A stretch of 64,000 nucleotides of DNA from Sphaerisporangium siamense (GTDB taxonomy: Bacteria; Actinomycetota; Actinomycetes; Streptosporangiales; Streptosporangiaceae). The notes beneath the pieces were generated by a model that was given only the letters and a program-made list of their open reading frames with translations, was not told the DNA's origin and searched no databases. The DNA lies in assembly GCF_014205275.1 (NCBI RefSeq), contig NZ_JACHND010000001.1, positions 1,302,001-1,366,000 of the forward strand, in the 5' to 3' direction. Position 1 is the stretch's first letter. The number at the start of each line of letters is the position of its first letter. Both the position numbers and the translations under genes were made by a program. Positions 1-64,000 of this stretch are shown piece after piece.

Positions 1-1
1 C

Positions 2-568
2 CAGCTCCGCGCGCAGAACCCCGACGCGCTGGTGCTCAACGGGTACGGCACCGCGGCGCTGTACGTGATGCGCAGCCGGGCCCAGATCGGCTGGGACATC
101 CCTGCCTTCTGCGACCAGCTCGCCTCCGGCTTCCCGTACCTGAAGAACCTCAAGACGGACCAGCTCAAGAACGTGTTCGTGGTCGTCTCCAGCGCGACGC
201 TGGAGGACAGCGAGCGTCACCCGAACCTGGGCGCCTTCATCGACGACATCAAGAAGAGTCCGGCGGCCGGCGGCATCGGCAACACCGGCTGGGGGCTCTA
301 CGCCACCGGGCACGACGCCCTCGCCGTCGTCGCCTACGCCGCGCAGCAGGCCAAGACCAACGAGTCCGACAAGGTCAAGGCCACGCTGGAGAACCTCCCG
401 CAGCCCTCGGGCGCGCCGCTCTGGTACGCCGCGGGTCCCGCCGGGCAGTACGTGCAGTTCAAGTACTCGCCGGCGAACCACTTCCCGACCACGAGCGAGG
501 AGACCTTCCAGTACGTCCCGCCGGGCGTCTACAACGGCGAAGGCTTCTACGCGCCCGAGAAGGCGTGA
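2..568 (+). CDS. ABC transporter substrate-binding protein, branched-chain amino acid type (5'-truncated by window edge)
   Basis: This is the C-terminal part (about 188 residues) of a periplasmic-binding-protein-like lipoprotein of the LivJ/LivK type. The frame is open from the first bases, so the start and signal peptide lie outside the window. The visible part contains a GYGTAALY strand-helix segment and the TGHDALAVVAYAAQQA helix typical of the second lobe of these type I binding proteins. The stop is 7 bp before a LivH-type permease, followed by fused LivM/LivG and LivF, so it should deliver the ligand to that importer. The linked acyl-CoA catabolic genes suggest a carboxylic acid rather than an amino acid as ligand; that is inference. 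Confidence 0.85.
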   Translation, partial: QLRAQNPDALVLNGYGTAALYVMRSRAQIGWDIPAFCDQLASGFPYLKNLKTDQLKNVFVVVSSATLEDSERHPNLGAFIDDIKKSPAAGGIGNTGWGLYATGHDALAVVAYAAQQAKTNESDKVKATLENLPQPSGAPLWYAAGPAGQYVQFKYSPANHFPTTSEETFQYVPPGVYNGEGFYAPEKA

Positions 569-575
569 GGTCGCG

Positions 576-1442
576 ATGACGACCGTATGGGCCGGGCTGG
601 CGACGGGCGCGATCTACTCGCTGATCGCGATCGGGTACAACGTCGTGCTCCTCGCCTCCGGGACGTTCAACTTCGCGCACGCGCAACTCCTGATGGTCGG
701 CACGTTCCTGGCCTACACCGGGGCCGTCACGCTGGGGCTCCCCGTGCTGCCGACCGTGCTGCTCGCGATGATCGGCGTGGCGGCCATCGCGCTCATCGAG
801 GAGCGGATCGCCATCCGTCCGCTCCTCGGCCGCAGCGACAGCCACGGCACGCTGATCACCACGGTCGGCGCCGCCACCATCCTGGACGGGCTCGCCGCGG
901 TCATCTGGGGCAGGGAGCCGCTGACCGTGCCGTCGGTGCTGCCCGACCGGCCGCTCGACCTGCTCGGCGGCACCGTCCGGCCGGTGGACCTGGTGCTGAT
1001 CGCCTTCACGCTCGTCGTCGGCGTGGGACTGCACCTGTGGTCCCGGCACACGCTGACCGGCCTCGCCTCCCTGGCCTCCGCGGAGGACAGGGACGCGGCC
1101 TCGGCGCGCGGCATCAACGTGCGGCTCCTCGGCGTGGGCGCCTTCGCCCTCGCCGGGGCGGTCGCCGGAGTGTTCGGCCTGCTGGTCGGGGCGCGCACGT
1201 ACGCCGTCTTCGACCTCGGGCACGACCTGGCGCTGTTCGGGTTCGTGGCCATCGCGATCGGAGGATCGGGCAGCCAGCTCGGCGGCCTGATCGGCGGATT
1301 CGCCACCGGGCTCGTGTACGCGTTCGCCGCCAGGTACATCGGCGCGGCCTACCCGCAGATCGTGGTCTTCGCGGCGTTCCTGCTCATCCTGTTCCTGCGA
1401 CCGCGCGGCCTGTTCGGCGCCGCGCTCGAACGGCGGGTGTAG
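576..1442 (+). CDS. livH: Branched-chain amino acid-type ABC transporter permease LivH
   Basis: A 288-residue polytopic membrane protein that forms one of the two permease subunits of a Liv-type importer. It starts with the family hallmark of a short hydrophobic helix (GLATGAIYSLIAIGYN) followed by the FNFAHAQLLMVGTF segment, and carries the usual conserved cytoplasmic loop near DAASARGINV that contacts the ATPases. About eight hydrophobic stretches are visible, and the length is normal for the family. The ATG lies 7 bp after the binding-protein stop with a GAGG-like ribosome site, and the next gene starts 3 bp after its stop, so it is co-transcribed and probably translationally coupled. Confidence 0.9.
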   Translation: MTTVWAGLATGAIYSLIAIGYNVVLLASGTFNFAHAQLLMVGTFLAYTGAVTLGLPVLPTVLLAMIGVAAIALIEERIAIRPLLGRSDSHGTLITTVGAATILDGLAAVIWGREPLTVPSVLPDRPLDLLGGTVRPVDLVLIAFTLVVGVGLHLWSRHTLTGLASLASAEDRDAASARGINVRLLGVGAFALAGAVAGVFGLLVGARTYAVFDLGHDLALFGFVAIAIGGSGSQLGGLIGGFATGLVYAFAARYIGAAYPQIVVFAAFLLILFLRPRGLFGAALERRV

Positions 1443-1445
1443 CCC

Positions 1446-3323
1446 ATGAACGCCCTCGTCCACCGGTACCGCCCGCTGGGCATCGTGCTCCTGCTGGCCC
1501 TGCTGCTCATCGCCCCCACCGCGGGCCTGCTCAACGGCTACTGGTCGCGCACGGTGATGCTGATCGCGATCCTGAGCCTGCTGGTCAGCGGCCTGAACGT
1601 CGTCCTCGGCTACGCCGGCGAGCTGGCCATGGGACAGGTCGCGCTGTACGCCGTGGGCGCCTACGTCGCGGGCTACCTCGGCGTCGAGCTCGGCATGACG
1701 AACGTGCTGTTCTCGCTGCTGGGGGCCACCCTGGCCGCGGTCGTGGTCGGTCTCATCACCGGCATACCCGGGTTGCGCCTCGGCGGCTGGTCGCTGGCGA
1801 TGGTGACGTTCTTCCTGGTCACGCTGGTGCCGAACCTGGTCGACGTCTTCTCCGGCTTCACCGGCGGCACGCTCGGCATGGGCACCGCCGTCCCCACCCT
1901 GTTCGGCATGGAGATCGTCGGCGACCGGCTCTACTGGCTGATCATCCTGGTCGTGGCGGCCTGGTTCGCGGTCGCCCGCAACCTGCTGCTGTCGCGGCAC
2001 GGCAACATGTTCCTGGTCCTGCGGCAGAGCCCGATCCTGGCCTCGGTGCTCGGCGTCTCGGTGTACCGGCTGAAGCTGCTGGTGTACGTCGTCGGCGCGA
2101 TCCCCGCCGCACTGGCCGGGGCGCTGTTCTCGATGCTGGACGGGTTCATCGCGCCGGACACCTTCACCTTCGCGCTCGCGCTCAGCGTGCTCGCCGCGTC
2201 CGTCGTCGGCGGCGCGACCTCGGTGTACGGCGCGATCGCCGGCGCGGCGGTGATGCAGCTCGGGCAGCAGACCTTCACCCAGTTCCAGACCTGGCAGCTC
2301 GTCATCTACGGCGCGTTCCTGCTGATCGCGGGCATCGCGTTCAACCGAGGGCTCGCCGGCCTCGCCCAGGACGGCCTGGCCGCCGTCCGCCGCAGGGGCT
2401 GGCTGCCGACTCCCGCCCCGGTCACCGTCGCCGCCGCCGAACCGGCCGGCGAGGTGGAGACGCGGCTCGAACCGCTGCACGGCGTGACGCTGCGCACCGA
2501 GGGGCTCGGCAAGTCCTTCGGCGGCAACCGGGCGCTCGACGACGTCACGATCGAGGCCAGGCCCGGCGAGGTCACCGCGCTCATCGGCCCGAACGGCTCG
2601 GGCAAGACCACCATGCTGAACCTGATCTGCGGCCTCTACAAGCCGTCCGCCGGGCGGCTGCTGCTGGGCGAGGAGGAGATCGGCGGCCACCCGACGTACC
2701 GCATCGCCCGGCACGGCGTGGCCCGCACCTTCCAGACCCCGCTGATCCCCGCGCACATGACGACGCTCGCGTTCGTCGCCACCGGCAGGTACGTGAGCCA
2801 CCGCGTCGGCATCCTGCCCGCGATCCTGCGCCTCCCGGCCTTCCGCAAGGGGTACGCGACCGACGACGCGCGGGCCATGGCCCTGCTGCGGCTGGTCGGC
2901 ATCGCCGACGTCGCCCACCAGCAGGTCGACTCGCTGGCCCTCGGCACCCGGCGGCTGGTCGAGGTGGCCCGCTGCCTCGCCTCCGGCGCCCGCGTGTTCC
3001 TGTTCGACGAGGTCGGCTCCGGCCTCGACGAGAGCGACCTCGAAGTGCTCGAACGGGCCATCGGAATGATCCGCGAGGCCGGCGGGACGGTGATCCTCGT
3101 CGAGCACAACTTCCCCCTCGTGCTCAAGCTGTCCGACCGAATCCACGTGCTCAGCCAGGGACGGCTGCTCGCCTCCGGCACTCCCGCGCAGATCCAGAAC
3201 GACCGCAGGGTGCTCGCCGAGTACACCGGCGCGACCGACGGCGGGGATGCCGCCGACGCCTTCGACTCGGTGGCCGACCTTCAGGCCGCCGACGGTCCCG
3301 CCACGCCGAAGGGAGCCAAGTGA
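1446..3323 (+). CDS. Fused LivM permease / LivG ATP-binding protein
   Basis: A 625-residue fusion of the second permease and one ATPase of the Liv-type importer. Residues about 1-320 are hydrophobic and contain the LivM segments GLNVVLGYAGELAMGQ and SVVGGATSVYGAIAGA. After an Ala/Pro linker, residues about 345-600 form an ABC domain with Walker A GPNGSGKTT (from residue 381), a Q-loop near ARTFQTPLI and Walker B VFLFDEVGSGLDE followed by the switch His in LVEHNF. The ABC signature is degenerate (SLALGTRR), as is common in LivG. Such LivM-LivG fusions are known in actinobacteria. The stop overlaps the livF start by one base. Confidence 0.9.
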   Translation: MNALVHRYRPLGIVLLLALLLIAPTAGLLNGYWSRTVMLIAILSLLVSGLNVVLGYAGELAMGQVALYAVGAYVAGYLGVELGMTNVLFSLLGATLAAVVVGLITGIPGLRLGGWSLAMVTFFLVTLVPNLVDVFSGFTGGTLGMGTAVPTLFGMEIVGDRLYWLIILVVAAWFAVARNLLLSRHGNMFLVLRQSPILASVLGVSVYRLKLLVYVVGAIPAALAGALFSMLDGFIAPDTFTFALALSVLAASVVGGATSVYGAIAGAAVMQLGQQTFTQFQTWQLVIYGAFLLIAGIAFNRGLAGLAQDGLAAVRRRGWLPTPAPVTVAAAEPAGEVETRLEPLHGVTLRTEGLGKSFGGNRALDDVTIEARPGEVTALIGPNGSGKTTMLNLICGLYKPSAGRLLLGEEEIGGHPTYRIARHGVARTFQTPLIPAHMTTLAFVATGRYVSHRVGILPAILRLPAFRKGYATDDARAMALLRLVGIADVAHQQVDSLALGTRRLVEVARCLASGARVFLFDEVGSGLDESDLEVLERAIGMIREAGGTVILVEHNFPLVLKLSDRIHVLSQGRLLASGTPAQIQNDRRVLAEYTGATDGGDAADAFDSVADLQAADGPATPKGAK

Positions 3324-4072
3324 TGTTGTCCGTCACCGGCGTCACCGGTGGATACGGTGACCTGCGGGTCCTGTGGGACGTGGACGTGGCCGTGCGCCCC
3401 GGCCGGATCACCGTCGTGCTCGGGCGCAACGGCGCCGGCAAGACCTCGCTGCTCTCCGCCATCGCCGGGCTGCTGCCCACCGTGAGCCAGGGCCGCGTCG
3501 AGCTCGACGGGCGCGACCTCAGCGGCGCCGCCGCCCACCGGCGGGTGCGGGCCGGTCTCGCGCTCGTGCAGGAGAACAAGCGGGTGTTCCGCGCCCGCAG
3601 CGTCGAGGAGAACCTGCTCCTCGGCGGATACAGCCTCGGCGGCTTCGGGCTGCGCGGCGGCGCGCGCGGGGCGGCGCTGGAGAAGGCCTACGAGCGTTTC
3701 CCCGTCCTGCGCCAGCGGCGGCGCGAACCGGCGGGCAGCCTGTCCGGCGGCCAGCAGCAGATGCTGGCCATCGGACAGGCCCTGATGCCGGGGCCGAAGC
3801 TGCTGATGCTCGACGAGCCCTCCGCGGGCCTCGCGCCCGCCATCGTCAACGAGGTCCTGGAGATGGTCGCGGCGCTGCGCGACGAGGGCCTGTCCATCCT
3901 GCTGGTCGAGCAGCGGATCGAGCACGCGCTGGCCATCGCCGACGACGTCGCGGTCATGGAGAACGGGCGCATCATCACCACCGGCCCGAAGTCCGCCTTC
4001 GACGACGGCGCGGTGATCCGCGAGGTCTACCTCGGCCGGTCGGGCGAACGCCTGACCACCGGCAACCATTGA
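3323..4072 (+). CDS. livF: Branched-chain amino acid-type ABC transporter ATP-binding protein LivF
   Basis: A 249-residue ABC ATPase that pairs with the LivG half of the preceding fusion. Walker A GRNGAGKTS starts at residue 34, the signature SGGQQQM lies near residue 138, and Walker B LLMLDEPSAGL near 160, followed by the VEQ switch typical of LivF. The ATG at 3323 overlaps the TGA of the previous gene (TGATG), giving coupling. It ends 13 bp before the SDR gene, with a GAGAGGAAAG ribosome site in the gap, tying the importer to the downstream catabolic genes. Confidence 0.92.
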   Translation: MLSVTGVTGGYGDLRVLWDVDVAVRPGRITVVLGRNGAGKTSLLSAIAGLLPTVSQGRVELDGRDLSGAAAHRRVRAGLALVQENKRVFRARSVEENLLLGGYSLGGFGLRGGARGAALEKAYERFPVLRQRRREPAGSLSGGQQQMLAIGQALMPGPKLLMLDEPSAGLAPAIVNEVLEMVAALRDEGLSILLVEQRIEHALAIADDVAVMENGRIITTGPKSAFDDGAVIREVYLGRSGERLTTGNH

Positions 4073-4085
4073 GAGGAAAGAACTG

Positions 4086-4832
4086 ATGTTGCTGAAGGAC
4101 AGGGTCGCCGTGGTCACCGGCGCCGCGCAGGGCATCGGCCGGTCGGTCGCCGAGCTGTACGCCCGCGAGGGCGCCCGGGTGGCGGTGGTCGACGTCAAGG
4201 CGGACGCCGCGGAGAAGGTGGCGGCGGGCATCCGTGAGGCGGGCGGCCAGGCGATGGCCGTGGCCTGCGACGTGTCGGACCGGGCGGCGGTGGACGAGGC
4301 GGCCGCGGCCGTGAAGGCGGCGTACGGGCCGATCGACATCCTGGTGAACAACGCGGGCGTCACGCGCCCGGCGATGCTGCACAAGATGACCCAGGAGGAG
4401 TGGGACGTCGTCATGGGCGTCCACCTGCACGGCTCCTTCTACTGGCTGCAGGCCGTGGTGCACGACATGATCGAGCGGCAGCGCGGGTGGATCATCTTCA
4501 GCTCCTCCTCGACCGCGCAGAACGGCTCGATCGGCCAGATCAACTACGCGGCCGCCAAGTCGGGGATGCTCGGCATGGTCCGCACGGCCGCCCGCGAGCT
4601 CGGCCGGTACAACATCCTGGTCAACGCGGTCGCGCCCGCGGCGGCCACCGAGATGACGCTCAAGGTCCGCACGGACCCGCGCTTCGCCGACGGCGTCAAG
4701 CGGCTGCCGCTGCGCCGCCACGCCGAACCCGAGGAGATCGCGCCGACCTTCCTGTACCTGGCCTCCGACGCGAGCAGCTACGTCACCGGCCAGGTCCTCT
4801 CGGTGGACGGCGGCGGGATGATGGTGCGTTGA
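4086..4832 (+). CDS. Short-chain dehydrogenase/reductase (FabG-like)
   Basis: A 248-residue classical SDR. The NAD(P) fold has TGAAQGIG at residues 12-19, the D of VVDVKAD after the second strand, NNAG near residue 87, and the catalytic Ser-Tyr-Lys set in SSSSTA...NYAAAK (Tyr154, Lys158). The Asp at the end of strand 2 suggests NAD preference, which is inference. In this operon it would oxidise or reduce a 3-hydroxy/3-oxoacyl-CoA during side-chain breakdown. The family is broad, so the substrate cannot be read from sequence. Its stop overlaps a possible TTG start of the next gene (TTGA). Confidence 0.88.
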   Translation: MLLKDRVAVVTGAAQGIGRSVAELYAREGARVAVVDVKADAAEKVAAGIREAGGQAMAVACDVSDRAAVDEAAAAVKAAYGPIDILVNNAGVTRPAMLHKMTQEEWDVVMGVHLHGSFYWLQAVVHDMIERQRGWIIFSSSSTAQNGSIGQINYAAAKSGMLGMVRTAARELGRYNILVNAVAPAAATEMTLKVRTDPRFADGVKRLPLRRHAEPEEIAPTFLYLASDASSYVTGQVLSVDGGGMMVR

Positions 4833-4834
4833 CG

Positions 4835-5974
4835 GTGACGGCCAGTGGCCCGCTGGGCGGCGTGCGGATCGTCACCTTCGCCCCGCTCTACCAGGGGCCG
4901 TACGCGACGACGCTGCTCGCCGACCTCGGCGCGGACGTGATCACGGTCGAGCGGCCGGGGACCGGCGACGGCGCCCGCCTCCAGGGCGTCATGTTCGCCG
5001 CGCTCAACCGGGGCAAACGCTCGGTGGCCCTGGACCTCAAACGCCCCGAGGACCAGGAGACCGCCCGCCGGCTCGCCGGCACGGCCGACGTCCTCGTCGA
5101 GGCGTTCCGCCCCGGCACCATGGAACGGTACGGCCTCGGGTACCCGCGCCTGAGCGCCGGCCATCCCGGCCTGGTCTACGTGTCGCTCTCCGGCTTCGGC
5201 CAGGACGGGCCGTACCGGGACCGGGCCGGGCACGACCTGATGTACCAGGCGGCGGCGGGACTGCTCGACGGGCTGGTGGACCGGCCCGGGGCGGTCCACC
5301 CGCCGCCCGAGCTGGAGGCGGGCGCGATCGTCGGCGCCCTCTACGCCGCGCTCGGCGCGCTGGCCGGCCTGGTCGGCAGGGCCGCCACCGGCCGGGGCAC
5401 CCACGTCGACATGTCCACCCACGAGGCCCTGCTGTCGGTGATGTCCCTGCGGCTGGAACCGGTGCTCAACGGCTCCGGCACACCGGCCCCCGCGCCCGGC
5501 CCCGAACCCGGATACGGGCTCTACCGCTGCGCGGACCGCCGGCTGATCGCGCTCGGCATCGGCTTCGAGGACCATTTCTGGGCTCTGCTGTGCGAGGCGA
5601 CCGGCCTCACCGCGTACGCCGGGCTCACCCAGGCCGAGCGGGCGGCGCGGGGCGACACGCTCGCCGGGCTGCTGTCCGAGGCCCTGTCCGCCCATACCTA
5701 CGCCCACTGGCAGGAACTCTTCGACCGGATCGGGGTGCCCGCCGGCCCGGTCCACCGGCTGCGCGAGATCCCCGACGACCCCCACGTGCGCGCCCGGCAG
5801 GCGATCCGCGCGCTGGACGGCGGCGACGGCCGCCGCTACGTGCGCCAGCCGCTGCGGTTCAGCGGATACGGCGCGCCCGACCCCGCCCCGGCCCCCGGCC
5901 TGGGCGAGCACACCGCTTCGCTCCTTCACGAGCTGGACGCATCACCGCACCATCAGGAGGTACCCGAGCCATGA
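4835..5974 (+). CDS. Family III CoA-transferase (CaiB/BaiF type)
   Basis: A protein of about 379 residues that moves CoA between acyl groups. It begins with the family pattern GPLGGVRIVTFAP, LADLGADVITVERP and NRGKRSVALDLKRPE. The catalytic Asp sits in GRGTHVDMSTHEALL (about residue 192), where it forms the acyl-aspartyl anhydride. The GTG at 4835 is chosen; a TTG at 4829 that overlaps the SDR stop is the alternative and would add two residues. Its stop overlaps the ATG of the acyl-CoA synthetase by 4 bp. With that synthetase it gives two ways to activate the imported acid or recycle CoA. Confidence 0.87.
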   Translation: MTASGPLGGVRIVTFAPLYQGPYATTLLADLGADVITVERPGTGDGARLQGVMFAALNRGKRSVALDLKRPEDQETARRLAGTADVLVEAFRPGTMERYGLGYPRLSAGHPGLVYVSLSGFGQDGPYRDRAGHDLMYQAAAGLLDGLVDRPGAVHPPPELEAGAIVGALYAALGALAGLVGRAATGRGTHVDMSTHEALLSVMSLRLEPVLNGSGTPAPAPGPEPGYGLYRCADRRLIALGIGFEDHFWALLCEATGLTAYAGLTQAERAARGDTLAGLLSEALSAHTYAHWQELFDRIGVPAGPVHRLREIPDDPHVRARQAIRALDGGDGRRYVRQPLRFSGYGAPDPAPAPGLGEHTASLLHELDASPHHQEVPEP

Positions 5975-8079
5975 CCGCGCCCCCGCCCCCGCCCGCGCTC
6001 GACCGGCTGCTCTCCCCTCGGTCGATCGCCATGGTCGGCGCGTCCAACAGCCCCACCCGCATCGGAGGCACCGTCTTCGGCAACCTCCTGCGCGCCTTCC
6101 CCGGCGAGGTCCACCCGGTACACCCCAAGGACGAGGTGGTCCAGGGCCGGACGGCCTACCGCAGCGTGAGCGACCTGCCCGAGGCCGTCGACATGGCCGT
6201 GATCGCGGTGCCCGCCCGCGCCGTCGTGGACGTGGTCGCCGAGTGCGCCGCCCGCGGCATCGGCGGCGCCACCGTCATCACCTCGGGCTTCGCCGAGGCC
6301 GGGCCGGAGGGCCGCGCCCTCCAGGACCGGCTGACCGCGGTGGCCCACGAGACCGGCATCCGCGTGATCGGCCCGAACTGCATCGGGTACATGAACACGC
6401 ACGGCGGCGTGATGGCCAACTTCATGATCACCCCAGACCAGCCGCTCCCCGAGTCCGGTCCCGTGGCGCTCGTCTCGCAGAGCGGCGGCTTCGGCTCCTA
6501 CATCACCAACAAGGCCGTGCTGGCCGGGCTGCGGCTCGGCTGGTTCGTCTCCACCGGCAACGAGGCCGACGTCAACGTGGCGCAGGTCCTGCGGCACCTG
6601 GTGGAGCGGCCCGAGGTCGGGGTGCTGCTGTCGTTCGTCGAGACGCTGCGCGACCCCGAGATCTTCATGGCGACCGCGCGCCGCGCCGCCGAGCTGGACA
6701 AGCCGCTGGTGCTGCTCAAGGCCGGCCGCTCCGACGAGGCCGCCCGCGCCGCGATGAGCCACACCGCCTCGATCGTGGGCTCGGCCCAGGTCTTCGACGC
6801 GGTCTGCCGCCAGTACGGGGTGTTCGTGGCCTCCACCATGGAGGAGCTGCTCGACCTCGGCACCATCTTCCAGGACGGCCGCCGCGCGGCCGGCGACCGC
6901 GTGATCGTGATGACGTCCTCCGGCGGCGCGGGCGTGCTGCTCGCCGACGAGGCCGGGCAGGCGGGCCTGTCGGTGCCCGAGCTGCCCGCCGAGGAGCAGG
7001 CGGCGCTGGAGGCCGACATGCCGCTGCCGTTCTACGGCAGCACCTCCAACCCGGTCGACACCACCGCGCAGACCACCGCGATGCCCGACGCCTACCGCAA
7101 GGTGCTGAACAAGGTCGCGGCCAGCCCGTCCGGCGACATGGTCGCCGCCGTCACCTGGGCGGGGCCGGGTCCCGCCAACGACGCGATCGTCGAGATGTAC
7201 CGGAACACCGCCAAGCCGGTCGCGATCCTGTCCACCGCCTGGTCCGAGCAGTTCCAGCGGGCCGGGGTGCCGACCTTCACCGACCCGCGCCGGGCGATGG
7301 CCTCGCTGAGCGCGCTCGCCCGTCTCTCGGCGCGCGGCCCGGTGCCGCCCGACCCGGAGGCGTTCGCCGCCGACGGCGACCGCGTGCGGCGGGTGCGCGA
7401 GCTGATCGCGGCGGCGGGCGAGGAGACGACGCTGCTGGAGTCGACCGGCAAGAGCATCCTCGCCATGTACGACGTGCCGGTGACCCGCGAGGAACTGGTC
7501 ACCGGCGTGGACGCGGCGGTGGAGGCGGCGGCGCGCATCGGCGGGCCCGTGGCGATCAAGGTGATGTCGTACCGGCTGCCGCACAAGTCCGACGCCGGGG
7601 CGATCCGGCTCGGCCTGCGCGGCCCGGACGCCGTGCGCGACGGCTACCGCGAGATGCTCGACGAGGTGGCCCGCCGGGCCCCGGACGCGCGCGTCGAGGG
7701 CGTGCTCGTCCAGCAGATGGCGCCCGCCCGGCTGGAGCTGACCTGCGGCGTGCAGCGTGACCCGGTCTTCGGGCCCATGGTCGCGGTCGGGCTCGGCGGG
7801 GTGCTGGTGGAGGTGCTGAGCGAGGCCGTGCTGCTCCGCCCGCCGTTCGACGCGGACGCGGCGGTGGCGGCGCTCGGCCGGCTGCTCGGCGGGCGCCTGG
7901 TCACCGGGCGGCGCGGGCTGTCGGAGGAGGAGCTCCGGGCCACCGCCCAGATCATGACCGGGCTCGGCGCGCTGGCGCTCGAACTCGACGAGGTCGCCGA
8001 GGTGGACGTCAACCCGCTGCGCGTCGCCGACGGCGCGGTGCTGGCCGCCGACGCGCTGATCGTCGTGCGCCATGACTGA
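5971..8079 (+). CDS. ADP-forming acyl-CoA synthetase (acetate-CoA ligase family)
   Basis: A 702-residue NDP-forming acyl-CoA synthetase in which alpha and beta parts are fused. Residues about 5-140 form the CoA-binding Rossmann domain (RSIAMVGASN, then VHPVHPKDE), about 145-300 the ligase domain with the phospho-His candidate His264 in MSHTASIVGS, and about 475-700 an ATP-grasp domain (GPVAIKVMSYRLPHKSDAGAI). It would convert an acid, CoA and ATP to acyl-CoA, ADP and phosphate. AGGAGG upstream fixes the ATG at 5971, which overlaps the previous stop. The stop lies inside the next gene by 8 bp. A paralogue with an added GNAT domain lies at 50184. Confidence 0.87.
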   Translation: MTAPPPPPALDRLLSPRSIAMVGASNSPTRIGGTVFGNLLRAFPGEVHPVHPKDEVVQGRTAYRSVSDLPEAVDMAVIAVPARAVVDVVAECAARGIGGATVITSGFAEAGPEGRALQDRLTAVAHETGIRVIGPNCIGYMNTHGGVMANFMITPDQPLPESGPVALVSQSGGFGSYITNKAVLAGLRLGWFVSTGNEADVNVAQVLRHLVERPEVGVLLSFVETLRDPEIFMATARRAAELDKPLVLLKAGRSDEAARAAMSHTASIVGSAQVFDAVCRQYGVFVASTMEELLDLGTIFQDGRRAAGDRVIVMTSSGGAGVLLADEAGQAGLSVPELPAEEQAALEADMPLPFYGSTSNPVDTTAQTTAMPDAYRKVLNKVAASPSGDMVAAVTWAGPGPANDAIVEMYRNTAKPVAILSTAWSEQFQRAGVPTFTDPRRAMASLSALARLSARGPVPPDPEAFAADGDRVRRVRELIAAAGEETTLLESTGKSILAMYDVPVTREELVTGVDAAVEAAARIGGPVAIKVMSYRLPHKSDAGAIRLGLRGPDAVRDGYREMLDEVARRAPDARVEGVLVQQMAPARLELTCGVQRDPVFGPMVAVGLGGVLVEVLSEAVLLRPPFDADAAVAALGRLLGGRLVTGRRGLSEEELRATAQIMTGLGALALELDEVAEVDVNPLRVADGAVLAADALIVVRHD

Positions 8080-8518
8080 CCGTCGCCACCTGATCGGGCA
8101 CGCGTACACGCCGTACACGTTCCCGGTGGAGCACGGCAAGGTGCGCGAGTTCGCCCGCGCCGTCAAGGACGAGGACCCGGTCTACCACGACGTCGAGGCG
8201 GCGCGGGCCGCCGGATACCGGCACCTGCCGGCGCCGCCCACCTTCTCCGCCGTCACCTCGCACTGGGCGACGCGGAACGTGGACGTGCTCCGGCTGGACC
8301 TGCGCCGGGTTCTGGCGGGCGGCGCGGAGTGGGAGTACCTGGGCGACATCGCCGCCGGCGACGTGCTCACGGTGCGGTCGCACATCGCGGACGTGCAGGA
8401 GAAGACCGGCAGCCGCGGCCCGATGACCTTGGTGATCACCGAGCACGAATTCGTCAACGAACGCGAGGAGACCGTGATGCGGCTGCGCAGCACGGTGATC
8501 GAAATGGGGGAACAGTGA
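8072..8518 (+). CDS. MaoC-like dehydratase subunit, FAS1_DH type (HadA-like)
   Basis: A 148-residue hot-dog fold protein of the N-terminal FAS1 dehydratase/HadA type. The opening LIGHAYTPYTFPVEHGKVREFARAVKDE region (two thirds of a typical HadA N-terminus) and the APPTF loop are characteristic. The catalytic Asp-His motif of active MaoC subunits is replaced by DEDPVYHD, so it is probably the substrate-binding partner of the next gene, like HadA/HadB or the ChsH1/ChsH2 pair in steroid catabolism. It overlaps the synthetase by 8 bp and the next gene by 4 bp (GTGA), which fits a heteromeric enzyme made in equal amounts. Confidence 0.82.
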   Translation: MTDRRHLIGHAYTPYTFPVEHGKVREFARAVKDEDPVYHDVEAARAAGYRHLPAPPTFSAVTSHWATRNVDVLRLDLRRVLAGGAEWEYLGDIAAGDVLTVRSHIADVQEKTGSRGPMTLVITEHEFVNEREETVMRLRSTVIEMGEQ

Positions 8519-9012
8519 CAGCACCGGACCCGGAACCGGGCACGGCCCCGGACACAGGACCGGACACGCCACCGGGGACGGTGGCCCCGGAGCGCCGCGT
8601 CGGGCCGCTGACGCGCACCGACTTCGTCCGGTACGCCGGAGCCGGCGGCGACTTCAACCCCATCCACCACGACGAGACCTTCGCCCGCTCCGCCGGGTAC
8701 CCGTCGGTCTTCGGGCACGGGCTGCTCACCGCCGGCGTCCTCGCCGGGTACGCCGCCTCGTGGCTCGGCCGCCGCAACCTGCGCCGGTTCACGGTCCGGT
8801 ACGTCGGCCAGGTCTGGCCGGGCGACACGCTCGTGCTCAGCGGCGAGGTGCTCCGCACCGGGACGGCCGAGGACGGCGGCACCGAGGTCGAGGCGAGCCT
8901 GGAGGTGCACACCGAGGCCGCGGGCCGCGAGCGCAGGCTGGTGCTCCGGGGCGGCGCGACCGCCGCCTACCCGGCCCCCGCGCTCGCCCTGGCGGAAGGA
9001 GAACGGGCATGA
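8515..9012 (+). CDS. MaoC-like enoyl-CoA hydratase, catalytic subunit
   Basis: A 165-residue hot-dog fold R-hydratase/dehydratase. The active-site motif GGDFNPIHHDE gives the catalytic Asp46 and His51, followed by the FGHGLLTAG loop of the MaoC family. An extra Pro/Gly/Asp-rich N-terminus of about 25 residues precedes the fold. GTG at 8515 overlaps the previous stop. Together with the HadA-like subunit upstream it should hydrate a 2-enoyl-CoA, possibly one with a bulky ring substituent; the substrate is inference. Confidence 0.87.
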   Translation: MTAPDPEPGTAPDTGPDTPPGTVAPERRVGPLTRTDFVRYAGAGGDFNPIHHDETFARSAGYPSVFGHGLLTAGVLAGYAASWLGRRNLRRFTVRYVGQVWPGDTLVLSGEVLRTGTAEDGGTEVEASLEVHTEAAGRERRLVLRGGATAAYPAPALALAEGERA

Positions 9013-9461
9013 CCGCGCCCGACAGGGAGGCGACCGCGACCGGGCCGGCCTCCCACCATGAGACGGCCCTGACCGGATCGGCCCCCCACCGGGAGTACCT
9101 GGACCGGCTCGCCGCCGGCAGCGTGCCGTTCCAGACGTGCGACGGATGCCTGACCGCCGTGTTCCCGCCCCGGGTGATCTGCCCGGCGTGCGGGGCCACC
9201 GAGCTGCGGTGGAGCGAGAGCTCCGGGCTCGGCGCCGTCTACTCGACCAGCGTCATCACCCCGCGGGACACCGACCCGTACCCGGTCGTGCTCGTCGACC
9301 TCGACGAGGGCTTCCGGATGATGAGCACCGTCGTGGAGACCCCCGCCGCCGACGTGCCGATCGGGATGCGCGTGCGCGCCCACGTCGACCGGGAGGGCTC
9401 TTCCGACCCCCGGGTCGTGTTCACGGCGGCGGAGGCCGCGGAAGGAGAGGAGGCGTCATGA
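9009..9461 (+). CDS. Zn-ribbon OB-fold protein (DUF35/ChsH2-like)
   Basis: A 150-residue DUF35-family protein. Two CxxC pairs (Cys44/Cys47 and Cys58/Cys61) form the rubredoxin-like zinc ribbon, followed by an OB-fold half (SGLGAVYSTSVI...PYPVVLVDLDEGFRMM). DUF35 proteins bind next to thiolase-like proteins and are needed for their activity, as in the steroid aldolase Ltp2-ChsH2. This gene overlaps the thiolase-like gene by 4 bp. The first 25 residues (Thr/Ala/His rich) look disordered. ATG at 9009 overlaps the previous stop. Confidence 0.85.
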   Translation: MTAPDREATATGPASHHETALTGSAPHREYLDRLAAGSVPFQTCDGCLTAVFPPRVICPACGATELRWSESSGLGAVYSTSVITPRDTDPYPVVLVDLDEGFRMMSTVVETPAADVPIGMRVRAHVDREGSSDPRVVFTAAEAAEGEEAS

Positions 9462-10624
9462 GTTCCCGCGATCTGCGAGGCGCCGCGGCGATCGTGGGGG
9501 TCGCCGAGTCCGACCTCGGAGAGGTGGGCCAGGACCGGTACGCCGTCGAGCTGGCGGCGCAGGCCGCCGGCGCGGCGCTCGCCGAGGCGGGCCTGACCAC
9601 CCGGGACGTGGACGGGCTGTTCTGCGCCATCGCCGGGCGCGGCATGGCCCCGCTCGACGTCGGCGAATACCTGGGCGTGCGCCCCCGCTACACCGACGGC
9701 ACCATGGTCGGCGGCAGCTCGTTCGTGTCGCACCTGCACCACGCCGCGCTGGCCATCGCGGCCGGGGCGTGCGACGTCGCCCTGATCGTCTACGGCAGCA
9801 CGGCGCGCTCCGACAGCGGGCGCGGCAGGCTCGCCATGGGCCCGCCCGAGCTGCCCTCCTACGAGGCCGCCTACCGGCCGCGCCCGCCGATCACCGGATA
9901 CGCGCTCGCCGCCGCGCGGCACATGCACCAGTACGGCACCACCCGCGCCCACCTCGCCGAGGTCGCGGTCGCGGCGCGGCAGTGGGCGCGGCTCAACCCC
10001 AAGGCGTTCGCCCGCGACCCGCTGACCGTCGAGGACGTCCTGGCCGCCCGCGTCGTGTCCAGCCCGCTGTCCACCCTCGACTGCTGCCTGGTCACCGACG
10101 GCGGCGGGGCGGTCGTGGTGACGAGCGCGGCGCGCGCCGCGGACCTGCCGCGCCCGCCGGTGTACCTGCTCGGCGCGGGCGAGGCGCACTGGCACCGCGC
10201 GATCTCGCAGATGCCCGACCTGACCGTCACGGCCGCCACCGAGTCCTCCGCCCGCGCGTACGCGATGGCGGGCCTCGGACCCGAGGACGTGGACATGGTG
10301 CAGCTCTACGACGCCTTCACCATCAACACCATCCTGTTCCTGGAGGACCTGGGCTTCTGCAAGAAGGGCGAGGGCGGCGACTTCGTCTCCGGCGGACGCA
10401 TCGCGCCGGGCGGGGTCCTGCCGGTCAACACCAACGGCGGCGGCCTGTCGTACTGCCACCCGGGCATGTACGGCATCTTCCCCCTCATCGAGGCCACCCG
10501 GCAGATCCGCGGCGAGGCGGGCGAGCGGCAGCAGCCCGGCGTGTCCGTCGCGGTCGCGCACGGCAACGGCGGGCAGCTCTCCAGCCAGGTCACCGCGATC
10601 CTCGGCGGGCGGGACGCCCTATGA
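9458..10624 (+). CDS. Thiolase-like protein / lipid-transfer protein (possible acyl-CoA retro-aldolase)
   Basis: A 388-residue thiolase-fold protein of the SCP-x/Ltp class. The nucleophilic Cys of true thiolases is absent: the helix start reads VGGSSFVSHLHHAALAIAAG. The C-terminal Cys of the CxG motif is also replaced (VAHGNGGQLSS), whereas the HP motif remains in SYCHPGMYG (His334). Ltp2-type aldolases show this pattern and cleave 3-hydroxyacyl-CoAs with a tertiary alcohol without thiolysis. Its coupling to the DUF35 gene supports a Ltp2-ChsH2-like complex. Carrier-type thiolase-like proteins remain possible. Confidence 0.82.
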   Translation: MSSRDLRGAAAIVGVAESDLGEVGQDRYAVELAAQAAGAALAEAGLTTRDVDGLFCAIAGRGMAPLDVGEYLGVRPRYTDGTMVGGSSFVSHLHHAALAIAAGACDVALIVYGSTARSDSGRGRLAMGPPELPSYEAAYRPRPPITGYALAAARHMHQYGTTRAHLAEVAVAARQWARLNPKAFARDPLTVEDVLAARVVSSPLSTLDCCLVTDGGGAVVVTSAARAADLPRPPVYLLGAGEAHWHRAISQMPDLTVTAATESSARAYAMAGLGPEDVDMVQLYDAFTINTILFLEDLGFCKKGEGGDFVSGGRIAPGGVLPVNTNGGGLSYCHPGMYGIFPLIEATRQIRGEAGERQQPGVSVAVAHGNGGQLSSQVTAILGGRDAL

Positions 10625-11394
10625 GCACGGTGATCACCGAGCGGGACGGCCCCGTGCTGACCGTCACGCTGAACCGGCCGCACGTGCTCAACGCGCTGGA
10701 CGCCGAGACGCTGCTCGCGCTCGCGGACGCCTGGCACGAGGCGGCGGACCCGGAGGTCCGGGCCGTCGTCGTGACCGGCAGCGGGAAGGGCTTCTGCGCC
10801 GGAGCCGACCTGCGCACGCCCCCCGACCCGTCCCGCAAGCCGGGCAGCTCCGGGCTGCGGCACACCTACCACCCGCACGTGCTGGCGATGGCCGCGCTGG
10901 AGAAGCCGGTGATCGCCGCGGTGAACGGCGCCGCCGCCGGGGCCGGGCTGTCCCTGGCCGCCGCCGCGGACGTGCGGATCGCCGCCGCCACCGCGAAGTT
11001 CGTGCCCGCCTTCGCCACGGTCGGGCTCGTGCCCGACGCCGGAGGCGCCTACTTCCTGCCCCGCCTGCTCGGCTACGCCCGCGCGTTCGAGTGGCTGGCC
11101 ACCGGCAGGGCCGTCCCCGCCGAGGAGGCCCTGAGCTGGGGACTCGTCTCGCGCGTGGTCCCGCCAGAGGAGCTGCTGCCCGCCGCGGCCGAGCTGGCCC
11201 ACCGGATGGCCGCCATGCCCGGCGTGGCGGTCGGGCTGACCAAGAGGCTCCTCGACCACGGCCTCACCCACGGGCTCGCCGACCTTCTGGACGAGGAGGC
11301 GCGGGCCCAGGCCCGTGCCGTCGCCGACCCCGGACGTCAGCGCGCCCGCGCCGAGATGGTGAACCGGCTTTCCGCTACCAAGGAGGACAGATGA
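10621..11394 (+). CDS. Enoyl-CoA hydratase/isomerase family protein
   Basis: A 257-residue crotonase-fold protein. The CoA and oxyanion-hole motifs are SGKGFCAGADL and NGAAAGAGLSLAAAADVRIA, and the second acidic position lies in GLVPDAGGAYFLPR. The start TLNRPHVLNALDAETL is typical. ATG at 10621 overlaps the thiolase-like stop. It may hydrate a 2-enoyl-CoA or isomerise a double bond; the two crotonases in a row (this and the next, only distantly alike) suggest two different steps of the pathway. Confidence 0.87.
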   Translation: MSTVITERDGPVLTVTLNRPHVLNALDAETLLALADAWHEAADPEVRAVVVTGSGKGFCAGADLRTPPDPSRKPGSSGLRHTYHPHVLAMAALEKPVIAAVNGAAAGAGLSLAAAADVRIAAATAKFVPAFATVGLVPDAGGAYFLPRLLGYARAFEWLATGRAVPAEEALSWGLVSRVVPPEELLPAAAELAHRMAAMPGVAVGLTKRLLDHGLTHGLADLLDEEARAQARAVADPGRQRARAEMVNRLSATKEDR

Positions 11395-12203
11395 GCGACT
11401 ACAAGACCTTGCTGGTGAGTGTGGAGGACGGGCTCGCCACGATCGCGCTGAACCGTCCGGAACGGCTGAACGCGATCGGCGGCGGCCTGGAGCGCGAGCT
11501 GGCCGAGGCGCTCGCGGAGGTCGGCGCGGACAAGTCCGTGCGGGCCGTGCTGCTGCGCGGCGAGGGCCGGGCGTTCTGCGTCGGCGGCGACGTCAAGGAG
11601 ATGGCCGTACGCGCCGAGGACTCCGAAGACGCCGAGGGACCGAGCGCGGGCCAGCAGGTCTACCAGCTCCTGCACGGCCGCCAGATCCTGGAGACCATCC
11701 TGTCGGTGCCGCAGCCGATCGTCGCCGCCGTGCACGGGTACGCGATGGGGCTCGGCGCGACGATCGCGCTGTTCTGCGACGTCGTGATCGCCGCCGAGGA
11801 CGCCCAGTTCGCCGACACCCACGTCGCGGTCGGGCTCGTCGCCGGCGACGGGGGCGCCGTGGCGTGGCCGCTCGCGATGCCGCTCGGCGCGGCCCGCTAC
11901 TACCTGATGACCGGCGACCGGCTCGACGGCGCCGAGGCGGTACGGCTCGGCCTCGCCCTGCGCGCCGTCCCCGCCGGCGGCCTGGTGGACGAGGCGACCG
12001 CCGTCGCGCGCAAGCTCGCCGCCTGCGCCCCCCTCGCGGTGCAAGGGACGAAGACGACGGTCAACAAGATCGTGCGGGAGCGGATGAACCTGCTGCTCGA
12101 CCTGGGCCTGATCCTGGAGGGCGGCACCTTCGTCAGCGACGACCACAAGGAGGCAGCCGCCGCGTTCGTCGAGAAGCGCGCCCCCGTCTTCCGGGGCCGG
12201 TGA
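11391..12203 (+). CDS. Enoyl-CoA hydratase/isomerase family protein
   Basis: A 270-residue crotonase-fold protein with ALNRPERLNAIGG at the start, the oxyanion motif GRAFCVGGDVKEM, and HGYAMGLGATIALFCDVVIAAE. The usual acidic catalytic region reads GLVAGDGGAVAWPL, so one Glu of hydratases is not where expected and isomerase or lyase activity is possible. AAGGAGG at 11381-11387 serves the ATG at 11391, which overlaps the previous stop by 4 bp. The etfB start is 5 bp after its stop. Confidence 0.86.
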   Translation: MSDYKTLLVSVEDGLATIALNRPERLNAIGGGLERELAEALAEVGADKSVRAVLLRGEGRAFCVGGDVKEMAVRAEDSEDAEGPSAGQQVYQLLHGRQILETILSVPQPIVAAVHGYAMGLGATIALFCDVVIAAEDAQFADTHVAVGLVAGDGGAVAWPLAMPLGAARYYLMTGDRLDGAEAVRLGLALRAVPAGGLVDEATAVARKLAACAPLAVQGTKTTVNKIVRERMNLLLDLGLILEGGTFVSDDHKEAAAAFVEKRAPVFRGR

Positions 12204-12207
12204 CCAC

Positions 12208-12978
12208 ATGAAGATCGTTGTCTGCGTCAAGTACGTCCCCGACATGGCCTCCCAGCCGCGCTTCACCCCCGGCCACCGGGTCGACCGCGCGGGCGGGCAG
12301 CTCTCCGAGCTGGACGAGTACGCCGTCGAGCAGGCGCTGCGCGTCGTGGAGTCCGTGCCCGGCGCGCACGTCACCCACCTGACCGCCGGGCCGCCCGCCG
12401 CCGCCGAGGCGCTGCGCAAGGCGCTCGCGATGGGCGGCGACGCGGCGGTGCACGTCAGCGACGAGGCGATCGCCGGGTCCGACGGGCCCGCCACCGCGCT
12501 CGTCCTCGCCGCCGCGCTGCGCCGCCTCGACCCCGACCTCGTGGTCTGCGCGATGGCCTCCACCGACGGCGGCACCTCGCTGGTCCCGGCCATGCTCGCC
12601 GAACACCTGGACATGCCGCAGCTCACCTTCGCCGGCGAGGTGAGCGTGGCCGGCGGCGCCGTGCGGATCCGGCGTGACGCCGCGGGAGAGATCCGGCACC
12701 TGGAGGGCACGCTGCCCGCCGTCGTGTCGGTGACCGACCGCATCGGCGACCCCCGGTACCCGTCCTTCAAGGGGATCATGGCGGCGAAGAAGAAGTCGCT
12801 GGAGACCTGGACCCTCGCCGACCTCGGCGTGCCCGCCGACCAGGTCGGCGCCGCGGCCAGGACCGTGGTCGAGGACATCACCGCGAGGCCCGCCCGCACC
12901 GCCGGGACCATCGTGCCGGACGAGGGCGAGGGAGGGCGCTCGCTCGCCGGCTTCCTGTCCACGCGCAAGTTCATCTGA
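12208..12978 (+). CDS. etfB: Electron transfer flavoprotein beta subunit
   Basis: A 256-residue EtfB. The N-terminus [12 protein letters not shown], the VEQALR helix and the [14 protein letters not shown] region (AMP/adenine-binding loop) are typical. EtfAB takes electrons from acyl-CoA dehydrogenases and passes them to the quinone pool. No acyl-CoA dehydrogenase is seen within the window, so the partner may lie upstream of base 1 or elsewhere. The gene sits between the crotonases and etfA with short gaps. Confidence 0.93.
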
Positions 12979-12991
12979 AGAAGGGACGGCA

Positions 12992-13951
12992 GTGTCAGAG
13001 ATTCTCGTGCTCATCGGGCACGTCGCGGGACAGGTCGGCAAGCCGGGTCTGGAACTGCTCACGCTGGCCCGGGAGCTCGGCGACCCGGTCGCCGTGTGCG
13101 CGGGCACGGCGGACGAGGGCGTCGTCGAGACGCTCGGCCGGTACGGCGCCCGCCGGGTCCACGTCATCGAGTCCGCCGAGCTGGAGGAGTATCCGGCGGC
13201 CTGGGTGCGCGCCCTGGCCGAGCTCGCCGCGGAGGCGTCGCCGGCGGCCGTGCTCGTCGAGTCCACCCCGGACGGCAAGGAGACCGCGGCGCGCCTGGCC
13301 GTCCGGCTCGGCGGCGGCGTGCTGACCGACGCCGTGGACGTCCGGCCGGGGCCGGACGGCCCCGTCGTCACCCAGTGGGCCTTCGCGGCGTCCTTCACCG
13401 TGACGTCCCGGGTGGCGCGCGGGCTGCCGATCATCGCGGTCAAGCCGAACGCCGTCGTGCCCGCCGAGGCCCCGGTCACGCCGGCCGTCACCCGGAGCGC
13501 CCTGACGCTCGGCGACGCCGACCGCCGCACCCGGATCGTGTCGCGCGCCGCCCGGGAGAGCACCGGCAGGCCGCAGCTCACCGAGGCGGACGTCGTGGTC
13601 GCCGGCGGCCGCGGCATGGGAGGAGCCGAGCAGTTCACGCTGATCGAACGGCTCGCGGACGCGCTCGGCGGCGCGGTCGGCGCCTCGCGCGCCGCGGTGG
13701 ACTCGGGCTGGTACGCCCACACCCACCAGGTCGGGCAGACGGGGGCCACGGTGTCGCCGCAGCTCTACCTCGCCGTCGGCATCTCGGGGGCGATCCAGCA
13801 CCGCGCCGGCATGCAGACCAGCAAGACCATCGTCGCGGTGAACAAGGACCCCGAGGCGCCCATCTTCGAACTGGCCGACTACGGCGTGGTCGGCGATCTC
13901 TTCGAGGTGGTGCCACAACTCCTCGACGAGGTCGCCAGGCGGCGATCCTAG
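12992..13951 (+). CDS. etfA: Electron transfer flavoprotein alpha subunit
   Basis: A 319-residue EtfA that starts with GTG behind GAAGGGACGG. The C-terminal FAD domain is clear: [10 protein letters not shown], then [35 protein letters not shown] and the [19 protein letters not shown] segment that binds the ADP part of FAD. It forms the heterodimer with the preceding EtfB and completes the electron path for the oxidation steps of this operon. Confidence 0.94.
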
Positions 13952-15142
13952 GTGGGCGGCTTCCGCGAGCTGCCCCGCGAGGTCAAGATCCTGACCGTCG
14001 TCGCCTTCACGGTGGCGGTCGGGTTCGGCATCCAGTCCCCGGCGATCCCCGTGTTCGCCGGGGAGTTCGGGGTCGGCAGCACGGCCATCGGGGCGGTGGT
14101 CTCGGCGTTCGCGTTCATGCGCCTGGCCACCGGCCTGCCCGGCGGGCGGCTGGTCAACCGCTTCGGCGAACGCCGGGTGCTCCTCACCGGCATGGCCATG
14201 CTCGCCGCGACCAGCATCCTCGCCGGGCTCTCCTGGAACTACGCGCTCCTGCTGATCTTCCGGGGCGCGTGCGGCGTCGGCTCGGCGCTGTACACGGTGT
14301 CGGCCATGAACATGCTGCTGCGGGTCACCCCGGCCTCGCACCGGGGAAGGGCCACCGGCTACTTCCAGGGAGGCTACTACCTCGGCACGGTCACCGGCCC
14401 CGCCCTGGGCGGAGGGCTGCTCGGCGTCTCCCCGCGCCTGCCGTTCTTCGTGTACGGCGTGGCGGTGGCGATCGCGGGCGTCATCGCGGCCGTCGCGCTG
14501 GCGCGGGCCGCGCTGGTCGCGCCCGCCCCGCCGCGCGCGCAATCGGCCCGGCAGGGCGTCACGCTGGGGCAGGCGCTGCGGCAGCGGCCCTACCTCGCCG
14601 CGCTGAGCTCGAACTTCGCGCTCGGCTGGGCGGTGTTCGGGGTGCGGGTCTCGGTGCTGCCGCTGTACCTGCTGGTGGTGATCAAGGCGAGCCCGACCTG
14701 GATCGGCGCCGGGCTCGCCGTGGGAGCCATCGTGCAGGCGGCGGCGCTGCCCCTCGCCGGACGGATGGCCGACCTGTGGGGACGCCGGCCGTCCCTGCTG
14801 CTCGGCCAGGGGCTGATCCTGTGCTGCCTGGCCATGGTGACGGCGTGGCAGACGCTCCCGTCCTACCTCGCCGCGTTCGCGCTGATCGGGCTCGGCACCG
14901 CCTTCTGCACCACGGGCGGCGCGGCCACCGTGGGCGACGTCACCCAGGGGCGCGGCGGCACCGTCGTGGCCGGGTACCAGATGACCGCCGACCTCGGCAT
15001 GACCGTCGGCCCCTTGGTGGCGGGCGCGCTGGCGGCCTCGTTCTCCTACGAGGTGGCGTTCATGGGCACCGCCGCCGTCGTGCTCGTCAGCTGGTTCATG
15101 GCCCTCACCGTCCCGCCACGCCCCACCGAACAACCGGCCTGA
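13952..15142 (+). CDS. MFS transporter
   Basis: A 396-residue major facilitator with about twelve hydrophobic segments. The loop 2-3 signature GGRLVNRFGERRVL and the repeat GRMADLWGRRPSLL in the second half fit the drug/metabolite exporter group. GTG at 13952 follows the etfA stop without a gap, so it closes the long operon. It may import the pathway substrate by a second route or expel an intermediate. Only its position supports a pathway role. Confidence 0.85.
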   Translation: MGGFRELPREVKILTVVAFTVAVGFGIQSPAIPVFAGEFGVGSTAIGAVVSAFAFMRLATGLPGGRLVNRFGERRVLLTGMAMLAATSILAGLSWNYALLLIFRGACGVGSALYTVSAMNMLLRVTPASHRGRATGYFQGGYYLGTVTGPALGGGLLGVSPRLPFFVYGVAVAIAGVIAAVALARAALVAPAPPRAQSARQGVTLGQALRQRPYLAALSSNFALGWAVFGVRVSVLPLYLLVVIKASPTWIGAGLAVGAIVQAAALPLAGRMADLWGRRPSLLLGQGLILCCLAMVTAWQTLPSYLAAFALIGLGTAFCTTGGAATVGDVTQGRGGTVVAGYQMTADLGMTVGPLVAGALAASFSYEVAFMGTAAVVLVSWFMALTVPPRPTEQPA

Positions 15143-15244
15143 CCGCACACCGGCTCCACCGGGCGACCGGCCCGGCCCCCCGACACCGGCGGCCCGCCGT
15201 TCCCGCTCCGCGAGTCCGGGGACCGCGGGCGCCGGCGTGCCGGC

Positions 15245-15796
15245 TCAGGCGAAGGCGACGTCCGCGGTGTCGACGGTGCCGCCCTGGCGGCCGGGCGCGT
15301 TCTGGTACTTCCAGTAGAGGTTGGTGTGCGCGATCACCTGGTCGGGGGGCGGCGCGCCGTACTTGGTCAGGTCTTCGGTGGTGTGCGCGTCGCCGACGAG
15401 CGTCACGTCGTACCCGCGGACCATGGCCCCGTGGATCGTCGCGCGGATACACGCGTCGCTCTGGGCGCCGGTGACGACGACCCGGCCCACCCCGCGCTCG
15501 GCGAGCACGGCCTCCAGCTCGGTGTCCTCGAAGGAGTCGCCGTAGTTCTTGTGGACGACGGGCTCGGAATCGCCGTGGACCAGCTCGGGCACGTACCGCC
15601 AGGCGTCGCTGTCGCGCGGGAGGCCCTCGTCGGAGTGCTGGACCCAGACCACGGGCACGGCCTCGGCGCGGGCCTTGTCGACGAGGGTGTTGATGTTCGC
15701 GATCACACCGTCTCGGTTGTGGGCGTCGGCCACCACGCCGTTCTGGACGTCGATGACGAGCAGGGCGGTGTTCGGCCGGTCGGGCAACGTGGTCAT
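15245..15796 (-). CDS. Isochorismatase-family cysteine hydrolase
   Basis: A 183-residue hydrolase with the complete Asp-Lys-Cys set of the family: Asp16 in LLVIDVQNG, Lys83 in VVHKNYGDSF and Cys116 in GAQSDACIRATIHGA. These enzymes cleave vinyl ethers, nicotinamide or related amides. The substrate is not visible, and no siderophore or NAD genes are next to it. It is a single gene on the minus strand, convergent with the upstream operon. Confidence 0.88.
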   Translation of the reverse strand: MTTLPDRPNTALLVIDVQNGVVADAHNRDGVIANINTLVDKARAEAVPVVWVQHSDEGLPRDSDAWRYVPELVHGDSEPVVHKNYGDSFEDTELEAVLAERGVGRVVVTGAQSDACIRATIHGAMVRGYDVTLVGDAHTTEDLTKYGAPPPDQVIAHTNLYWKYQNAPGRQGGTVDTADVAFA

Positions 15797-16049
15797 GGCA
15801 CCTTCTGTTCCTGGTCTCGTTTCCTGCGGCCTCCCACACTAGGCACCGCGACCGACAAAGCGGCAGGCCAGATCACCCGGCGACCGCATGGACGGCACGC
15901 TGACCGCCGGCGTGGCCCCCGTGCCCGCCGGAGGCGGGGCGGCATCTCTTTGACACCGGTTCGCGGAGGACGGTGGTGTTCTGCCGCGAATGTGTTAGTC
16001 CGGAGGTGAAACCGCCGAACGCAGTCGGACCCGCGGGCAGGTCGTCACC

Positions 16050-17264
16050 ATGATTCCGGAGGAGGACGTCGCCCGCCGCGCCCGGCGGAGATCTCTCACG
16101 GCCCTCCTGCTCGCCGAGGTGATCTCGGTCGCGGGCACCTATGTCACCCGGCTGGCGCTCCCCTGGTTCGTCCTGACCGCGACGGACTCGACCAGCCAGA
16201 TGGGCGCCGTCCTCGCGACCCAGATGGCGGCCATGGCGATCTTCGGCATTCCCGCGGGGCCGCTCGCCGACCGGCTCACGCCCCGGCGCACCATGCAGAT
16301 CGCCGACCTCGCGCGCGGGGCCCTGATCCTGCTCGTGCCGGTGCTCCAGGCGGCGCACCTGCTGTCGTTCCCCGTCCTGCTCGCCATCGTCTTCCTCGTG
16401 GGGTCGTTCTTCACGCCGTACCACGCGGCGCAGCGGGTCCTGCTGCCGGATCTCGTCCGGGACGACCAGCAGGCCCTGTCCCAGGCGAACGCGCTGCTCA
16501 TCGGCGCCACCCGGACCGCGTCCCTGCTCGGCCCCGCCGTCGCGGGAATGCTCGTCGCCACCTCCGGCGCCTCCACCGCGCTGATCGTCGACGCGGCCAC
16601 CTTCTTCGCGTCCTACCTCCTGATCACGTTCTTCGTCCGCGGGAAACAGCCGTCCTCCGCCGGGAACGCGCCGCCGACCGTCTTCTCCGGCCTGATCCTG
16701 CTGGTGCGCGACCGCGTGCTGCGTCCCTGGACGATCGCGCAGTGCGTCTGTGAGATGGCCGTCCAGATCGTCCTGGCGGCCGTCCCGATCATGGCCTTTC
16801 TGCGGTACGGCGGGGACCCGCGCACGGCGGGCCTGCTCCTCATGATGTTCGGCGCGGGCGCCGTCGCCGGCAACGTCCTCGTGCTGCTCCTGCTGCCCCG
16901 CTGGACCACCTCCCGCCTGATCGTCGCGGGTTGCGTCCTCGAACCGGCCATCCTCTGGGTGCTCGCGATCGACACCCGCGCGGTCACCGTCGGCGTGGTG
17001 CTGCTGCTCGCCGGCTCGGCCCTCGGGCTCATCAACGGCCCCGGCACCGCGATGCAGACCCACCACACCCCGCCCGCCCTGCGCACCCATGGCATGTCCG
17101 CCTTCGCGACCCTCATCCTCGGGTCCGGCGCCCTCGGCCTGGCGCTGACGGCCCCGGCTCTCGAAACCCTCTCCCCCGAGGCCGTCTTCACCCTGGTCGC
17201 CATGCTCTACACGATCGGCTCCCTCTTCGCCATCGCCTCGACCGCGCGCTCGGACGGCGCGTGA
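16050..17264 (+). CDS. MFS transporter (macrolide-efflux-like)
   Basis: A 404-residue membrane protein of the MFS group that includes MefA/enterobactin-exporter-like members. It has about twelve hydrophobic segments, the loop GPLADRLTPRRTMQIADLARG after helix 2-3, and the NALLIGATRTASLLGPAVAGMLV helix 5 motif typical of drug exporters. ATG at 16050 follows a weak ribosome site. It converges with the sensor kinase downstream, the stops being about 20 bp apart. No regulator is adjacent, so export substrate and control remain unknown. Confidence 0.84.
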   Translation: MIPEEDVARRARRRSLTALLLAEVISVAGTYVTRLALPWFVLTATDSTSQMGAVLATQMAAMAIFGIPAGPLADRLTPRRTMQIADLARGALILLVPVLQAAHLLSFPVLLAIVFLVGSFFTPYHAAQRVLLPDLVRDDQQALSQANALLIGATRTASLLGPAVAGMLVATSGASTALIVDAATFFASYLLITFFVRGKQPSSAGNAPPTVFSGLILLVRDRVLRPWTIAQCVCEMAVQIVLAAVPIMAFLRYGGDPRTAGLLLMMFGAGAVAGNVLVLLLLPRWTTSRLIVAGCVLEPAILWVLAIDTRAVTVGVVLLLAGSALGLINGPGTAMQTHHTPPALRTHGMSAFATLILGSGALGLALTAPALETLSPEAVFTLVAMLYTIGSLFAIASTARSDGA

Positions 17265-17283
17265 CGGGCCGGGAGGCGCGCGC

Positions 17284-18681
17284 TCAGGAGGCGGCCGGGT
17301 CCGCGGCGGGCGCGTGGCCGGGGTGGCGGGGCAGGCGGAGGACGAAGCGGGCGCCGGTGGAGCTGTCCTCGATGCGGAGGGTGCCGCCGTGGGACTCGGC
17401 GATCTGGCGGGCGATCGCCAGGCCCAGGCCGGTGCCGCCCGCGTCCTTGGCACGGGCCTGGTCCAGGCGCGCGAACCGCTGGAAGACCAGCTCGCGCTTG
17501 TCCGGGGCGATGCCGGGGCCGTCGTCGAGGACCTCCAGCACGGCGGCGCCGTGCGGGAAGCCCTCGCCGGCGGCGTCGCCGTGGCCCACCACGACCGTGA
17601 TCATGCTCTCGGCGTGCCGGTCGGCGTTGTCCAGGAGGTTGGTGAACAGCCGGCCCAAGTGGGTCCGGTCGCCGAGCACCACCACGCCGGGCTCCAGATG
17701 GCAGACGATCTTCTTGGTCGTCTGGTGGCGCATCCGGCACTCCCCCACCACCATCTCGACCAGGTCCACCGGCTCACGCTCGGGCGGCACGCCGGACTCC
17801 AGGCGGGCGATGGTCAGCAGGTCGCAGACGATCGACTCCAGCCGGTCCAGGCCCGCCAGGATGGCCTCGGCCAGCGCGGGGACGCTGGTCTGCCGGGGCG
17901 CCAGCATGGCGTCCTCCACCTCGGCGCGCATGGCGGTGATGGGACTTCTGAGGTCGTGGGAGGCGGCGGAGGCGAACTGGCGCTGCTGCTCCATGGCGCC
18001 CTGGAGCCGGGTCAGCGTGTGGTTGACGCTGTCGGCCAGCTCGTGGATCTCGGTGTCGGCCGGCGCGGGCACACGGCGGCCGGGACAGGAGACGTTGATC
18101 TCGTCCAGTTCTCTGCGGATCGCGTCCACCGGCCGCAGGGACCTGGTGACGATGCGGTTGCCGAGGTAGGTGATCGCGACGGTCAGCAGGATCACCGAGG
18201 CGCCCACCAGGGCGGCCAGCCCCGGGTCGGTCCACACGGGAAGTTGCGGCGAGGCGGTGTAGACGGTCCAGTCGCCGCCCGGCCGGTGCGCGGACTGCGC
18301 CACGACGATGAAGCACCGGTCCCGCCCGGCGACGCCGTCGCACACGACCTGGTTCCGGGTGCCCTCGCCGTCGGGGGTGAACGTCGCCATCGGGGGTTGT
18401 CCGCGCAGGGCGGGGGTGGACGCCACGACCCGGCCGTCCTGATCGACGATCTGCACGTCGCGGAACCGCCGGACGGTGAGCACGGGATCCACCTGCCCGT
18501 GCTCCACCTTGAGCGCCACGCGGCCCGCGGTCGCGCGGATTTCCTCGGTGAGTTTGGTGGTGGCGTAATGGTGGAGGGCGGTCATCAGCGCGACGGCCAT
18601 CAGCGTGGAGAGGACGGCGGCCACCATGCCGGTGAACACGGTGATGCGGCGGGTGATCGAACGTCCGTGCCTGGCGTTCAT
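17284..18681 (-). CDS. Sensor histidine kinase (no adjacent response regulator)
   Basis: A 465-residue membrane kinase. A first TM (about 14-36) and second TM (about 150-170) enclose an extracytoplasmic domain, followed by HAMP (SLRPVDAIRREL), the HisKA box ASHDLRSPI with phospho-acceptor His242, the N-box NLLDNADRH, G1 DDGPGI and G2 GTGLGLAIAR. ATG at 18681 is chosen because it follows a GGGGAGGGGAGG site. A longer version would start in poorly coding DNA. No response regulator lies on either side, so the partner is elsewhere or was lost. Confidence 0.87.
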   Translation of the reverse strand: MNARHGRSITRRITVFTGMVAAVLSTLMAVALMTALHHYATTKLTEEIRATAGRVALKVEHGQVDPVLTVRRFRDVQIVDQDGRVVASTPALRGQPPMATFTPDGEGTRNQVVCDGVAGRDRCFIVVAQSAHRPGGDWTVYTASPQLPVWTDPGLAALVGASVILLTVAITYLGNRIVTRSLRPVDAIRRELDEINVSCPGRRVPAPADTEIHELADSVNHTLTRLQGAMEQQRQFASAASHDLRSPITAMRAEVEDAMLAPRQTSVPALAEAILAGLDRLESIVCDLLTIARLESGVPPEREPVDLVEMVVGECRMRHQTTKKIVCHLEPGVVVLGDRTHLGRLFTNLLDNADRHAESMITVVVGHGDAAGEGFPHGAAVLEVLDDGPGIAPDKRELVFQRFARLDQARAKDAGGTGLGLAIARQIAESHGGTLRIEDSSTGARFVLRLPRHPGHAPAADPAAS

Positions 18682-18909
18682 CCTCCCCTCCCCCGCCAAT
18701 GGACCGCACCGGCCCTGAGCCTGTCGATGAGGCGTCGTCCGCGGGTCCCGAGACGTGATCGGGCGGTGATCGTCCGCCCACGCATCCAACGCATCGTCGT
18801 ACATACCCGCTGGTCAGCGGCACTACCAAGGCAAAACCGGAGGGGCGCGGCTCCCGGACGTGGACCGGACGGGGCCGGCGTGGCGGCTGGTCGCGCACCC
18901 CGGTCACTC

Positions 18910-18945
18910 ATTCGAACTATTCGAAGTATTCGGACATATCCGACT
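18910..18945. promoter_or_regulatory. Tandem 9-bp ATTCG repeats, probable operator
   Basis: ATTCGAACT at 18910, ATTCGAAGT at 18919, ATTCGGACAT at 18928 and ATCCGACT at 18938 follow each other without gaps. Two TTCGAA palindromes and one TCGGA-N4-TCCGA palindrome are embedded. The regular spacing between two divergent genes suggests a protein-binding site. Confidence 0.4.
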
Positions 18946-19062
18946 ATTCACGGTGAATGACATAATGAGAGGCTAAATAGCGACCAAGAGGTAGTTATCG
19001 TCGTTTGCCGGGCATCGGCCTGGAAAGACCCTAGGTGGGCAGGCTCTGGACGAGTCACCTGC

Positions 19063-19091
19063 GCATTTATCTCGATACAAGCGATAAATGC
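19063..19091. promoter_or_regulatory. Inverted repeat in the leader of the Gly-rich protein gene
   Basis: GCATTTATC (19063-19071) and GATAAATGC (19083-19091) are perfect 9-bp arms around an 11-nt loop, 36 bp before the start codon. It may be an operator or an mRNA leader hairpin. Confidence 0.4.
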
Positions 19092-19127
19092 CTTCATAGG
19101 GGGACCCGACATCAAGGGGGATACGCA

Positions 19128-19493
19128 ATGCCCGGCATCAAGAAATTCGCCGCGACGCTCGCCGTCACGGCCGCGCTCACCGGTGGCGCCGTGGGGCTGA
19201 GCGCCGTGACGGCCACCGGCGCCGCCGCGTCCACCGCCGTCACGACCGGCGGCGACTGGGAGGGCGGCCACGGCAAATGGGGCCACGGCGGCGGCCACGG
19301 CAAGTGGGGCGGCTGGAGCGGCGGCCACGGCAAGTGGAGCGGCTGGGAGGGCGGCGGCGGCAACTGGGGCGGCCACGGCGGCGGTCATGGTGGCGGCCAC
19401 GGCAAGTGGGGCGGCCACGGCGGTGGCAACTGGGGCGGCTGGGGCGGCGGGTTCGGCTTCCCCATCTGGGAGCTCACCGACTTCTGGTGGTGA
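19128..19493 (+). CDS. Exported Gly/His/Trp-rich repeat protein
   Basis: A 121-residue secreted protein of unknown function. Residues 1-36 are a signal peptide (KKFAATLAVTAALTGGAVGLSAV, cleavage expected after AAA). The mature part is built from GGHGKW units (four HGKW copies) mixed with GGGNWGG and GGHGG stretches, and ends with an unusual hydrophobic tail FPIWELTDFWW. ATG at 19128 is chosen because AAGGGGG precedes it by 7 bp; a start at 19035 would remove the signal peptide from the N-terminus. Gly/Trp/His repeats suggest a cell-surface or metal-binding structural role, which is inference. It is followed by a strong terminator. Confidence 0.75.
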   Translation: MPGIKKFAATLAVTAALTGGAVGLSAVTATGAAASTAVTTGGDWEGGHGKWGHGGGHGKWGGWSGGHGKWSGWEGGGGNWGGHGGGHGGGHGKWGGHGGGNWGGWGGGFGFPIWELTDFWW

Positions 19494-19518
19494 TCCACCC
19501 TCGTGGATCATGATCACG

Positions 19519-19550
19519 AAGGTCCTGGAGCGATCACGCTCCAGGACCTT
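19519..19550. terminator. Perfect 14-bp hairpin terminator
   Basis: AAGGTCCTGGAGCG and CGCTCCAGGACCTT are exact inverted repeats around a 4-nt ATCA loop, located between the convergent Gly-rich gene and the DUF2306 gene, so it can serve both strands. Confidence 0.85.
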
Positions 19551-19570
19551 CCGCATCCATCCGGTCGCGC

Positions 19571-20320
19571 TCAGGCGGCGGTGCCGGCGCGGGCACGGGC
19601 GCGGCGCCTGCCGGCGGCGCCGCGCTCCAGCCACCACTCGACCAGCAGCAGGGGCACCGTCCATCCCAGCCAGCCGCCGAGCCCGGCCACGGTCCGGGTC
19701 AGCTCCTGCTGGTCGCCGCCGAAGAGGGTGTCCAGCGACGGGGTGAGCGTCAGGGTGAGGATCACACCCCAGATCCGGTTGGTGATGATGGAGAACGTCA
19801 GCGCGAAGGCCCGCAGCATCCATCGCCGGTGGTCGGCGAACCGGCGCCGCCTGGCCATGCGGTACCCGGCGGCGGTGCAGCCGAGCCACAGCAGCGCCAG
19901 CATGACGTTGCTGACCGCCAGCACCGGCCCGAACGGCGTGACCGCCCCGATGACGATGCCGGAGAGTCCGGCGGGGAGCACGCCGGCGAAGACGTAGACG
20001 CGACCGGCCCACCGGTGCGCGGCGGGGTGGCGCCGCCGGAACCACGGCCACACCTGCAGGAAACAGGTGATCATGGCCACGCTCGCGAACAGCACGTGGG
20101 CGACCAGCAGCGGGTAGTGGGCGGCGAAGCCCTCCACCTGCGGCACCCGGGACCGCGCGGGGTCGCCGGTGAGGTACGGGGGCAGCGAGAAGGCCAGGAA
20201 CAGCACGGCGAGGAACCCGAGCGGCGCCATCCAGGGCCGCCGCCACCAGGGAACGCGCGCGCGAGCCCGCGGTGACGGGCTGGGGTCGTGCTCTTGAGGT
20301 GCCCGCGTGGAGATGGCCAT
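19571..20320 (-). CDS. DUF2306 family integral membrane protein
   Basis: A 249-residue membrane protein with about seven hydrophobic segments and the DUF2306 pattern HRWAGRVYVFAG and MLRAFALTFSIITNRIWG. The function of the family is unknown. The ATG at 20320 (MAISTRAPQ) is preferred over one 57 bp upstream, which would lie in the operator region. It is divergent from a TetR regulator, with GCGTAT repeats between them, so it is the likely target of that repressor. Confidence 0.8.
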   Translation of the reverse strand: MAISTRAPQEHDPSPSPRARARVPWWRRPWMAPLGFLAVLFLAFSLPPYLTGDPARSRVPQVEGFAAHYPLLVAHVLFASVAMITCFLQVWPWFRRRHPAAHRWAGRVYVFAGVLPAGLSGIVIGAVTPFGPVLAVSNVMLALLWLGCTAAGYRMARRRRFADHRRWMLRAFALTFSIITNRIWGVILTLTLTPSLDTLFGGDQQELTRTVAGLGGWLGWTVPLLLVEWWLERGAAGRRRARARAGTAA

Positions 20321-20342
20321 GGACGGCTCCGTTCGCCTGGAT

Positions 20343-20411
20343 GCGTATGACGTACGCAGAGCGTAGAGCATGCGCATCGCGTAGGGAATACGCCTTGCGT
20401 ATGAGATACGC
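20343..20411. promoter_or_regulatory. Multiple GCGTAT half-sites, probable TetR operators
   Basis: Three inverted pairs are visible: GCGTA-N5-TACGC at 20343-20357, ATACGC-CTT-GCGTAT at 20388-20402 and GCGTAT-GAG-ATACGC at 20397-20411, the last two sharing a half-site. They cover the whole space between the divergent DUF2306 and tetR genes. Confidence 0.7.
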
Positions 20412-20425
20412 GTAGGCTTGCTACC

Positions 20426-21220
20426 ATGGCGGCGATGAACGAGAAGTCCCGCGACGATCTGCCGCGCTCACTGGAAGCCCTCTGGAAGGGCAGGGAACGC
20501 CGCCCGCGCGGCCCGGCGCAGGCGCTCAGCCTGCCGCGCATCGTCGACGCGGCCATCGCCCTCGCCGACGAGGAGGGCCTGCCCGCGCTGTCCATGGCCC
20601 GGCTCGCCCAGCGTCTCGGCTGCGCCACCATGTCGCTGTACCGGCACGTCGCCGGCAAGGACGAGCTGCAGCTCCTGATGGCCGACGCGGCGTCGACCCC
20701 CGCGCCGCGCATCGAGCCGGGCCCGGGCGGCTGGCGGGCCGGGCTGGGGCGGTGGGCGCTGGAGATGCTCGGGGTCTACCACCGGCACCCCTGGATCCTC
20801 CAGATCACCGGCGGCCCGCCTCTGGACCCGGGCCAGCTCGCCTGGGTGGACGCCGGGCTGCGCACGCTGAGGGACACGCCGCTGTCGCCGAGAGAGAAGC
20901 TGTCGGCGCTCATGCTGGTGATGTACTACACGCGCGGCCACGCGCAGATCTGGGCGCGCCCTCCCTGGCAGCCCGCCGAGGCCCTCACCGACGAGGCGGC
21001 CTATGAGACGCTGCTCACGCGCTTGGTGGACGCCGAGCGGTTCCCTGATCTGGCGGAGGCCATCGCGGGGGGTGCCTTCGCCCCCGAGCCGGACGCCGCT
21101 CCCGAGGCGGGCTTCACGGCCGGGCTCGACCGCATTCTCGACGGCATCGACACCCTGATCGGCCACCGCGATCCGGAGTACCGGACTTCACCGGACACCG
21201 ACTACAAAACCTCCGAATAA
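20426..21220 (+). CDS. TetR/AcrR family transcriptional regulator
   Basis: A 264-residue regulator. The N-terminal HTH lies at about residues 33-80 (RIVDAAIALADEEG...MARLAQRLGCATMSLYRHVAGKDEL), and the C-terminal half is of the TetR_C_1/TetR class II type with HRHPWILQITGGPPLDPG. ATG at 20426 is used; an ATG at 20435 is equally possible. It should repress itself and the divergent DUF2306 gene by binding the GCGTAT palindromes. The ligand is unknown. Confidence 0.88.
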   Translation: MAAMNEKSRDDLPRSLEALWKGRERRPRGPAQALSLPRIVDAAIALADEEGLPALSMARLAQRLGCATMSLYRHVAGKDELQLLMADAASTPAPRIEPGPGGWRAGLGRWALEMLGVYHRHPWILQITGGPPLDPGQLAWVDAGLRTLRDTPLSPREKLSALMLVMYYTRGHAQIWARPPWQPAEALTDEAAYETLLTRLVDAERFPDLAEAIAGGAFAPEPDAAPEAGFTAGLDRILDGIDTLIGHRDPEYRTSPDTDYKTSE

Positions 21221-21261
21221 ACCCATTAATCGTCGCTAGCTGCGAAAACTCCCACCATTTC

Positions 21262-21290
21262 TTGACATGCCGTGTGAATGATCTTTTAAT
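21262..21290 (+). promoter_or_regulatory. Sigma70-type promoter, probably leaderless
   Basis: TTGACA (21262-21267), a 17-bp spacer and TTTAAT (21285-21290) form a near-consensus housekeeping promoter. The ATG of the next small gene starts 7 bp after the -10 box, where transcription would begin, so the mRNA is probably leaderless. Confidence 0.65.
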
Positions 21291-21297
21291 CTGGGGT

Positions 21298-21462
21298 ATG
21301 GGGCGTATCTCGGTGGTCACCGCCACCGAGTCGAATCGGCCGATCATCGATCTGCCGCTCACCGTCGGCCTGCTCCCGCGGCCGGGCGAATTTCTGATCG
21401 CCGAGGCGCTGGTCGCCGCCCGTCGCGAGGGACATCACGACACAGAGGGAGCGCCGGAATGA
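21298..21462 (+). CDS. Small unknown protein leading the ferredoxin-P450 operon
   Basis: A possible 54-residue protein with no recognised domain. The sequence (ISVVTATESNRPIIDLPL, then GEFLIAEALVAARREG) has normal amino-acid and codon composition for this genome. The ATG sits directly at the expected transcription start of a strong promoter and no ribosome site precedes it. Its TGA overlaps the ferredoxin ATG by 4 bp, which argues that it is translated and couples ferredoxin translation. It could instead be only a leader peptide. Confidence 0.55.
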   Translation: MGRISVVTATESNRPIIDLPLTVGLLPRPGEFLIAEALVAARREGHHDTEGAPE

Positions 21463-21659
21463 GACTGAAGATCGACCCTCGGCGGTGCCAGGGCCACGGC
21501 CGCTGCTACGACCTCGCGCCGGGCCTGTTCGGCGAGGACGACGAGGGGTACGGGAAGGTCCTCGGGGACGGCGCCGTGCCGCCCGGGGAGGAGGAGGCGG
21601 CGCGCCTCGCGGTGTCCAACTGCCCGGAGCGCGCGATCGAGACCGGCCGGGAGCCCTGA
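21459..21659 (+). CDS. Ferredoxin (3Fe-4S/4Fe-4S single-cluster type)
   Basis: A 66-residue ferredoxin of the type that serves actinobacterial P450s. Cys10, Cys16 and Cys54-Pro are the cluster ligands, and His13 takes the place of the fourth Cys (CQGHGRC), as in many P450 partners with a 3Fe-4S cluster. GGAG lies upstream of the ATG. The stop is one base before the P450 start, so electron donor and oxidase are made together. Confidence 0.92.
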   Translation: MRLKIDPRRCQGHGRCYDLAPGLFGEDDEGYGKVLGDGAVPPGEEEAARLAVSNCPERAIETGREP

Positions 21660-21660
21660 C

Positions 21661-22932
21661 ATGACCGTCGAGGACCGCTTCACGCGGCAGTTCCGGGAGA
21701 AGCCGAGCGACCGTCTCATGGGCGCCCGCAACCAGGTCGTCACCGGCCCGGTGTCGGACTGGACCACCGACTTCTCCCACACCGAGCCCGAGTGGGCCGC
21801 CGACCCGTACCCGATCCAGGACGACCTGCGGCGGCGCTGCCCGATCGCGCACACCGACCGGTTCGGAGGCGGCTGGCTGCCGACCCGGTACGACGACGTC
21901 GCGGCCATCGCCTACGACACCGAGCGCTTCTCGTCGCGGGCGGTCATCATGGGCAACTACCGGCCGCCCCAGACGCTGGCGCCGGTCGGCGGCGCGCCGC
22001 CGATCTCCTCCGACCCGCCCTTCCACCACGACGCCCGCAAGCTGCTGCTCCCGGCCTTCACCAAGAGCGCGGTCGCCAAACGGGAGGAGGCGACCCGCGC
22101 CTACTGCCACGAGCTCGTCGACGCGCTGGAGGGCCGGGAGGTCGTGGACGCGGCGCGCGACTACGCCCAGCACATCCCGGTCCGGGTCATCGCCGACATG
22201 CTGGGCTTCCCGCCCGAGGACGGGCCGCGGTTCCGGGAGTTCGTCGAGAACACGCTCGAAGGCGCCAACCTGCCGCCGGACGAGCGGATCCGGCGGCTGG
22301 ACGCGCTGTTCGACTACCTGTACGACCAGATCGGCGACCACGTCGACAACCCTCGCGACGATCTGACGACGTACCTCATGAACGCCGAGCTCCACGGCAC
22401 GAAGCTGCAGCCGTCCCACGTGGCCGGCACGATGTCGCTCCTGCTGATCGCCGGCATCGACACCACGTGGAGCGCGATCGGGGCGTCGCTGTGGCACCTG
22501 GCGAAGACGCCCGAGCACCGCGAGCGGCTGGTGGCCGAGCCCGGCCTGCTCCCGACCGCGATGGAGGAGCTGCTCAGGGTCTACGCGCCGGTGACGATGG
22601 CGCGGCTGGTCAAGGACGACATGCGCTGGGGCGGCGTCGACATGAGGGCCGAGGACTGGATCCTGCTGTCGTTCCCCGCGGCCAACCGTGACCCGGCGCA
22701 GTTCGACCGGGCGGACGAGGTGGTCCTGGACCGCGAGGTCAACCGGCACGTCGCGTTCGGCCTCGGCATCCACCGCTGCGTGGGCTCCCACCTGGCCCGC
22801 ATGGAGCTGCGGATCGCCCTGGAGGTCTGGCTGGAGCGCCTCCCCGTCTTCCACCTCGCCGCCCCCTCGGCCGTGACCTGGGCGGCGGGCCAGGTCCGCG
22901 GCCCGCGGGCCCTCCCGCTCCGTATCGGCTGA
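21661..22932 (+). CDS. Cytochrome P450
   Basis: A 423-residue soluble bacterial P450. The I-helix motif is AGIDTT (264-269), the K-helix ExxR is E303-LL-R306, and the heme loop FGLGIHRCVG places the thiolate ligand at Cys373. The DTTW pattern in the I-helix keeps the Thr for proton delivery. It is co-transcribed with the ferredoxin upstream. A ferredoxin reductase is not nearby. The substrate is unknown; the pairing is typical of catabolic or tailoring CYPs. Confidence 0.94.
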   Translation: MTVEDRFTRQFREKPSDRLMGARNQVVTGPVSDWTTDFSHTEPEWAADPYPIQDDLRRRCPIAHTDRFGGGWLPTRYDDVAAIAYDTERFSSRAVIMGNYRPPQTLAPVGGAPPISSDPPFHHDARKLLLPAFTKSAVAKREEATRAYCHELVDALEGREVVDAARDYAQHIPVRVIADMLGFPPEDGPRFREFVENTLEGANLPPDERIRRLDALFDYLYDQIGDHVDNPRDDLTTYLMNAELHGTKLQPSHVAGTMSLLLIAGIDTTWSAIGASLWHLAKTPEHRERLVAEPGLLPTAMEELLRVYAPVTMARLVKDDMRWGGVDMRAEDWILLSFPAANRDPAQFDRADEVVLDREVNRHVAFGLGIHRCVGSHLARMELRIALEVWLERLPVFHLAAPSAVTWAAGQVRGPRALPLRIG

Positions 22933-22960
22933 CCGTTCCGGGAAGCTCAGGAAGGAAAGG

Positions 22961-22990
22961 CGTGGGCCGCCCCGGAAAGGGCGGCCCACG
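22961..22990. terminator. Perfect 12-bp hairpin terminator
   Basis: CGTGGGCCGCCC and GGGCGGCCCACG are exact inverted repeats around CGGAAA, between the convergent P450 and metalloprotease genes; it can act on both strands. Confidence 0.85.
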
Positions 22991-22995
22991 GTGGG

Positions 22996-24813
22996 TCAGA
23001 CCGGGTTGAGGTACCAGATCTGGTTGCCGGCGACGATGCCGCTGCCGCCGTCGGTGTTACCGGTGATGGTCTGCTGGTCGAGCGTTGTGCCGCTCGTGGG
23101 CGAGTCCAGCACCTTGCCGCTGAAGCGGTTGACCAGGTAGAACGTCCCGTCCGCGACGCGGCGCAGCGTCCATTGCTGGTTGGTCGCGGTGCCGCAGGTC
23201 GCCTGCCTGATCTGGACGCCGTTGGAGCTGCTCGCCGTCACCAGGTCCAGGCACTTGGAGCTGTTGACGTTCACGAGCTTCCAGTACGAGCCGGTGGCCT
23301 GGAGCTGCCAGCGCTGGCTGGTGGCCCCGGACGGCGCGTTGTGCGTGATCAGCGCGCCGGACGCCGTCGAGCCGCCCGCGGGCTCGGCGTTGTCGCGGGT
23401 GCCGAGGCCCTGCAGGTAGTAAATGCCGTTGTTGACCGGTGCGATACCGGTGACCTGGTTGAACACCCACTGCTGGTTGGTCGCCCCGGTGTAGACCTCC
23501 TGGGTGACGGGGGCGGGGTAGGCCGAGCCCGCGGTCAGCGCGAGACCGGACAGCCAGTCGAAGATCGCGTAGGTGTTGGTGCCGGTCGGCAGGTAGGCGA
23601 AGCGCATGCCGTCCTGGCCGTTGCAGATGTACTGCAGCAGGGTCGTGCCGGGCGTGGTGCCGCTGTAGGCGCTGTCGGCGCACAGGCGGCTGCCCACGTT
23701 GATGAACTGCAGCCCGGTCGTGTAGCCCATCAGCCACTTCTGGCTGGGGGTGTCGACGCGCGTGCGCTGGCTCAGCTCCGTCAGCGCCCCGGTGGAGGCG
23801 CCGATGGGTTCCAGTGCCCCTCCGGTGGCCACGTTCGTGATGACGTAGGTATTACCGGTCTTGGGGTGCGGGTCGCTGTCGGCGGTGCCGCCCTGGATCA
23901 GGTACGCGCTGTTGGCGACGTTCCAGTGGGTGGCGAGGTAGCTGCCCGCGGTGGGGGCGGCGTTGTAGTAGTCGTCCCGGTTGCAGTCGGGGAGGCGGTA
24001 GTCGTTCCACTGCAGGCAGGACCACGTGGGCGTGCCCCCGTAGCACATCAGGTCCCACTGGTCGAGGCAGTGCCAGCTCCCGTCGGAGTGGGCGGCACTG
24101 AGCTGCACGGCGCCGAAGGTGTGCCCGAGCTCGTGGGCGATGGCGTTGGCGCCGAAGCACCCGGGGATGGCGTCGACGCGGGCGTAGGCGAGGCCGTTGT
24201 TGAGGTTGGTGGACCCGGTGGTGGTGTCGTCGCCGCTGATCTCACCCATGCCGCAGATGACCGTGGCCTCGGTGAGCAGCAGGTAGTGCCGGTCGGTGCT
24301 GGTGTAGCCGAGGGCCGCGACGGCGCTCTTGCCGGAGGCGAAGTCGACGAGCGAGCCGGCGGGGACGACCACGTTGCGCACGACGGCGGCGCAGCCCCCG
24401 GACACGGCCGTGGTGACGTAGCGGACGTGCCTGCTGCGGTTGGAGGTGGCGGCGGCGTCGTTGAAGGCGTCGTCGGCGTTGGCGAGCCAGGCGCGGATCA
24501 TGGGGAGGAGCTGGGTGTAGCGGTCGGGCATGGACGGCTCCCGCACGTACAGGACCTCGACGCGCTTTCCGCTGGTGCCGTCGCCGTCGCAGGCGACGAG
24601 CTGCGGGCTGACCCGGGCGGCCTTGGCCTGGCTCGGCGCCAGGGCGGCCGGTCCCGCCCGCTGGCCGATCTTCGCGCCCGGGAAGACGTCGGAGGCGACG
24701 CGGACGGGACCGTCGTCCCGGGGGGCGGCCATGGCCGCCGAGGGTAAGGCGATCAGGCCGGTCGCGAGGAGGAGCCATGCGGCGAGGAGGGACAGCTTTC
24801 GCCTGGGTTGCAT
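22996..24813 (-). CDS. Secreted zinc metalloprotease with ricin-type lectin domains
   Basis: A 605-residue exported protein. The signal peptide spans about residues 1-30 (RRKLSLLAAWLLLATGLIALPSAAMA), which decides the ATG at 24813. The protease domain has HELGHTFG (His227, His231) and a Met-turn WDLMCYG, as in metzincins, but the usual third His position of HExxHxxGxxH is Gln, with a His five residues further on (SAAH). From about residue 290, repeated QxW-like units (NQQWVFNQ, SQRWQLQ, NQQWTLRR) form two ricin-B beta-trefoils for sugar binding. It is probably an extracellular protease that attaches to polysaccharide. Confidence 0.85.
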   Translation of the reverse strand: MQPRRKLSLLAAWLLLATGLIALPSAAMAAPRDDGPVRVASDVFPGAKIGQRAGPAALAPSQAKAARVSPQLVACDGDGTSGKRVEVLYVREPSMPDRYTQLLPMIRAWLANADDAFNDAAATSNRSRHVRYVTTAVSGGCAAVVRNVVVPAGSLVDFASGKSAVAALGYTSTDRHYLLLTEATVICGMGEISGDDTTTGSTNLNNGLAYARVDAIPGCFGANAIAHELGHTFGAVQLSAAHSDGSWHCLDQWDLMCYGGTPTWSCLQWNDYRLPDCNRDDYYNAAPTAGSYLATHWNVANSAYLIQGGTADSDPHPKTGNTYVITNVATGGALEPIGASTGALTELSQRTRVDTPSQKWLMGYTTGLQFINVGSRLCADSAYSGTTPGTTLLQYICNGQDGMRFAYLPTGTNTYAIFDWLSGLALTAGSAYPAPVTQEVYTGATNQQWVFNQVTGIAPVNNGIYYLQGLGTRDNAEPAGGSTASGALITHNAPSGATSQRWQLQATGSYWKLVNVNSSKCLDLVTASSSNGVQIRQATCGTATNQQWTLRRVADGTFYLVNRFSGKVLDSPTSGTTLDQQTITGNTDGGSGIVAGNQIWYLNPV

Positions 24814-25480
24814 TCCGATGAACTCCCATCGGTGTACGGATACACCCTCAAAGGGGCGATTCATCGGCAATGATCACATCCGACGGAGTAAATGCAAGGC
24901 GCTTGTAATATTTATCACAAGCCATTGACTCGATGGATGTCAGCGCGTATTGGCGTGTTTGTCAACACGTTGGGTAACGCTTCTTTCCGCTTCGAACACA
25001 CACCGAAGTCGAGGAACACGGCAGGTGACGGCGAGACGACGGCCAGACGACGGCCGGAAGACGCCAGGCGGAGGCGATGGCCGTCCTGACATATACGAAA
25101 GGCGGACCGCCATGATTAACGGCCATGACAAAGCCCGGCCACTTTCACGGTGAAGCGTAATAACCGGGATTCCCGGGGCCGGTCAGCTCACGTGGCGGTG
25201 GGCGGCCGAACGGCACCGCGGCCCCTCCAGGACGGCGAAACGCGGCTCGACGTGCGGCGGCGGCGACCGCCGTTCCCCAGCACGTCCGGCTCCACGAGGA
25301 TCCGCGCGGTGAGGACCGCGAGGCGCGGGAAGCGGTCGAGCGCGTCGGCCGCCCGGCTCAGGCAGCCGGGGTCCACCCGGCCCCCGCCGGATCACGGTCC
25401 CGTCTTCCTTTAAGGTAGGGAACGGTGCGCCGGGAAGTCTGGTCGGCAATGTCCGATTCAATGGCGACCCTGGAGCGTTC
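24814..25480. other. 667-bp intergenic region between divergent genes
   Basis: No convincing gene is seen. The part next to the metalloprotease is relatively AT-rich and carries two short palindromes, GCTTGT-N10-ACAAGC (24901-24922) and CGTGTT-TGTC-AACACG (24954-24969), which could be operators for either divergent gene. Small open frames toward NhaA are Arg-rich and lack ribosome sites. Confidence 0.55.
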
Positions 25481-26758
25481 GTGGGCACCTCACAGACGAA
25501 GGCGTTCCGCCTGCTGGGCCGAGGCTCGAAAGGCGAGGCCGGCCGTATCGCCGCCGTCCTGCGCGAAGAGACCGTCGGAGGCGCCCTGCTGCTGTTCGCC
25601 GCGGTGGCGGGGCTGGTCTGGGCCAACAGCCCATGGTCCGGCGCCTACCACGCCGTGCGCGCCTTCGAGTTCGGGCCCGCCGCCCTCCACCTGCGCCTGA
25701 ACACGGCGGCCTGGGCGGCGGACGGCCTGCTGGCGATCTTCTTCTTCGTGGCCGGGCTGGAGCTCAAGCGGGAGTTCATCGCCGGCGACCTGCGCCGGCC
25801 GCGCCAGGCGGCGGTGCCGGTCGCGGCCGCACTCGGCGGCGTGATCGTCCCGGCCGCGATCTACCTGTGCCTCACCATGGGCACGGCGACGGCCAAGGGC
25901 TGGGCGATCCCCACGGCCACCGACATCGCCTTCGCCCTGGCCGTGCTGGCGGTCGCGGGACGGCACCTGCCCTCGGCGCTGCGGGCCTTCCTGCTCGCGC
26001 TCGCCGTCGTGGACGACCTGGTCGCCATCGTGATCATCGCCGTCTTCTACACCACCCACCTGTCGGTGCCGCCCCTGCTCGCCGCGCTGCTCCCCCTGGC
26101 GGCGTTCGCCGTGCTGGTACGGCGCGGGGTGCGCGCGTGGTGGCTGCTGATACCGCTCGCGGTGGTCACCTGGGCGCTGGTCCACGCGTCCGGCGTGCAC
26201 GCCACCGTCGCCGGGGTGCTGCTGGCCTTCGCGGTGCCCGTACGGCGTGCCGACGCGCCCGGCTCTCCGGCCGGCTCTGTCCCCGGCTCCGTGCCCGACC
26301 TCGCCGGGCACTTCGAGCACCGCTTCCGGCCCATCTCGGCCTCCCTGGCGGTCCCGGTGTTCGCGTTCCTGTCCGCGGGGGTGACGCTCGGCGGCCTGGA
26401 CGGCGTCGCCACCGCGCTCGGCGACCCCGTGGCGGTCGGCGTGGCCACCGGGCTGGTGATCGGCAAGCCCGCGGGGGTCATGGCGGCCACCTGGCTGGTG
26501 GCCCGCTTCACCCGGGCGGAACTCGACTCGGGTCTCGCATGGATCGACGTGCTCGGCCTGTCCGTCCTGGCCGGGATGGGGTTCACCGTGTCGCTGCTCA
26601 TCGGCGAGCTGGCCTTCGGGGCCGACACCACCGCGGGCCGGCACGTCACGATCGCGGTGCTCGCCGGGTCGCTCACCGCGGCCGTGCTCGCCTCCGTGAT
26701 CCTGCGCCTGCGCGGCCGTGTCTATCTCCGCATCCGGCAGGCCGAGGAGAACGGATAG
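25481..26758 (+). CDS. nhaA: Na+/H+ antiporter NhaA
   Basis: A 425-residue antiporter with about twelve hydrophobic segments. The ion-binding Asp pair is present in [18 protein letters not shown] (Asp178, Asp179), the unwound helix pair is represented by [14 protein letters not shown], and [15 protein letters not shown] closes the core. It exchanges Na+ for H+ across the cytoplasmic membrane. GTG at 25481 has a weak GGAG upstream. The C-terminus ends soon after the last helix, so no extra soluble domain is present, unlike some actinobacterial NhaA-thioredoxin fusions. Confidence 0.93.
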
Positions 26759-26851
26759 CACCGGAAAAGCGGAAAACATTGATGTGACCCGCACCTCCGC
26801 CCGCGGGAGACGGGGAAGGCTCCCGAGCGTGACCAGGACCGGAGGCCGGCC

Positions 26852-27775
26852 ATGCACGAGACGAACACCGCGCCGCGGACGGACCCCGCGGCGCTGAAAG
26901 AGCGTTTGGGCCGCGTCGGGGTGTGGCTCGCCCGGCCGTGCTTCGACCCCGCGGCCACGAGCCGGGCCGCGGCGGTCACGATCGAGGAGCTGGGATACCG
27001 GGCCCTGTGGTTCGGCGAGCTGCTGGGCGGCAAGGAGTCGCTGGTCAACGCGTCGATCCTGCTGTCGGCGACCGACGACCTCATGGTCGCCACGGGCATC
27101 GCCAACATCTGGGCACGGGACGCGACCGCCGTGGCGGCCGGGGCGAACGCGCTCGCCGAGGCGTGGGAGGGACGCTTCGTCCTCGGCCTCGGCGTGAGCC
27201 ACGACCCGCTGGTGCGGCCCCGGGGGCACGCGTACGGCAGACCGGTCGCGACCATGCGGGCCTACCTGGACGCCATGGACCGCGCCCCCTACCAGCCCCC
27301 GCTGCCGGAACCGCCCGCCCGGGTGCTCGCGGCCCTGCGGGAGCGGATGCTGCGCCTGGCGGCCGAGCGCGCCCAGGGGGCGCACACCTACTTCGTCACC
27401 CCCGAGCACACCTTGCGGGCGCGGGAGATCCTCGGCCCGGAACCGCTGCTGGCCCCCGAGCAGGCGTTCGTGCTGGAGACCAGCCCGGACCGGGCCCGCG
27501 CCGCCGCGCGGGAGTACATGTCCTTCTACCTGGAGCTGCCGAACTACCTCAACAGCCTGCGCGAGCTCGGCTGGTCGGACGCCGACTTCGGCGACGGCGG
27601 CAGCGACGCGCTGGTGGACGCGATCGTGCCGTGGGGTGATCCGGACACCGTGGCCGAACGGGTGCGCGCCCACCACGAGGCCGGCGCCGACCACGTCTGC
27701 GTCCAGCCCCTGGCGGACTCGACCGACGGGTGCGTCGAGCAGCTCCGGCGGCTCGCCCCCGCCGTCCTCGGCTGA
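26852..27775 (+). CDS. LLM-class (F420-dependent type) oxidoreductase
   Basis: A 307-residue luciferase-like TIM-barrel oxidoreductase of the actinobacterial F420 family. Typical segments are RVGVWLARP, TIEELGYRALWFGE, GRFVLGLGVSH and AGADHVCVQPL at the end, where the coenzyme phosphate binds. Use of F420 rather than FMN is inferred from the family. CCGGAGG lies before the ATG. It stands alone, convergent with the DUF2267 gene. Confidence 0.86.
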   Translation: MHETNTAPRTDPAALKERLGRVGVWLARPCFDPAATSRAAAVTIEELGYRALWFGELLGGKESLVNASILLSATDDLMVATGIANIWARDATAVAAGANALAEAWEGRFVLGLGVSHDPLVRPRGHAYGRPVATMRAYLDAMDRAPYQPPLPEPPARVLAALRERMLRLAAERAQGAHTYFVTPEHTLRAREILGPEPLLAPEQAFVLETSPDRARAAAREYMSFYLELPNYLNSLRELGWSDADFGDGGSDALVDAIVPWGDPDTVAERVRAHHEAGADHVCVQPLADSTDGCVEQLRRLAPAVLG

Positions 27776-27797
27776 CGCGGGGCCCTGCCAGGCACGG

Positions 27798-28226
27798 CTA
27801 GGGGAGCACGTCGGCCAGGTCCCTCGGCATGCTCGCCTTGACGTCCTCCCACTCGCCGTCGGCGATGTAGGCGCGCAGGGCGGTCAGCACCGTCGCGACG
27901 AGCTGCTCGGTGCCGCCCTTGACCTCGTAGGGGAACTCCTTGCGCACGCGTGCCAGGAACTTCCGCCTGTCCATCTTGGCCGGCACGGCGCTCGGGTCCC
28001 AGCCCTCGTAGTAGAGGCCGCGGACCAGCATCGGGAGCTGGGCGCCGAGCTGCGCCGCCTCCTCGACGGTCAGCCGGTCGCGCAGCGTGTGCAGGACCGC
28101 CCGCGCGGCGGCGTAGGACTGGTTGCGCCGCTCCTTGGGCCAGCCGTACGCCTGCTCGATCTGTTTGAGCAGGTGGTTGGTCTTGTCGACGGTGGTGTTG
28201 AACGATGAGTATCCCGTGTCCGCCAT
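27798..28226 (-). CDS. DUF2267 domain protein
   Basis: A 142-residue soluble protein made of one DUF2267 domain: WPKERRNQSYAAARAVLHTLRDRLTVEEAAQLGAQLP is the repeated helical core. The function is unknown; in actinobacteria members often lie among stress and dormancy genes, as here. It is the last gene of a minus-strand series after the phosphoribosyltransferase fusion, 59 bp downstream. ATG at 28226 follows a GGACGGAG site. Confidence 0.83.
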   Translation of the reverse strand: MADTGYSSFNTTVDKTNHLLKQIEQAYGWPKERRNQSYAAARAVLHTLRDRLTVEEAAQLGAQLPMLVRGLYYEGWDPSAVPAKMDRRKFLARVRKEFPYEVKGGTEQLVATVLTALRAYIADGEWEDVKASMPRDLADVLP

Positions 28227-28285
28227 CGGTTCTGCTCCGTCCCTGCGGTTTCGCCGTTCACGGGGCCCGTCGTGCCTGCGGCGCG

Positions 28286-30289
28286 TCAGACGGTGAACGG
28301 ATAGGTCTCCGGAACTTCGCCCTCTTCCCACCGGGCCGTGCGTTCGAGGGGTTCGACGGCCCGCGTCTCGTCGATGTGGATCACGGCGTCGAACTGCTCG
28401 GACACGCGGCAGCGGAAGTAGTGGCTCTGCCGCTCGGTCCGCGGCCGGTAGATCACGCCGATCGCCCGTTCCAGGCGGGCCTTGCGCAGCGCCCGCGCGG
28501 CCTCCGGCGCGACCGCGAACGAGACCAGGAACTCCTTGCCCCCGACCTCGTGGTGCAGTTCCTCGATCGACTCGGGGAGCCCCGGACGCACCCGCTTCCG
28601 CCCGGCGGGCCCGTCCCAGTCGTCCGCCGCGGTCACCGTGCCCGTGTAGGTGGTGAAGCCGATCAGGCGGCACTCCCCGGCGAACCGCTCGCGGGCGAGC
28701 TGCCCTAGGGTGACCTCGCCGCGCGTGCCGGCCTCGGTCACCCGCGCGTCCCCCACGTGGGAGTTGTGCGCCCACACCACGATCTTCGCGGGGCCTCCCC
28801 GGCGGCCCAGGTGGGCGGCCAGCGCCTCCAGCGTCTCGGCCATGTGACGGTCGCGCAGGTTCCACGACGAGACCGGGCCCCGGAACATGGTGCGGTAGTA
28901 CTCCTCGGCCGCCGCGACCACCCGCGCGTTGCGCTGGGCGTAGAACAGCTCGTCCTCGGCCAGGATCCCGTCGCGCCGCGCGTACTCCAGGGCGTGGCGC
29001 CGCAAATCGACGAGCTGGTCGACCACCTCGCGCTCGCAGCTCTCCCCCGCTCCGAACCCGGCCGCGAAGCCGTACGCCCGGCCCTCGTCGCCGTCCTGGT
29101 GGTCGAAGCAGGCGTAGCGCTCGCGGGCCCGCGCCGCGGCGGCCGGGTCCACCCGCTCCAGGTAGGCGATGACCTCGTGCATGGACCGGTGGAGGCCGTA
29201 CAGGTCGATCCCGTAGAAGCCGGCGCGGTCCTCCTCCGGCAGGCCGTCGTTGTGCCCGCGCAGCCATCCGGCGAAGTCGAGCATGACCGCGTTGCGCCAC
29301 ATCCACGCGGGGAAGCGTACGAAGCCGCGCAGCGCCTCCTCGGCGGAGCCGTCCTCGCCGTGTCCCCGGACGTACCGGTTCACCCGGTAGGCGTCGGGCC
29401 AGTCGGCCTCGGCGGCGACGGCGCGGAACCCCTTCTCCTCGATGAGGCGACGGGTCATCCGGGCGCGTGCCGCGTAGAACTCGTGGGTGCCGTGGGACGC
29501 CTCGCCGATGAGGACGACGCGCGCGTCCCCCACGAGCGTGAACAGGGCGTCGTCGCCGGGGACGCCGTCCTCGGTGGACAGCGCCTCGGCGCGGACGGCG
29601 GCGACGTCGCTCATGGCCCGCGTGCCGTGCGGCCCGGTGCGGGTCCTGGACGCCGCGCGCAGCAGGTCGCGGACCTCCTCGTCGGTCGCCTGGGTGAAGT
29701 CCCAGTAGGACCGGCCGACGGAGAGGAACGGCGACGGGGTCGTGGCGCAGACCACCTCGTCGACGAGGAACTCCAGGTCCTCAAGGGTGGACTCGGGCGC
29801 GGCGGGCACGGCGACGACGATGGCGGCGGGCTCGAACCCGCGCAGGGCGTGGATCGCCGCCCGCATGCTCGCCCCGGTCGCGAGCCCGTCGTCCACCAGC
29901 ACGACCGTCTTCCCGGTGAGCTCGGGCGGCTGCCGTCCCTCGCGGTAGATCCTCTCGTGCCTGAGCAGTTCATGGGCCTCGCGCCGGGCCGCCGCGCGCA
30001 TCGTCTCCGCCGGGATGTCGAGCGCCCCCGCGATGTCCTCGTTCACGACGACGGCCCCGCCACCGGCGATCGCGCCCATCGCCAGCTCCTCCCGGCCGGG
30101 CACGCCGAGCTTTCGCACGAGGAAGACGTCGAGCGGCGCGTCCAGGGACATGGCGATCTCGTACGCCACCGGCACCCCGCCGCGCGGGAGCGCCAGGACG
30201 ACGACGCCGGGGCGGTCCCGGTAGCCGTCCAGCAGACCCGCGAGAACCCGCCCCGCGTCGCGCCGATTCTGGAACAGGCGGTTCGACAT
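28286..30289 (-). CDS. Phosphoribosyltransferase / erythromycin-esterase-like fusion protein
   Basis: A 667-residue fusion. Residues 1-220 are a type I phosphoribosyltransferase with the PRPP loop [13 protein letters not shown] (129-141) and the flexible RGGVPVA region. Residues about 235-660 are an EreA-like hydrolase domain with [32 protein letters not shown] and [13 protein letters not shown], whose Glu and His residues are catalytic in esterases. The same architecture is found in mycobacterial Rv2030c of the DosR dormancy regulon. Macrolide hydrolysis is unlikely; the true substrate is unknown. It is 12 bp downstream of the DUF1931 gene, so they form one transcript. Confidence 0.87.
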
Positions 30290-30301
30290 GGCGGCGGCCT
30301 C

Positions 30302-30751
30302 CTAGAGCAGGAGCTCGAAGACGGAGATGGCGCGGTCCCATTCCTCGGCGGTGGGGTTCTTCCGGCCGGGATCGAGGATCTTGAACGTGCGGGCCAGGGC
30401 CAGTGAGAGACCGCCGACCACCTCCGGCAGCCGCTCCACCACCTCCGTGCCGAGGGAGCCGTTCAGCGGCGGGAACGCGGCGAGCCGCTCCAGGACGGGC
30501 GTGAGCGCGATGTCGTGGTCCAGTTCCCTGAACCGGTGGATGCTCTCCTGCAGGCCCTTGGTGACGGGCAGGTCCCACGGCTCCACGACGTCGCGGCCGT
30601 TGGCCTTGGCGTGGGCCTCCGCGATCACCAGCAGGTCGTAGAGCTTGCCGTTGACGAAGTCGTTGTAGCGCCGCAGGTCGGCCTTGTCCACGTCCAGACC
30701 CGCCGCCGCGCGAAAGAACCGCTCGAATCGCGGCACCGCCATGAGTACCAT
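30302..30751 (-). CDS. DUF1931 histone-fold protein
   Basis: A 149-residue protein of the DUF1931 family, whose known structures show two histone-like helical folds in one chain. Visible halves are RFERFFRAAAGLDVDKADLRRYNDFVNGKLYDLL and a second helix-strand-helix region ending in EEWDRAISVFELLL. It might bind DNA or form dimers, but that function is not shown for bacteria in general. ATG at 30751 is used; an internal ATG nine bases later is the alternative. It leads an operon with the phosphoribosyltransferase/esterase fusion. Confidence 0.82.
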   Translation of the reverse strand: MVLMAVPRFERFFRAAAGLDVDKADLRRYNDFVNGKLYDLLVIAEAHAKANGRDVVEPWDLPVTKGLQESIHRFRELDHDIALTPVLERLAAFPPLNGSLGTEVVERLPEVVGGLSLALARTFKILDPGRKNPTAEEWDRAISVFELLL

Positions 30752-30865
30752 GCGAGTTCCTTCCGACCGTGCTTCCCTGAGACTAAAAGCACCTCATATC
30801 CATCAATTCGGACATAGCTCGCTAAAGCTGACACTACGCCCCTCTTCTTGGCGTGGGGAAGGTGG

Positions 30866-32764
30866 TCAGAGCCTTCCGCCGGGGAAGTCGCCCGCGCGCG
30901 CCGCGGGCTCGCCGTGCTCGGCGCGGATGAGGTGGATCACCGCGTTGATCAGCGACAGGTGCGCGAACGCCTGGGGAAAGTTGCCCAGGTGCCGCCCGGT
31001 GAGCGGGTCGATCTCCTCGGCGTAGAGGCCGAGGGGGCTCGCGAAGGACACGAGCTTCTCGCAGAGGCGGCGGGCCCGGCACAGCTCCCCGATCTCGGTG
31101 AGCGCGGACACCAGCCAGAACGAGCAGATCGTGAAGGTGCCCTCCTCGCCCGGCATGCCGTCGTCGGTGTCCTTGGTGGAGTAGCGCAGCACGAGATCGT
31201 CCACGGTCAGCTCGCCGGCGATGGCCAGCACGGTGCTCCGGACGCGCGCGTCCTCCGGCGGCAGGAAGCCGACCAGGGGGATGAGCAGGAGGGACGCGTC
31301 CAGGGCGTCGGTGTCGTAGTGCTGGGTGAACGTCCCCCGCTCGCTGACCGCGCGGGCGCACACCTCGGCGTGGATCTCGTCGGCGACCGACTGCCAGCGC
31401 GCGGCCAGTTCGGTCTCCTCGCGCGTGCGCGCCAGGCGGGCGCCCCGGTCCAGCGCCACCCAGCACATGACCTTGGAGGAGGTGAAGTGCTTGGGTTCGC
31501 CGCGTACCTCCCAGATGCCCCGGTCGGGTTCCCGCCAGTGCTCGATGGCCGACTCGACCAGGCGCTTCAGGATGGGCCACATGCGCTGGTCCAGGCGGTC
31601 GCGGGACCGGGTGTGGATGTAGAACGACTCCAGCACCATCCCCCACACGTCGTTCTGGCGGTGCCGGTAGGCGGCGTTGCCCACACGCACCGGCCGCGCG
31701 CCGTCGTGGCCGTGAAGATGGTCGAGCACCCGTTCCTCCAGGTCGCGCTCGCCGTCCACGCCGTACACGACCTGCAGGTCCCGGTCGCGCTCGGCGACGT
31801 CGGCGGTGAACCAGAAGAAGTCGTCGGCCTCCCAGTCGAGGCCGAGCGTGTAGAGGCCCCAGAGCGCGAAGGTGGAGTCGCGGATCCAGCTGTAGCGGTA
31901 GTCCCAGTTCCGCTCGCCGCCGGGCGTCTCGGGCAGCGAGGTGGTGGGCGCGGCGACCAGGGCGCCGCTCGGGGCGAAGGTCAGGCCCTTGAGGGTCAGC
32001 GCGCTGCGCTCCAGGCATCCGCGCCAGGGATGGTCGGGGAAGCGGCCCCGGGCGAGCCAGTGCTGCCAGTGGTGCGCGGTCCACACCAGGCGGCGGTACG
32101 CCTCGTCGAAGGTGTACGGCGGCTCGTGCTCGGTCCAGGACAGCGAGCAGAACCGCGTCTGCCCCTGCTTCAGCAAAGTACGGGCCACGGCCCGCCCCTT
32201 CTCGAACCCCAGCCGCATGTCGGTGGTCAGCTTCAGCTCGATCGGCGTTCCCTCGGCGCGGGCGAGGCCCTGGTGGTAGCCGCGGTCGGTGTAGCACCAG
32301 TCGGCCGCCAGCCGGCCGTAGTCGAAGACCGGCTCGCAGTCGAGCGTGATCTGCGCCTCGCCGCTGACGCAGCGGACGGTCCGCAGCAGGACATGGTCGG
32401 CGTCGTAGTCGGTCGGCGCCCGCCGGTGGGTGCGGGACATTTCCCCGTGGTGGTGCCACGGGCCGATGAGCAGGAGGTCGCGGACGATGATCCAGCCGGT
32501 GGCCGTCCCCCAGCTCGTCTCCAGCACCATCGTGCCGGGCAGGTAGCGCCGCGCCGAGGGGACGGCGATGTCGGCGGGGCCGAGGCGGAAACCGCCCGCG
32601 CTCCGGTCGAGGATGGCCCCGAACACGCTCGGGGAGTCCAGCCGGGGCAGGCACAGCCATTCGATGTTCCCGCTCGGCGCGACCAAGGCCGTGACCTCAC
32701 AGTCGGAGAGGAAGCCGTAGTCGGCGATCGGAGGGAACACCGATTCTCCACGCGACGTGTCCAT
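30866..32764 (-). CDS. Glycoside hydrolase family 15 protein (glucoamylase/trehalase-like)
   Basis: A 632-residue cytosolic GH15 protein. The N-terminal beta domain begins with PPIADYGFLSDCEVTALV, followed by an (alpha/alpha)6 barrel with NWDYRYSWIRDSTFALW, the general acid region DRGIWEVRGEPKHFTSSKVM and the general base region LYAEEIDPLTG. Actinobacterial members of this type include trehalases and alpha-glucosidases acting on storage sugars. ATG at 32764 is preferred; a start 57 bp upstream adds only Gly/Arg-rich sequence. It lies directly upstream of the DUF1931 operon on the same strand, 114 bp away. Confidence 0.9.
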   Translation of the reverse strand: MDTSRGESVFPPIADYGFLSDCEVTALVAPSGNIEWLCLPRLDSPSVFGAILDRSAGGFRLGPADIAVPSARRYLPGTMVLETSWGTATGWIIVRDLLLIGPWHHHGEMSRTHRRAPTDYDADHVLLRTVRCVSGEAQITLDCEPVFDYGRLAADWCYTDRGYHQGLARAEGTPIELKLTTDMRLGFEKGRAVARTLLKQGQTRFCSLSWTEHEPPYTFDEAYRRLVWTAHHWQHWLARGRFPDHPWRGCLERSALTLKGLTFAPSGALVAAPTTSLPETPGGERNWDYRYSWIRDSTFALWGLYTLGLDWEADDFFWFTADVAERDRDLQVVYGVDGERDLEERVLDHLHGHDGARPVRVGNAAYRHRQNDVWGMVLESFYIHTRSRDRLDQRMWPILKRLVESAIEHWREPDRGIWEVRGEPKHFTSSKVMCWVALDRGARLARTREETELAARWQSVADEIHAEVCARAVSERGTFTQHYDTDALDASLLLIPLVGFLPPEDARVRSTVLAIAGELTVDDLVLRYSTKDTDDGMPGEEGTFTICSFWLVSALTEIGELCRARRLCEKLVSFASPLGLYAEEIDPLTGRHLGNFPQAFAHLSLINAVIHLIRAEHGEPAARAGDFPGGRL

Positions 32765-33006
32765 CTCGAAGCACCCCCGTGCGCCGGCGGGCGGCCCGGC
32801 AGGTCTCCCCCTAGCCACCAAACCCGGCTAAATCAGCATATATACCACCAAACCACCTACTCGGATCAGTGTCGCCCCGGGTCAGAGGGGTACGGCTTAG
32901 CGGTACACGAAGGATTCGCCGCGGGCCGGGGGACGACGCCCGGCGAGGGCGCGAAGGCGGCGCCCGGTGGATCGCATCGAGAATCACTCGGCCATGTGAG
33001 GTTCAC

Positions 33007-33927
33007 ATGAGCGAAGCAGATCACCACAGCGCTCAGCGCTGGGCCGGCGTCCTCGGATGGGTCAGCGCGGGCCTGGGCGTCCTCCAGGTCGCCGCGCCCG
33101 ACGCCGTCCTCCGGGTGATCGGCGTCGGGGACAGGCCCTGGGCCCGCCAGGTGGTGCGGCTGGTCGGCATCCGGGAGCTGTTCCAGGCCGCCGTCCTGCT
33201 CGGAAGCCGCAGGCCGGGCCCGCTGGTGTGGACCCGCGTGGCGGGCGACGCCATGGACCTGGCCCTGCTGGGCCGCCTGATGGCCGAGCCCGAGGACGGC
33301 GGCGGCCGGCGGCGTCTCGCCGCGAGCACCGCCGCCGTGACCGGCATCGCCTTCGCCGACATCGTCACCGCGGTGCGCGGCGGCCACGAGCCGGGCATCC
33401 CGTCGCACCACCTCACCAACCTGCGCGCGGCCACCACCGTCAACCGGCCGCGCCGGGAGGTCTACCGGTTCTGGCGCGACGTCGAGAACCTGCCGCGCTT
33501 CATGATCCACCTGGAGTCGGTGGAGCCGATCGCGGGCGGGTACTCGCACTGGAGGGCCAAGGGCCCCGCCCACAAGCGCGTCGAGTGGGACGCCGAGATC
33601 ATCGAGGACCAGACCGAGCAACTGATCGCCTGGCGGTCGGTCGAGGGCGCCACCGTGCGCAACCGGGGCTCGGTGCGCTTCACCGACGCCCCCGGCGGGC
33701 ACGGCACCGAGGTCCGGGTGGACATCGACTACGACCCGCCCGCGGGCAAGGTCGGCCTCGCCTTCGCCCGGCTGCTCGGCGAGCACCCCCAGCAGCAGGT
33801 GTGCGACGACCTGCGCCGGTTCAAGCAGGTCATGGAGGCCGGCGAGGTGGCCCGCTCGGAAGGCAGCCCCGAGGGCACGCGCGCCCGGCGGCAGCTCTTC
33901 CAGCGCCCCGCGCAGCCGGTGAGGTGA
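33007..33927 (+). CDS. SRPBCC (cyclase/dehydrase-like) protein with N-terminal membrane part
   Basis: A 306-residue two-part protein. Residues 1-130 contain three to four hydrophobic helices (WAGVLGWVSAGLGVLQV, LVGIRELFQAAVLL, AAVTGIAFADIVTAV). Residues about 140-290 are a START/Bet v1-type SRPBCC domain with RPRREVYRFWRDVENLPRFM, KGPAHKRVEWDAEII and ITW-like IAWRSVEGA. Such proteins bind hydrophobic ligands; the ligand is unknown. The gene is divergent from GH15 and 9 bp upstream of an alcohol dehydrogenase, with which it is co-transcribed. It is a common neighbour of stress genes in actinobacteria. Confidence 0.82.
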   Translation: MSEADHHSAQRWAGVLGWVSAGLGVLQVAAPDAVLRVIGVGDRPWARQVVRLVGIRELFQAAVLLGSRRPGPLVWTRVAGDAMDLALLGRLMAEPEDGGGRRRLAASTAAVTGIAFADIVTAVRGGHEPGIPSHHLTNLRAATTVNRPRREVYRFWRDVENLPRFMIHLESVEPIAGGYSHWRAKGPAHKRVEWDAEIIEDQTEQLIAWRSVEGATVRNRGSVRFTDAPGGHGTEVRVDIDYDPPAGKVGLAFARLLGEHPQQQVCDDLRRFKQVMEAGEVARSEGSPEGTRARRQLFQRPAQPVR

Positions 33928-33936
33928 GGAGGGACC

Positions 33937-35109
33937 ATGAAGGCCAACTGCTGGATGGGGCGCAACACGGTCGAGGTCCAGGAGGTCCCCGAGCCCCGGA
34001 TCATCAACCCGAGGGATGCCGTCGTCCGCATCACCTCCACCGCGATCTGCGGCTCCGACCTGCACCTGTACGACGGCTTCGTCCCGACCATGAAGAAGGG
34101 CGACGTCCTCGGCCACGAGTTCATGGGCGAGGTCGTGGAGGTCGGCCCCGGGGTCACCACGCTCCGGGTGGGCGACCGGGTCGTCGTCCCGTTCCCGATC
34201 GCCTGCGGCGGGTGCCTGGCCTGCGAGAACGGGCTGTTCTCCGTGTGCGAGAACTCCAACCCCAACGCGGGCATGGCCGAGAAGCTCCTCGGCCACTCCC
34301 CGGCGGGGATCTTCGGCTACTCCCACATGCTCGGCGGGTACCCCGGAGGCCAGGCGCAGTACGCCCGCGTGCCCTTCGCCGACGTCGGGCCGATCGTGGT
34401 CGACGACGACCTGCCCGACGACAAGGTGCTGCTCCTGTCCGACATCCTCCCCACCGGCTGGATGGGCGCCGAGATGTGCGAGATCAAGCCGGGCGACGTG
34501 ATCGCCGTGTGGGGCGCGGGCCCGGTGGGACAGTTCGCGGTCGCGAGCGCCCTGCTCATGGGCGCCGAGCGGGTGATCTGCATCGACCGCTTCCCATACC
34601 GGCTCCAGATCGCCGCACGCGCCGGCGCGGAGACGATCAACTACGAGCAGACCGACGTCCTGGACGCGCTGCGGGACATGACCGCGGGCCGGGGGCCTGA
34701 CGCGTGCATCGACGCCGTGGGCATGGAGGCGCACTACCCCGTCCCGGTCGTCCACGCCTACGACCGGGCCAAGCAGGCGACCCGGGTCGAGACCGACCGG
34801 CCGTACGCGCTGCGGGAGGCGATCCTGGCCTGCCGCAACGGCGGCATCGTCTCGGTGATCGGCGTCTACGCGGGCCTGGTGGACAAGTTCCCGATGGGCT
34901 CGTTGATGAACCGGTCGCTGACCATGAAGACGGGCCAGTGCCACGTCCAGCGGTACATGGAGCCTCTGCTGCGAAGGATCAGGGAGGGGGCGCTCGACCC
35001 CAGCTTCGTGATCACCCACCACCTGGACCTGGAGGACGCCCCGCGCGGCTTCGAGATGTTCAAGCACAAGGAGAACGAGTGCAACAAGGTCGTCCTGCAC
35101 CCCTGGTGA
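33937..35109 (+). CDS. Zinc-dependent alcohol dehydrogenase (formaldehyde-dehydrogenase-like)
   Basis: A 390-residue medium-chain dehydrogenase. The catalytic zinc motif [12 protein letters not shown] with CGSDLH (Cys38 region) and the structural zinc cysteines [15 protein letters not shown] are complete. The Rossmann loop is WGAGPVGQF. The long insert after the structural zinc and the [23 protein letters not shown] segment resemble glutathione-independent formaldehyde dehydrogenases. GAGGAGGGACC precedes the ATG. It is followed by a strong hairpin. Probable role: aldehyde/alcohol conversion under stress; the exact substrate is not visible. Confidence 0.9.
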
Positions 35110-35150
35110 CCGGAGACGCGCCCGCCCTGAGCGAAGGCGCGGGCGGGAGA

Positions 35151-35183
35151 ACGGTGGAGCCGATCGCCCCTCGGTTCCACCGT
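35151..35183. terminator. Hairpin terminator after the alcohol dehydrogenase
   Basis: ACGGTGGAGCCGA and TCGGTTCCACCGT pair over 13 positions with one G-U wobble around the loop TCGCCCC, 42 bp after the dehydrogenase stop. Confidence 0.75.
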
Positions 35184-35236
35184 CTTCCGTTCCATGTCCA
35201 CCCGCCGCACAGACGACCGATTCCGCCCGGCCCGGT

Positions 35237-35872
35237 TCCGGCATCATCCAGGCGTTCGGCACCGGGCACTCCCGCTCGTTCACCATGGAGATCGCCGGCC
35301 GCGCGGGCGGCCTGGTGCCCGCGAACCAGATCGCGATCAAGGATCTCGTCATGCACGGCGGCGCCGGCCCCGCCGAGATCCTCGACCCCACCAGCGAACG
35401 GGACCCCTCGCTCGCGCGGCGCATCTGGTCGCTGCACGACATCCGCGCGGACGACGTCTTCCTGATCGCCTCCAACTCCGGCATCAACGGCACGATCGTC
35501 GAGATGGCCAAGCTCGCACGGGCGAACGGCAACGCCGTCGTCGCGGTCACCTCCGTGGCGCACAGCATGACCACGCCCTCCCGGCACCCGTCGGGGCGGC
35601 GCCTGCTCGACGAGGCGGACGTCGTGATCGACAACTGCGGCGTGCCCGGCGACGCGGCCTACACGCCGGCCAACGGCGCCAAGATCGTCCCGACCTCGAC
35701 CATGACGAGCGTGCTCATCGCCCAGCTCATCACCGCGGAGATCTGCGCGGACCTGCTCGCGCGCGGCATCGCCCCGCCGGTCTATCTGTCCGCGAACATC
35801 CCGGCCGGCGACGACCACAACGAGCGGGTCCTGGCCAAGTACGCCGCCCGGATCCGCAAGAGCGAGCCCTGA
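35237..35872 (+). pseudogene. SIS-domain sugar isomerase, 5'-truncated remnant
   Basis: The frame encodes the C-terminal three quarters of a UPF0309-type SIS protein: RIWSLHDIRADDVFLIASNSGINGTIVEMAKLA is the sugar-phosphate-binding core. The only in-frame ATG (35285, giving 195 residues) lies after the phosphosugar loop AFGTGHSRSFT, yet homologous sequence clearly continues upstream to about 35237 (SGIIQAFGTGHS) without any start codon. The first 30-40 residues of the family are missing and the terminator of the preceding gene lies just in front. A shortened protein from 35285 could still be made but should be inactive. Confidence 0.6.
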
Positions 35873-36051
35873 CGGGCGTTGTCACAACCGCCGCGCGCGC
35901 CGCGCTCCGTGAACGCGCGACGCGAAAACGGCTTTGTCATGCGGCCGTAATTCCGGAACCCACCCGGTGCCGGAAATGAGGCACGAGCCCCCCAGGTCAC
36001 GGTGCCGGCCACCCGTGCGGCACCCGGCCGGGGAGCATGCGACCGAATTCG

Positions 36052-36130
36052 CGATACGGTCGGATCACCTGGTCCGTATCGTGCCGGGCGGGTGGCACGG
36101 GCGGCGCCACCGGCCGATGACCGCGATACG
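36052..36130. promoter_or_regulatory. CGATACG repeats, possible operator of the lanthipeptide operon
   Basis: An 8-bp perfect inverted repeat CGATACGG-N14-CCGTATCG (36052-36081) and a third direct copy CGATACG at 36124 lie 150-230 bp before the first precursor gene. No regulator gene is adjacent. Confidence 0.35.
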
Positions 36131-36218
36131 AATCGCATTCGGCATAACATTCGCTACACCTTCTCCCCATTCCCGTTCCAATAAATGGCGACAAAGCGGG
36201 ATCTGTAACTGGTGGCTG

Positions 36219-36246
36219 TTGATTTCGCGAAACATCCCGTTAACGT
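36219..36246 (+). promoter_or_regulatory. Possible promoter of the lanthipeptide operon
   Basis: TTGATT (36219-36224), a 16-bp spacer and TAACGT (36241-36246) resemble a weak sigma70-type promoter 36 bp before the first precursor ATG. Confidence 0.3.
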
Positions 36247-36281
36247 GGATCTGCACCACCAGGTCGCGAAGGGAGTAAGAA

Positions 36282-36470
36282 ATGCCAGTCACCCTGGAAC
36301 GCTCCGAACAGATCATCGCCGCGTGGCGCAGCGGCGCGGACGTCGACGGCTGGGAGAACCCCGCCGGTCCGCTCCTCAGCGAGTACGCCGAGTCCGAGAT
36401 CACCACCGCCTTCGGTGAGACGCGCAGACCCACCGCGTGCACCGGCGCCAACACCAACCCGTGCTGCTGA
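36282..36470 (+). CDS. Class II lanthipeptide precursor 1 (mersacidin-like leader)
   Basis: A 62-residue precursor. The leader has a helical RSEQIIAAWRSGAD part and the NPAG motif (residues 26-29) known from mersacidin/lichenicidin-type leaders. There is no GG/GA cleavage site. The C-terminal end after Arg48-Arg49 is PTACTGANTNPCC, with Thr51, Thr54, Thr58 and Cys53, Cys61, Cys62, i.e. three dehydratable residues for three thiols. Thr41, Thr42 and Thr47 lie before the Arg pair. GAAGGGAG precedes the ATG. A near-identical copy follows 215 bp later and then LanM, which should modify both. The cleavage position is inference. Confidence 0.88.
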   Translation: MPVTLERSEQIIAAWRSGADVDGWENPAGPLLSEYAESEITTAFGETRRPTACTGANTNPCC

Positions 36471-36496
36471 CCGACGAAGGCCGGAGGGAACAACGA

Positions 36497-36685
36497 ATGC
36501 CCGTGACCACCGAACGCTCCGAAGAGATCATCGCCGCGTGGCGCAGCGGCGCGGACGTCGACGGCTGGGAGAACCCGGCCGGTCCGCTCCTGAGCGCGTA
36601 CGCCGAGTCGGACCTGACGACGGCCTTCGTCGAGACGCGCAGGGCCACCGCGTGCAGCGGCTCCTTCACCCACCCGTGCTGCTGA
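36497..36685 (+). CDS. Class II lanthipeptide precursor 2 (mersacidin-like leader)
   Basis: A 62-residue paralogue of precursor 1. The leader including NPAG and Arg48-Arg49 is conserved, with differences at positions 5, 10, 34, 39, 40 and 45. The C-terminal part is ATACSGSFTHPCC, differing at 50, 54, 56, 57 and 59, but all three Cys and the hydroxyl residues 51, 54 (Thr to Ser) and 58 are kept; Ser56 is an extra one. The CGGAGGG site lies 8 bp before the ATG. It ends 19 bp before LanM. The pair could form a two-component lanthipeptide or two variants of one product. Confidence 0.88.
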   Translation: MPVTTERSEEIIAAWRSGADVDGWENPAGPLLSAYAESDLTTAFVETRRATACSGSFTHPCC

Positions 36686-36704
36686 CCGACGAAGGGTGAG
36701 AAGC

Positions 36705-39578
36705 ATGGCCGGGGACTTCGACCCGTCGCTCGACCACCTGACCGCCCCGGCGCTGCACAGGCTGTCGGCCGTACTGGCTTCGGTCCCCGGCCTCACGGCG
36801 GCGGAGGCCCGTGTGATCCACCGGGGCGCGGCGGAGGCGCTGGAGGAGACCGTCCGCCGCAAGGTGAACCGGGTCCTGCTGCTGGAGCTCAACGCGGCCA
36901 GGATCAGCGGCCGGCTGCGGGGCGCGACCCCCGAGGCACGGTGGCGCGAATGGAAGGCGACGGCCGCGACCCCGGAGTTCTGGCGCTCGCTGACCCCGCA
37001 CTACCCGACGATGCGGTCCCGGCTCGCCGTGATCGTCGCCAACCGGTGCGCCGCGGCCGAGGAGCTGGCCCGCAGGTTCGCCGCCGACCGCGCCGACCTC
37101 GCCGCACTGCCCGGCGCCCCGGGCGGCGAGCTGACCGAGGTCCGGTTCGGCGCCGGTGACAGCCACCGCGGCGGACGCGCGGTCGCCGTCCTGCACGGCT
37201 CCGGCGGGCGGGTGGTCTACAAGCCGCGATCCCTCGCCGTGGACCGCGAGCTGGCACGCCTGATCGCCCGCCTGGCGCCCGCGCTGCCCCACGGCGCCGT
37301 GATCCGCGTACCCGAGGTGCTCACCCGCCCGGACCACGGCTGGGCGGAGCACATCGCGCACCGCTACTGCGCCGGCGACGCCGAGCTGCGCGCCTTCTAC
37401 CGCGGCATCGGGCACTGGCTCGCGCTGATGCGCCTGGTCGGCGGCAGCGACCTGCACGCGGAGAACCTCATCGCGGCCGGGCCCGCGCCGGTCGTCGTCG
37501 ACTGCGAGACGCTGTTCACCCCGCACGCCGCCTCCAAGCCCTCCGGCCACGGCGCGGCCGTCGACCGCGCGTCCGAGCTGCTCATGGGGTCGGTGCTGCG
37601 CATCGGCCTGCTGCCCGGCCGCGGCGCCGCGCTCGGCTGGCGTGGCGTGGACGTCTCCGCCCTCGGCGCGCTGCCCGGCCAGCAGCCGCACGTGCGGGTG
37701 CCGGTCGTCGTCGACGCGGGCACGGACGCGGCCAGGCTGGGCGTGCGGCGCGTGGAGATGGCGGCGGCGGGCAACCACCCGAGCCCCGAACCCGTCCTCG
37801 CCCGCTACTGGGACCTGGTGCTGGACGGGTTCGCCGAGCTGTCAGGCCACCTGGACGCCCTGGACCGGCGCGGCGACCTCGGCGGCATGCTGGCCGGCTT
37901 CGCCGACCTCCCCGTCCGCGTGGTGCCGCGCGCCACCGAGGCGTACGCCGAGCTGGCCCGCATGCTCTGGCATCCCGGTTCGCTGCACGACGAGGCCACC
38001 GCGTGCCGGTCGGCGGCACGCCTGCTGGCCGAGCACGCGGACAACCAGCCGGGCACGCCGTCGGACCCCAAGGTCATAGACGCCGAGGTGACCGAGTTGC
38101 TGAACGGCGACATCCCCTTCTTCGCCACGACCCCGGCCCGCGGCCGCATGGACGGACCCGGCGGCACCGCGTGGGGAGAGGAACAGGACCTCATCGCGGA
38201 CGCGCTGCGGCGCTGGCGCGAGCGCGAGTCGGCCCTGGACCGCGACGTGATCCGCGCCGCGCTCGTCAGCGCCTACCTCAACGAGGGCTGGCTGCCGCGG
38301 ACCGCGCGGATGGCCACGCCCCTGATCCGGCAGGACGACCTGGACGGGCGCCGCCGCCGGCTGGCGGCGGGCATGGCGCGCCGCCTGCGGGACACGGCGG
38401 TGCGCGGCGACGACGGCACGGTGACCTGGATCGCCCCGGTGCTGACCGCCTCAGGATGGTCGGTGCAGTCGCTGACCGCCGACGTGTACGGCGGGGCGCA
38501 CGGGGTCGCGATCGCGCTGGCCGCCTACGTGGCCGAGACCGCGCGGGGCGAGGCCGACGAGGTGCCGGGGCTGGACCGGCTGCTGGCCGACCTGCTCCAC
38601 ACGATCAGGCTGGCCGAGGACCACGACGCCGCCCTGCGGCGCTCAGGGACGCCCCGCCGTCCCGACCCGCCGGGCGGATATGTCGGCATCGGCTCGTGGA
38701 TCTGGAGCTGGCTGCTGCTCGGCCGGCTCGGCGCCGTCCCGGACGACGAGGCCCTGGCCCGGGCGTGCGTGCCGGCCGAGGAGCTGCCCGCGGCGGTGGC
38801 GGCGGACGAGGTCTACGACCTGCTCGGCGGGATGGCCGGGGCCGTGGTGCCGCTGCTGCGCCTGGCCGGGCGCACCGGCGACGCGCGGTGGTCCACGCGG
38901 GCCCGCGAGATCGGCGATCGCCTCGTCGCGCTGGCCGCCGACGACGGCCGGGGGGCGCGCTGGCCCAACGCCGACAACCGGACCGGGCTCGGTGGCATGG
39001 CGCACGGCGCCACCGGGATCGGCTGGGCCCTCGCCCGGCTGGCCGACGCCGGGGTGCCCGGGGCCGCGCGGTTCGCCGCCCTGGCCGACCGGGCCTTCCT
39101 GTTCGAGGAGTCCCTGTACGACCCGGACGGGGACGGCTGGCTGGACCTGCGCGAGGCCGAGCCGCAGGTGACGGCCAGCGCGTGGTGCCACGGGGCCGGC
39201 GGCGTCGGCGTCGTCGCGGCGGACCTGCTGGCCCGGCACGCGTCCCCCCGGTGGCAGGACGTGCTGCGCCGCGCGGCGGCGTCCTGCTGGAAGCGCGGCA
39301 TGGGCTGGAACCACACGCTGTGCCACGGCGATCTCGGCAACTGGGAGGTGCTGGAGCGGGCGATCGACGCCGGCCTCGGCCCCGAGCGGCTGACCCGCGA
39401 GCACCTGTACGCGTACATGATCGGCACCGTGGAGGAGCACGGCCCGGTCACCGGCCTGGCCCGCGACGCCTTCACCCCCGGCCTGCTTCCCGGCGTGTGC
39501 GGCATGCTGTACCAGCTCCTGCGCGCCCGCCCCGGCGCCCCCCTGCCCTCGGTGCTGCTCCCCGACCCCGGCGCGTAG
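36705..39578 (+). CDS. lanM: Class II lanthipeptide synthetase LanM
   Basis: A 957-residue bifunctional enzyme. The N-terminal dehydratase domain (about 90-560) has a kinase-like active site: Lys173 in VVYKPRSLAVD, Asp249 and His251 in GGSDLHAEN, and Asp266/Glu268 in DCETLF; it phosphorylates and eliminates Ser/Thr. The C-terminal LanC-like cyclase (about 610-957) has zinc ligands Cys828 in WCHG and Cys873-His874 in LCHG, plus the MAHGATGIGW motif. ATG at 36705 is used, 8 bp after GAAGGG; a GTG at 36696 would overlap that site. It should form thioether rings in both precursors upstream. No transporter or protease domain is fused. Confidence 0.94.
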   Translation: MAGDFDPSLDHLTAPALHRLSAVLASVPGLTAAEARVIHRGAAEALEETVRRKVNRVLLLELNAARISGRLRGATPEARWREWKATAATPEFWRSLTPHYPTMRSRLAVIVANRCAAAEELARRFAADRADLAALPGAPGGELTEVRFGAGDSHRGGRAVAVLHGSGGRVVYKPRSLAVDRELARLIARLAPALPHGAVIRVPEVLTRPDHGWAEHIAHRYCAGDAELRAFYRGIGHWLALMRLVGGSDLHAENLIAAGPAPVVVDCETLFTPHAASKPSGHGAAVDRASELLMGSVLRIGLLPGRGAALGWRGVDVSALGALPGQQPHVRVPVVVDAGTDAARLGVRRVEMAAAGNHPSPEPVLARYWDLVLDGFAELSGHLDALDRRGDLGGMLAGFADLPVRVVPRATEAYAELARMLWHPGSLHDEATACRSAARLLAEHADNQPGTPSDPKVIDAEVTELLNGDIPFFATTPARGRMDGPGGTAWGEEQDLIADALRRWRERESALDRDVIRAALVSAYLNEGWLPRTARMATPLIRQDDLDGRRRRLAAGMARRLRDTAVRGDDGTVTWIAPVLTASGWSVQSLTADVYGGAHGVAIALAAYVAETARGEADEVPGLDRLLADLLHTIRLAEDHDAALRRSGTPRRPDPPGGYVGIGSWIWSWLLLGRLGAVPDDEALARACVPAEELPAAVAADEVYDLLGGMAGAVVPLLRLAGRTGDARWSTRAREIGDRLVALAADDGRGARWPNADNRTGLGGMAHGATGIGWALARLADAGVPGAARFAALADRAFLFEESLYDPDGDGWLDLREAEPQVTASAWCHGAGGVGVVAADLLARHASPRWQDVLRRAAASCWKRGMGWNHTLCHGDLGNWEVLERAIDAGLGPERLTREHLYAYMIGTVEEHGPVTGLARDAFTPGLLPGVCGMLYQLLRARPGAPLPSVLLPDPGA

Positions 39579-39925
39579 CCGGACGGCAAGCTGCTGCTGG
39601 AGACCGACCTTCGCCTCGGCCTCACCGAAGACGGCGGCGGGGCGGTGCCGGAAAGGGCGCGGGCGTCACTCCCGGCCCGGCTCCTGGTCCGTGGCGCCGC
39701 GCACCACGGCCACCGCGCCGGTGGCGGCGTCCGTACACCGTATGAGCGGAGTCCCCAGGTCACAGGATGCTCCCCCGCCGCGCGCCCGGGTCAGGGCCGA
39801 AGGTCACCGCGGCGGCGGACCTCCGGCCGGAGCCCGGCGCTGGTAGGGCGGGCGGAATACGGGGCAGGATCCAATGATCCCCGTCCTGAGGCGACGGTTC
39901 GCGGCGGGGACCTCGTGGAGGCGTC
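39579..39925. other. Intergenic region downstream of LanM
   Basis: This 347-bp stretch has no complete gene. The first 70 bp, read in the LanM frame, give a coding-like string (PDGKLLLETDLRLGLTEDG) directly after the stop, without a start codon; it may be a gene remnant. The rest shows nothing clear. Confidence 0.5.
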
Positions 39926-40267
39926 ATGAGCCAGGTCTGGTTGCTCGCGCTGCGCGGGCTGTTCGGCGGCCTGCTGGTGACGGCCTTCGCCCTGCTCGGC
40001 GAGATGGTGTCCCCGAAGAGGTTCGCCGGCATCTTCGCCGCGGGGCCCGCCGTGGCCCTGGCGGGGATGAGCATCACGGTGCTGCACGCGGGAAGCCGTC
40101 CGCTCGCCGACTCCGCGCTCGGCATGATCGTCGGGTCGGCGGCGCTGGTGGTCTACTGCGCCCTGGCCGTCCCTCTGGTGGGGCGTCTCGGCGCGGTCGC
40201 CGGCTCGGCGGCGGCGGTCGGGGTGTGGCTGGCCGTCGCGGGCCTCGGATGGTGGCTGATGCCGTGA
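39926..40267 (+). CDS. Small DUF3147-like membrane protein
   Basis: A 113-residue membrane protein with about four hydrophobic segments: LRGLFGGLLVTAFALLGEMV, GPAVALAGMSITVL, MIVGSAALVVYCALAV and GSAAAVGVWLAVAGLGWWL. The PKRFAGIFAAGPAVAL motif is typical of DUF3147-type proteins of unknown function. TGGAGG lies before the ATG. Its stop overlaps the GTG of a second protein of the same kind, suggesting a two-subunit complex. A role in export of, or immunity to, the nearby lanthipeptide is possible but unsupported. Confidence 0.72.
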   Translation: MSQVWLLALRGLFGGLLVTAFALLGEMVSPKRFAGIFAAGPAVALAGMSITVLHAGSRPLADSALGMIVGSAALVVYCALAVPLVGRLGAVAGSAAAVGVWLAVAGLGWWLMP

Positions 40268-40668
40268 GCGGGCGGGAGAGGATCCGGCTGCGCCCGTCCG
40301 GGGCGCGGTGCGCGCACCCGGCCGGCATGGCGCTGCGTTTCGCCTTCGGCGCGGCCATCTCGGTGGTCGCGGCCCTGGTCACCGACCGGTGGGGCCCCGT
40401 CACGGGCGGCGTGTTCCTCGCCTTTCCCGCCACCCTGGCCGCCACGCTGACCCTCATCGAGCACGAGGAGCACCGGCGCCTCCCGGTCGAGCAGGACGCC
40501 CGCGGCGCGGTGCTCGGCGCGGCGGGCATGATCGTGTTCGCCGTGTGCGTGTGGGCGCTCGCCACCCGGCTGCCCGCCGCGCTGGTCCTCGTGACCGCGA
40601 CCGTGGCCTGGGCACTGGTCGCCGTCGCCCTCTACCTGCTCTTCCAGGGGCGGCGCGACGGCGGGTGA
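40264..40668 (+). CDS. Small DUF3147-like membrane protein, second subunit
   Basis: A 134-residue relative of the preceding protein. After a basic N-terminus (GRERIRLRPSGARC) come four hydrophobic segments with FGAAISVVAALVTDRWGPVTGGVFLAFPATLAATL, equivalent to the PKRFAG...PAVAL region of its neighbour. GTG at 40264 overlaps the previous stop by 4 bp. Paired small membrane proteins of this type may form heterodimers with opposite topology; that is inference. Confidence 0.7.
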   Translation: MSGRERIRLRPSGARCAHPAGMALRFAFGAAISVVAALVTDRWGPVTGGVFLAFPATLAATLTLIEHEEHRRLPVEQDARGAVLGAAGMIVFAVCVWALATRLPAALVLVTATVAWALVAVALYLLFQGRRDGG

Positions 40669-40682
40669 CGCCCGCGGCGGGT

Positions 40683-41741
40683 TCAGCGGGCCGCTCCGGG
40701 GCGCAGGGCCGGGCCGGGGTGTTCGGCCGTGGCGAGCGGCAGGTGGATGGTCGCGGTGAGGCCGCCGGACGGCGCGGAGGTCAGGGTGACCTGCCCGGTG
40801 TGGGACTCCACGATGCCCCGGACGATCATCAGCCCGAGGCCGGAGCTGGACGAATAGGACCAGTCCGCGCGGCGCACGAGCTCCTCGGCGCGTTCGGGCG
40901 GGATCCCCGGCCCGTGGTCCTCCACCTGCGCGACGACCGTCGCCGCGTCCTGCCGCACCCGCAGGACGACCGGCGCCCGGCCGTGCCGCGTCGCGTTCTC
41001 CACGAGGCAGTCGAGCGCGGTCTCCAGCCGCTCCTCGTCGCCCACGACCGGGGCGGGGACGGTGTCCACGTGGATCGTGCCGTTCACCAGGGGCGCCCAG
41101 CGCCGGCCGACCCGCTGGACGAGCGTGCCGAGGTTCAGGACGCGGGCGCCCGCGCCGGGATCCTGGTGCGCCCAGGCCAGGGCGGACAGGCGGCCGGTGA
41201 TCCGGGAGAGCTTGTCCAGCTCCTCCACGACGACGCCCAGGTCCGCGGCCGGGTCGGAGTCGGCGCCCTCCACCTGGAGCATCTCGGCGTACCCCCGGGC
41301 GACGGTGAGCGGGGTGCGCAGCTCGTGGGTCGCGACCCGCACGAACCTCTCCGTCATCTCGTGCGCCAGGCGCTCGCGCGCGGCGGCCAGCCGGGCCTCG
41401 GCCGCCGCGGCCGTCCGCCACCGCACGTGCCAGACCATGACGAGGAACAGCAGGCACATCAGGGGGATCTCCGCCGTCTCCTCGAAGGCGATGACCTCGG
41501 AGCTGGCGTGCCAGTACAGCGGCACCCCCGTCGCCGCGGCGACGGCCAGGCAGACCGCGAGGGTGGCGGGCATCGGCCACGGCCGCACGCCGTACACCAG
41601 CGCGAACGAGATCCAGACCAGGTGGAAGGGGATGGTCTCGGCGCCGGGGAGTATCCACATGAGCGTGGCGTTGACCGTGGCGAAGACCGCCCAGGCCGGG
41701 ACCGCCCAGCGCGCCGCCCGCGTCAGGTCAGCCCGCGACAA
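40683..41741 (-). CDS. Sensor histidine kinase
   Basis: A kinase of about 352 residues with four N-terminal hydrophobic segments (residues about 10-100) instead of a large sensor domain. The HisKA box is VATHELRTPL with phospho-acceptor His139, the N-box CLVENATRHG, G1 DHGPGI and G2 SGLGLMIVRG. No ATG or GTG start is available near the first helix; a TTG at 41741, 14 bp inside the response-regulator gene, is the best start. It forms a pair with that regulator. The input may be a membrane or small-molecule signal. Confidence 0.85.
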   Translation of the reverse strand: MSRADLTRAARWAVPAWAVFATVNATLMWILPGAETIPFHLVWISFALVYGVRPWPMPATLAVCLAVAAATGVPLYWHASSEVIAFEETAEIPLMCLLFLVMVWHVRWRTAAAAEARLAAARERLAHEMTERFVRVATHELRTPLTVARGYAEMLQVEGADSDPAADLGVVVEELDKLSRITGRLSALAWAHQDPGAGARVLNLGTLVQRVGRRWAPLVNGTIHVDTVPAPVVGDEERLETALDCLVENATRHGRAPVVLRVRQDAATVVAQVEDHGPGIPPERAEELVRRADWSYSSSSGLGLMIVRGIVESHTGQVTLTSAPSGGLTATIHLPLATAEHPGPALRPGAAR

Positions 41742-42393
41742 AGCTGTAGCCCACGTTGCGGATGGTCTCGATGGAGTCGGCGCCGAGCTTGGCGCGCAGC
41801 CGCCGCACGTACACGTCCACCACGTTGCTGGCGGCGTCGAAGGCGTGCCCCCACACGTCGGTGAGCAGTTCCTCGCGCCCGCACACGTCCCCGGCGCGGC
41901 CCATGAGGTGGCTGAGCAGCACGAACTCGCGTTGCGTGAGCTGGACGCTGCGGCCGGGGAGCTCGGCGGTGCGGCGGTGCGGGTCGAGGGCGACCTGCCC
42001 GGCCCTGATGCAGCGCCGGGCCGCCGCGGGCGCGGGCTCGGCCGCCCTGATGCGTACCCGGGCCACGAGCTCGGCGAGCGCGAACGGCTTGGCGAGGTAG
42101 TCGACGGCGCCATGGGCGAAGCACTCGACCTTGGCGGCGACGTCGCCGATGGCGGACAGGACCAGGACGCGCTGGTCGGGGCGCCGGGCGAGCATCTGCC
42201 GCAGCACGTCCACGCCGCCGAGCCGTGGCAGCATCAGGTCCAGTACGACCAGCGCGAACTCCTCGGCGTCCGCGAGCAGGAGGGCCTGCTCGCCGGTTCC
42301 CACGGTCCGGACGACGTGGCCGTCGCGTTCCAGGGCGCGCGAGACGAACCTGCAGATCCTCGGCTCGTCGTCCACGACCATGATCCGGGGCAT
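41728..42393 (-). CDS. OmpR/PhoB-family response regulator
   Basis: A 221-residue regulator. The receiver domain has acidic VVDDEP (7-12), phospho-acceptor Asp52 in VVLDLMLP and Lys in LAKPF. The C-terminal winged helix spans about 125-221 (LTQREFVLLSHL...DAASNVVDVYVRRLRAKLG...IRNVGYSF). It partners the overlapping sensor kinase. The pair is preceded by the terminator at 42649 and a short secreted peptide gene on the same strand, so that peptide could be co-regulated. Confidence 0.92.
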   Translation of the reverse strand: MPRIMVVDDEPRICRFVSRALERDGHVVRTVGTGEQALLLADAEEFALVVLDLMLPRLGGVDVLRQMLARRPDQRVLVLSAIGDVAAKVECFAHGAVDYLAKPFALAELVARVRIRAAEPAPAAARRCIRAGQVALDPHRRTAELPGRSVQLTQREFVLLSHLMGRAGDVCGREELLTDVWGHAFDAASNVVDVYVRRLRAKLGADSIETIRNVGYSFVAG

Positions 42394-42648
42394 CCAAGCT
42401 CCACGAGACTCAGCGGCGCCCTTTGCCCGACAACGCCGTCCGCTCCCTACGTCTCGTGTGTACCGCCCCTGATCAAGACCGGCAAGCATCCGGCTACGCC
42501 CCATATGGACGAGGTGTCTGACCTGGGGTGAAATGAGGTCAATCTGACAGTCAGATGACGGAGTCGTCATCTCCCGTGCCCCAGAAGGCACGGCCCCGGC
42601 ACGAACGGCGCGGACGGGCCCGCCGGAACGGGCTTCCCGGACATGCGA

Positions 42649-42678
42649 AAACGCCCGGATATCGATATCCGGGCGTTT
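42649..42678. terminator. Perfect 15-bp hairpin terminator
   Basis: A fully palindromic element with arms 42649-42663 and 42664-42678, starting AAACGCCC and ending GGGCGTTT. It lies 38 bp downstream of the small secreted peptide gene and ends its transcript; short A and T runs on both sides allow either direction. Confidence 0.85.
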
Positions 42679-42716
42679 CTCGTGGGCGTGCGGGGGACGG
42701 GGTCCACCCGGACGGG

Positions 42717-42875
42717 TCACACGTCCATGCACCACATCCAGCCGTGGCCGCTGACCCAACAGCGGTACCACTCGTTGGGCATGGCGTTGGCCGGGGCGCT
42801 CGTGGCGGCGAAGGCGGCGCCGGCGAGGGCGACCGTGGCGGTCAGCGTGGCGACGCGGCGGGTGATCTTGCGCAT
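42717..42875 (-). CDS. Short secreted Trp/Cys-rich peptide
   Basis: A 52-residue precursor. Residues 1-31 are a signal peptide (RKITRRVATLTATVALAGAAFA, predicted end SAPANA). The mature peptide of about 21 residues is short, has four Trp and two Cys (Cys8 and Cys18 of the mature part, in RCWVSGHGWMWC), so a disulfide loop is expected. A CAGGAG site 6 bp upstream supports the ATG at 42875. It has its own terminator. No family is recognised; role as signal, antimicrobial or surface peptide is open. Confidence 0.75.
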   Translation of the reverse strand: MRKITRRVATLTATVALAGAAFAATSAPANAMPNEWYRCWVSGHGWMWCMDV

Positions 42876-42957
42876 CAGATCTCCTGAGGTCTCGTGGGGC
42901 GAACACCTGAAGTCAACCAACGGCGTCTTGGACCGCTCTTGGAGATCACTGCAGCGC

Positions 42958-45285
42958 TCACCGCCCCTGCGGCTCCGGCCAGGTCCAGTCGCGGACCTCC
43001 GGGGCGTCCTCGCCGTGGTCGCGGGTGTGGGCGCGTGCCCGGAGGCGGGCGTCCGACATGCGCTGCCGCAGGTGGGCGGCGGTGACGCGCAGGCCGGGGA
43101 CGCGGTCGACGACGTCCATGACCAGGTGGTAGCGGTCGATGTCGTTGAGCATGGCCATGTCGAAGGGGGTTGTGGTGGTGCCCTCCTCCTTGTAACCGCG
43201 CACGTGCAGGTTGGCGTGGCCGTTCCTGCGGTAGGTGAGCCGGTGGATCAGCCACGGGTAGCCGTGGAAGTTGAAGATCACCGGCTTGTTCGTGGTGAAA
43301 AGGGCGTCGAACTCGGCGTCGGGCATGCCGTGCGGGTGCTCGGTCGGCGGCTGGAGTCGCATCAGGTCCACGACGTTGATCACCCGGACCCGCAGCCACG
43401 GCAGGTGCTCGCGCAGCAGCGCGGCGGCGGCCAGGGTCTCCAGCGTGGGCACGTCCCCGGCGCAGGCCAGCACGACGTCCGGCTCCTGCCCCGCGTCGTT
43501 GCTCGCCCAGTCGATGATGCCGAGGCCGCGGGCGCAGTGCGTGACCGCCTCCTCCTCGCCGAACAGGTCGAGCACGGGCTGCTTGCCCGCCACGACCACG
43601 TTGACGTAGTCGCGGGAGCGCAGGCAGTGGTCGGCCACCGAGAGCAGCGTGTTGGCGTCCGGCGGCAGGTACACGCGCACGACGCTCGCCTTCTTGTTGA
43701 CGACGACGTCGAGGAACCCGGGGTCCTGGTGACTGAAGCCGTTGTGGTCCTGACGCCAGACGTGCGAGGACAGCAGGTAGTTGAGCGAGGCGACCGGCCG
43801 CCGCCAGGGGATGCGCCGGCTCGCGTCCAGCCACTTGGCGTGCTGGTTGAACATGGCGTCGACGATGTGGATGAACGCCTCGTAGCAGGTGAACAGGCCG
43901 TGCCTGCCGGTGAGCAGGTAACCCTCCAGCCAGCCCTGGCACAGGTGCTCGCTCAGCACCTCCATGACCCGCCCGCCCTCGGCCAGGTGCGCGTCGGTGG
44001 GCAGGGCCTCCGCGTGCCAGGCCCGGTCGGTGACCTCGAAGACGGCCGACAGCCGGTTGGAGTCGGTCTCGTCCGGCCCCATGAGGCGGAACGTCCGCGG
44101 GTTGGCGGCGATCACGTCGCGCAGGAACCGGCCGAGGACGCGGGTCGGCTCGGTGAACGCGGCGCCGGGCGCGGGCACCGCGACGGCGTGGTCGCGGAAG
44201 TCGGGCAGGACGAGGGGGCGCAGGATCTCGCCGCCGTTGGCGTGCGGGCTGGCGCTCATGCGCAGGGGACCCTCGGGGACGGTCTCCAGGATCTCGGCGA
44301 CCGGGCGGCCGTCGGCGTCGAAGAGCTCGCCGGGCCGGTAGGACCGCATCCACTCCTCCAGCATGGCCAGGTGCGCGGGGTTCTCTCGGACGGCGGCCAG
44401 CGGGACCTGGTGGGCGCGCCAGGTGCCCTCCACGGGGAGGCCGTCGACCTCGCGGGGGCCGGTCCAGCCTTTGGGGGTGCGCAGCACGATCATCGGGAGC
44501 CGGTCGGCGCGGCCGTCCTTGTAGGCGGCGATCTCGTCGAAGACCGTGTCCAGCGTCTGCGCCATGAGCGCGTGCATGGTCGTGGGGTCGTCCCCTTCGA
44601 CCAGGTACGGCCGGTAGCCGTACCCCTCCATGAGCTTGACCAGGTCCTCGGAGGGGATCCGGGACAGCACCGTCGGGTTCGCGATCTTGTAGCCGTTGAG
44701 GTGCAGGATCGGCAGGACGACCCCGTCGCGGCGCGGGTCGAGGAACTTGTTGGAGTGCCAGCTCGCCGCCAGCGGGCCCGTCTCGGCCTCGCCGTCCCCG
44801 ATCACGCACGCGACCACGAGGCCCGGGTTGTCGAAGGCGGCGCCGTAGGCGTGGGCCAGCGAGTAGCCCAGCTCGCCGCCCTCGTGGATCGAGCCGGGCG
44901 TCTCCGGGGCCACGTGGCTCGGGATTCCGCCAGGGAAGGAGAACTGGCGGAACAGGCGGCGCATGCCCTCGGCGTCCTGCGAGACGTCGGGGTAGCGGTC
45001 CGAGTAGGCGCCCTCCAGCCAGGCGTGTGCCACCGCGGCGGGGCCGCCGTGACCGGGCCCGGCGATGTAGATCATGTCCTGGTCGCGCTCGGCGATGACC
45101 CGGTTGAGGTGGGCGAAGCAGAAGTTCAGCCCGGGAGTCGTGCCCCAGTGACCGAGCAGGCGCGGCTTGATGTGCTCCGGCTTCAACGGCTCGGTCAGCA
45201 GCGGGTTGTCCAGCAGGTAGATCTGGCCCACGGCGAGGTAGTTGGCGGCGCGCCAGAAGGCGTCGATTCTCTCAAGGGCGTCCAT
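42958..45285 (-). CDS. xfp: Xylulose-5-phosphate/fructose-6-phosphate phosphoketolase
   Basis: A 775-residue thiamine-diphosphate enzyme. Typical regions are [38 protein letters not shown], the ThDP-Mg loop [31 protein letters not shown] and [11 protein letters not shown]. It splits xylulose-5-phosphate (or fructose-6-phosphate) with phosphate to acetyl-phosphate and a triose/tetrose phosphate. The gene is divergent from a DevR-like regulator with a palindromic GGGACC box 36 bp upstream of its start, so it is likely induced under low oxygen. The nearby acyl-CoA synthetase fusion could link acetyl-phosphate/acetate to acetyl-CoA. Confidence 0.95.
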
Positions 45286-45320
45286 GAGATGATCGTCGCC
45301 TGAGCCGAACGCCGAGGTAA

Positions 45321-45334
45321 GGGACCTTGGTCCC
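45321..45334. promoter_or_regulatory. DosR-like box between xfp and devR
   Basis: GGGACCTTGGTCCC is a perfect palindrome that matches the mycobacterial DosR consensus core (GGGACTTTAGTCCC type). It is centred about 40 bp from both divergent start codons. Confidence 0.75.
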
Positions 45335-45371
45335 TACCCGGCAGGGGCCATGGCGGCATAAATTCTCGTAC

Positions 45372-46013
45372 ATGATTCGCGTATTCCTTCTCGATGACCA
45401 CGAGGTCGTCCGGCGGGGCGTCGCCGCCCTGCTGAACACCGAGGACGACATCGAGGTGATCGGCGAGGCCGGCACGGCCGAGTCGGCCATCGCGCGCATC
45501 CCGGCGCTGCGGCCCGACGTGGCCGTCCTCGACGTCCGCCTGCCCGACGGCAGCGGCGTCGACGTGTGCCGCGAGGTGCGCTCACGGCTGCCGGGGCTGG
45601 CGTGCCTGATGCTCACCTCCTTCGCCGACGACGACGCCCTGTTCGACGCCGTCATGGCGGGGGCCTCGGGGTACGTGCTCAAGCAGATCCACGGCTCGGA
45701 CCTGGTCGGCGCGGTCCGCACGGTCGCGGCGGGCCAGTCCCTGCTCGACCCGCAGACCACCGCCGCGATGCTGCAGCGGCTGCGCGACCAGGCCGCCAGG
45801 AAGGACCCCCTGGCCGCGCTGTCGGACCAGGAGCGCCACATCCTCGAACTCATCGGCGAGGGGCTGACCAACCGGCAGATCGGCGAGCGGCTGTTCCTCG
45901 CCGAGAAGACCGTGAAGAACTACGTGTCGAACCTGCTGGGCAAGCTCAGCATGCAGCGCCGCACGCAGGCCGCCGCCCTGGCGGCGCGGATGAAGGCGGA
46001 ACGGCACGAGTGA
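45372..46013 (+). CDS. devR: DevR/DosR-like NarL-family response regulator
   Basis: A 213-residue regulator. Receiver residues are Asp8/Asp9, Asp54 (AVLDVRLPDG), Thr82 and Lys104, in the same numbering as M. tuberculosis DosR. The C-terminal LuxR-type HTH reads LSDQERHILELIGEGLTNRQI, then FLAEKTVKNYVSNLLGKL and RRTQAA, very close to DosR in the DNA-reading helix. ATG at 45372 is the start that gives this alignment. It should bind the GGGACC boxes of the region, including its own promoter, and be driven by the double-GAF kinase at 46474. Confidence 0.9.
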   Translation: MIRVFLLDDHEVVRRGVAALLNTEDDIEVIGEAGTAESAIARIPALRPDVAVLDVRLPDGSGVDVCREVRSRLPGLACLMLTSFADDDALFDAVMAGASGYVLKQIHGSDLVGAVRTVAAGQSLLDPQTTAAMLQRLRDQAARKDPLAALSDQERHILELIGEGLTNRQIGERLFLAEKTVKNYVSNLLGKLSMQRRTQAAALAARMKAERHE

Positions 46014-46014
46014 A

Positions 46015-46031
46015 GTGACTTTCGTCCCTGA
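46015..46031. promoter_or_regulatory. DosR-like box upstream of the PNPOx-like gene
   Basis: GTGACTTTCGTCCCTGA, directly after the devR stop, fits the DosR consensus GGGACTTTNGTCCC with one mismatch, 35-51 bp before the next ATG. Confidence 0.65.
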
Positions 46032-46065
46032 ACGCGAGACCACTCGGCGGAAGACCCTTGATGTC

Positions 46066-46470
46066 ATGAAACTCGATACGGCCGGGCTGCGGGTCCTCAC
46101 CCGTGAGGAGTGCCTTCACCTGTTCACGCTGACGCCGGTCGGACGCATCGTCTTCACCGACCGCGCCCTGCCGAGCGTCCAGCCCGTCAACTTCCTCCTG
46201 CACGGCGACGACATCGTGATCCGCACGTCGGCCGGGTCCAAGCTCGCCGCCGCCACCCGCAACGCCGTGGTGGCCTTCGAGGTCGACGAGATCGACGTGA
46301 CGACCCGCACGGGCTGGTCCGTGACCGCCGTCGGGCACGCCCGCGCGGTGACCGACCCGGCCGAGATCGAACGCCTCTCGGCGTTGCCGCTGGTCCGGTG
46401 GGTGCCGGGCGATCAGGACCATTTCATCGTGGTGCGCGCCGAGCAGGTCTCCGGCCGGCGAATCGTCTGA
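46066..46470 (+). CDS. Pyridoxamine 5'-phosphate oxidase-like flavin/F420-binding protein
   Basis: A 134-residue split-barrel protein: LTREECLHLFTLTPVGRIVFTD, PVNFLLHGDDIVIRTSAGSKL and VAFEVDEID are typical of the PNPOx-like group that binds FMN or F420. Proteins of this kind (e.g. Rv3129) belong to the mycobacterial DosR regulon. ATG at 46066 is chosen because the DosR-like box lies just upstream; a GTG at 46015 would be inside that box. Its stop and that of the sensor kinase converge 4 bp apart. Confidence 0.82.
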   Translation: MKLDTAGLRVLTREECLHLFTLTPVGRIVFTDRALPSVQPVNFLLHGDDIVIRTSAGSKLAAATRNAVVAFEVDEIDVTTRTGWSVTAVGHARAVTDPAEIERLSALPLVRWVPGDQDHFIVVRAEQVSGRRIV

Positions 46471-46473
46471 GGA

Positions 46474-48171
46474 TCATTTAAGGGGAACGTCCCAGACCAG
46501 CCGCGTCCCGCCCTCGGCCGGGGACTCGGCGACGAACGTCCCGCCGAGCCGCTCCGCCCGCTCCTGCAGGTTGCGCAGGCCGCTGCGGCGCCCCTCCGCG
46601 GGCAGGCCGACCCCGTTGTCCTGGACGACGAGCACGACGCGTCCGGCGTCCACCCGCGCGGCGACGTCCGCCTTCGACGCCTTGGCGTGCCGCACCAGGT
46701 TCGACAGCGCCTCTTGGAGGACGGCGAGAAGCTGGTCGGCGATCGGCGCGGGCACGTCGTTGTCGAGCTGCCCCTCCATGCGCAGCCCCGGCATGAACCC
46801 CAGGTGACCCCGCGCGCCCTCCACGAGCGCCACGACCCGGGCCCGCAGGCCGGGATCGGCGAGGTCCGGTGGCGTCTGGAGCGCGAAGATCGTGGAGCGG
46901 ATCTGGCGGATCGTCTCGTCCAGCTCGTCGACGGCGTGCCGCACCCGGGTGGACGCCTCGGGGCGCTCGACCAGCCGCACCGCGCTCATCAGCGTCATCG
47001 CGACCGCGAACAGGCGCTGGATCACGACGTCGTGCAGGTCCTTGGCGATGCGGTCGCGGTCTTCCAGCAGGCCCAGGCGCTCGGCGTCCTTGCGTGCCGT
47101 CGCCAGCTCCAGCGCGATGGCCGCCTGGCCCGCGAAGGCGTGCAGCATGCGCAGCATCGACGGGGAGAACGGCAGCCGGCCCGGCCGCTTGCCCAGCGCG
47201 AGCACGCCGCGCACCGACCCGGCGGCGCCGAGCGGCACCGCCGCCGCGGGCCCTGATTCCACCTCGTCGGACATGTGGAAGCCGACCGTGCCCACGTCGC
47301 CCACGTCGCCGGCCGTGTACGGCTCCCCCGCCGCGTACGCCGCGCCCGGCAGCGAGCCCTCGACGGGGACCTCGGCGCCCACCAGGTCCTCGGCGCCCTC
47401 GGCGATCCCGACGCGCAGCGTCTTCCCGTCCGCGGACGGGAAGAGGATCGTGGTGACGTCGGCGTCGGCCATCTCCTGGACGTGCCGGGCGACCTGGCTC
47501 AGCACCTCGTCCACCCCCGCGCCGGTGAGCAGGGTGGTGGTGACCTCGGAGGACGCCTGGAGCCAGATCTCCCTGCGGCGCGTCTCCTCGTACAGGCGGG
47601 CGTTCTCGATGGCGACGCCGGCGGCGGTGGCCAGGGCGGTGACGACCGCCTGGTCCTCCTCGTCGAACTCCGCCCCGCCGCGCTTCTCGGTGAGGTAAAG
47701 GTTGCCGAAGACCTCGTCGCGCACCCGGAGCGGCACGCCGAGGAAGGACCTCATCGGCGGGTGGCCGGGCGGGAAGCCGTAGGACTCGGGATGGTCGGAG
47801 ATGGCGGCGAGCCGCAGCGGCGCCGGTTCCTTGATCAGCAGGCCGAGCAGGCCGAGGCCGTGCGGCCAGTGCTCGATGCGGGCGATCTCCTCTTCGGACA
47901 GCCCGACCGGGATGAACTCCAGCAGCGTGCTCTCTTCGCCGATCACGCCGAGCGCGCCGTAACCCGCGTCGACCAGGCGGGTCGCGGTCTCGACGATGCG
48001 GCGCAGCACCGTCTCCAGTTGCAGGTCGCTGCCGACGGAGACGACGGCCTCCAGCAGCGCGTGCACCCGGTCGCGGGTGGCGAGGACGGCTTCCAGCCTG
48101 GTCTGAAGTTCGGCCAGCAGCTCGTCCAGCCGCATGCTGGGGACGAGGGAACTCGGCTCACCACTGCTCAT
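46474..48171 (-). CDS. devS: DevS/DosS-like double-GAF sensor histidine kinase
   Basis: A 565-residue soluble kinase with two GAF domains (about 55-195 and 215-355), then a HisKA_3 dimerisation box DRIAKDLHDVVIQRLFA with phospho-acceptor His380 and an HATPase with NLVRHAKAS and DNGVGLP. In DosS/DosT the first GAF binds heme and senses O2/NO; the architecture is the same here, but the heme His cannot be assigned by eye. It lies convergent to the devR/PNPOx pair and should phosphorylate the DevR-like regulator. Confidence 0.88.
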   Translation of the reverse strand: MSSGEPSSLVPSMRLDELLAELQTRLEAVLATRDRVHALLEAVVSVGSDLQLETVLRRIVETATRLVDAGYGALGVIGEESTLLEFIPVGLSEEEIARIEHWPHGLGLLGLLIKEPAPLRLAAISDHPESYGFPPGHPPMRSFLGVPLRVRDEVFGNLYLTEKRGGAEFDEEDQAVVTALATAAGVAIENARLYEETRRREIWLQASSEVTTTLLTGAGVDEVLSQVARHVQEMADADVTTILFPSADGKTLRVGIAEGAEDLVGAEVPVEGSLPGAAYAAGEPYTAGDVGDVGTVGFHMSDEVESGPAAAVPLGAAGSVRGVLALGKRPGRLPFSPSMLRMLHAFAGQAAIALELATARKDAERLGLLEDRDRIAKDLHDVVIQRLFAVAMTLMSAVRLVERPEASTRVRHAVDELDETIRQIRSTIFALQTPPDLADPGLRARVVALVEGARGHLGFMPGLRMEGQLDNDVPAPIADQLLAVLQEALSNLVRHAKASKADVAARVDAGRVVLVVQDNGVGLPAEGRRSGLRNLQERAERLGGTFVAESPAEGGTRLVWDVPLK

Positions 48172-48194
48172 AGCGGGATTCTTACATCAACGCG

Positions 48195-48230
48195 CTGAGG
48201 AGCCCATCCGGACCCGGATGGGCTCCTCAG
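48195..48230. terminator. Perfect 17-bp hairpin terminator
   Basis: Arms 48195-48211 (starting CTGAGGAGCCC) and 48214-48230 are exact inverted repeats around AC. It ends the DoxX-like transcript and separates it from the sensor kinase gene on the same strand. Confidence 0.88.
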
Positions 48231-48240
48231 GTGGGGCCGA

Positions 48241-48789
48241 TCACTTGAGGACGGGGTACTTGCGCACCAGCGGGGTGGCGCCCCACCAGCGGCCGACGCC
48301 GAGGGTGTCGCCGGCCGAGACCAGCGCCAGGCCGGCCAGCACGACCGCGTAGACGAGGTGCTCGTCCATGAAGGGGTTGGTGGTGAGGGGAAGCTCGGCC
48401 GCCCACATCAGCACCATCATGAGCCCGCCGGCGACGGCGGCGATCCGCAGGCCGGCGCCGAGGATCAGCGCGACGCCGACGCCGAGCAGGCCGATCATGA
48501 AGAGCCAGTCGACCCACGCCTGCCCGGCGAGGCCGGAGAAGAGGTCGCCGAGGGTGTTCTCGCCGGTGCCCTTGAGGAAGCCGGTGGTCGGGCTGCCGCC
48601 CTCGATCCAGGCGCGGTCGCCGGGGGTCGAGAAGCCCAGGCCGAAGGTCTTGTCGAGGAAGGCCCAGAGGAAGACCCAGCCGAGGGCGATGCGGGCGATG
48701 GCCCAGACGTATCCGGCGCCGCGGGAAGAGGAGGCGTCCATGACGGGAAGGTCGGAGACGGAGTGCCGTCCGTTGATGGTGGCCATCAT
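48241..48789 (-). CDS. DoxX-like membrane protein
   Basis: A 182-residue membrane protein with four hydrophobic segments (IARIALGWVFLWAFLDKTFG, VDWLFMIGLLGVGVALILG, IAAVAGGLMMVLMWAAEL, HLVYAVVLAGLALV). The pattern fits the DoxX/DoxD group, linked to thiol or quinone redox reactions at the membrane. ATG at 48789 or 48786 with GAAAGGGG upstream. Its placement between the DevS-like kinase and the nitroreductase suggests a hypoxia role, although no clear DosR-like box is visible in front. Confidence 0.78.
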   Translation of the reverse strand: MMATINGRHSVSDLPVMDASSSRGAGYVWAIARIALGWVFLWAFLDKTFGLGFSTPGDRAWIEGGSPTTGFLKGTGENTLGDLFSGLAGQAWVDWLFMIGLLGVGVALILGAGLRIAAVAGGLMMVLMWAAELPLTTNPFMDEHLVYAVVLAGLALVSAGDTLGVGRWWGATPLVRKYPVLK

Positions 48790-48887
48790 CGGCCCCTTTC
48801 GTCGAGTGTGCCGGTCGGTAAGCCTTTGCCGTTTCCTTACGCCTTAATCACACCGTTTCGCAGGACCGAATCCGAGGGCTGGACGAC

Positions 48888-49901
48888 TCACCCCTCCGGC
48901 ACCGAAGTCCCGTCATCCTCGGGACCTTCGGACTCTTGCAGAACCTCGCCCAGCGGGCGCCGCACGCCGCGCGTGCGGCCGGGCGCGTGGCCGAGACGCA
49001 GGATCATCTGCGGAAACTCCCCCGAGCACAGCTCGTGCCTGACGAACTCCCGCAGGTGGTGGTTCTCCAGCGCCTGGGTGTGGAACGCGGCGGTCACGTC
49101 GTGGGCGGAGGCGCGCAGCAGCACGCGCTGCAGCGCCTGCCCGGCCGCGATCCAGTCCTCCGGCGCGTCGCCGGGCGTGGTGAGCAGCGCGACGACGCCC
49201 GTCTCCACCGCCTCCTGCCGGTCCTCGCCGGTGCCCCAGGCGCGCCCGGCCGTGTAGTCGCGCTGGGCGAAGTGCGGCCACGTGCGCCCCGGCTCGCCGG
49301 GGTAGGCGTCGGCGGGCACCCCGTCCATGTGCCGGCTGCCCGGCGGGCGGCCCCAGCGGACGATCTCCAGGGTGAACGCGCGGTCCCGCGCCTGGACGTC
49401 CTGCGCCGCGGCGGTGACGGCCGCCAGGATCCGCGCCGCGGCCTCCGAGCCCACCGGGGTCAGCCGCGCGCCCTCGGCCCGCGCCTCGCCGACCAGGGTG
49501 TCCAGCAGGTCGCCGGAGACCGGGTCGGGGAGGAACCCCGCGCGGTGCGTGCGGCGGCGCGGGATCTCGGCGTTCATCACGCGCACGTCCTCGTCGGCCT
49601 CCTCGTCGGGGCCGAGCCGCACGGTCGCCAGCAGGGCGGGACGGTCGGGGTCGGGCAGGACGCGGACGACCGGCCGGTGCCCCATCGCCCGCAGGGCCGT
49701 GCGGATGTTGAACAGCGCCGCGCCGCAGCCGAGCAGCAGCTCCCTGCCCGCGGCGTCGGCGACGCGCAGCAGGCGGTCGGTGTCGGACCGCAGGCTGATC
49801 TCGCCTTCCTCCAGCGCGAAGCTCCACGGCTGCGTGTTGTGCGGCGACGGGGCCCAGACCGCGGCCTCCACCGCGGCGCGCAGCTCCTCTTTCGTACGCA
49901 T
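48888..49901 (-). CDS. Nitroreductase-family protein (Acg-like)
   Basis: A 337-residue nitroreductase-fold protein with an Acg-like tandem arrangement. The start has AVWAPSPHNTQPWSF, followed by RRRTHRAGFLPDPV, RWGRPPGSRHMDGVP and FPQMILRLGHAPG. Acg (Rv2032) and Rv3131 of the DosR regulon share these features; Acg binds FMN but lacks classical nitroreductase activity. ATG at 49901 follows a GGAGGTGTAG site. Two DosR-like boxes lie 75 and 139 bp upstream in the space shared with the divergent GNAT-ligase gene. Confidence 0.86.
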   Translation of the reverse strand: MRTKEELRAAVEAAVWAPSPHNTQPWSFALEEGEISLRSDTDRLLRVADAAGRELLLGCGAALFNIRTALRAMGHRPVVRVLPDPDRPALLATVRLGPDEEADEDVRVMNAEIPRRRTHRAGFLPDPVSGDLLDTLVGEARAEGARLTPVGSEAAARILAAVTAAAQDVQARDRAFTLEIVRWGRPPGSRHMDGVPADAYPGEPGRTWPHFAQRDYTAGRAWGTGEDRQEAVETGVVALLTTPGDAPEDWIAAGQALQRVLLRASAHDVTAAFHTQALENHHLREFVRHELCSGEFPQMILRLGHAPGRTRGVRRPLGEVLQESEGPEDDGTSVPEG

Positions 49902-49975
49902 GAGCGCTACACCTCCAGGCTCCAGTCCACCGCCGCGGACCCCCGCGACGGCAGGGACGAAGGGCACCGGCGGGA

Positions 49976-49989
49976 GGGACGTTGGTCGG
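49976..49989. promoter_or_regulatory. DosR-like box (distal to nitroreductase start)
   Basis: GGGACGTTGGTCGG matches the DosR consensus at most positions. It lies 75 bp from the nitroreductase start. Confidence 0.55.
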
Positions 49990-50039
49990 GTCGGCCCGCC
50001 GTGCGCCGCTTGCTCCGAGCCCTGGCCGGAGCCGTGGGA

Positions 50040-50053
50040 CCGACCAAAGTCCC
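50040..50053. promoter_or_regulatory. DosR-like box (minus-strand orientation)
   Basis: The minus strand reads GGGACTTTGGTCGG, a strong match to the DosR consensus GGGACTTTNG. It lies 139 bp from the nitroreductase and 131 bp from the GNAT-ligase start, so it can serve both. Confidence 0.65.
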
Positions 50054-50183
50054 TCGTGCGCGGGCCGTCCGGCACTGCCGCGCGGGCGCCGCGAAGCGGG
50101 ACCGTGGCGGTGGACTTCCGATGGAGGCGCCGGCGGGCCTGACCCCCGCCGGCGCCGTCCGGCCGGCGAATTGGAGAACTTGC

Positions 50184-52811
50184 ATGTCCGAGGAATGCGA
50201 CGTCCTGCTCAGAGACGGCGGCATCGCCCACGTGCGCCCACTGGCGCCGGGCGACCGCGCCGCGCTCCACGACCTCGTCGACCGGACCTCGGAACGCTCC
50301 GCCTACCTGCGCTTCTTCACCGGCGGCCGGGGGACCGCGCGCGCCCACATGGACCGGATCACCGGCCCCGGCCACGAGGGCCGCGTGCTGCTGGCGACCG
50401 TCCGCGACCGCCCCGCCGCCATCGCCGAGTACACGCCCGCCGCCGACCCGTCGGTCGCGGAGATGGCGATCCTGATCGACGACGCCGCCCAGGGGCAAGG
50501 GCTCGGCACGCTGCTGCTGGAGCACCTGGCCGTCCGCGCCGCGGAGGCAGGGGTGAGGGAGCTGGTCGGCGAGGTGCTCGCCGAGAACCGCGCGATGCTC
50601 GGCGTGCTCCGCGACCTCGGCCTGCCGGTGGACCTCCATTTCGACGGTGGCCTGGTGCACCTGCGGATCGGGCTGGACCCCGATGACCGGTTGCTGGACC
50701 GCGTGGCGGCCCGCGACCACCAGGCCGAGCGGGCGTCGCTGGCCCGCGTGCTCGCCCCCGCGTCCATCGCCGTGGTCGGCGCGGGCCGCGACCCGTCCGG
50801 CGCCGGGCACAAGGTGCTGCGCAACCTCCTCGACGGAGGCTTCCCCGGCCCGGTCTACCCGGTGAACCCGAAGGCGGCGCGGGTGGCCGGGGTCACGGCG
50901 TACCCGGACCTGGGCGCGGTGCCCGGCCCGGTGGACCTGGCCGTGATCGCCGTGCCCGCGCCCGCCGTCCTGGACGTGGCCAGGGACTGTGCGGCGGCGG
51001 GGGTCAAGGGCCTCGTCGTGCTGACGGCCGGGTTCGCCGAGAACGGCGGGCGCGCCGCCGAGCGCGCGCTGGTGGCGATCTGCCGGTCGGCGGGCATGCG
51101 GATGATCGGCCCGAACTGCCTGGGCATCGTCAACACCGCGGCCCGAATGAACGCGACCTTCCTCACCGCGCCCGTGACCGAGGGAAGCGTCGCGGTGCTG
51201 TCGCAGTCCGGCGCGGTGGGCGCGGCGCTGCTGGACCGGCTGCCGGTGTCCTCGTTCGTCTCGGTCGGCAACAAGGCCGACGTGAGCGGCAACGACCTGC
51301 TCGACCACTGGGAGGACGACGAGGCGACCCGCGTCATCGCGCTCTACCTGGAGTCGTTCGGCAACCCCCGCAAGTTCGCGAGGATCGCCGCGCGCGTCGG
51401 CCGCCGCAAACCGGTGCTGCTGGTCAAGAGCGGCCGGTCCGGGGCCGGCGACCGCGCGGTCGCCTCGCACACCGCGGCCGCCGCCACGCCCGACGTCGCG
51501 GTGGACGCGCTGGTGCGCGCGGCCGGGGTGATCCGCCTGGACGGCGTGCGCGACCTGCTCGACACGGCGAGGCTCCTGACCGCCCAGCCGCTGCCCGCCG
51601 GGCGCAGGGTCGCCATCGTCGGCAACTCGGGCGGGCCGGAGGCCATGACCGCGGACGCCTGCGAGCGCGAAGGGCTGGTCGTGCCCGAGCCGGCCCTGTC
51701 CGGGAGCCTCGCCGGGCGGGTGCCCGCCGCGGCGGCGCTCGGCAACCCGGTGGACCTGACCGCCGACGCCTCGGCGGAGGAGATCGGGCTGGCCGTGGAG
51801 AGCGCGCTGGCCCGGCCGGACGTCGACGCCGTGCTGATCGTCTACACCCCGCCCTTCGGGTCCGGGCTGGAGGCCACGGCCAAGGCCGTCGCCGAGGCCG
51901 CCCGCGGCAGCGGGAAGACCGTGGTGGCCTGCGTGATGGGCCAGGACGGCACGATCGAGGACAGCGCCCCCGCCGTCCCCGTCTACGCCTTCCCCGAGCA
52001 GGCCGTCCAGGCGCTGGCCCGCGCCGCCGCGTACGCCGAGTGGCTGCGCACCCCGCCCGACCGGGTCGAGGGCGCCTCCATCGAGGCCGACCGGGCGGCC
52101 AAGGAGATCGTGCGCGCCGAGCTCGTGGCCCGCCCCGAGGGCGGCTGGCTGGACCCGGACGCGACGGAGCGGCTGCTCCGCGCGTTCGGCGTGTCCGTCG
52201 CCGAGTCGGTCACCGTGGAGGGCCCGTGGGCGGCGGGCGAGGCCGCGGCGGAGTTCGGGACGCCCGTCGTGCTCAAGGCGACGGGGCTCGTGCACAAGAG
52301 CGACGTCGGCGGCGTGCGCGTGGGTCTCGCCACGCCCGGCGAGGTGCGCCAGGCGTACCGCGAGATGGCGGCGGAGGTCGGGCCGGCGATGACCGGCGCG
52401 ATCGTGCAGCGCATGGTCCCCCCGGGCGTCGAGATCATCGTCGGCGGCGTCAACTACCCGGCGTTCGGCCCGCTGCTCATGACCGGCATGGGCGGCGTCA
52501 CCGCCGACCTGCTCGCCGACCGCGCCTTCCGTGTCCCGCCGGTCAGCGCCGACACCGCGGCCGAGATGATCGCCGACCTGCGCTGCTCCCCGCTCCTGTA
52601 CGGCTACCGCGGCGGCCCGCGGTGCGACACCGCCGCCCTCGCCGGCCAGATCACCCGGGTCGGCCGGCTCCTGGACGCGCTGCCCGAGGTCGCCGAGCTG
52701 GACCTCAACCCCGTCATCGTCACCCCCGCCGGCGCCGTCGCCGTGGACGCCCGCGTCCGCCTCGCCCCCTGCGCCCCCGCGCCGTCGCCCTACGCCCGCC
52801 GCCTCCGCTGA
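50184..52811 (+). CDS. GNAT acetyltransferase / ADP-forming acyl-CoA synthetase fusion (Pat-like)
   Basis: An 875-residue fusion. Residues 1-165 are a GNAT domain with the acetyl-CoA loop QGQGLGTLLLEHL. Residues about 190-320 form the CoA-binding domain (PASIAVVGAGRDPSG), about 330-480 the ligase domain with phospho-His candidate His429 in VASHTAAAA, and about 650-870 an ATP-grasp domain (GTPVVLKATGLVHKSDVGGV). GNAT/ligase fusions include protein lysine acetyltransferases such as Pat that control acetyl-CoA synthetase; there the GNAT domain is usually at the C-terminus, here at the N-terminus. TTGGAG precedes the ATG. Confidence 0.88.
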   Translation: MSEECDVLLRDGGIAHVRPLAPGDRAALHDLVDRTSERSAYLRFFTGGRGTARAHMDRITGPGHEGRVLLATVRDRPAAIAEYTPAADPSVAEMAILIDDAAQGQGLGTLLLEHLAVRAAEAGVRELVGEVLAENRAMLGVLRDLGLPVDLHFDGGLVHLRIGLDPDDRLLDRVAARDHQAERASLARVLAPASIAVVGAGRDPSGAGHKVLRNLLDGGFPGPVYPVNPKAARVAGVTAYPDLGAVPGPVDLAVIAVPAPAVLDVARDCAAAGVKGLVVLTAGFAENGGRAAERALVAICRSAGMRMIGPNCLGIVNTAARMNATFLTAPVTEGSVAVLSQSGAVGAALLDRLPVSSFVSVGNKADVSGNDLLDHWEDDEATRVIALYLESFGNPRKFARIAARVGRRKPVLLVKSGRSGAGDRAVASHTAAAATPDVAVDALVRAAGVIRLDGVRDLLDTARLLTAQPLPAGRRVAIVGNSGGPEAMTADACEREGLVVPEPALSGSLAGRVPAAAALGNPVDLTADASAEEIGLAVESALARPDVDAVLIVYTPPFGSGLEATAKAVAEAARGSGKTVVACVMGQDGTIEDSAPAVPVYAFPEQAVQALARAAAYAEWLRTPPDRVEGASIEADRAAKEIVRAELVARPEGGWLDPDATERLLRAFGVSVAESVTVEGPWAAGEAAAEFGTPVVLKATGLVHKSDVGGVRVGLATPGEVRQAYREMAAEVGPAMTGAIVQRMVPPGVEIIVGGVNYPAFGPLLMTGMGGVTADLLADRAFRVPPVSADTAAEMIADLRCSPLLYGYRGGPRCDTAALAGQITRVGRLLDALPEVAELDLNPVIVTPAGAVAVDARVRLAPCAPAPSPYARRLR

Positions 52812-52819
52812 CCATGGAT

Positions 52820-52850
52820 CCGGCCCGGCCTCCTGAGGGAGCCGGGCCGG
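52820..52850. terminator. Perfect 10-bp hairpin terminator
   Basis: CCGGCCCGGC (52820-52829) and GCCGGGCCGG (52841-52850) around an 11-nt loop, between the convergent GNAT-ligase and CBS genes. Confidence 0.8.
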
Positions 52851-52862
52851 AGGTGTGAAGGG

Positions 52863-53537
52863 TCACAGCAGCGGAAGACGTACGGCCTCCTCCTGCCAGG
52901 GCGGGCAGGTCAGGCGGGACACCACCGCGATGACGCCGTCCACGTGCCGCACCGCGTACAGCAGCGCGGAGATCTGGGAGGGGCGCTCCGCCTCGCCGGC
53001 GATGGTGACGACGCCGTCGGCGAGGCCGATGTCCAGGGTGGCGGGGTCGAGCCCGATCTCGTCGCGGACGACCGAGACGATGTCGTCGCGCAGGTCGGCC
53101 TCCGGGCGTTCGAAGACCCGCAGCAGGTCGGACCGGTGGACGGTGCCGGCGATCCTGCCGGTCACGGGGTCGATGACCGGGAGCTGCTCGACGTGCCGTT
53201 CGTGCATCAGGCGGGCGGCGTCCCTGACCGGCGTCCCCGGGGTGACCGTGACGGCGGGGGCGGTCATCAGCTCGCCCGCGCGCACGCCCGCGGCCTTGCG
53301 CCGGTCGAGCCGCCGCGTGCGCGTGAGCAGGGGAGCCGGGAACGCGTGCCCGGGCTCGATCTCCTTGAGCAGCAGGTCGTCCTGGGAGACCACGCCCACC
53401 GGACGGCGGTCACGGTCGATGACCGTGACGGCCCCGACGGCGTACTTCCTCATCGTGGCCACGATCTCGGAGAACGGCGCGTCCTGGTGGACGGCGATCG
53501 CCACACGTCCCATCACGTTCCTGACTTCGATCGTCAT
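52863..53537 (-). CDS. CBS-pair / BON domain protein (hypoxic response protein-like)
   Basis: A 224-residue soluble protein. Two CBS motifs (residues about 1-60 with VGVVSQDDLL and 85-145 with IAGTVHRSDLL) form a Bateman module that may bind adenosine nucleotides; they are followed by a BON domain (VSVVRDEIGLDPATLDIGLADGVVTIAGEAER). Rv2626c (Hrp1) of the DosR regulon is a stand-alone CBS pair; here the BON extension is added. GGAGGAGAC fixes the ATG at 53537. Two DosR-like boxes lie about 100-130 bp upstream. Confidence 0.88.
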   Translation of the reverse strand: MTIEVRNVMGRVAIAVHQDAPFSEIVATMRKYAVGAVTVIDRDRRPVGVVSQDDLLLKEIEPGHAFPAPLLTRTRRLDRRKAAGVRAGELMTAPAVTVTPGTPVRDAARLMHERHVEQLPVIDPVTGRIAGTVHRSDLLRVFERPEADLRDDIVSVVRDEIGLDPATLDIGLADGVVTIAGEAERPSQISALLYAVRHVDGVIAVVSRLTCPPWQEEAVRLPLL

Positions 53538-53634
53538 GATGTCTCCTCCTTCGTGCTCCACACTCCTCCGGCGCCCGCCGCGGCGGCAGCGGCGAACGTC
53601 CCCGGGCGGAGAGGCTTACGGCTCGGGCCGGGAC

Positions 53635-53648
53635 GGGACCTCGTCGGC
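53635..53648. promoter_or_regulatory. Weak DosR-like box upstream of the CBS-BON gene
   Basis: GGGACCTCGTCGGC shares the GGGAC half-site and CG core with the DosR consensus. It lies about 100 bp upstream of the CBS-BON start. Confidence 0.4.
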
Positions 53649-53656
53649 GCGCGGCG

Positions 53657-53670
53657 GTGCCGAAGGTCCC
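53657..53670. promoter_or_regulatory. DosR-like box upstream of the CBS-BON gene (minus-strand orientation)
   Basis: The minus strand reads GGGACCTTCGGCAC, a good match to GGGACTTTNGGCC-type DosR sites, in the correct orientation for the CBS-BON gene. Confidence 0.55.
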
Positions 53671-53896
53671 GCGTACGCGGAGCGGACGGCCGACCTGCGC
53701 AGGGCGGTCAACGACATCGCGCACGTCTACCTGGCCACCGAGGAGGAGAAGCGCAGGCTGGAGGACAGCCGACGCCGTCGGCGCCCCCGCCGCCGACGCG
53801 ACGCCACAGTGCGTGATATGCACGAGAACGCACGATTCGGCGGGCCGCTGCGCGCCGGCGTGGCGTACGCGGACGTGAATGGGGAGGTCACCGGCG

Positions 53897-54544
53897 GTGA
53901 AGGTGCAGATCTGGGCGGACGTCATCTGCCCGTGGTGCGGCATCGGCCGTCACCGGCTCAAGGCGGCGCTGGAGCGGTTCGAGCACGCGGACGAGGTCGA
54001 GGTGGTCCACCGCTCCTTCCAGCTCGACCCCGGCGCGCCCGTCGGCGTCTCACGGCCGGTGGCCGAGATGCTCACCGCCAAGTACGGCATGGACCCGGCC
54101 CAGGTGGCCGCGATGAACGCGCGCGTGGAGGAGCTGGCCCACGCCGAAGGGCTCAAGCCGTACATCGTGGCCGACAACGTGGTGGGCGGCACCGCGCTCG
54201 CCCACGAGTTCCTCGCGCACGCCACCGCGCACGGCCTGCACACCCGGGCGTGGGACCACGTCTTCAGCGCCTACTGGGGCGAGGCCCGTCCCGTGTTCAC
54301 CGTCGACGCGCTGGTTTCGCTCGGCGAGGAGATCGGCCTGGACCCGGCGGGCACCCGCGAGGCCCTCACCGACCGCCGCCACCGCTCGCAGGTCGAGCAG
54401 GAGCAGGCCGAAGCCCGGGCCCTCGGCGCGACCGGAGTCCCCTTCACCGTCGTCGGCGACCGCTACGGCCTCGCCGGCGCCCAGGACCCCGACACCGTCC
54501 TCGACGTCCTGCGACGGGCTTGGAACGGCGCTCACCAGGCATGA
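53897..54544 (+). CDS. DsbA-family (FrnE-like) oxidoreductase
   Basis: A 215-residue DsbA-fold protein. The active site CPWC lies at residues 11-14 (ADVICPWCGIG) and the cis-Pro loop is ATGVPFTVVG. The helical insert VNEM-like region (AEMLTAKYGMDPAQVAAMNARVEELA) fits FrnE-like cytosolic members. No signal peptide is present. The GTG at 53897 is chosen over an ATG at 53879 because GGGGAGG (53881-53887) lies at the correct distance before it and overlaps the ATG version. It could repair or form disulfides during redox stress. Confidence 0.87.
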   Translation: MKVQIWADVICPWCGIGRHRLKAALERFEHADEVEVVHRSFQLDPGAPVGVSRPVAEMLTAKYGMDPAQVAAMNARVEELAHAEGLKPYIVADNVVGGTALAHEFLAHATAHGLHTRAWDHVFSAYWGEARPVFTVDALVSLGEEIGLDPAGTREALTDRRHRSQVEQEQAEARALGATGVPFTVVGDRYGLAGAQDPDTVLDVLRRAWNGAHQA

Positions 54545-54566
54545 CGGCGGGCGCGTAAGGTACAGG

Positions 54567-55232
54567 GTGACCTCCATCCTGCTCGTCGAGGACGACGACG
54601 TGATCCGCAAGACCGTCGCGATGGCCCTGGAGCGGTACGGCTACCGTCTCGCCACCGCCGCCGACGGTCTGGGCGGCCTGGAGGCCTTCCTGGCGGGCGG
54701 CCACGACCTGCTCGTGCTCGACGTGATGCTCCCCGGGCTGGACGGCATCGGCCTGTGCCGCAGGATCAGGGAGTCCAGCCAGGTGCCGATCCTGATGATG
54801 TCGGCGCGCGGCGACTCGCTGGACGTGGTGTCGGGGCTGGAGGCCGGGGCCGACGACTACGTCGTCAAGCCCGTCGACATCCCGGTGCTGGTCGCCCGGA
54901 TCAGGTCGCTGCTGCGCCGCGCCACCACACCCGCGCCCCTGTCCGGCGTGCTCACGTTCGGTGAGCTGACCGTGGACCCGGCCGCGCTGGAGGTACGGCT
55001 CGGCGGACGGGCGGTCGAGCTGGCGCCGACCGAGCTGCGGCTGCTCCTGGAGTTCGCGGCCAACCCCGGGATCGTGCTGGAGCGCGCCACCCTGCTCCGC
55101 ACCGTGTGGGACTACGGGTGGGACGGCGACAGCCGCGTCGTCGACCTGTGCGTGCAGCGGCTGCGCAAGAAGATCGGCGCCGACCGTATCGAGACCGTGC
55201 GCGGGTTCGGCTACAAACTGCGCCGGTCATGA
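54567..55232 (+). CDS. OmpR/PhoB-family response regulator (CseB/VanR-like)
   Basis: A 221-residue regulator. The receiver has VEDDD, phospho-acceptor Asp52 in LVLDVMLPGLDG, MMSARGD and Lys in VVKPVD. The winged helix covers about 125-221 (LAPTELRLLLEFAAN...DSRVVDLCVQRLRKKIG...VRGFGYKL). It overlaps its kinase by 4 bp. The GATACA direct repeats at 56541-56580, before the D,D-carboxypeptidase gene, are spaced as OmpR-type half-sites and may be its target. Confidence 0.92.
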   Translation: MTSILLVEDDDVIRKTVAMALERYGYRLATAADGLGGLEAFLAGGHDLLVLDVMLPGLDGIGLCRRIRESSQVPILMMSARGDSLDVVSGLEAGADDYVVKPVDIPVLVARIRSLLRRATTPAPLSGVLTFGELTVDPAALEVRLGGRAVELAPTELRLLLEFAANPGIVLERATLLRTVWDYGWDGDSRVVDLCVQRLRKKIGADRIETVRGFGYKLRRS

Positions 55233-56530
55233 GGCACGTCTCGCTGCGCTGGAAGGTCGCGGCCCTGATCACTTTGGCGTGCTGCGCGGTCGCGGCCGTC
55301 GTCGGCGCGCTCGTCCACCGCACGACCCTTGAGCGCGCGATGTGGCTGGGCGAGGCGCGGGCACTGGAGTCGGCCGAGACGATCGCCAAGGACTACCGCG
55401 CGGGCGCCCCCGCCGAGGCGTCCGCCCCGTGGACCGAATGGATCAAGTCACCGGACGACCTGCCCCCGCCCCTGCGCGAGCGACTCGCCGCGGCGTCGTC
55501 CACGGCCTGGCCGTCGTCCGCCACCTGGTACGACGACAGGAACCCCGAACAGCCGTGGATGTGGGCGGCGCAGCGGGTGGACGGCGGCCGCGTCGCCACC
55601 TCCCGGATCGAGATGGGCTCGGAGCGGCTCAGGCTGCGCGCCCTCGACCGCGCCATGGTCCGGGCCGCGCTGACCGCGCTCGTCGTCGTGGTGCCGGTCT
55701 CCGTGGGCCTGGCCGAGCTCGCCAACCGGCGGCTGCGGCGCGTCGCCGTCACCGCCCGCAGGATCGCGGACGGCGACCTGGACGCCCGCGTCGGCGGGAA
55801 GGGGCACGCCACCGGCCCGCGCGGCCTGGCGCGCTGGGCCGGGTCCGACGAGATCGCCGGCATCTCCGCCGCCGTGGACTCCATGGCGGCGAGCCTTCAG
55901 TACCGGTTGCTGGCCGAGCAGCGGTTCACCGCCGACGTCGCCCACGACCTGCGTACCCCGCTGATGGGCATGCTCGCCGCGGCCGAGCTGCTGGACGACG
56001 GCGAGGCCGCCGATCTGGTGCGCGACCGCCTGCGCGTGCTGCGCGCGCTGGTCGAGGACCTGCTGGAGGTGTCCCGGCTGGACGCGGGCGCCGAGGTGGC
56101 CGAGCGGATCCGGGTGCCGCTGGCCGAGCTGGCCGAACGGTCCGCGGCCCGCGTGGGGGTGGACGCGCGTGTGGTGGCCTCGGGCGACCCGGTGGCCGAG
56201 ACCGACCCGCGCCGTCTGGACAGGATCGTCGCCAACCTCGTCCTGAACGCCTGCCGCCACGGCGAGCCGCCCGTGGAGATCACGGTGGAGGACCATGCGA
56301 TCGAGGTGCGCGACCACGGGCCGGGTTTCCCTCCGGAGCTGCTGAGCGACGGCCCGAGACGCTTTCGCACCGGCGCCGCCGAACGCGGTCGCGGCCACGG
56401 CCTCGGGCTGACGATCGCGCTGGGCCAGGCCGGCGTCATAGGCGCCGACCTCACCCTGGCCAACGCCCACGACGGCGGCGCCGTCGCCACCCTCCGCCTC
56501 CCCCGCCGGGCGCCGGAGTCACCACGCTGA
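55229..56530 (+). CDS. Sensor histidine kinase
   Basis: A 433-residue membrane kinase. Two TM segments (about 10-30 and 145-165) enclose an extracytoplasmic sensor of about 110 residues rich in Trp/Pro, followed by HAMP (RRVAVTARRIADGDLDARV), HisKA with phospho-acceptor His239 in DVAHDLRTPL, N-box NLVLNACRHG, G1 DHGPGF and G2 GHGLGLTIALG. It is translated together with the regulator upstream. The following cell-wall enzyme gene suggests an envelope signal. Confidence 0.9.
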   Translation: MRHVSLRWKVAALITLACCAVAAVVGALVHRTTLERAMWLGEARALESAETIAKDYRAGAPAEASAPWTEWIKSPDDLPPPLRERLAAASSTAWPSSATWYDDRNPEQPWMWAAQRVDGGRVATSRIEMGSERLRLRALDRAMVRAALTALVVVVPVSVGLAELANRRLRRVAVTARRIADGDLDARVGGKGHATGPRGLARWAGSDEIAGISAAVDSMAASLQYRLLAEQRFTADVAHDLRTPLMGMLAAAELLDDGEAADLVRDRLRVLRALVEDLLEVSRLDAGAEVAERIRVPLAELAERSAARVGVDARVVASGDPVAETDPRRLDRIVANLVLNACRHGEPPVEITVEDHAIEVRDHGPGFPPELLSDGPRRFRTGAAERGRGHGLGLTIALGQAGVIGADLTLANAHDGGAVATLRLPRRAPESPR

Positions 56531-56540
56531 CACACGGGCC

Positions 56541-56580
56541 GATACAGGCCGGCACGGCGTGATACACGGCTGATACACGG
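56541..56580 (+). promoter_or_regulatory. GATACA direct repeats, probable response-regulator site
   Basis: GATACAGGC at 56541, GATACACGG at 56561 and GATACACGG at 56572 are on the same strand with 20 and 11 bp spacing, so they face the same side of the helix. They lie 64-103 bp before the carboxypeptidase ATG, right after the kinase gene. Confidence 0.5.
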
Positions 56581-56643
56581 TCAAGCCCGGGCGGAGACAC
56601 CGGCGCGGCCGTACGGACACATGAGCGGCGCACGCTGTCCGCC

Positions 56644-57561
56644 ATGCGACGTTCCTTGATGCTCCTCCTCCTGGCGGGCGTCCTCGCCGGATGCGGGAGC
56701 GTGCCGTCCGTCTCCGGAGCCGCCGTGCCCGGCGTACCGCTGCCATGGCCGGAGGAAGGCCAGGCGGCGGTCGAGGTGGAAGGCGTGGGCAGCCTGGGCG
56801 TCAGCGGCGACCCGCGCCCCGTCCCCATCGCCAGCGTGGCGAAGGTCATGACGGCCTACGTGATCCTGCGCGGCCACCCGCTCAGGCCCGGCGACGACGG
56901 CCCGGCCATCACGGTGGACCGCATGGCCGCCGACGAGTCCTACGCGCCGCAGGAATCCACCGTCCCGGTCAGGGAGGGCAGCCGGATACGGCTGCGGCCT
57001 CTGCTGGAGCTGATGATGGTGCCGTCCGGCAACAACGTGGCGCGCCTTCTGGCCCGCTGGGACGCCGGTTCGCAGCCGCGCTTCGTCGCGCGGATGAACG
57101 CCGTCGCCCGCCGCCTGGACATGGACGACACCCGGTACACGGGAGCGAGCGGCGCCGAGGACAGCACCGTCAGCACCGCGGCCGACCAGCTCAAACTCGC
57201 CGCGCGGGCGATGCGCGACCCCGTCTTCCGCGAGGTGGTGGCGCGGGCCGACACCGCCGTCCCCGGCGAGGCGAGAAGGCTGCCCAACACCAACACGCTG
57301 TTGAACAAGCATGGCGTCATCGGCATCAAGACCGGCTCCGGCACCGCCGCGGGCGGCAACCTGATGTGGGCCTCCCGCGTACGGAGCCGCCTGGTGCTCG
57401 GCGTGATCCTCGGCCAGGCGACCGGCGTCACCCCCGTCGCCGCCAAGGCGGCGGCCCTGGAGGCCGGCGAGAAGATGAGCGCCGCGGTCGAACGATGGCT
57501 CCTCACATCCGCACCCCACTCCCTGACCCGCCCGGCTCGTCTCGTCATCCGCCGCGCGTGA
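56644..57561 (+). CDS. D-alanyl-D-alanine carboxypeptidase, lipoprotein
   Basis: A 305-residue serine-type D,D-carboxypeptidase (S11). The lipobox LAGC (Cys17) after [12 protein letters not shown] predicts a lipid-anchored envelope protein. The penicillin-binding triad is complete: Ser64-Val-Ala-Lys67, Ser128-Gly-Asn130 and Lys229-Thr-Gly231. It removes the terminal D-Ala of peptidoglycan stem peptides. It follows the two-component system by 113 bp with possible regulator sites between. Its last 17 bases overlap the end of panD on the other strand. Confidence 0.92.
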
Positions 57562-57991
57562 GCGGCGGGGCCGGCTCCTCGGCCGCCAGGTTCCCGGGCC
57601 GCAGGCCGTGGCCCGCCGGCACGCCGGAGAGGCCGTCGTCCAGGCTGACGATCCGGTTGTCCGCGTCCACGAACACGACGCTGGGCCGCAGCGCGCGGGC
57701 CTCGGCGTCGCTCACCGTCGCGTACGAGATCACGATGACCAGGTCGCCCTTGTGGACGAGCCGGGCCGCGGCGCCGTTGACGCCGATGATCCCGCTGCCG
57801 CGCTCCCCCTCGATCACGTAGGTCTCCAGGCGGTTGCCATTGTCGATGTCCACGACGTGGACCAGTTCGCCGGGCAGCAGGTCGGCGGCCTCCATGAGGT
57901 CGGCGTCAATGGTCAGCGATCCCACATAGTGCAGGTCGCACTGGGTCACGGTCGCCCGGTGGATCTTGGACTTGAGCATCGTCCGGTACAT
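57545..57991 (-). CDS. panD: Aspartate 1-decarboxylase
   Basis: A 148-residue pyruvoyl enzyme that makes beta-alanine from aspartate for pantothenate/CoA synthesis. The self-cleavage site Gly24-Ser25 lies in HYVGSLTID, with Lys9 and the [12 protein letters not shown] loop present. The chain [19 protein letters not shown] is the normal N-terminus, with GAGAGGA upstream of the ATG at 57991. The C-terminal 25 residues ([14 protein letters not shown]) extend beyond the core, as in other actinobacteria. No panB or panC is next to it. Confidence 0.94.
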
Positions 57992-58255
57992 CGGCGTGTC
58001 CTCTCCGACATGCGTCACACCTCGTCGTCGGTCGTCTGGCTGCGATTCTTCACAGAAGCGGAAGAACCAGACGACATGGCGACCGCACTCTACGGCGACA
58101 GGCGAACCGATGACCGACCCGGCGACGCCGCGACCATCCTCGGCGCCTTCGTGACGGCGCTCGCCCGGAACGTCGAGGCCGCGAACCAGGGACGGGACCG
58201 CATGCGCCTGCGGCTGTCCGTGCAATCCGGTGCCGTGACCGAAGGGTCTCGGCGT

Positions 58256-59281
58256 TCAGCGGGAGGCGAGGCGTTCGAGGAGGAGGCCCTCGCGGGTGGA
58301 CCAGGGGCAGATTTCCACGGTGGGGGTGGCGTAGGTGTGCATGAGGGCTTCGGCTATCAGGGCGCCGGCGAGGGATTGTTCGGCGCGGTGGGGGCTGATG
58401 CCGGGGAGGGTGCCGCGGGCGGGGACGGCGGTGCCGGCGAGGAGGGCCAGGGACGCGCGGACGCCGGGGAGGGTGAGGTGGCGGCGGGTGCCGTGTTCGC
58501 CGGGGTGGGCGGCGGCTAAGCGGGCGAGCTGGGAGAAGGTCTTGGAGGAGGCCAGCACGCGCACCCCGGAGGCCGGGGCGGGCAGGCCCGGGAGCGCGCC
58601 GAGGCTCTTGCGGAGCCGGCGCCGCACCTCGCGCAGGTGCCGCGGGGAGCAGGCCATGCCGCCCGGCAGCCACCGCCGGGTGACGGTCCTGGCGCCGAGG
58701 GGCAGCGAGTGCACGACGTCGGGCTCCTCGCCGGTGCCGTACGCCAGCTCGACGGTGCCTCCGCCGATGTCCAGCACGAGCGTCGGACCGGACGTGGGCG
58801 CGTACAGCTGACCGGATGAGGACTCGTGCGCCACGCCGGATGAGAGCTCGTATGCCGGGCCAGAGGCCGGGTGAGGCTGAGAGGTGGAGGCCGGGTGGGG
58901 GAAGGTGCGGGTCCACTGGCGGGCGGCCACGTAGGCCAAGCGCGCCTCTTCCTTGCCCGGGAGGACGCGGAGGAGGGTGCCAGTGGTGCTGGCGACGTGG
59001 GCGATCACCTCCTCGCGGTCGGGGGCGTCGCGGATGACGGAGGTGGCGAACGCGAACACCTCGCCGTCGTCCGGGCCCGCGCCGATGGTCTCGGCCACCG
59101 CCTGCTGGACGCTGCGCATGCCGCGCTCGCCGAGGCGTCCGTCCGGCTTGAGCATGGTGTGCAGCCCCAGCCGCACCTTGCGCGACGTCACCGTCTCCAG
59201 GGCGCCCTTCTTCCGGGGCCGCCGCACCACGGTCAGAAGGGCACTGTGGCACCCGACGTCCAGAACCCCTGCCTGCCGCAT
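58256..59281 (-). CDS. Ppx/GppA-family phosphatase (exopolyphosphatase-like)
   Basis: A 341-residue protein with the ASKHA fold of exopolyphosphatase/pppGpp phosphatases. Motifs are GVLDVGCHSALLTVV (phosphate 1), FATSVIRDAPDREEV, LPGKEEARLAY, LVLDIGGGTVELAYG (phosphate 2) and PLGARTVTRR. About 35 residues rich in Ser/Pro/Gly (after RTFPHPAS, ending APTSG) interrupt the domain just before strand DIGGG. ATG at 59281 is preferred because AGAGG is 8 bp upstream; a GTG at 59287 would be too close. In Streptomyces such proteins affect polyphosphate and stringent signalling. Confidence 0.85.
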   Translation of the reverse strand: MRQAGVLDVGCHSALLTVVRRPRKKGALETVTSRKVRLGLHTMLKPDGRLGERGMRSVQQAVAETIGAGPDDGEVFAFATSVIRDAPDREEVIAHVASTTGTLLRVLPGKEEARLAYVAARQWTRTFPHPASTSQPHPASGPAYELSSGVAHESSSGQLYAPTSGPTLVLDIGGGTVELAYGTGEEPDVVHSLPLGARTVTRRWLPGGMACSPRHLREVRRRLRKSLGALPGLPAPASGVRVLASSKTFSQLARLAAAHPGEHGTRRHLTLPGVRASLALLAGTAVPARGTLPGISPHRAEQSLAGALIAEALMHTYATPTVEICPWSTREGLLLERLASR

Positions 59282-59540
59282 CTCCACCGCCTCTCACGGG
59301 GCCCACTACCCGACTAGCGGACCGGCTCTCCCGTCGCGAGCCTGATCCGGGGGGTGACCGCACGACGTTCAGGGGTGCCTCACCCCACCAGAACGACCGG
59401 ACTATAGCCTTTCATCGCATTCGACCGGTTTGACCGGTCTTTACGGCATTCGAACGCCTCGCCGCAGTGCCGCTGTGGTGTCGTAGTCAAGTTTCATGCC
59501 CGCAATACAGGTGAAATTCACCAACTTGTCACGCACTGGA

Positions 59541-59562
59541 CGTGTCATCGTTCATTGACACG
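59541..59562. terminator. Possible hairpin after the helical unknown gene
   Basis: CGTGTCA and TGACACG form a 7-bp stem with an 8-nt loop, 11 bp downstream of the stop of the minus-strand gene. The remaining 250 bp up to the Ppx gene show only short palindromes (GGTGAA-A-TTCACC at 59510, GACCGGT-TTG-ACCGGTC at 59423). Confidence 0.4.
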
Positions 59563-59572
59563 CGCGGTCCGG

Positions 59573-60661
59573 TCAATGCGCGGGGGCGGAATGGTCCTCG
59601 ATCTCGTGCTCGGTGCCCGGGCCGCGCACGCGGAACACGCCGGGGATGATCTCCTTGGACCGGGCCCTGACCTGGCCGGCTATCCGGACCGGCCAGACGG
59701 TGTCGAGCGTCCACAGAACCCCCGCCAGCGCGTCCACCTCCTGCAGGTCCAGATGCCGCAGGTCCAGACCCGAGGCGTCGACGTCGACCGCCCCCAGGTC
59801 GTGGATGAGGTCGTCGATCAGGTCACCGATGAGGTCGCTCGTCAGGTCGGAGGGGTAGGCCCTGGCGAGGTCGTCCTCCAGGCGGTAGGCGCCGGCGAGG
59901 ACGCGCTTCCAGTCGCGGACCAGGCTGATCGTGCCGACGACGTCCCCGGCCTGGGCGAGCACGGCGGCGACGTCACGGTCGATCCTGCGGATCCTGTCGG
60001 CGGCGCGGCCGAGGTCGACGGCCCAGTTGAGCGGGCTGTTGAGGCCGCGCACGCCGTCGAGCATCCCGGCCAGTTCGTGGACCCGCCCGCGCACCTGGAA
60101 GCGGGCGAAGACGTCGGCGTACTGCCCCGCGCCGAGCCCGAGCGCGTCCAGGATGGTGAGGGTGCGGGCCAGCGTCCGCGCCCGCACGAGCAGGAGGCTG
60201 ACCTCGCGGTCCATCGTGAGCGCGCGCACGAGGTCTTCCGCGCGGTCCACGACACCGCCCGGGGCGCCCGCGAGGTACAGCTCCCGGACCAGCTCGCGGG
60301 CGTGGCCGAGCATGCCGTCGCGCAGGTCGTCGTGCACGACGTCGCGCACCGGGTCGCGGGGCCGTTCGAGCTGGCGGTCGTACTCGCGGCCGCGGTCGAG
60401 GCCGCGGAGCAGGGCCAGGTCCTGCCGCAGGTTGTGGACCTTCGCCCGGATCGCGATGATCGAGGTGGCCGTATCGCCGCCGGGACGGCCCGCGGCCCGG
60501 GACGGCGGCTGGTCCTGCGCGACGACCATGAACCGGAGCAGCGCACGGTCGAGCCCGGCCGACGCGCGCAGGCGCTGGTCCAGCTCGCGCGCCGCCGCGT
60601 CCAGCAGGGCGTCCAGGGCGGCGTCCTCGTCGCCCGCGGGAAGGTCATGGTCGGCGCTCAT
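59573..60661 (-). CDS. Helical protein of unknown function, coupled to the sigma factor gene
   Basis: A 362-residue protein that I do not recognise. It is rich in Leu, Asp, Arg and Ala, almost entirely helical by eye, without membrane segments or signal peptide. A run of Asp-Leu repeats (SDLTSDLIGDLIDDLIHDLGAVD split over residues about 285-310) stands out, and a Pro/Val-rich end follows. The ATG overlaps the sigma factor gene by 17 bp, so they are translated together. It may be a partner or antagonist of that sigma factor or of the divergent NACHT protein; context is the only support. Confidence 0.7.
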   Translation of the reverse strand: MSADHDLPAGDEDAALDALLDAAARELDQRLRASAGLDRALLRFMVVAQDQPPSRAAGRPGGDTATSIIAIRAKVHNLRQDLALLRGLDRGREYDRQLERPRDPVRDVVHDDLRDGMLGHARELVRELYLAGAPGGVVDRAEDLVRALTMDREVSLLLVRARTLARTLTILDALGLGAGQYADVFARFQVRGRVHELAGMLDGVRGLNSPLNWAVDLGRAADRIRRIDRDVAAVLAQAGDVVGTISLVRDWKRVLAGAYRLEDDLARAYPSDLTSDLIGDLIDDLIHDLGAVDVDASGLDLRHLDLQEVDALAGVLWTLDTVWPVRIAGQVRARSKEIIPGVFRVRGPGTEHEIEDHSAPAH

Positions 60662-61259
60662 CGGTCCCCCTTCGTGCCATGATGACGTCCGCCTCGCGCG
60701 TGAGAATCCTGCGGCCCTTCTTCAGCAGGTCGCGCGCCTGCTGGTCGGTGACGCCGAGCTCGACGGCGATGTCCACCGGCCGGAACCCGTCGATGTGGAA
60801 GGCCATGGCGGTCCGCACGTCCGGCGGTAACCGGCGCAGGGCCTGCAGGACGTGCAGGGTCTGCGCGGTCAGCTCGCCGGGGTCCTGGCCGCTCCAGGCG
60901 GTCTCGTCCGGGCCGCTGCGGAGGACGGTCGGTGGTTCGCGCCGCCGGTCGGGCGGCCGCCGGTAGGTGCGCAGCGCGATGGTGCGTATCCACGCGCGCG
61001 GGTCGCGCACGGCCTCCCACTGCTCGGGGCGGCGCTGGATGAGGAGCCACGCCTCGGCGAAGGCGGCCTGGGTGGCGTCCAGCGCCTCTTCCCTGCCGGC
61101 TCCGTTGACCATCACGAACCGGGCGACCTTGTGGTACTCGTCCTCGAAGAGGGCGAGGAAGCCCGCCCGCATCGCGGCCAGCCTCGTGTCGGGCGGCCGG
61201 CCGGCGTCCCTCGGCGTCCAGTCGACGGAGGGCCGCACGGAGGATTCGTCGGAGGTCAT
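60645..61259 (-). CDS. ECF-like RNA polymerase sigma factor
   Basis: A 204-residue protein with sigma region 2 (FEDEYHKVARFVMVNGAGREEALDATQAAFAEAW, then WIRTIALRTYR) and region 4 (LRRLPPDVRTAMAFHIDGFRPVDIAVELGVTDQQARDLLKKGRRIL). ATG at 61259 is chosen; coding-like sequence does not continue upstream. No ZAS-type anti-sigma factor with an HxxxCxxC motif lies next to it; the coupled helical protein takes that place. It is divergent from the NACHT gene with about 300 bp between, so it may direct that promoter. Confidence 0.85.
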   Translation of the reverse strand: MTSDESSVRPSVDWTPRDAGRPPDTRLAAMRAGFLALFEDEYHKVARFVMVNGAGREEALDATQAAFAEAWLLIQRRPEQWEAVRDPRAWIRTIALRTYRRPPDRRREPPTVLRSGPDETAWSGQDPGELTAQTLHVLQALRRLPPDVRTAMAFHIDGFRPVDIAVELGVTDQQARDLLKKGRRILTREADVIMARRGTDERRP

Positions 61260-61563
61260 CGAGACGACCACCGGCGTTCCGATCCCCTGGTCCGGCCGCC
61301 ACCTGTCGCGGGATCCCTCACACCGGCTCCTCTCTCCCTGGCTCGTGTACGCGCTCTCATAGAAGAGGCCCCAGCGAGCATGATCGGGAAAGGAAATCCG
61401 AGAATTTCCCGGGGACTGTCGCGGTCGGTCTCGGCTTCGGTGCGTGACGATTACAAGTGGGGCATACCATCCGGTAGCGCCGGCCGCGTGCCCGACGGTG
61501 GCCTCGGGATGTCTGGCGGATCGGCGCGCACGGCCGCGGCCGCGACGGCGGAGGGCTGGGCGA

Positions 61564-63933
61564 GTGAAGCGCTGGACGAGGGCGTCACTGCTGATCGTCG
61601 CCATCTCGCTGTTCTCGGTGCTGTGCGGCGTCGCGGTGAACCAGGTGTTCGACGGCCGCGAGTGGAGCCGTCACTGGGGTGTGGTCGCGATGGTCTTCTC
61701 CCTGGCGGGGACCGTCCTCACCATGCTGGTGTTCCCCCGCTTCGACCCGGCGCGGCGCGGCGAGGAGGCGAGGGCTCCGGCGCACGTGAGGCTGGCCCGG
61801 CGGGTCTACCGGCAGGAGAAGGCGGCACGCGACGCGCTGCTCGGCCCGGTCGTCCCCGCCGCCGACGTCGCCTTCGACTCCCTCGACGGCGAACCGCCGG
61901 GAGGGCTCGCCGACGGCCTCGCGCGGCGCACGTGGCAGACGGCGGTGCGGCTGCTGTCCTGGCGGGAGACCCCGGACGAGGGCGACGGCGCGTCGGGAAC
62001 GCTGGAGGACATCGCCGGCTTCTACGACGGCCTGCCCGACGGCCGGCTCGTCATCGTGGGCGACAAGGGCTCGGGCAAGACGGTCCTGGCCATCCACCTG
62101 GTGATGCGCCGCGCCAAGGCGATCATGGACGACCCGGACGCGAAGGATCCCGTGCCGGTGCGGCTGAGCGCCGCGTCCTGGACCACCGACCGGCCGTTCC
62201 CTGACTGGCTCGCCGACCAGATCAAGGCGTACGGCCTGCCCTCCGCGGACGCGGCGCGGCTGGTCGCCGAGCGGCGGATCCTGCCCGTGCTGGACGGCCT
62301 GGACGAGATGGACCCCGAGCCTGCCGCGGAGGACGCCGGGACCGCGCCGCGCCGGGCGGCGGCCCTGCTGGCCGAGCTCAACACGTTCTACGCCGCCGAG
62401 GAGCACAAGTACGCGCCCGTGGTCGTGACCACCCGGCCGGGCCGCCACGCCGACCTGGACCGGCACGAGGAGACGCTCGACCGCGCCCGCACGGTCGCCA
62501 TCCGCCCGCTCACCGTCCAGCAGATCACCGGCTACCTCACCGAGCGGTACCGGGGCCGGCTGCCGAAGGCGCGGCGCGCCTGGGAGCCCCTGCTGGTGGC
62601 CCTGGAGGACCACGCCGGCCTGAGGCGGCTGCTGGCCACGCCGTGGCGGATGACGCTGGCCGCCACCGCGATCGAGGCCGATCCCTCCGTCGCGGCCGAG
62701 CTGCTGCGCGGCGACGCCGGGCGCGCGAACGGAGCCGCGCCGAAGCCCGCCCTGCTCGCCGCGTTCGTCCCGGCCGCGGTGCGCGCCGCGGGCGGACGCC
62801 ACCGTCCCGAGCAGGTCGAACGCTGGCTGGCCCACCTCGCGCGCCACCTGGACTGGCAGCGCGGGTACGCCGTCCGCCACCCGCCCGCCCCCGAGCCGCC
62901 GGAGCGTCGCCACCACGCCCCCGTGGCGCCGTACATGTTCGCCGGGGACTGGACGATCATGGTGCCGCTCCCCGCCGAGAGCTCCGCTCCGGAGCCGGAC
63001 CCGCGCCTGGCGCCCACCGAGATGTCGGCGGTGGACATCGTGCCGCACCTGCTGTGGCCGATGGGCGGCTCGCTCGCGCCCCGCCTGGTCCACGCGGGGC
63101 TGGCCATCGCGGCCATGCTGGCGGCGGGCGCCACGGTGACAGGGCTGACCTCCTTCGGCGACGTCACGGCGTGGGTGTCCCACCTGGTGCACGCGCAGTG
63201 GATGCCCGCCGCCTGGCAGGCCTTCGGGCTGGTGGTGACCGGCTTCGCGGTCGCGGCCGTCGCGCCGGTCTTCGGCGTGTGGTGGAGGCCGCCGAGCGTC
63301 CGCACCCGGGCGAAGGTCTCCTTCCACGACCGCAGGCAGGGAATGGACGCGGGCCTCGGGCTCGGCCTCATGGGCGGGCTGATGTGCGCGCTGCCTCTGG
63401 CGCTCACCGCGGGGTTGGGCGGGATCGCGCACAGCGACGACCAGGCGGGCCTGTGGCTGCAGCCCGGGCTCGGCACGGGGCTGAAGACGGCGCTGGCGGT
63501 GGTGGGATCCCTCACCCTCTTGAGCGGGATCGCAGGCTGGCTCCTCGTGGGGCTGGACGACAAGCGGCGGGCGTGGGAGCCGTGGGCCGACCTGGACTCC
63601 CCGCAGCGCGCCATCCGCGACGACCTGCGGGCGGGGGTGGCGGCGGGGCTGGCGTTCGGCGTCGTGACCGGCGGCTTCGCGGGTCTGATCGGCGGGCCCG
63701 CCCTCGGGGTGCGGACCGGCCTGTTCGTCGGCATCGCCATCGGGCTGATGGCGGGAGGCACGGCGGCCAGGTACGCCATCGCCGTCCCCATGGCCGCGCT
63801 GCGGGGACGGCTGCCGTGGCGGGTGGCGTCCTTCTGCCGGTGGGCGTGCGCGGCGGGCCTGCTGCGCACCGCGGGCACGGCGTACCAGTTCCGGCACCGC
63901 GAGCTGCAGAGCTGGCTGGCGCGGAACAGGTGA
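61564..63933 (+). CDS. Membrane-anchored NACHT NTPase (STAND family)
   Basis: A 789-residue protein. Two TM helices (about 5-27 and 35-55) precede a NACHT domain with Walker A GDKGSGKT (166-173), Walker B LPVLDGLDEMD (240-250) and a sensor region VVVTTRPGRH. The C-terminal third (about 515-750) has six or more Gly/Ala-rich hydrophobic segments and ends with FRHRELQSWLARN, a motif seen at the end of many STAND proteins. GGAGGG fixes the GTG at 61564. NACHT proteins act as signal-activated switches; bacterial ones include phage-defence proteins. Role here is inference. Confidence 0.85.
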   Translation: MKRWTRASLLIVAISLFSVLCGVAVNQVFDGREWSRHWGVVAMVFSLAGTVLTMLVFPRFDPARRGEEARAPAHVRLARRVYRQEKAARDALLGPVVPAADVAFDSLDGEPPGGLADGLARRTWQTAVRLLSWRETPDEGDGASGTLEDIAGFYDGLPDGRLVIVGDKGSGKTVLAIHLVMRRAKAIMDDPDAKDPVPVRLSAASWTTDRPFPDWLADQIKAYGLPSADAARLVAERRILPVLDGLDEMDPEPAAEDAGTAPRRAAALLAELNTFYAAEEHKYAPVVVTTRPGRHADLDRHEETLDRARTVAIRPLTVQQITGYLTERYRGRLPKARRAWEPLLVALEDHAGLRRLLATPWRMTLAATAIEADPSVAAELLRGDAGRANGAAPKPALLAAFVPAAVRAAGGRHRPEQVERWLAHLARHLDWQRGYAVRHPPAPEPPERRHHAPVAPYMFAGDWTIMVPLPAESSAPEPDPRLAPTEMSAVDIVPHLLWPMGGSLAPRLVHAGLAIAAMLAAGATVTGLTSFGDVTAWVSHLVHAQWMPAAWQAFGLVVTGFAVAAVAPVFGVWWRPPSVRTRAKVSFHDRRQGMDAGLGLGLMGGLMCALPLALTAGLGGIAHSDDQAGLWLQPGLGTGLKTALAVVGSLTLLSGIAGWLLVGLDDKRRAWEPWADLDSPQRAIRDDLRAGVAAGLAFGVVTGGFAGLIGGPALGVRTGLFVGIAIGLMAGGTAARYAIAVPMAALRGRLPWRVASFCRWACAAGLLRTAGTAYQFRHRELQSWLARNR

Positions 63934-64000
63934 CCGCCCGCGGCGCGGCCGAAATCGGGGCTTCCGCCGCCGCGCGGCTGTGGGAATGTAGAGCCCGGGA

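Follow-up and report, generated by a model that had tools for sequence, protein, structure and literature searches.

We analysed a 64,000-nucleotide stretch of the Sphaerisporangium siamense genome, hereafter the window. The reading that we prefer, with a probability of roughly 80%, is that it carries a minimal class II lanthipeptide cassette, in which one synthetase (LanM) would modify two substrates and form about three rings in each, the host would provide export, and the cassette would have spread across genera. A widespread, almost uncharacterised precursor family is thereby linked to a relative with solved rings, and a ring prediction follows.

Locus layout and gene calls

The two precursor genes and the complete LanM gene named in the initial annotation were all recovered (Table 1). 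Ribosome-binding-like purine runs were read in the DNA 5' of each start codon: AGGGAG (36270-36275) before the ATG of precursor 1 at 36282, GGAGGG (36483-36488) before the ATG of precursor 2 at 36497, and GAAGGG (36691-36696) before the ATG of LanM at 36705. The GTG at 36696 is an alternative LanM start. Because MAGDFDPSLD, which begins at ATG 36705, is kept across an alignment of 12 LanMs, the enzyme is probably 957 aa long, not 960. The TTGATTT of the upstream block was common to all 10 upstream regions aligned, taken from 10 of the 12 loci of the window's branch. A general sigma-70 promoter scan gave no site within 35800-40000, and no tRNA genes were found in the 64-kb window.

Table 1. Features of the lanthipeptide locus in the window
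Feature	Position	Strand	Description
Conserved upstream block TTGATTT...TTAACG	36219..36245	+	Putative promoter or regulatory element
Precursor 1	36282..36470	+	62 aa; core end TACTGANTNPCC (3 Thr, 3 Cys); DUF6229, 63.5 bits
Precursor 2	36497..36685	+	62 aa; core end TACSGSFTHPCC (4 Ser/Thr, 3 Cys); DUF6229, 67.4 bits
LanM, class II lanthipeptide synthetase	36705..39578	+	TIGR03897, 530.7 bits; DUF4135 and LANC_like

The precursors belong to the DUF6229 family

Both precursors matched DUF6229 (Pfam PF19740) with scores far above the gathering cut-off of 25. No mersacidin or lichenicidin model in Pfam or NCBIfam matched them at E up to 0.1, and the proposal of a mersacidin-like leader was dropped. 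No double-glycine site was seen in either precursor. According to the accessible text of the two sources, DUF6229 proteins were described as class II lanthipeptide precursors in 2022, when a Dyella precursor (rhodanocin) was modified in E. coli from a refactored cluster and its rings were solved by NMR (PMC9576775), and in Lysobacter in 2024 (PMC11451712). Of 345 genomes from the order, 36 carried the family, S. siamense among them. The two window precursors are near-copies of each other (87.1% nt identity). Compared with their counterparts in a sister genome (G007), precursor 1 was 90.3% and precursor 2 was 92.5% identical at the nucleotide level, and dN was lower than dS for both, over few sites.

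Over the genome contigs, a query with a single protein returned nothing, and an alignment query returned 139 relatives, 80 of them listed. Among the matches listed, DUF6229-type precursors were present at 79 of 85 related LanM loci, and four of the six misses were cut just upstream of LanM. Presence of precursors beside LanM in close relatives had been set beforehand as a test of the initial annotation; in the branch, one or two precursors adjoin LanM at all 12 loci. The ORF list is crowded because G+C is about 73%, which could suggest that the small ORFs arose by chance and that only LanM is real. This is refuted by the DUF6229 scores and by the precursors beside LanM in 12/12 loci; ribosome-binding-like sites before both precursors also speak against it, and we give it practically no credence.

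The pair had been proposed to act as a two-component product or to form a diversified family. An obligate two-component lantibiotic, with each peptide needed for activity, would be of the haloduracin or roseocin type (diverse cores are described for roseocin in the accessible part of PMC10027976). The presence of two precursors fits this type, as do the orthologous pair kept in the sister genome and the pairs in Sphaerisporangium melleum, two Microbispora and Nonomuraea aurantiaca. However, the two peptides are not consistently kept together, since 6 of the 12 branch loci encode just one precursor and Rhizohabitans arisaemae, which lies outside the branch, has seven. Moreover, the partners of known two-component lantibiotics have dissimilar cores, unlike the near-copies of the window. 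We regard an obligate two-component product as very unlikely. The diversified family fits better, and the window pair probably represents a tandem duplication with diversified cores.

LanM is a class II synthetase with conserved active-site regions

LanM exceeded the TIGR03897 cut-off of 304 and showed similarity to LicM2 (6st5, E 6.6e-59) and CylM (5dzt, E 1.9e-19). It combines a dehydratase domain (103-478) with a LanC-like cyclase domain (594-954; 960-aa numbering from GTG 36696), and is adjoined by precursors with a leader and a core of Ser, Thr and Cys. The proposed zinc ligands C831, C876 and H877 and the dehydratase-region residues K176, D252, H254, N257, R412 and T414 were invariant in 12 aligned LanMs, the window's and 11 relatives; we take their roles to be those assigned after work on CylM and NisC. 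The dN/dS of LanM against the sister genome was 0.32. The family match, the DUF4135 and LANC_like domains, the similarity to LicM2 and CylM and the invariant active-site regions uphold the assignment as a class II lanthipeptide locus. In the proposed mechanism, LanM would recognise the DUF6229 leader on both precursors, phosphorylate Ser and Thr in the last 12 residues and then eliminate the phosphate, and add the three Cys to the dehydrated residues, probably giving three thioether rings per peptide.

Core motif and predicted rings

Among the matches listed, the core motif [ST]xC[ST]xSxTxxCC accompanied related LanMs from five phyla. In 78 distinct tails ending in CC, [ST] occupied position -12 in 69 tails and position -9 in 74, Cys position -10 in 64, Ser position -7 in 60 and Thr position -5 in 44. 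Within its last 12 residues, each window peptide has three Cys together with three (precursor 1) or four (precursor 2) Ser/Thr, indicating that three thioether rings are likely. In all 14 distinct tails of the branch, Cys did not outnumber Ser/Thr; peptide engineering would gain compact templates from such short cores.

The upstream Cys, a ring Cys in rhodanocin, was absent from 14/14 distinct tails of the window's branch, and precursor 1 also lacks the Ser to which this Cys bridges in rhodanocin. The Ser (+3) was kept in six of the 14 branch tails although its Cys partner is absent, indicating that the two residues are not strictly coupled. Outside the branch, the raw counts showed Ser (+3) in 50 of 52 tails with the upstream Cys and in 4 of 11 without it; on the tree, the coupling gave five independent pairs and was not significant by sign test (median p 0.5), so the raw counts serve as support only. 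The branch amounts to a natural experiment, in which the ring-forming Cys is absent clade-wide and its Ser partner has disappeared from some paralogs but persists in others.

These cores had been presented as a new core type. Since the precursors are DUF6229 proteins, a family already shown to be lanthipeptide precursors, the core, judged by its sequence, is a shortened branch of a known DUF6229 motif and not a new kind of core. What stands of that claim is that the article texts and abstracts searched did not bring up any characterised peptide whose core is shortened in this way. Neither the core nor DUF6229 was named in the titles and abstract beginnings of papers on Sphaerisporangium, Streptosporang- or Microbispora lanthipeptides.

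Carried over by position from the rhodanocin NMR structure, the Ser/Thr directly after the first core Cys would form a ring with either of the two Cys at the C-terminus. The first core Cys probably pairs with the Thr located two positions N-terminal to it, and the remaining terminal Cys probably pairs with the Thr at -5. Ring Ser14-Cys8 of rhodanocin is impossible here, since the window peptides lack its Cys and precursor 1 also lacks its Ser; overall, two of the rhodanocin rings have residues with no counterpart here. With three dehydrations in the last 12 residues, the calculated monoisotopic [M+H]+ is 1101.391 for precursor 1 and 1159.412 for precursor 2, and four dehydrations in precursor 2 would give 1141.401. 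The calculated GluC fragments, cut after the Glu before TRR, are TRRPTACTGANTNPCC at 1611.694 (precursor 1) and TRRATACSGSFTHPCC at 1643.699 (precursor 2).

Export and flanking genes

The survey beside LanM covered homologs of the sister-clade exporter. Such an exporter lies directly after LanM at 8/8 sister-clade loci versus 1/12 branch loci. The sole branch member with it, Nonomuraea aurantiaca, is nested inside the branch, so that one simple loss does not account for the absence elsewhere. On the tree, the link between exporter and upstream Cys was not significant. In two Microbispora flanks, an ORF weakly matched the exporter queries (E 1e-9 to 1e-10) and was not counted as an exporter. 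The best exporter homolog in the S. siamense genome was 46% identical; for copies located next to LanM or a DUF6229 gene, the figure was 62-69%. The genome also gave 28 ABC matches (E up to 1e-20), each of them a conceivable exporter, and leader removal and export would be carried out by host proteins encoded elsewhere in the genome.

A LanT with a C39 peptidase beside the locus was rejected, as the two C39 transporters of the genome lie about 0.23 and 1.7 Mb away; when cut pieces of them were scanned, the best score came from the NHLP exporter model and lay under its cut-off, possibly as an effect of the cutting. No protease was found among the flanking genes scanned around the window cassette. 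In rough gene calls, no gene family other than LanM and the precursors recurred in the flanks of most branch loci.

The locus could also be a remnant in decay, whose exporter, protease and immunity functions have disappeared and which has stopped making a product. The homologous exporter missing at 11/12 loci, the low identity of the best homolog in the genome and the unshared flanks would agree with decay. Against this, LanM and both precursors are intact, LanM has the low dN/dS given above, the active-site regions are invariant, and near-identical intact copies occur in several genera; we consider decay unlikely. A more speculative idea, which we hold to be doubtful, is a self-contained, horizontally moving cassette of precursors and LanM that is under selection without dedicated exporter, protease or immunity gene, whose very densely bridged product of 10-12 residues would act in or at the producer, for example as a signal, and not as a secreted bacteriocin. 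If so, four rings would be packed into the ten residues of the SSCTCSRFCC form. For the preferred host-exported product, the activity may be antibacterial or signalling.

Probable horizontal movement of the cassette

Precursors and LanM were 97-98% identical between genera. Among Microbispora amethystogenes, Spongiactinospora sp. and Streptosporangium carneum, LanM showed 97.1-98.2% nt identity, compared with 90.0-90.8% for a stretch of rpoB, which points to horizontal movement. The stretch shared by these three genomes runs from about 150-400 bp 5' of the precursor to 30-70 bp 3' of LanM. These sequence comparisons strongly indicate that a minimal unit of precursors and LanM moves between Streptosporangiaceae genera, and the window cassette would have spread in this way. 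A plasmid was rejected as the vehicle: the Spongiactinospora record is titled plasmid, yet rpoB lies on the same contig, indicating that the contig is probably chromosomal. Such a genus-crossing cassette would work, if at all, mostly without linked export.

Comparison with known systems

The mersacidin/lichenicidin group shares with the window the class II type and modification by LanM. The lipid II motif of that group, TxTxEC (accessible part of PMC7268733), was present in neither window core when read directly. The Lysobacter DUF6229 lanthipeptides share precursor family and enzyme class with the window and comprise six core families, compared here by their description in the accessible part of PMC11451712.

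Rhodanocin (LanII, Dyella sp. 333MFSha) likewise combines a DUF6229 precursor with a class II synthetase; the accessible part of PMC9576775 gives the bridges Thr6-Cys11, Ser14-Cys8 and Thr12-Cys23 in a 23-residue fragment. By position, a Cys followed by [ST] is common to both systems, as is a Cys at the C-terminus that would close the ring starting at this [ST]. By its description, the rhodanocin fragment is longer than the window core, which has about 12 residues and ends in Cys-Cys. With positions taken from the text and compared by eye, equivalents of Cys8 and Thr6 are absent in both window peptides and that of Ser14 in precursor 1, and neither peptide holds the six bridging residues of rhodanocin at their spacing.

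The sister clade (Nonomuraea, Planomonospora) has the same leader type and terminal motif as the window, with LanMs 57-61% identical among the matches listed. Unlike the window's branch, it keeps the upstream Ser and Cys in its cores (SG[KR]CGTACSxSxTxxCC) and its exporter beside LanM.

Organization of the window locus

The window contained two precursor genes followed by a LanM gene, all arranged head to tail on the + strand, with a purine run resembling a ribosome-binding site upstream of each of the three genes. The profile search identified DUF4135 and LANC_like domains in the LanM, and LicM2 (6st5) and CylM (5dzt) were similar solved structures. The 8.5-Mb genome itself gave one match to this LanM at E up to 0.001 and held two DUF6229 genes. 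Between the window and the sister genome of the same genus (G007), LanM gave a dN of 0.037 and a dS of 0.114 (ratio 0.32); precursors 1 and 2 gave dN values of 0.076 and 0.059 and dS values of 0.192 and 0.143, respectively, over few sites.

Features of the locus and its surroundings
Feature	Positions	Strand	Evidence
Stress/dormancy-type gene run	28286-48171		
SIS-domain sugar isomerase gene	35285-35872		
Precursor 1 ORF, 62 codons	36282-36470	+	DUF6229, 63.5 bits (cut-off 25)
Precursor 2 ORF, 62 codons	36497-36685	+	DUF6229, 67.4 bits (cut-off 25)
LanM gene (from ATG)	36705-39578	+	TIGR03897, 530.7 bits (cut-off 304)
DUF3147 membrane-protein ORF, first of two after LanM	39926-40267		Pfam
DUF3147 membrane-protein ORF, second	next ORF		Pfam

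A known precursor family with varied cores

The precursor family, DUF6229, is already known. According to main-text sections of the two reports, a Dyella cluster with a DUF6229 precursor was refactored and expressed in E. coli (PMC9576775), and of 27 unique class II precursors in Lysobacter, 21 are DUF6229, the Lysobacter precursors falling into six sequence families (PMC11451712). The window core was not found in these main-text sections, supplements aside. Across the order, 36 of 345 genomes carried DUF6229, and a class-wide draw of 394 genomes yielded 6 (own genome counted in both); within the genus, 5 of the 10 other genomes had it.

We searched named genomes by alignment and took the best 80 of 139 LanM relatives, adding two Embleya loci, Nonomuraea gerenzanensis, G007 and the window, for a total of 85 LanM loci. 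Among the matches listed, these spanned Actinomycetota, Pseudomonadota, Myxococcota, Acidobacteriota and Verrucomicrobiota, and precursors lay beside LanM in 79 of the 85. In four of the other six (L132, L133, L138 and L140) the sequence breaks off immediately 5' of LanM, so that the genuine misses among the 85 loci number two, L128 and L137.

In Rhizohabitans arisaemae one LanM is preceded by a tandem array of seven DUF6229 precursors whose cores differ (L031:8935-10775). DUF6229-type precursors with very unlike core ends (CT[CQ]GTx[IV]HDNCCN; CCPM, CCVM, CCMI) occurred beside same-family LanMs in two Dyella, a Rudaea and a Micromonosporaceae MAG (L120, L123, L124, L121). CSSC or CSSPSGS cores on a DUF6229-type leader, found in Saccharothrix, Catenulispora, Kitasatospora and Streptomyces members (L100, L102, L107, L144, L145, L147, L149, L150, L152-L156), are further core types within one leader family.

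The LanM tree came from a quick method with SH-aLRT as its sole support and had 81 rows, after L115 and L143, which overrun contig ends, and L138 and L140, with precursors beyond the edge, were dropped. The window grouped with 11 other rows (support 100) in a branch that holds Sphaerisporangium, Microbispora, Streptosporangium, Spongiactinospora and Nonomuraea aurantiaca, adjoined by an 8-row Nonomuraea/Planomonospora sister clade. Two precursors were present in six of the 12 branch loci (window, G007, S. melleum, M. amethystogenes, M. triticiradicis and N. aurantiaca), and one in the other six; Rhizohabitans arisaemae, with its seven, falls outside the branch. Window precursors 1 and 2 were 90.3% and 92.5% identical in nucleotides to their G007 counterparts and 87.1% to each other; the pair is therefore older than the window/G007 split, and these counts and identities are read as duplication followed by diversification.

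Exporter and neighbouring genes

Of the 72 tree rows with >2 kb past LanM, 25 had a homologous ABC exporter directly 3' of LanM and in its orientation, including all eight sister-clade rows, whereas only one of 12 branch rows had it (N. aurantiaca). L105 probably also has the exporter, its ORF start falling beyond the distance rule and thus uncounted, and four Embleya loci carried it past LanM on the opposite strand. No C39 domain was found in the three exporters scanned against Pfam; against NCBIfam, MsbA models were best for the two exporters scanned, with scores under cut-off. The own genome's closest match to the N. aurantiaca exporter was 46% identical, and no double-glycine site for leader removal was seen.

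Clustering of rough gene calls from 16 loci and the window revealed no gene family, besides LanM and precursors, common to most branch loci. In these calls a response-regulator family occurred near LanM in the own genome, G007 and G074, and a SIS-isomerase family in the own genome and S. album. The window SIS gene was without about the first 55 positions of the family model; its 97% copy occurred only in G007, adjoining the cassette (precursors plus LanM). A copy of ~50% identity was present in all 10 other same-genus genomes and the own genome, and that of S. album also lay about 5 kb from LanM. The DUF3147 ORFs may have a role in the window and G007 alone, since they sit in the G007-shared flank, outside the block common to other genera. 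Stress-type genes in the flanks (phosphoketolase, LuxR regulator, GAF kinase, GH15) have no evident pathway role. The cassette lies inside a gene run of stress or dormancy type, in which the phosphoketolase, LuxR response regulator, GAF histidine kinase and GH15 genes stand together with a phosphoribosyltransferase-erythromycin esterase fusion, DUF1931, a zinc alcohol dehydrogenase and a pyridoxamine oxidase-like protein, and which we take to resemble a DosR-type regulon.

Probable mobility of the cassette

We compared about 9 kb of flank per side (2 kb on one M. amethystogenes side) among M. amethystogenes, Streptosporangium carneum and Spongiactinospora sp. The cassette was the only similar stretch >200 bp, in a block running from ~150-400 bp 5' of the precursor to 30-70 bp 3' of LanM. 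S. pseudovulgare, compared with S. melleum and S. rufum, showed a few more short similar stretches elsewhere in the flanks. The rpoB search gave matches in 7 of 10 genomes, one just a short piece, and six were compared, using the longest part of the rpoB stretch that aligned. LanM and rpoB identities were 97.1% and 90.0% for M. amethystogenes-Spongiactinospora, 97.7% and 90.2% for M. amethystogenes-S. carneum, and 98.2% and 90.8% for S. carneum-Spongiactinospora. LanM identity was 79.2% inside one genus (window vs S. melleum) and 96.6% across genera (S. melleum vs S. carneum). At the cassette edges, viewed unsystematically, no transposase or repeat was seen. The trimmed cassette variant is probably mobile; the flanks of the window and G007 were alike at 93-95%, and the cassette is therefore settled in these two.

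The Spongiactinospora record is labelled plasmid; rpoB lies on the same contig, so it is probably the chromosome. Two rpoB-type genes each were present in the own genome (C1:307-1560 and 8320487-8321740, 92% identical to each other) and G007.

Core motif and comparison with rhodanocin

Among the matches listed, 78 of 87 distinct 30-residue C-terminal tails ended in Cys-Cys. Of these 78, counting back from the C-terminus, 69 carried Ser/Thr at -12, 64 Cys at -10, 74 Ser/Thr at -9, 60 Ser at -7 and 44 Thr at -5. The window core TACSGSFTHPCC agreed with this motif; TACTGANTNPCC carries Ala at -7 and breaks the motif at that position.

Outside the branch, 63 of 69 tails could be anchored, and six, L131 among them, were dropped. 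A Cys lay 2-5 residues upstream of the anchor Cys in 52 of the 63; Ser stood three residues past the anchor, Ser(+3), in 50 of 52 tails with the upstream Cys and in 4 of 11 without it. The branch is without the upstream Cys, which was absent from 14/14 tails, and Ser(+3) was absent from eight and present in six. None of the five independent pairs on the tree had the two traits in opposite directions, and a sign test of their coupling on these pairs was not significant. These results suggest that Ser(+3), partner of the missing Cys, is relaxed in the branch. Cys outnumbered Ser/Thr in 0/14 branch tails. The ring count and ring pattern of the window peptides are predictions, and their function is putative.

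We judge the window locus to represent an ordinary class of system, in a trimmed, exporter-poor and probably mobile variant. Cys8 and Ser14 of rhodanocin, the Dyella DUF6229 lanthipeptide with NMR-solved rings (PMC9576775), correspond to the upstream Cys and Ser(+3) of the relatives' tails, and the Luteibacter precursor (L131), aligned by eye, has every one of the seven residues that the paper numbers, at rhodanocin spacing.
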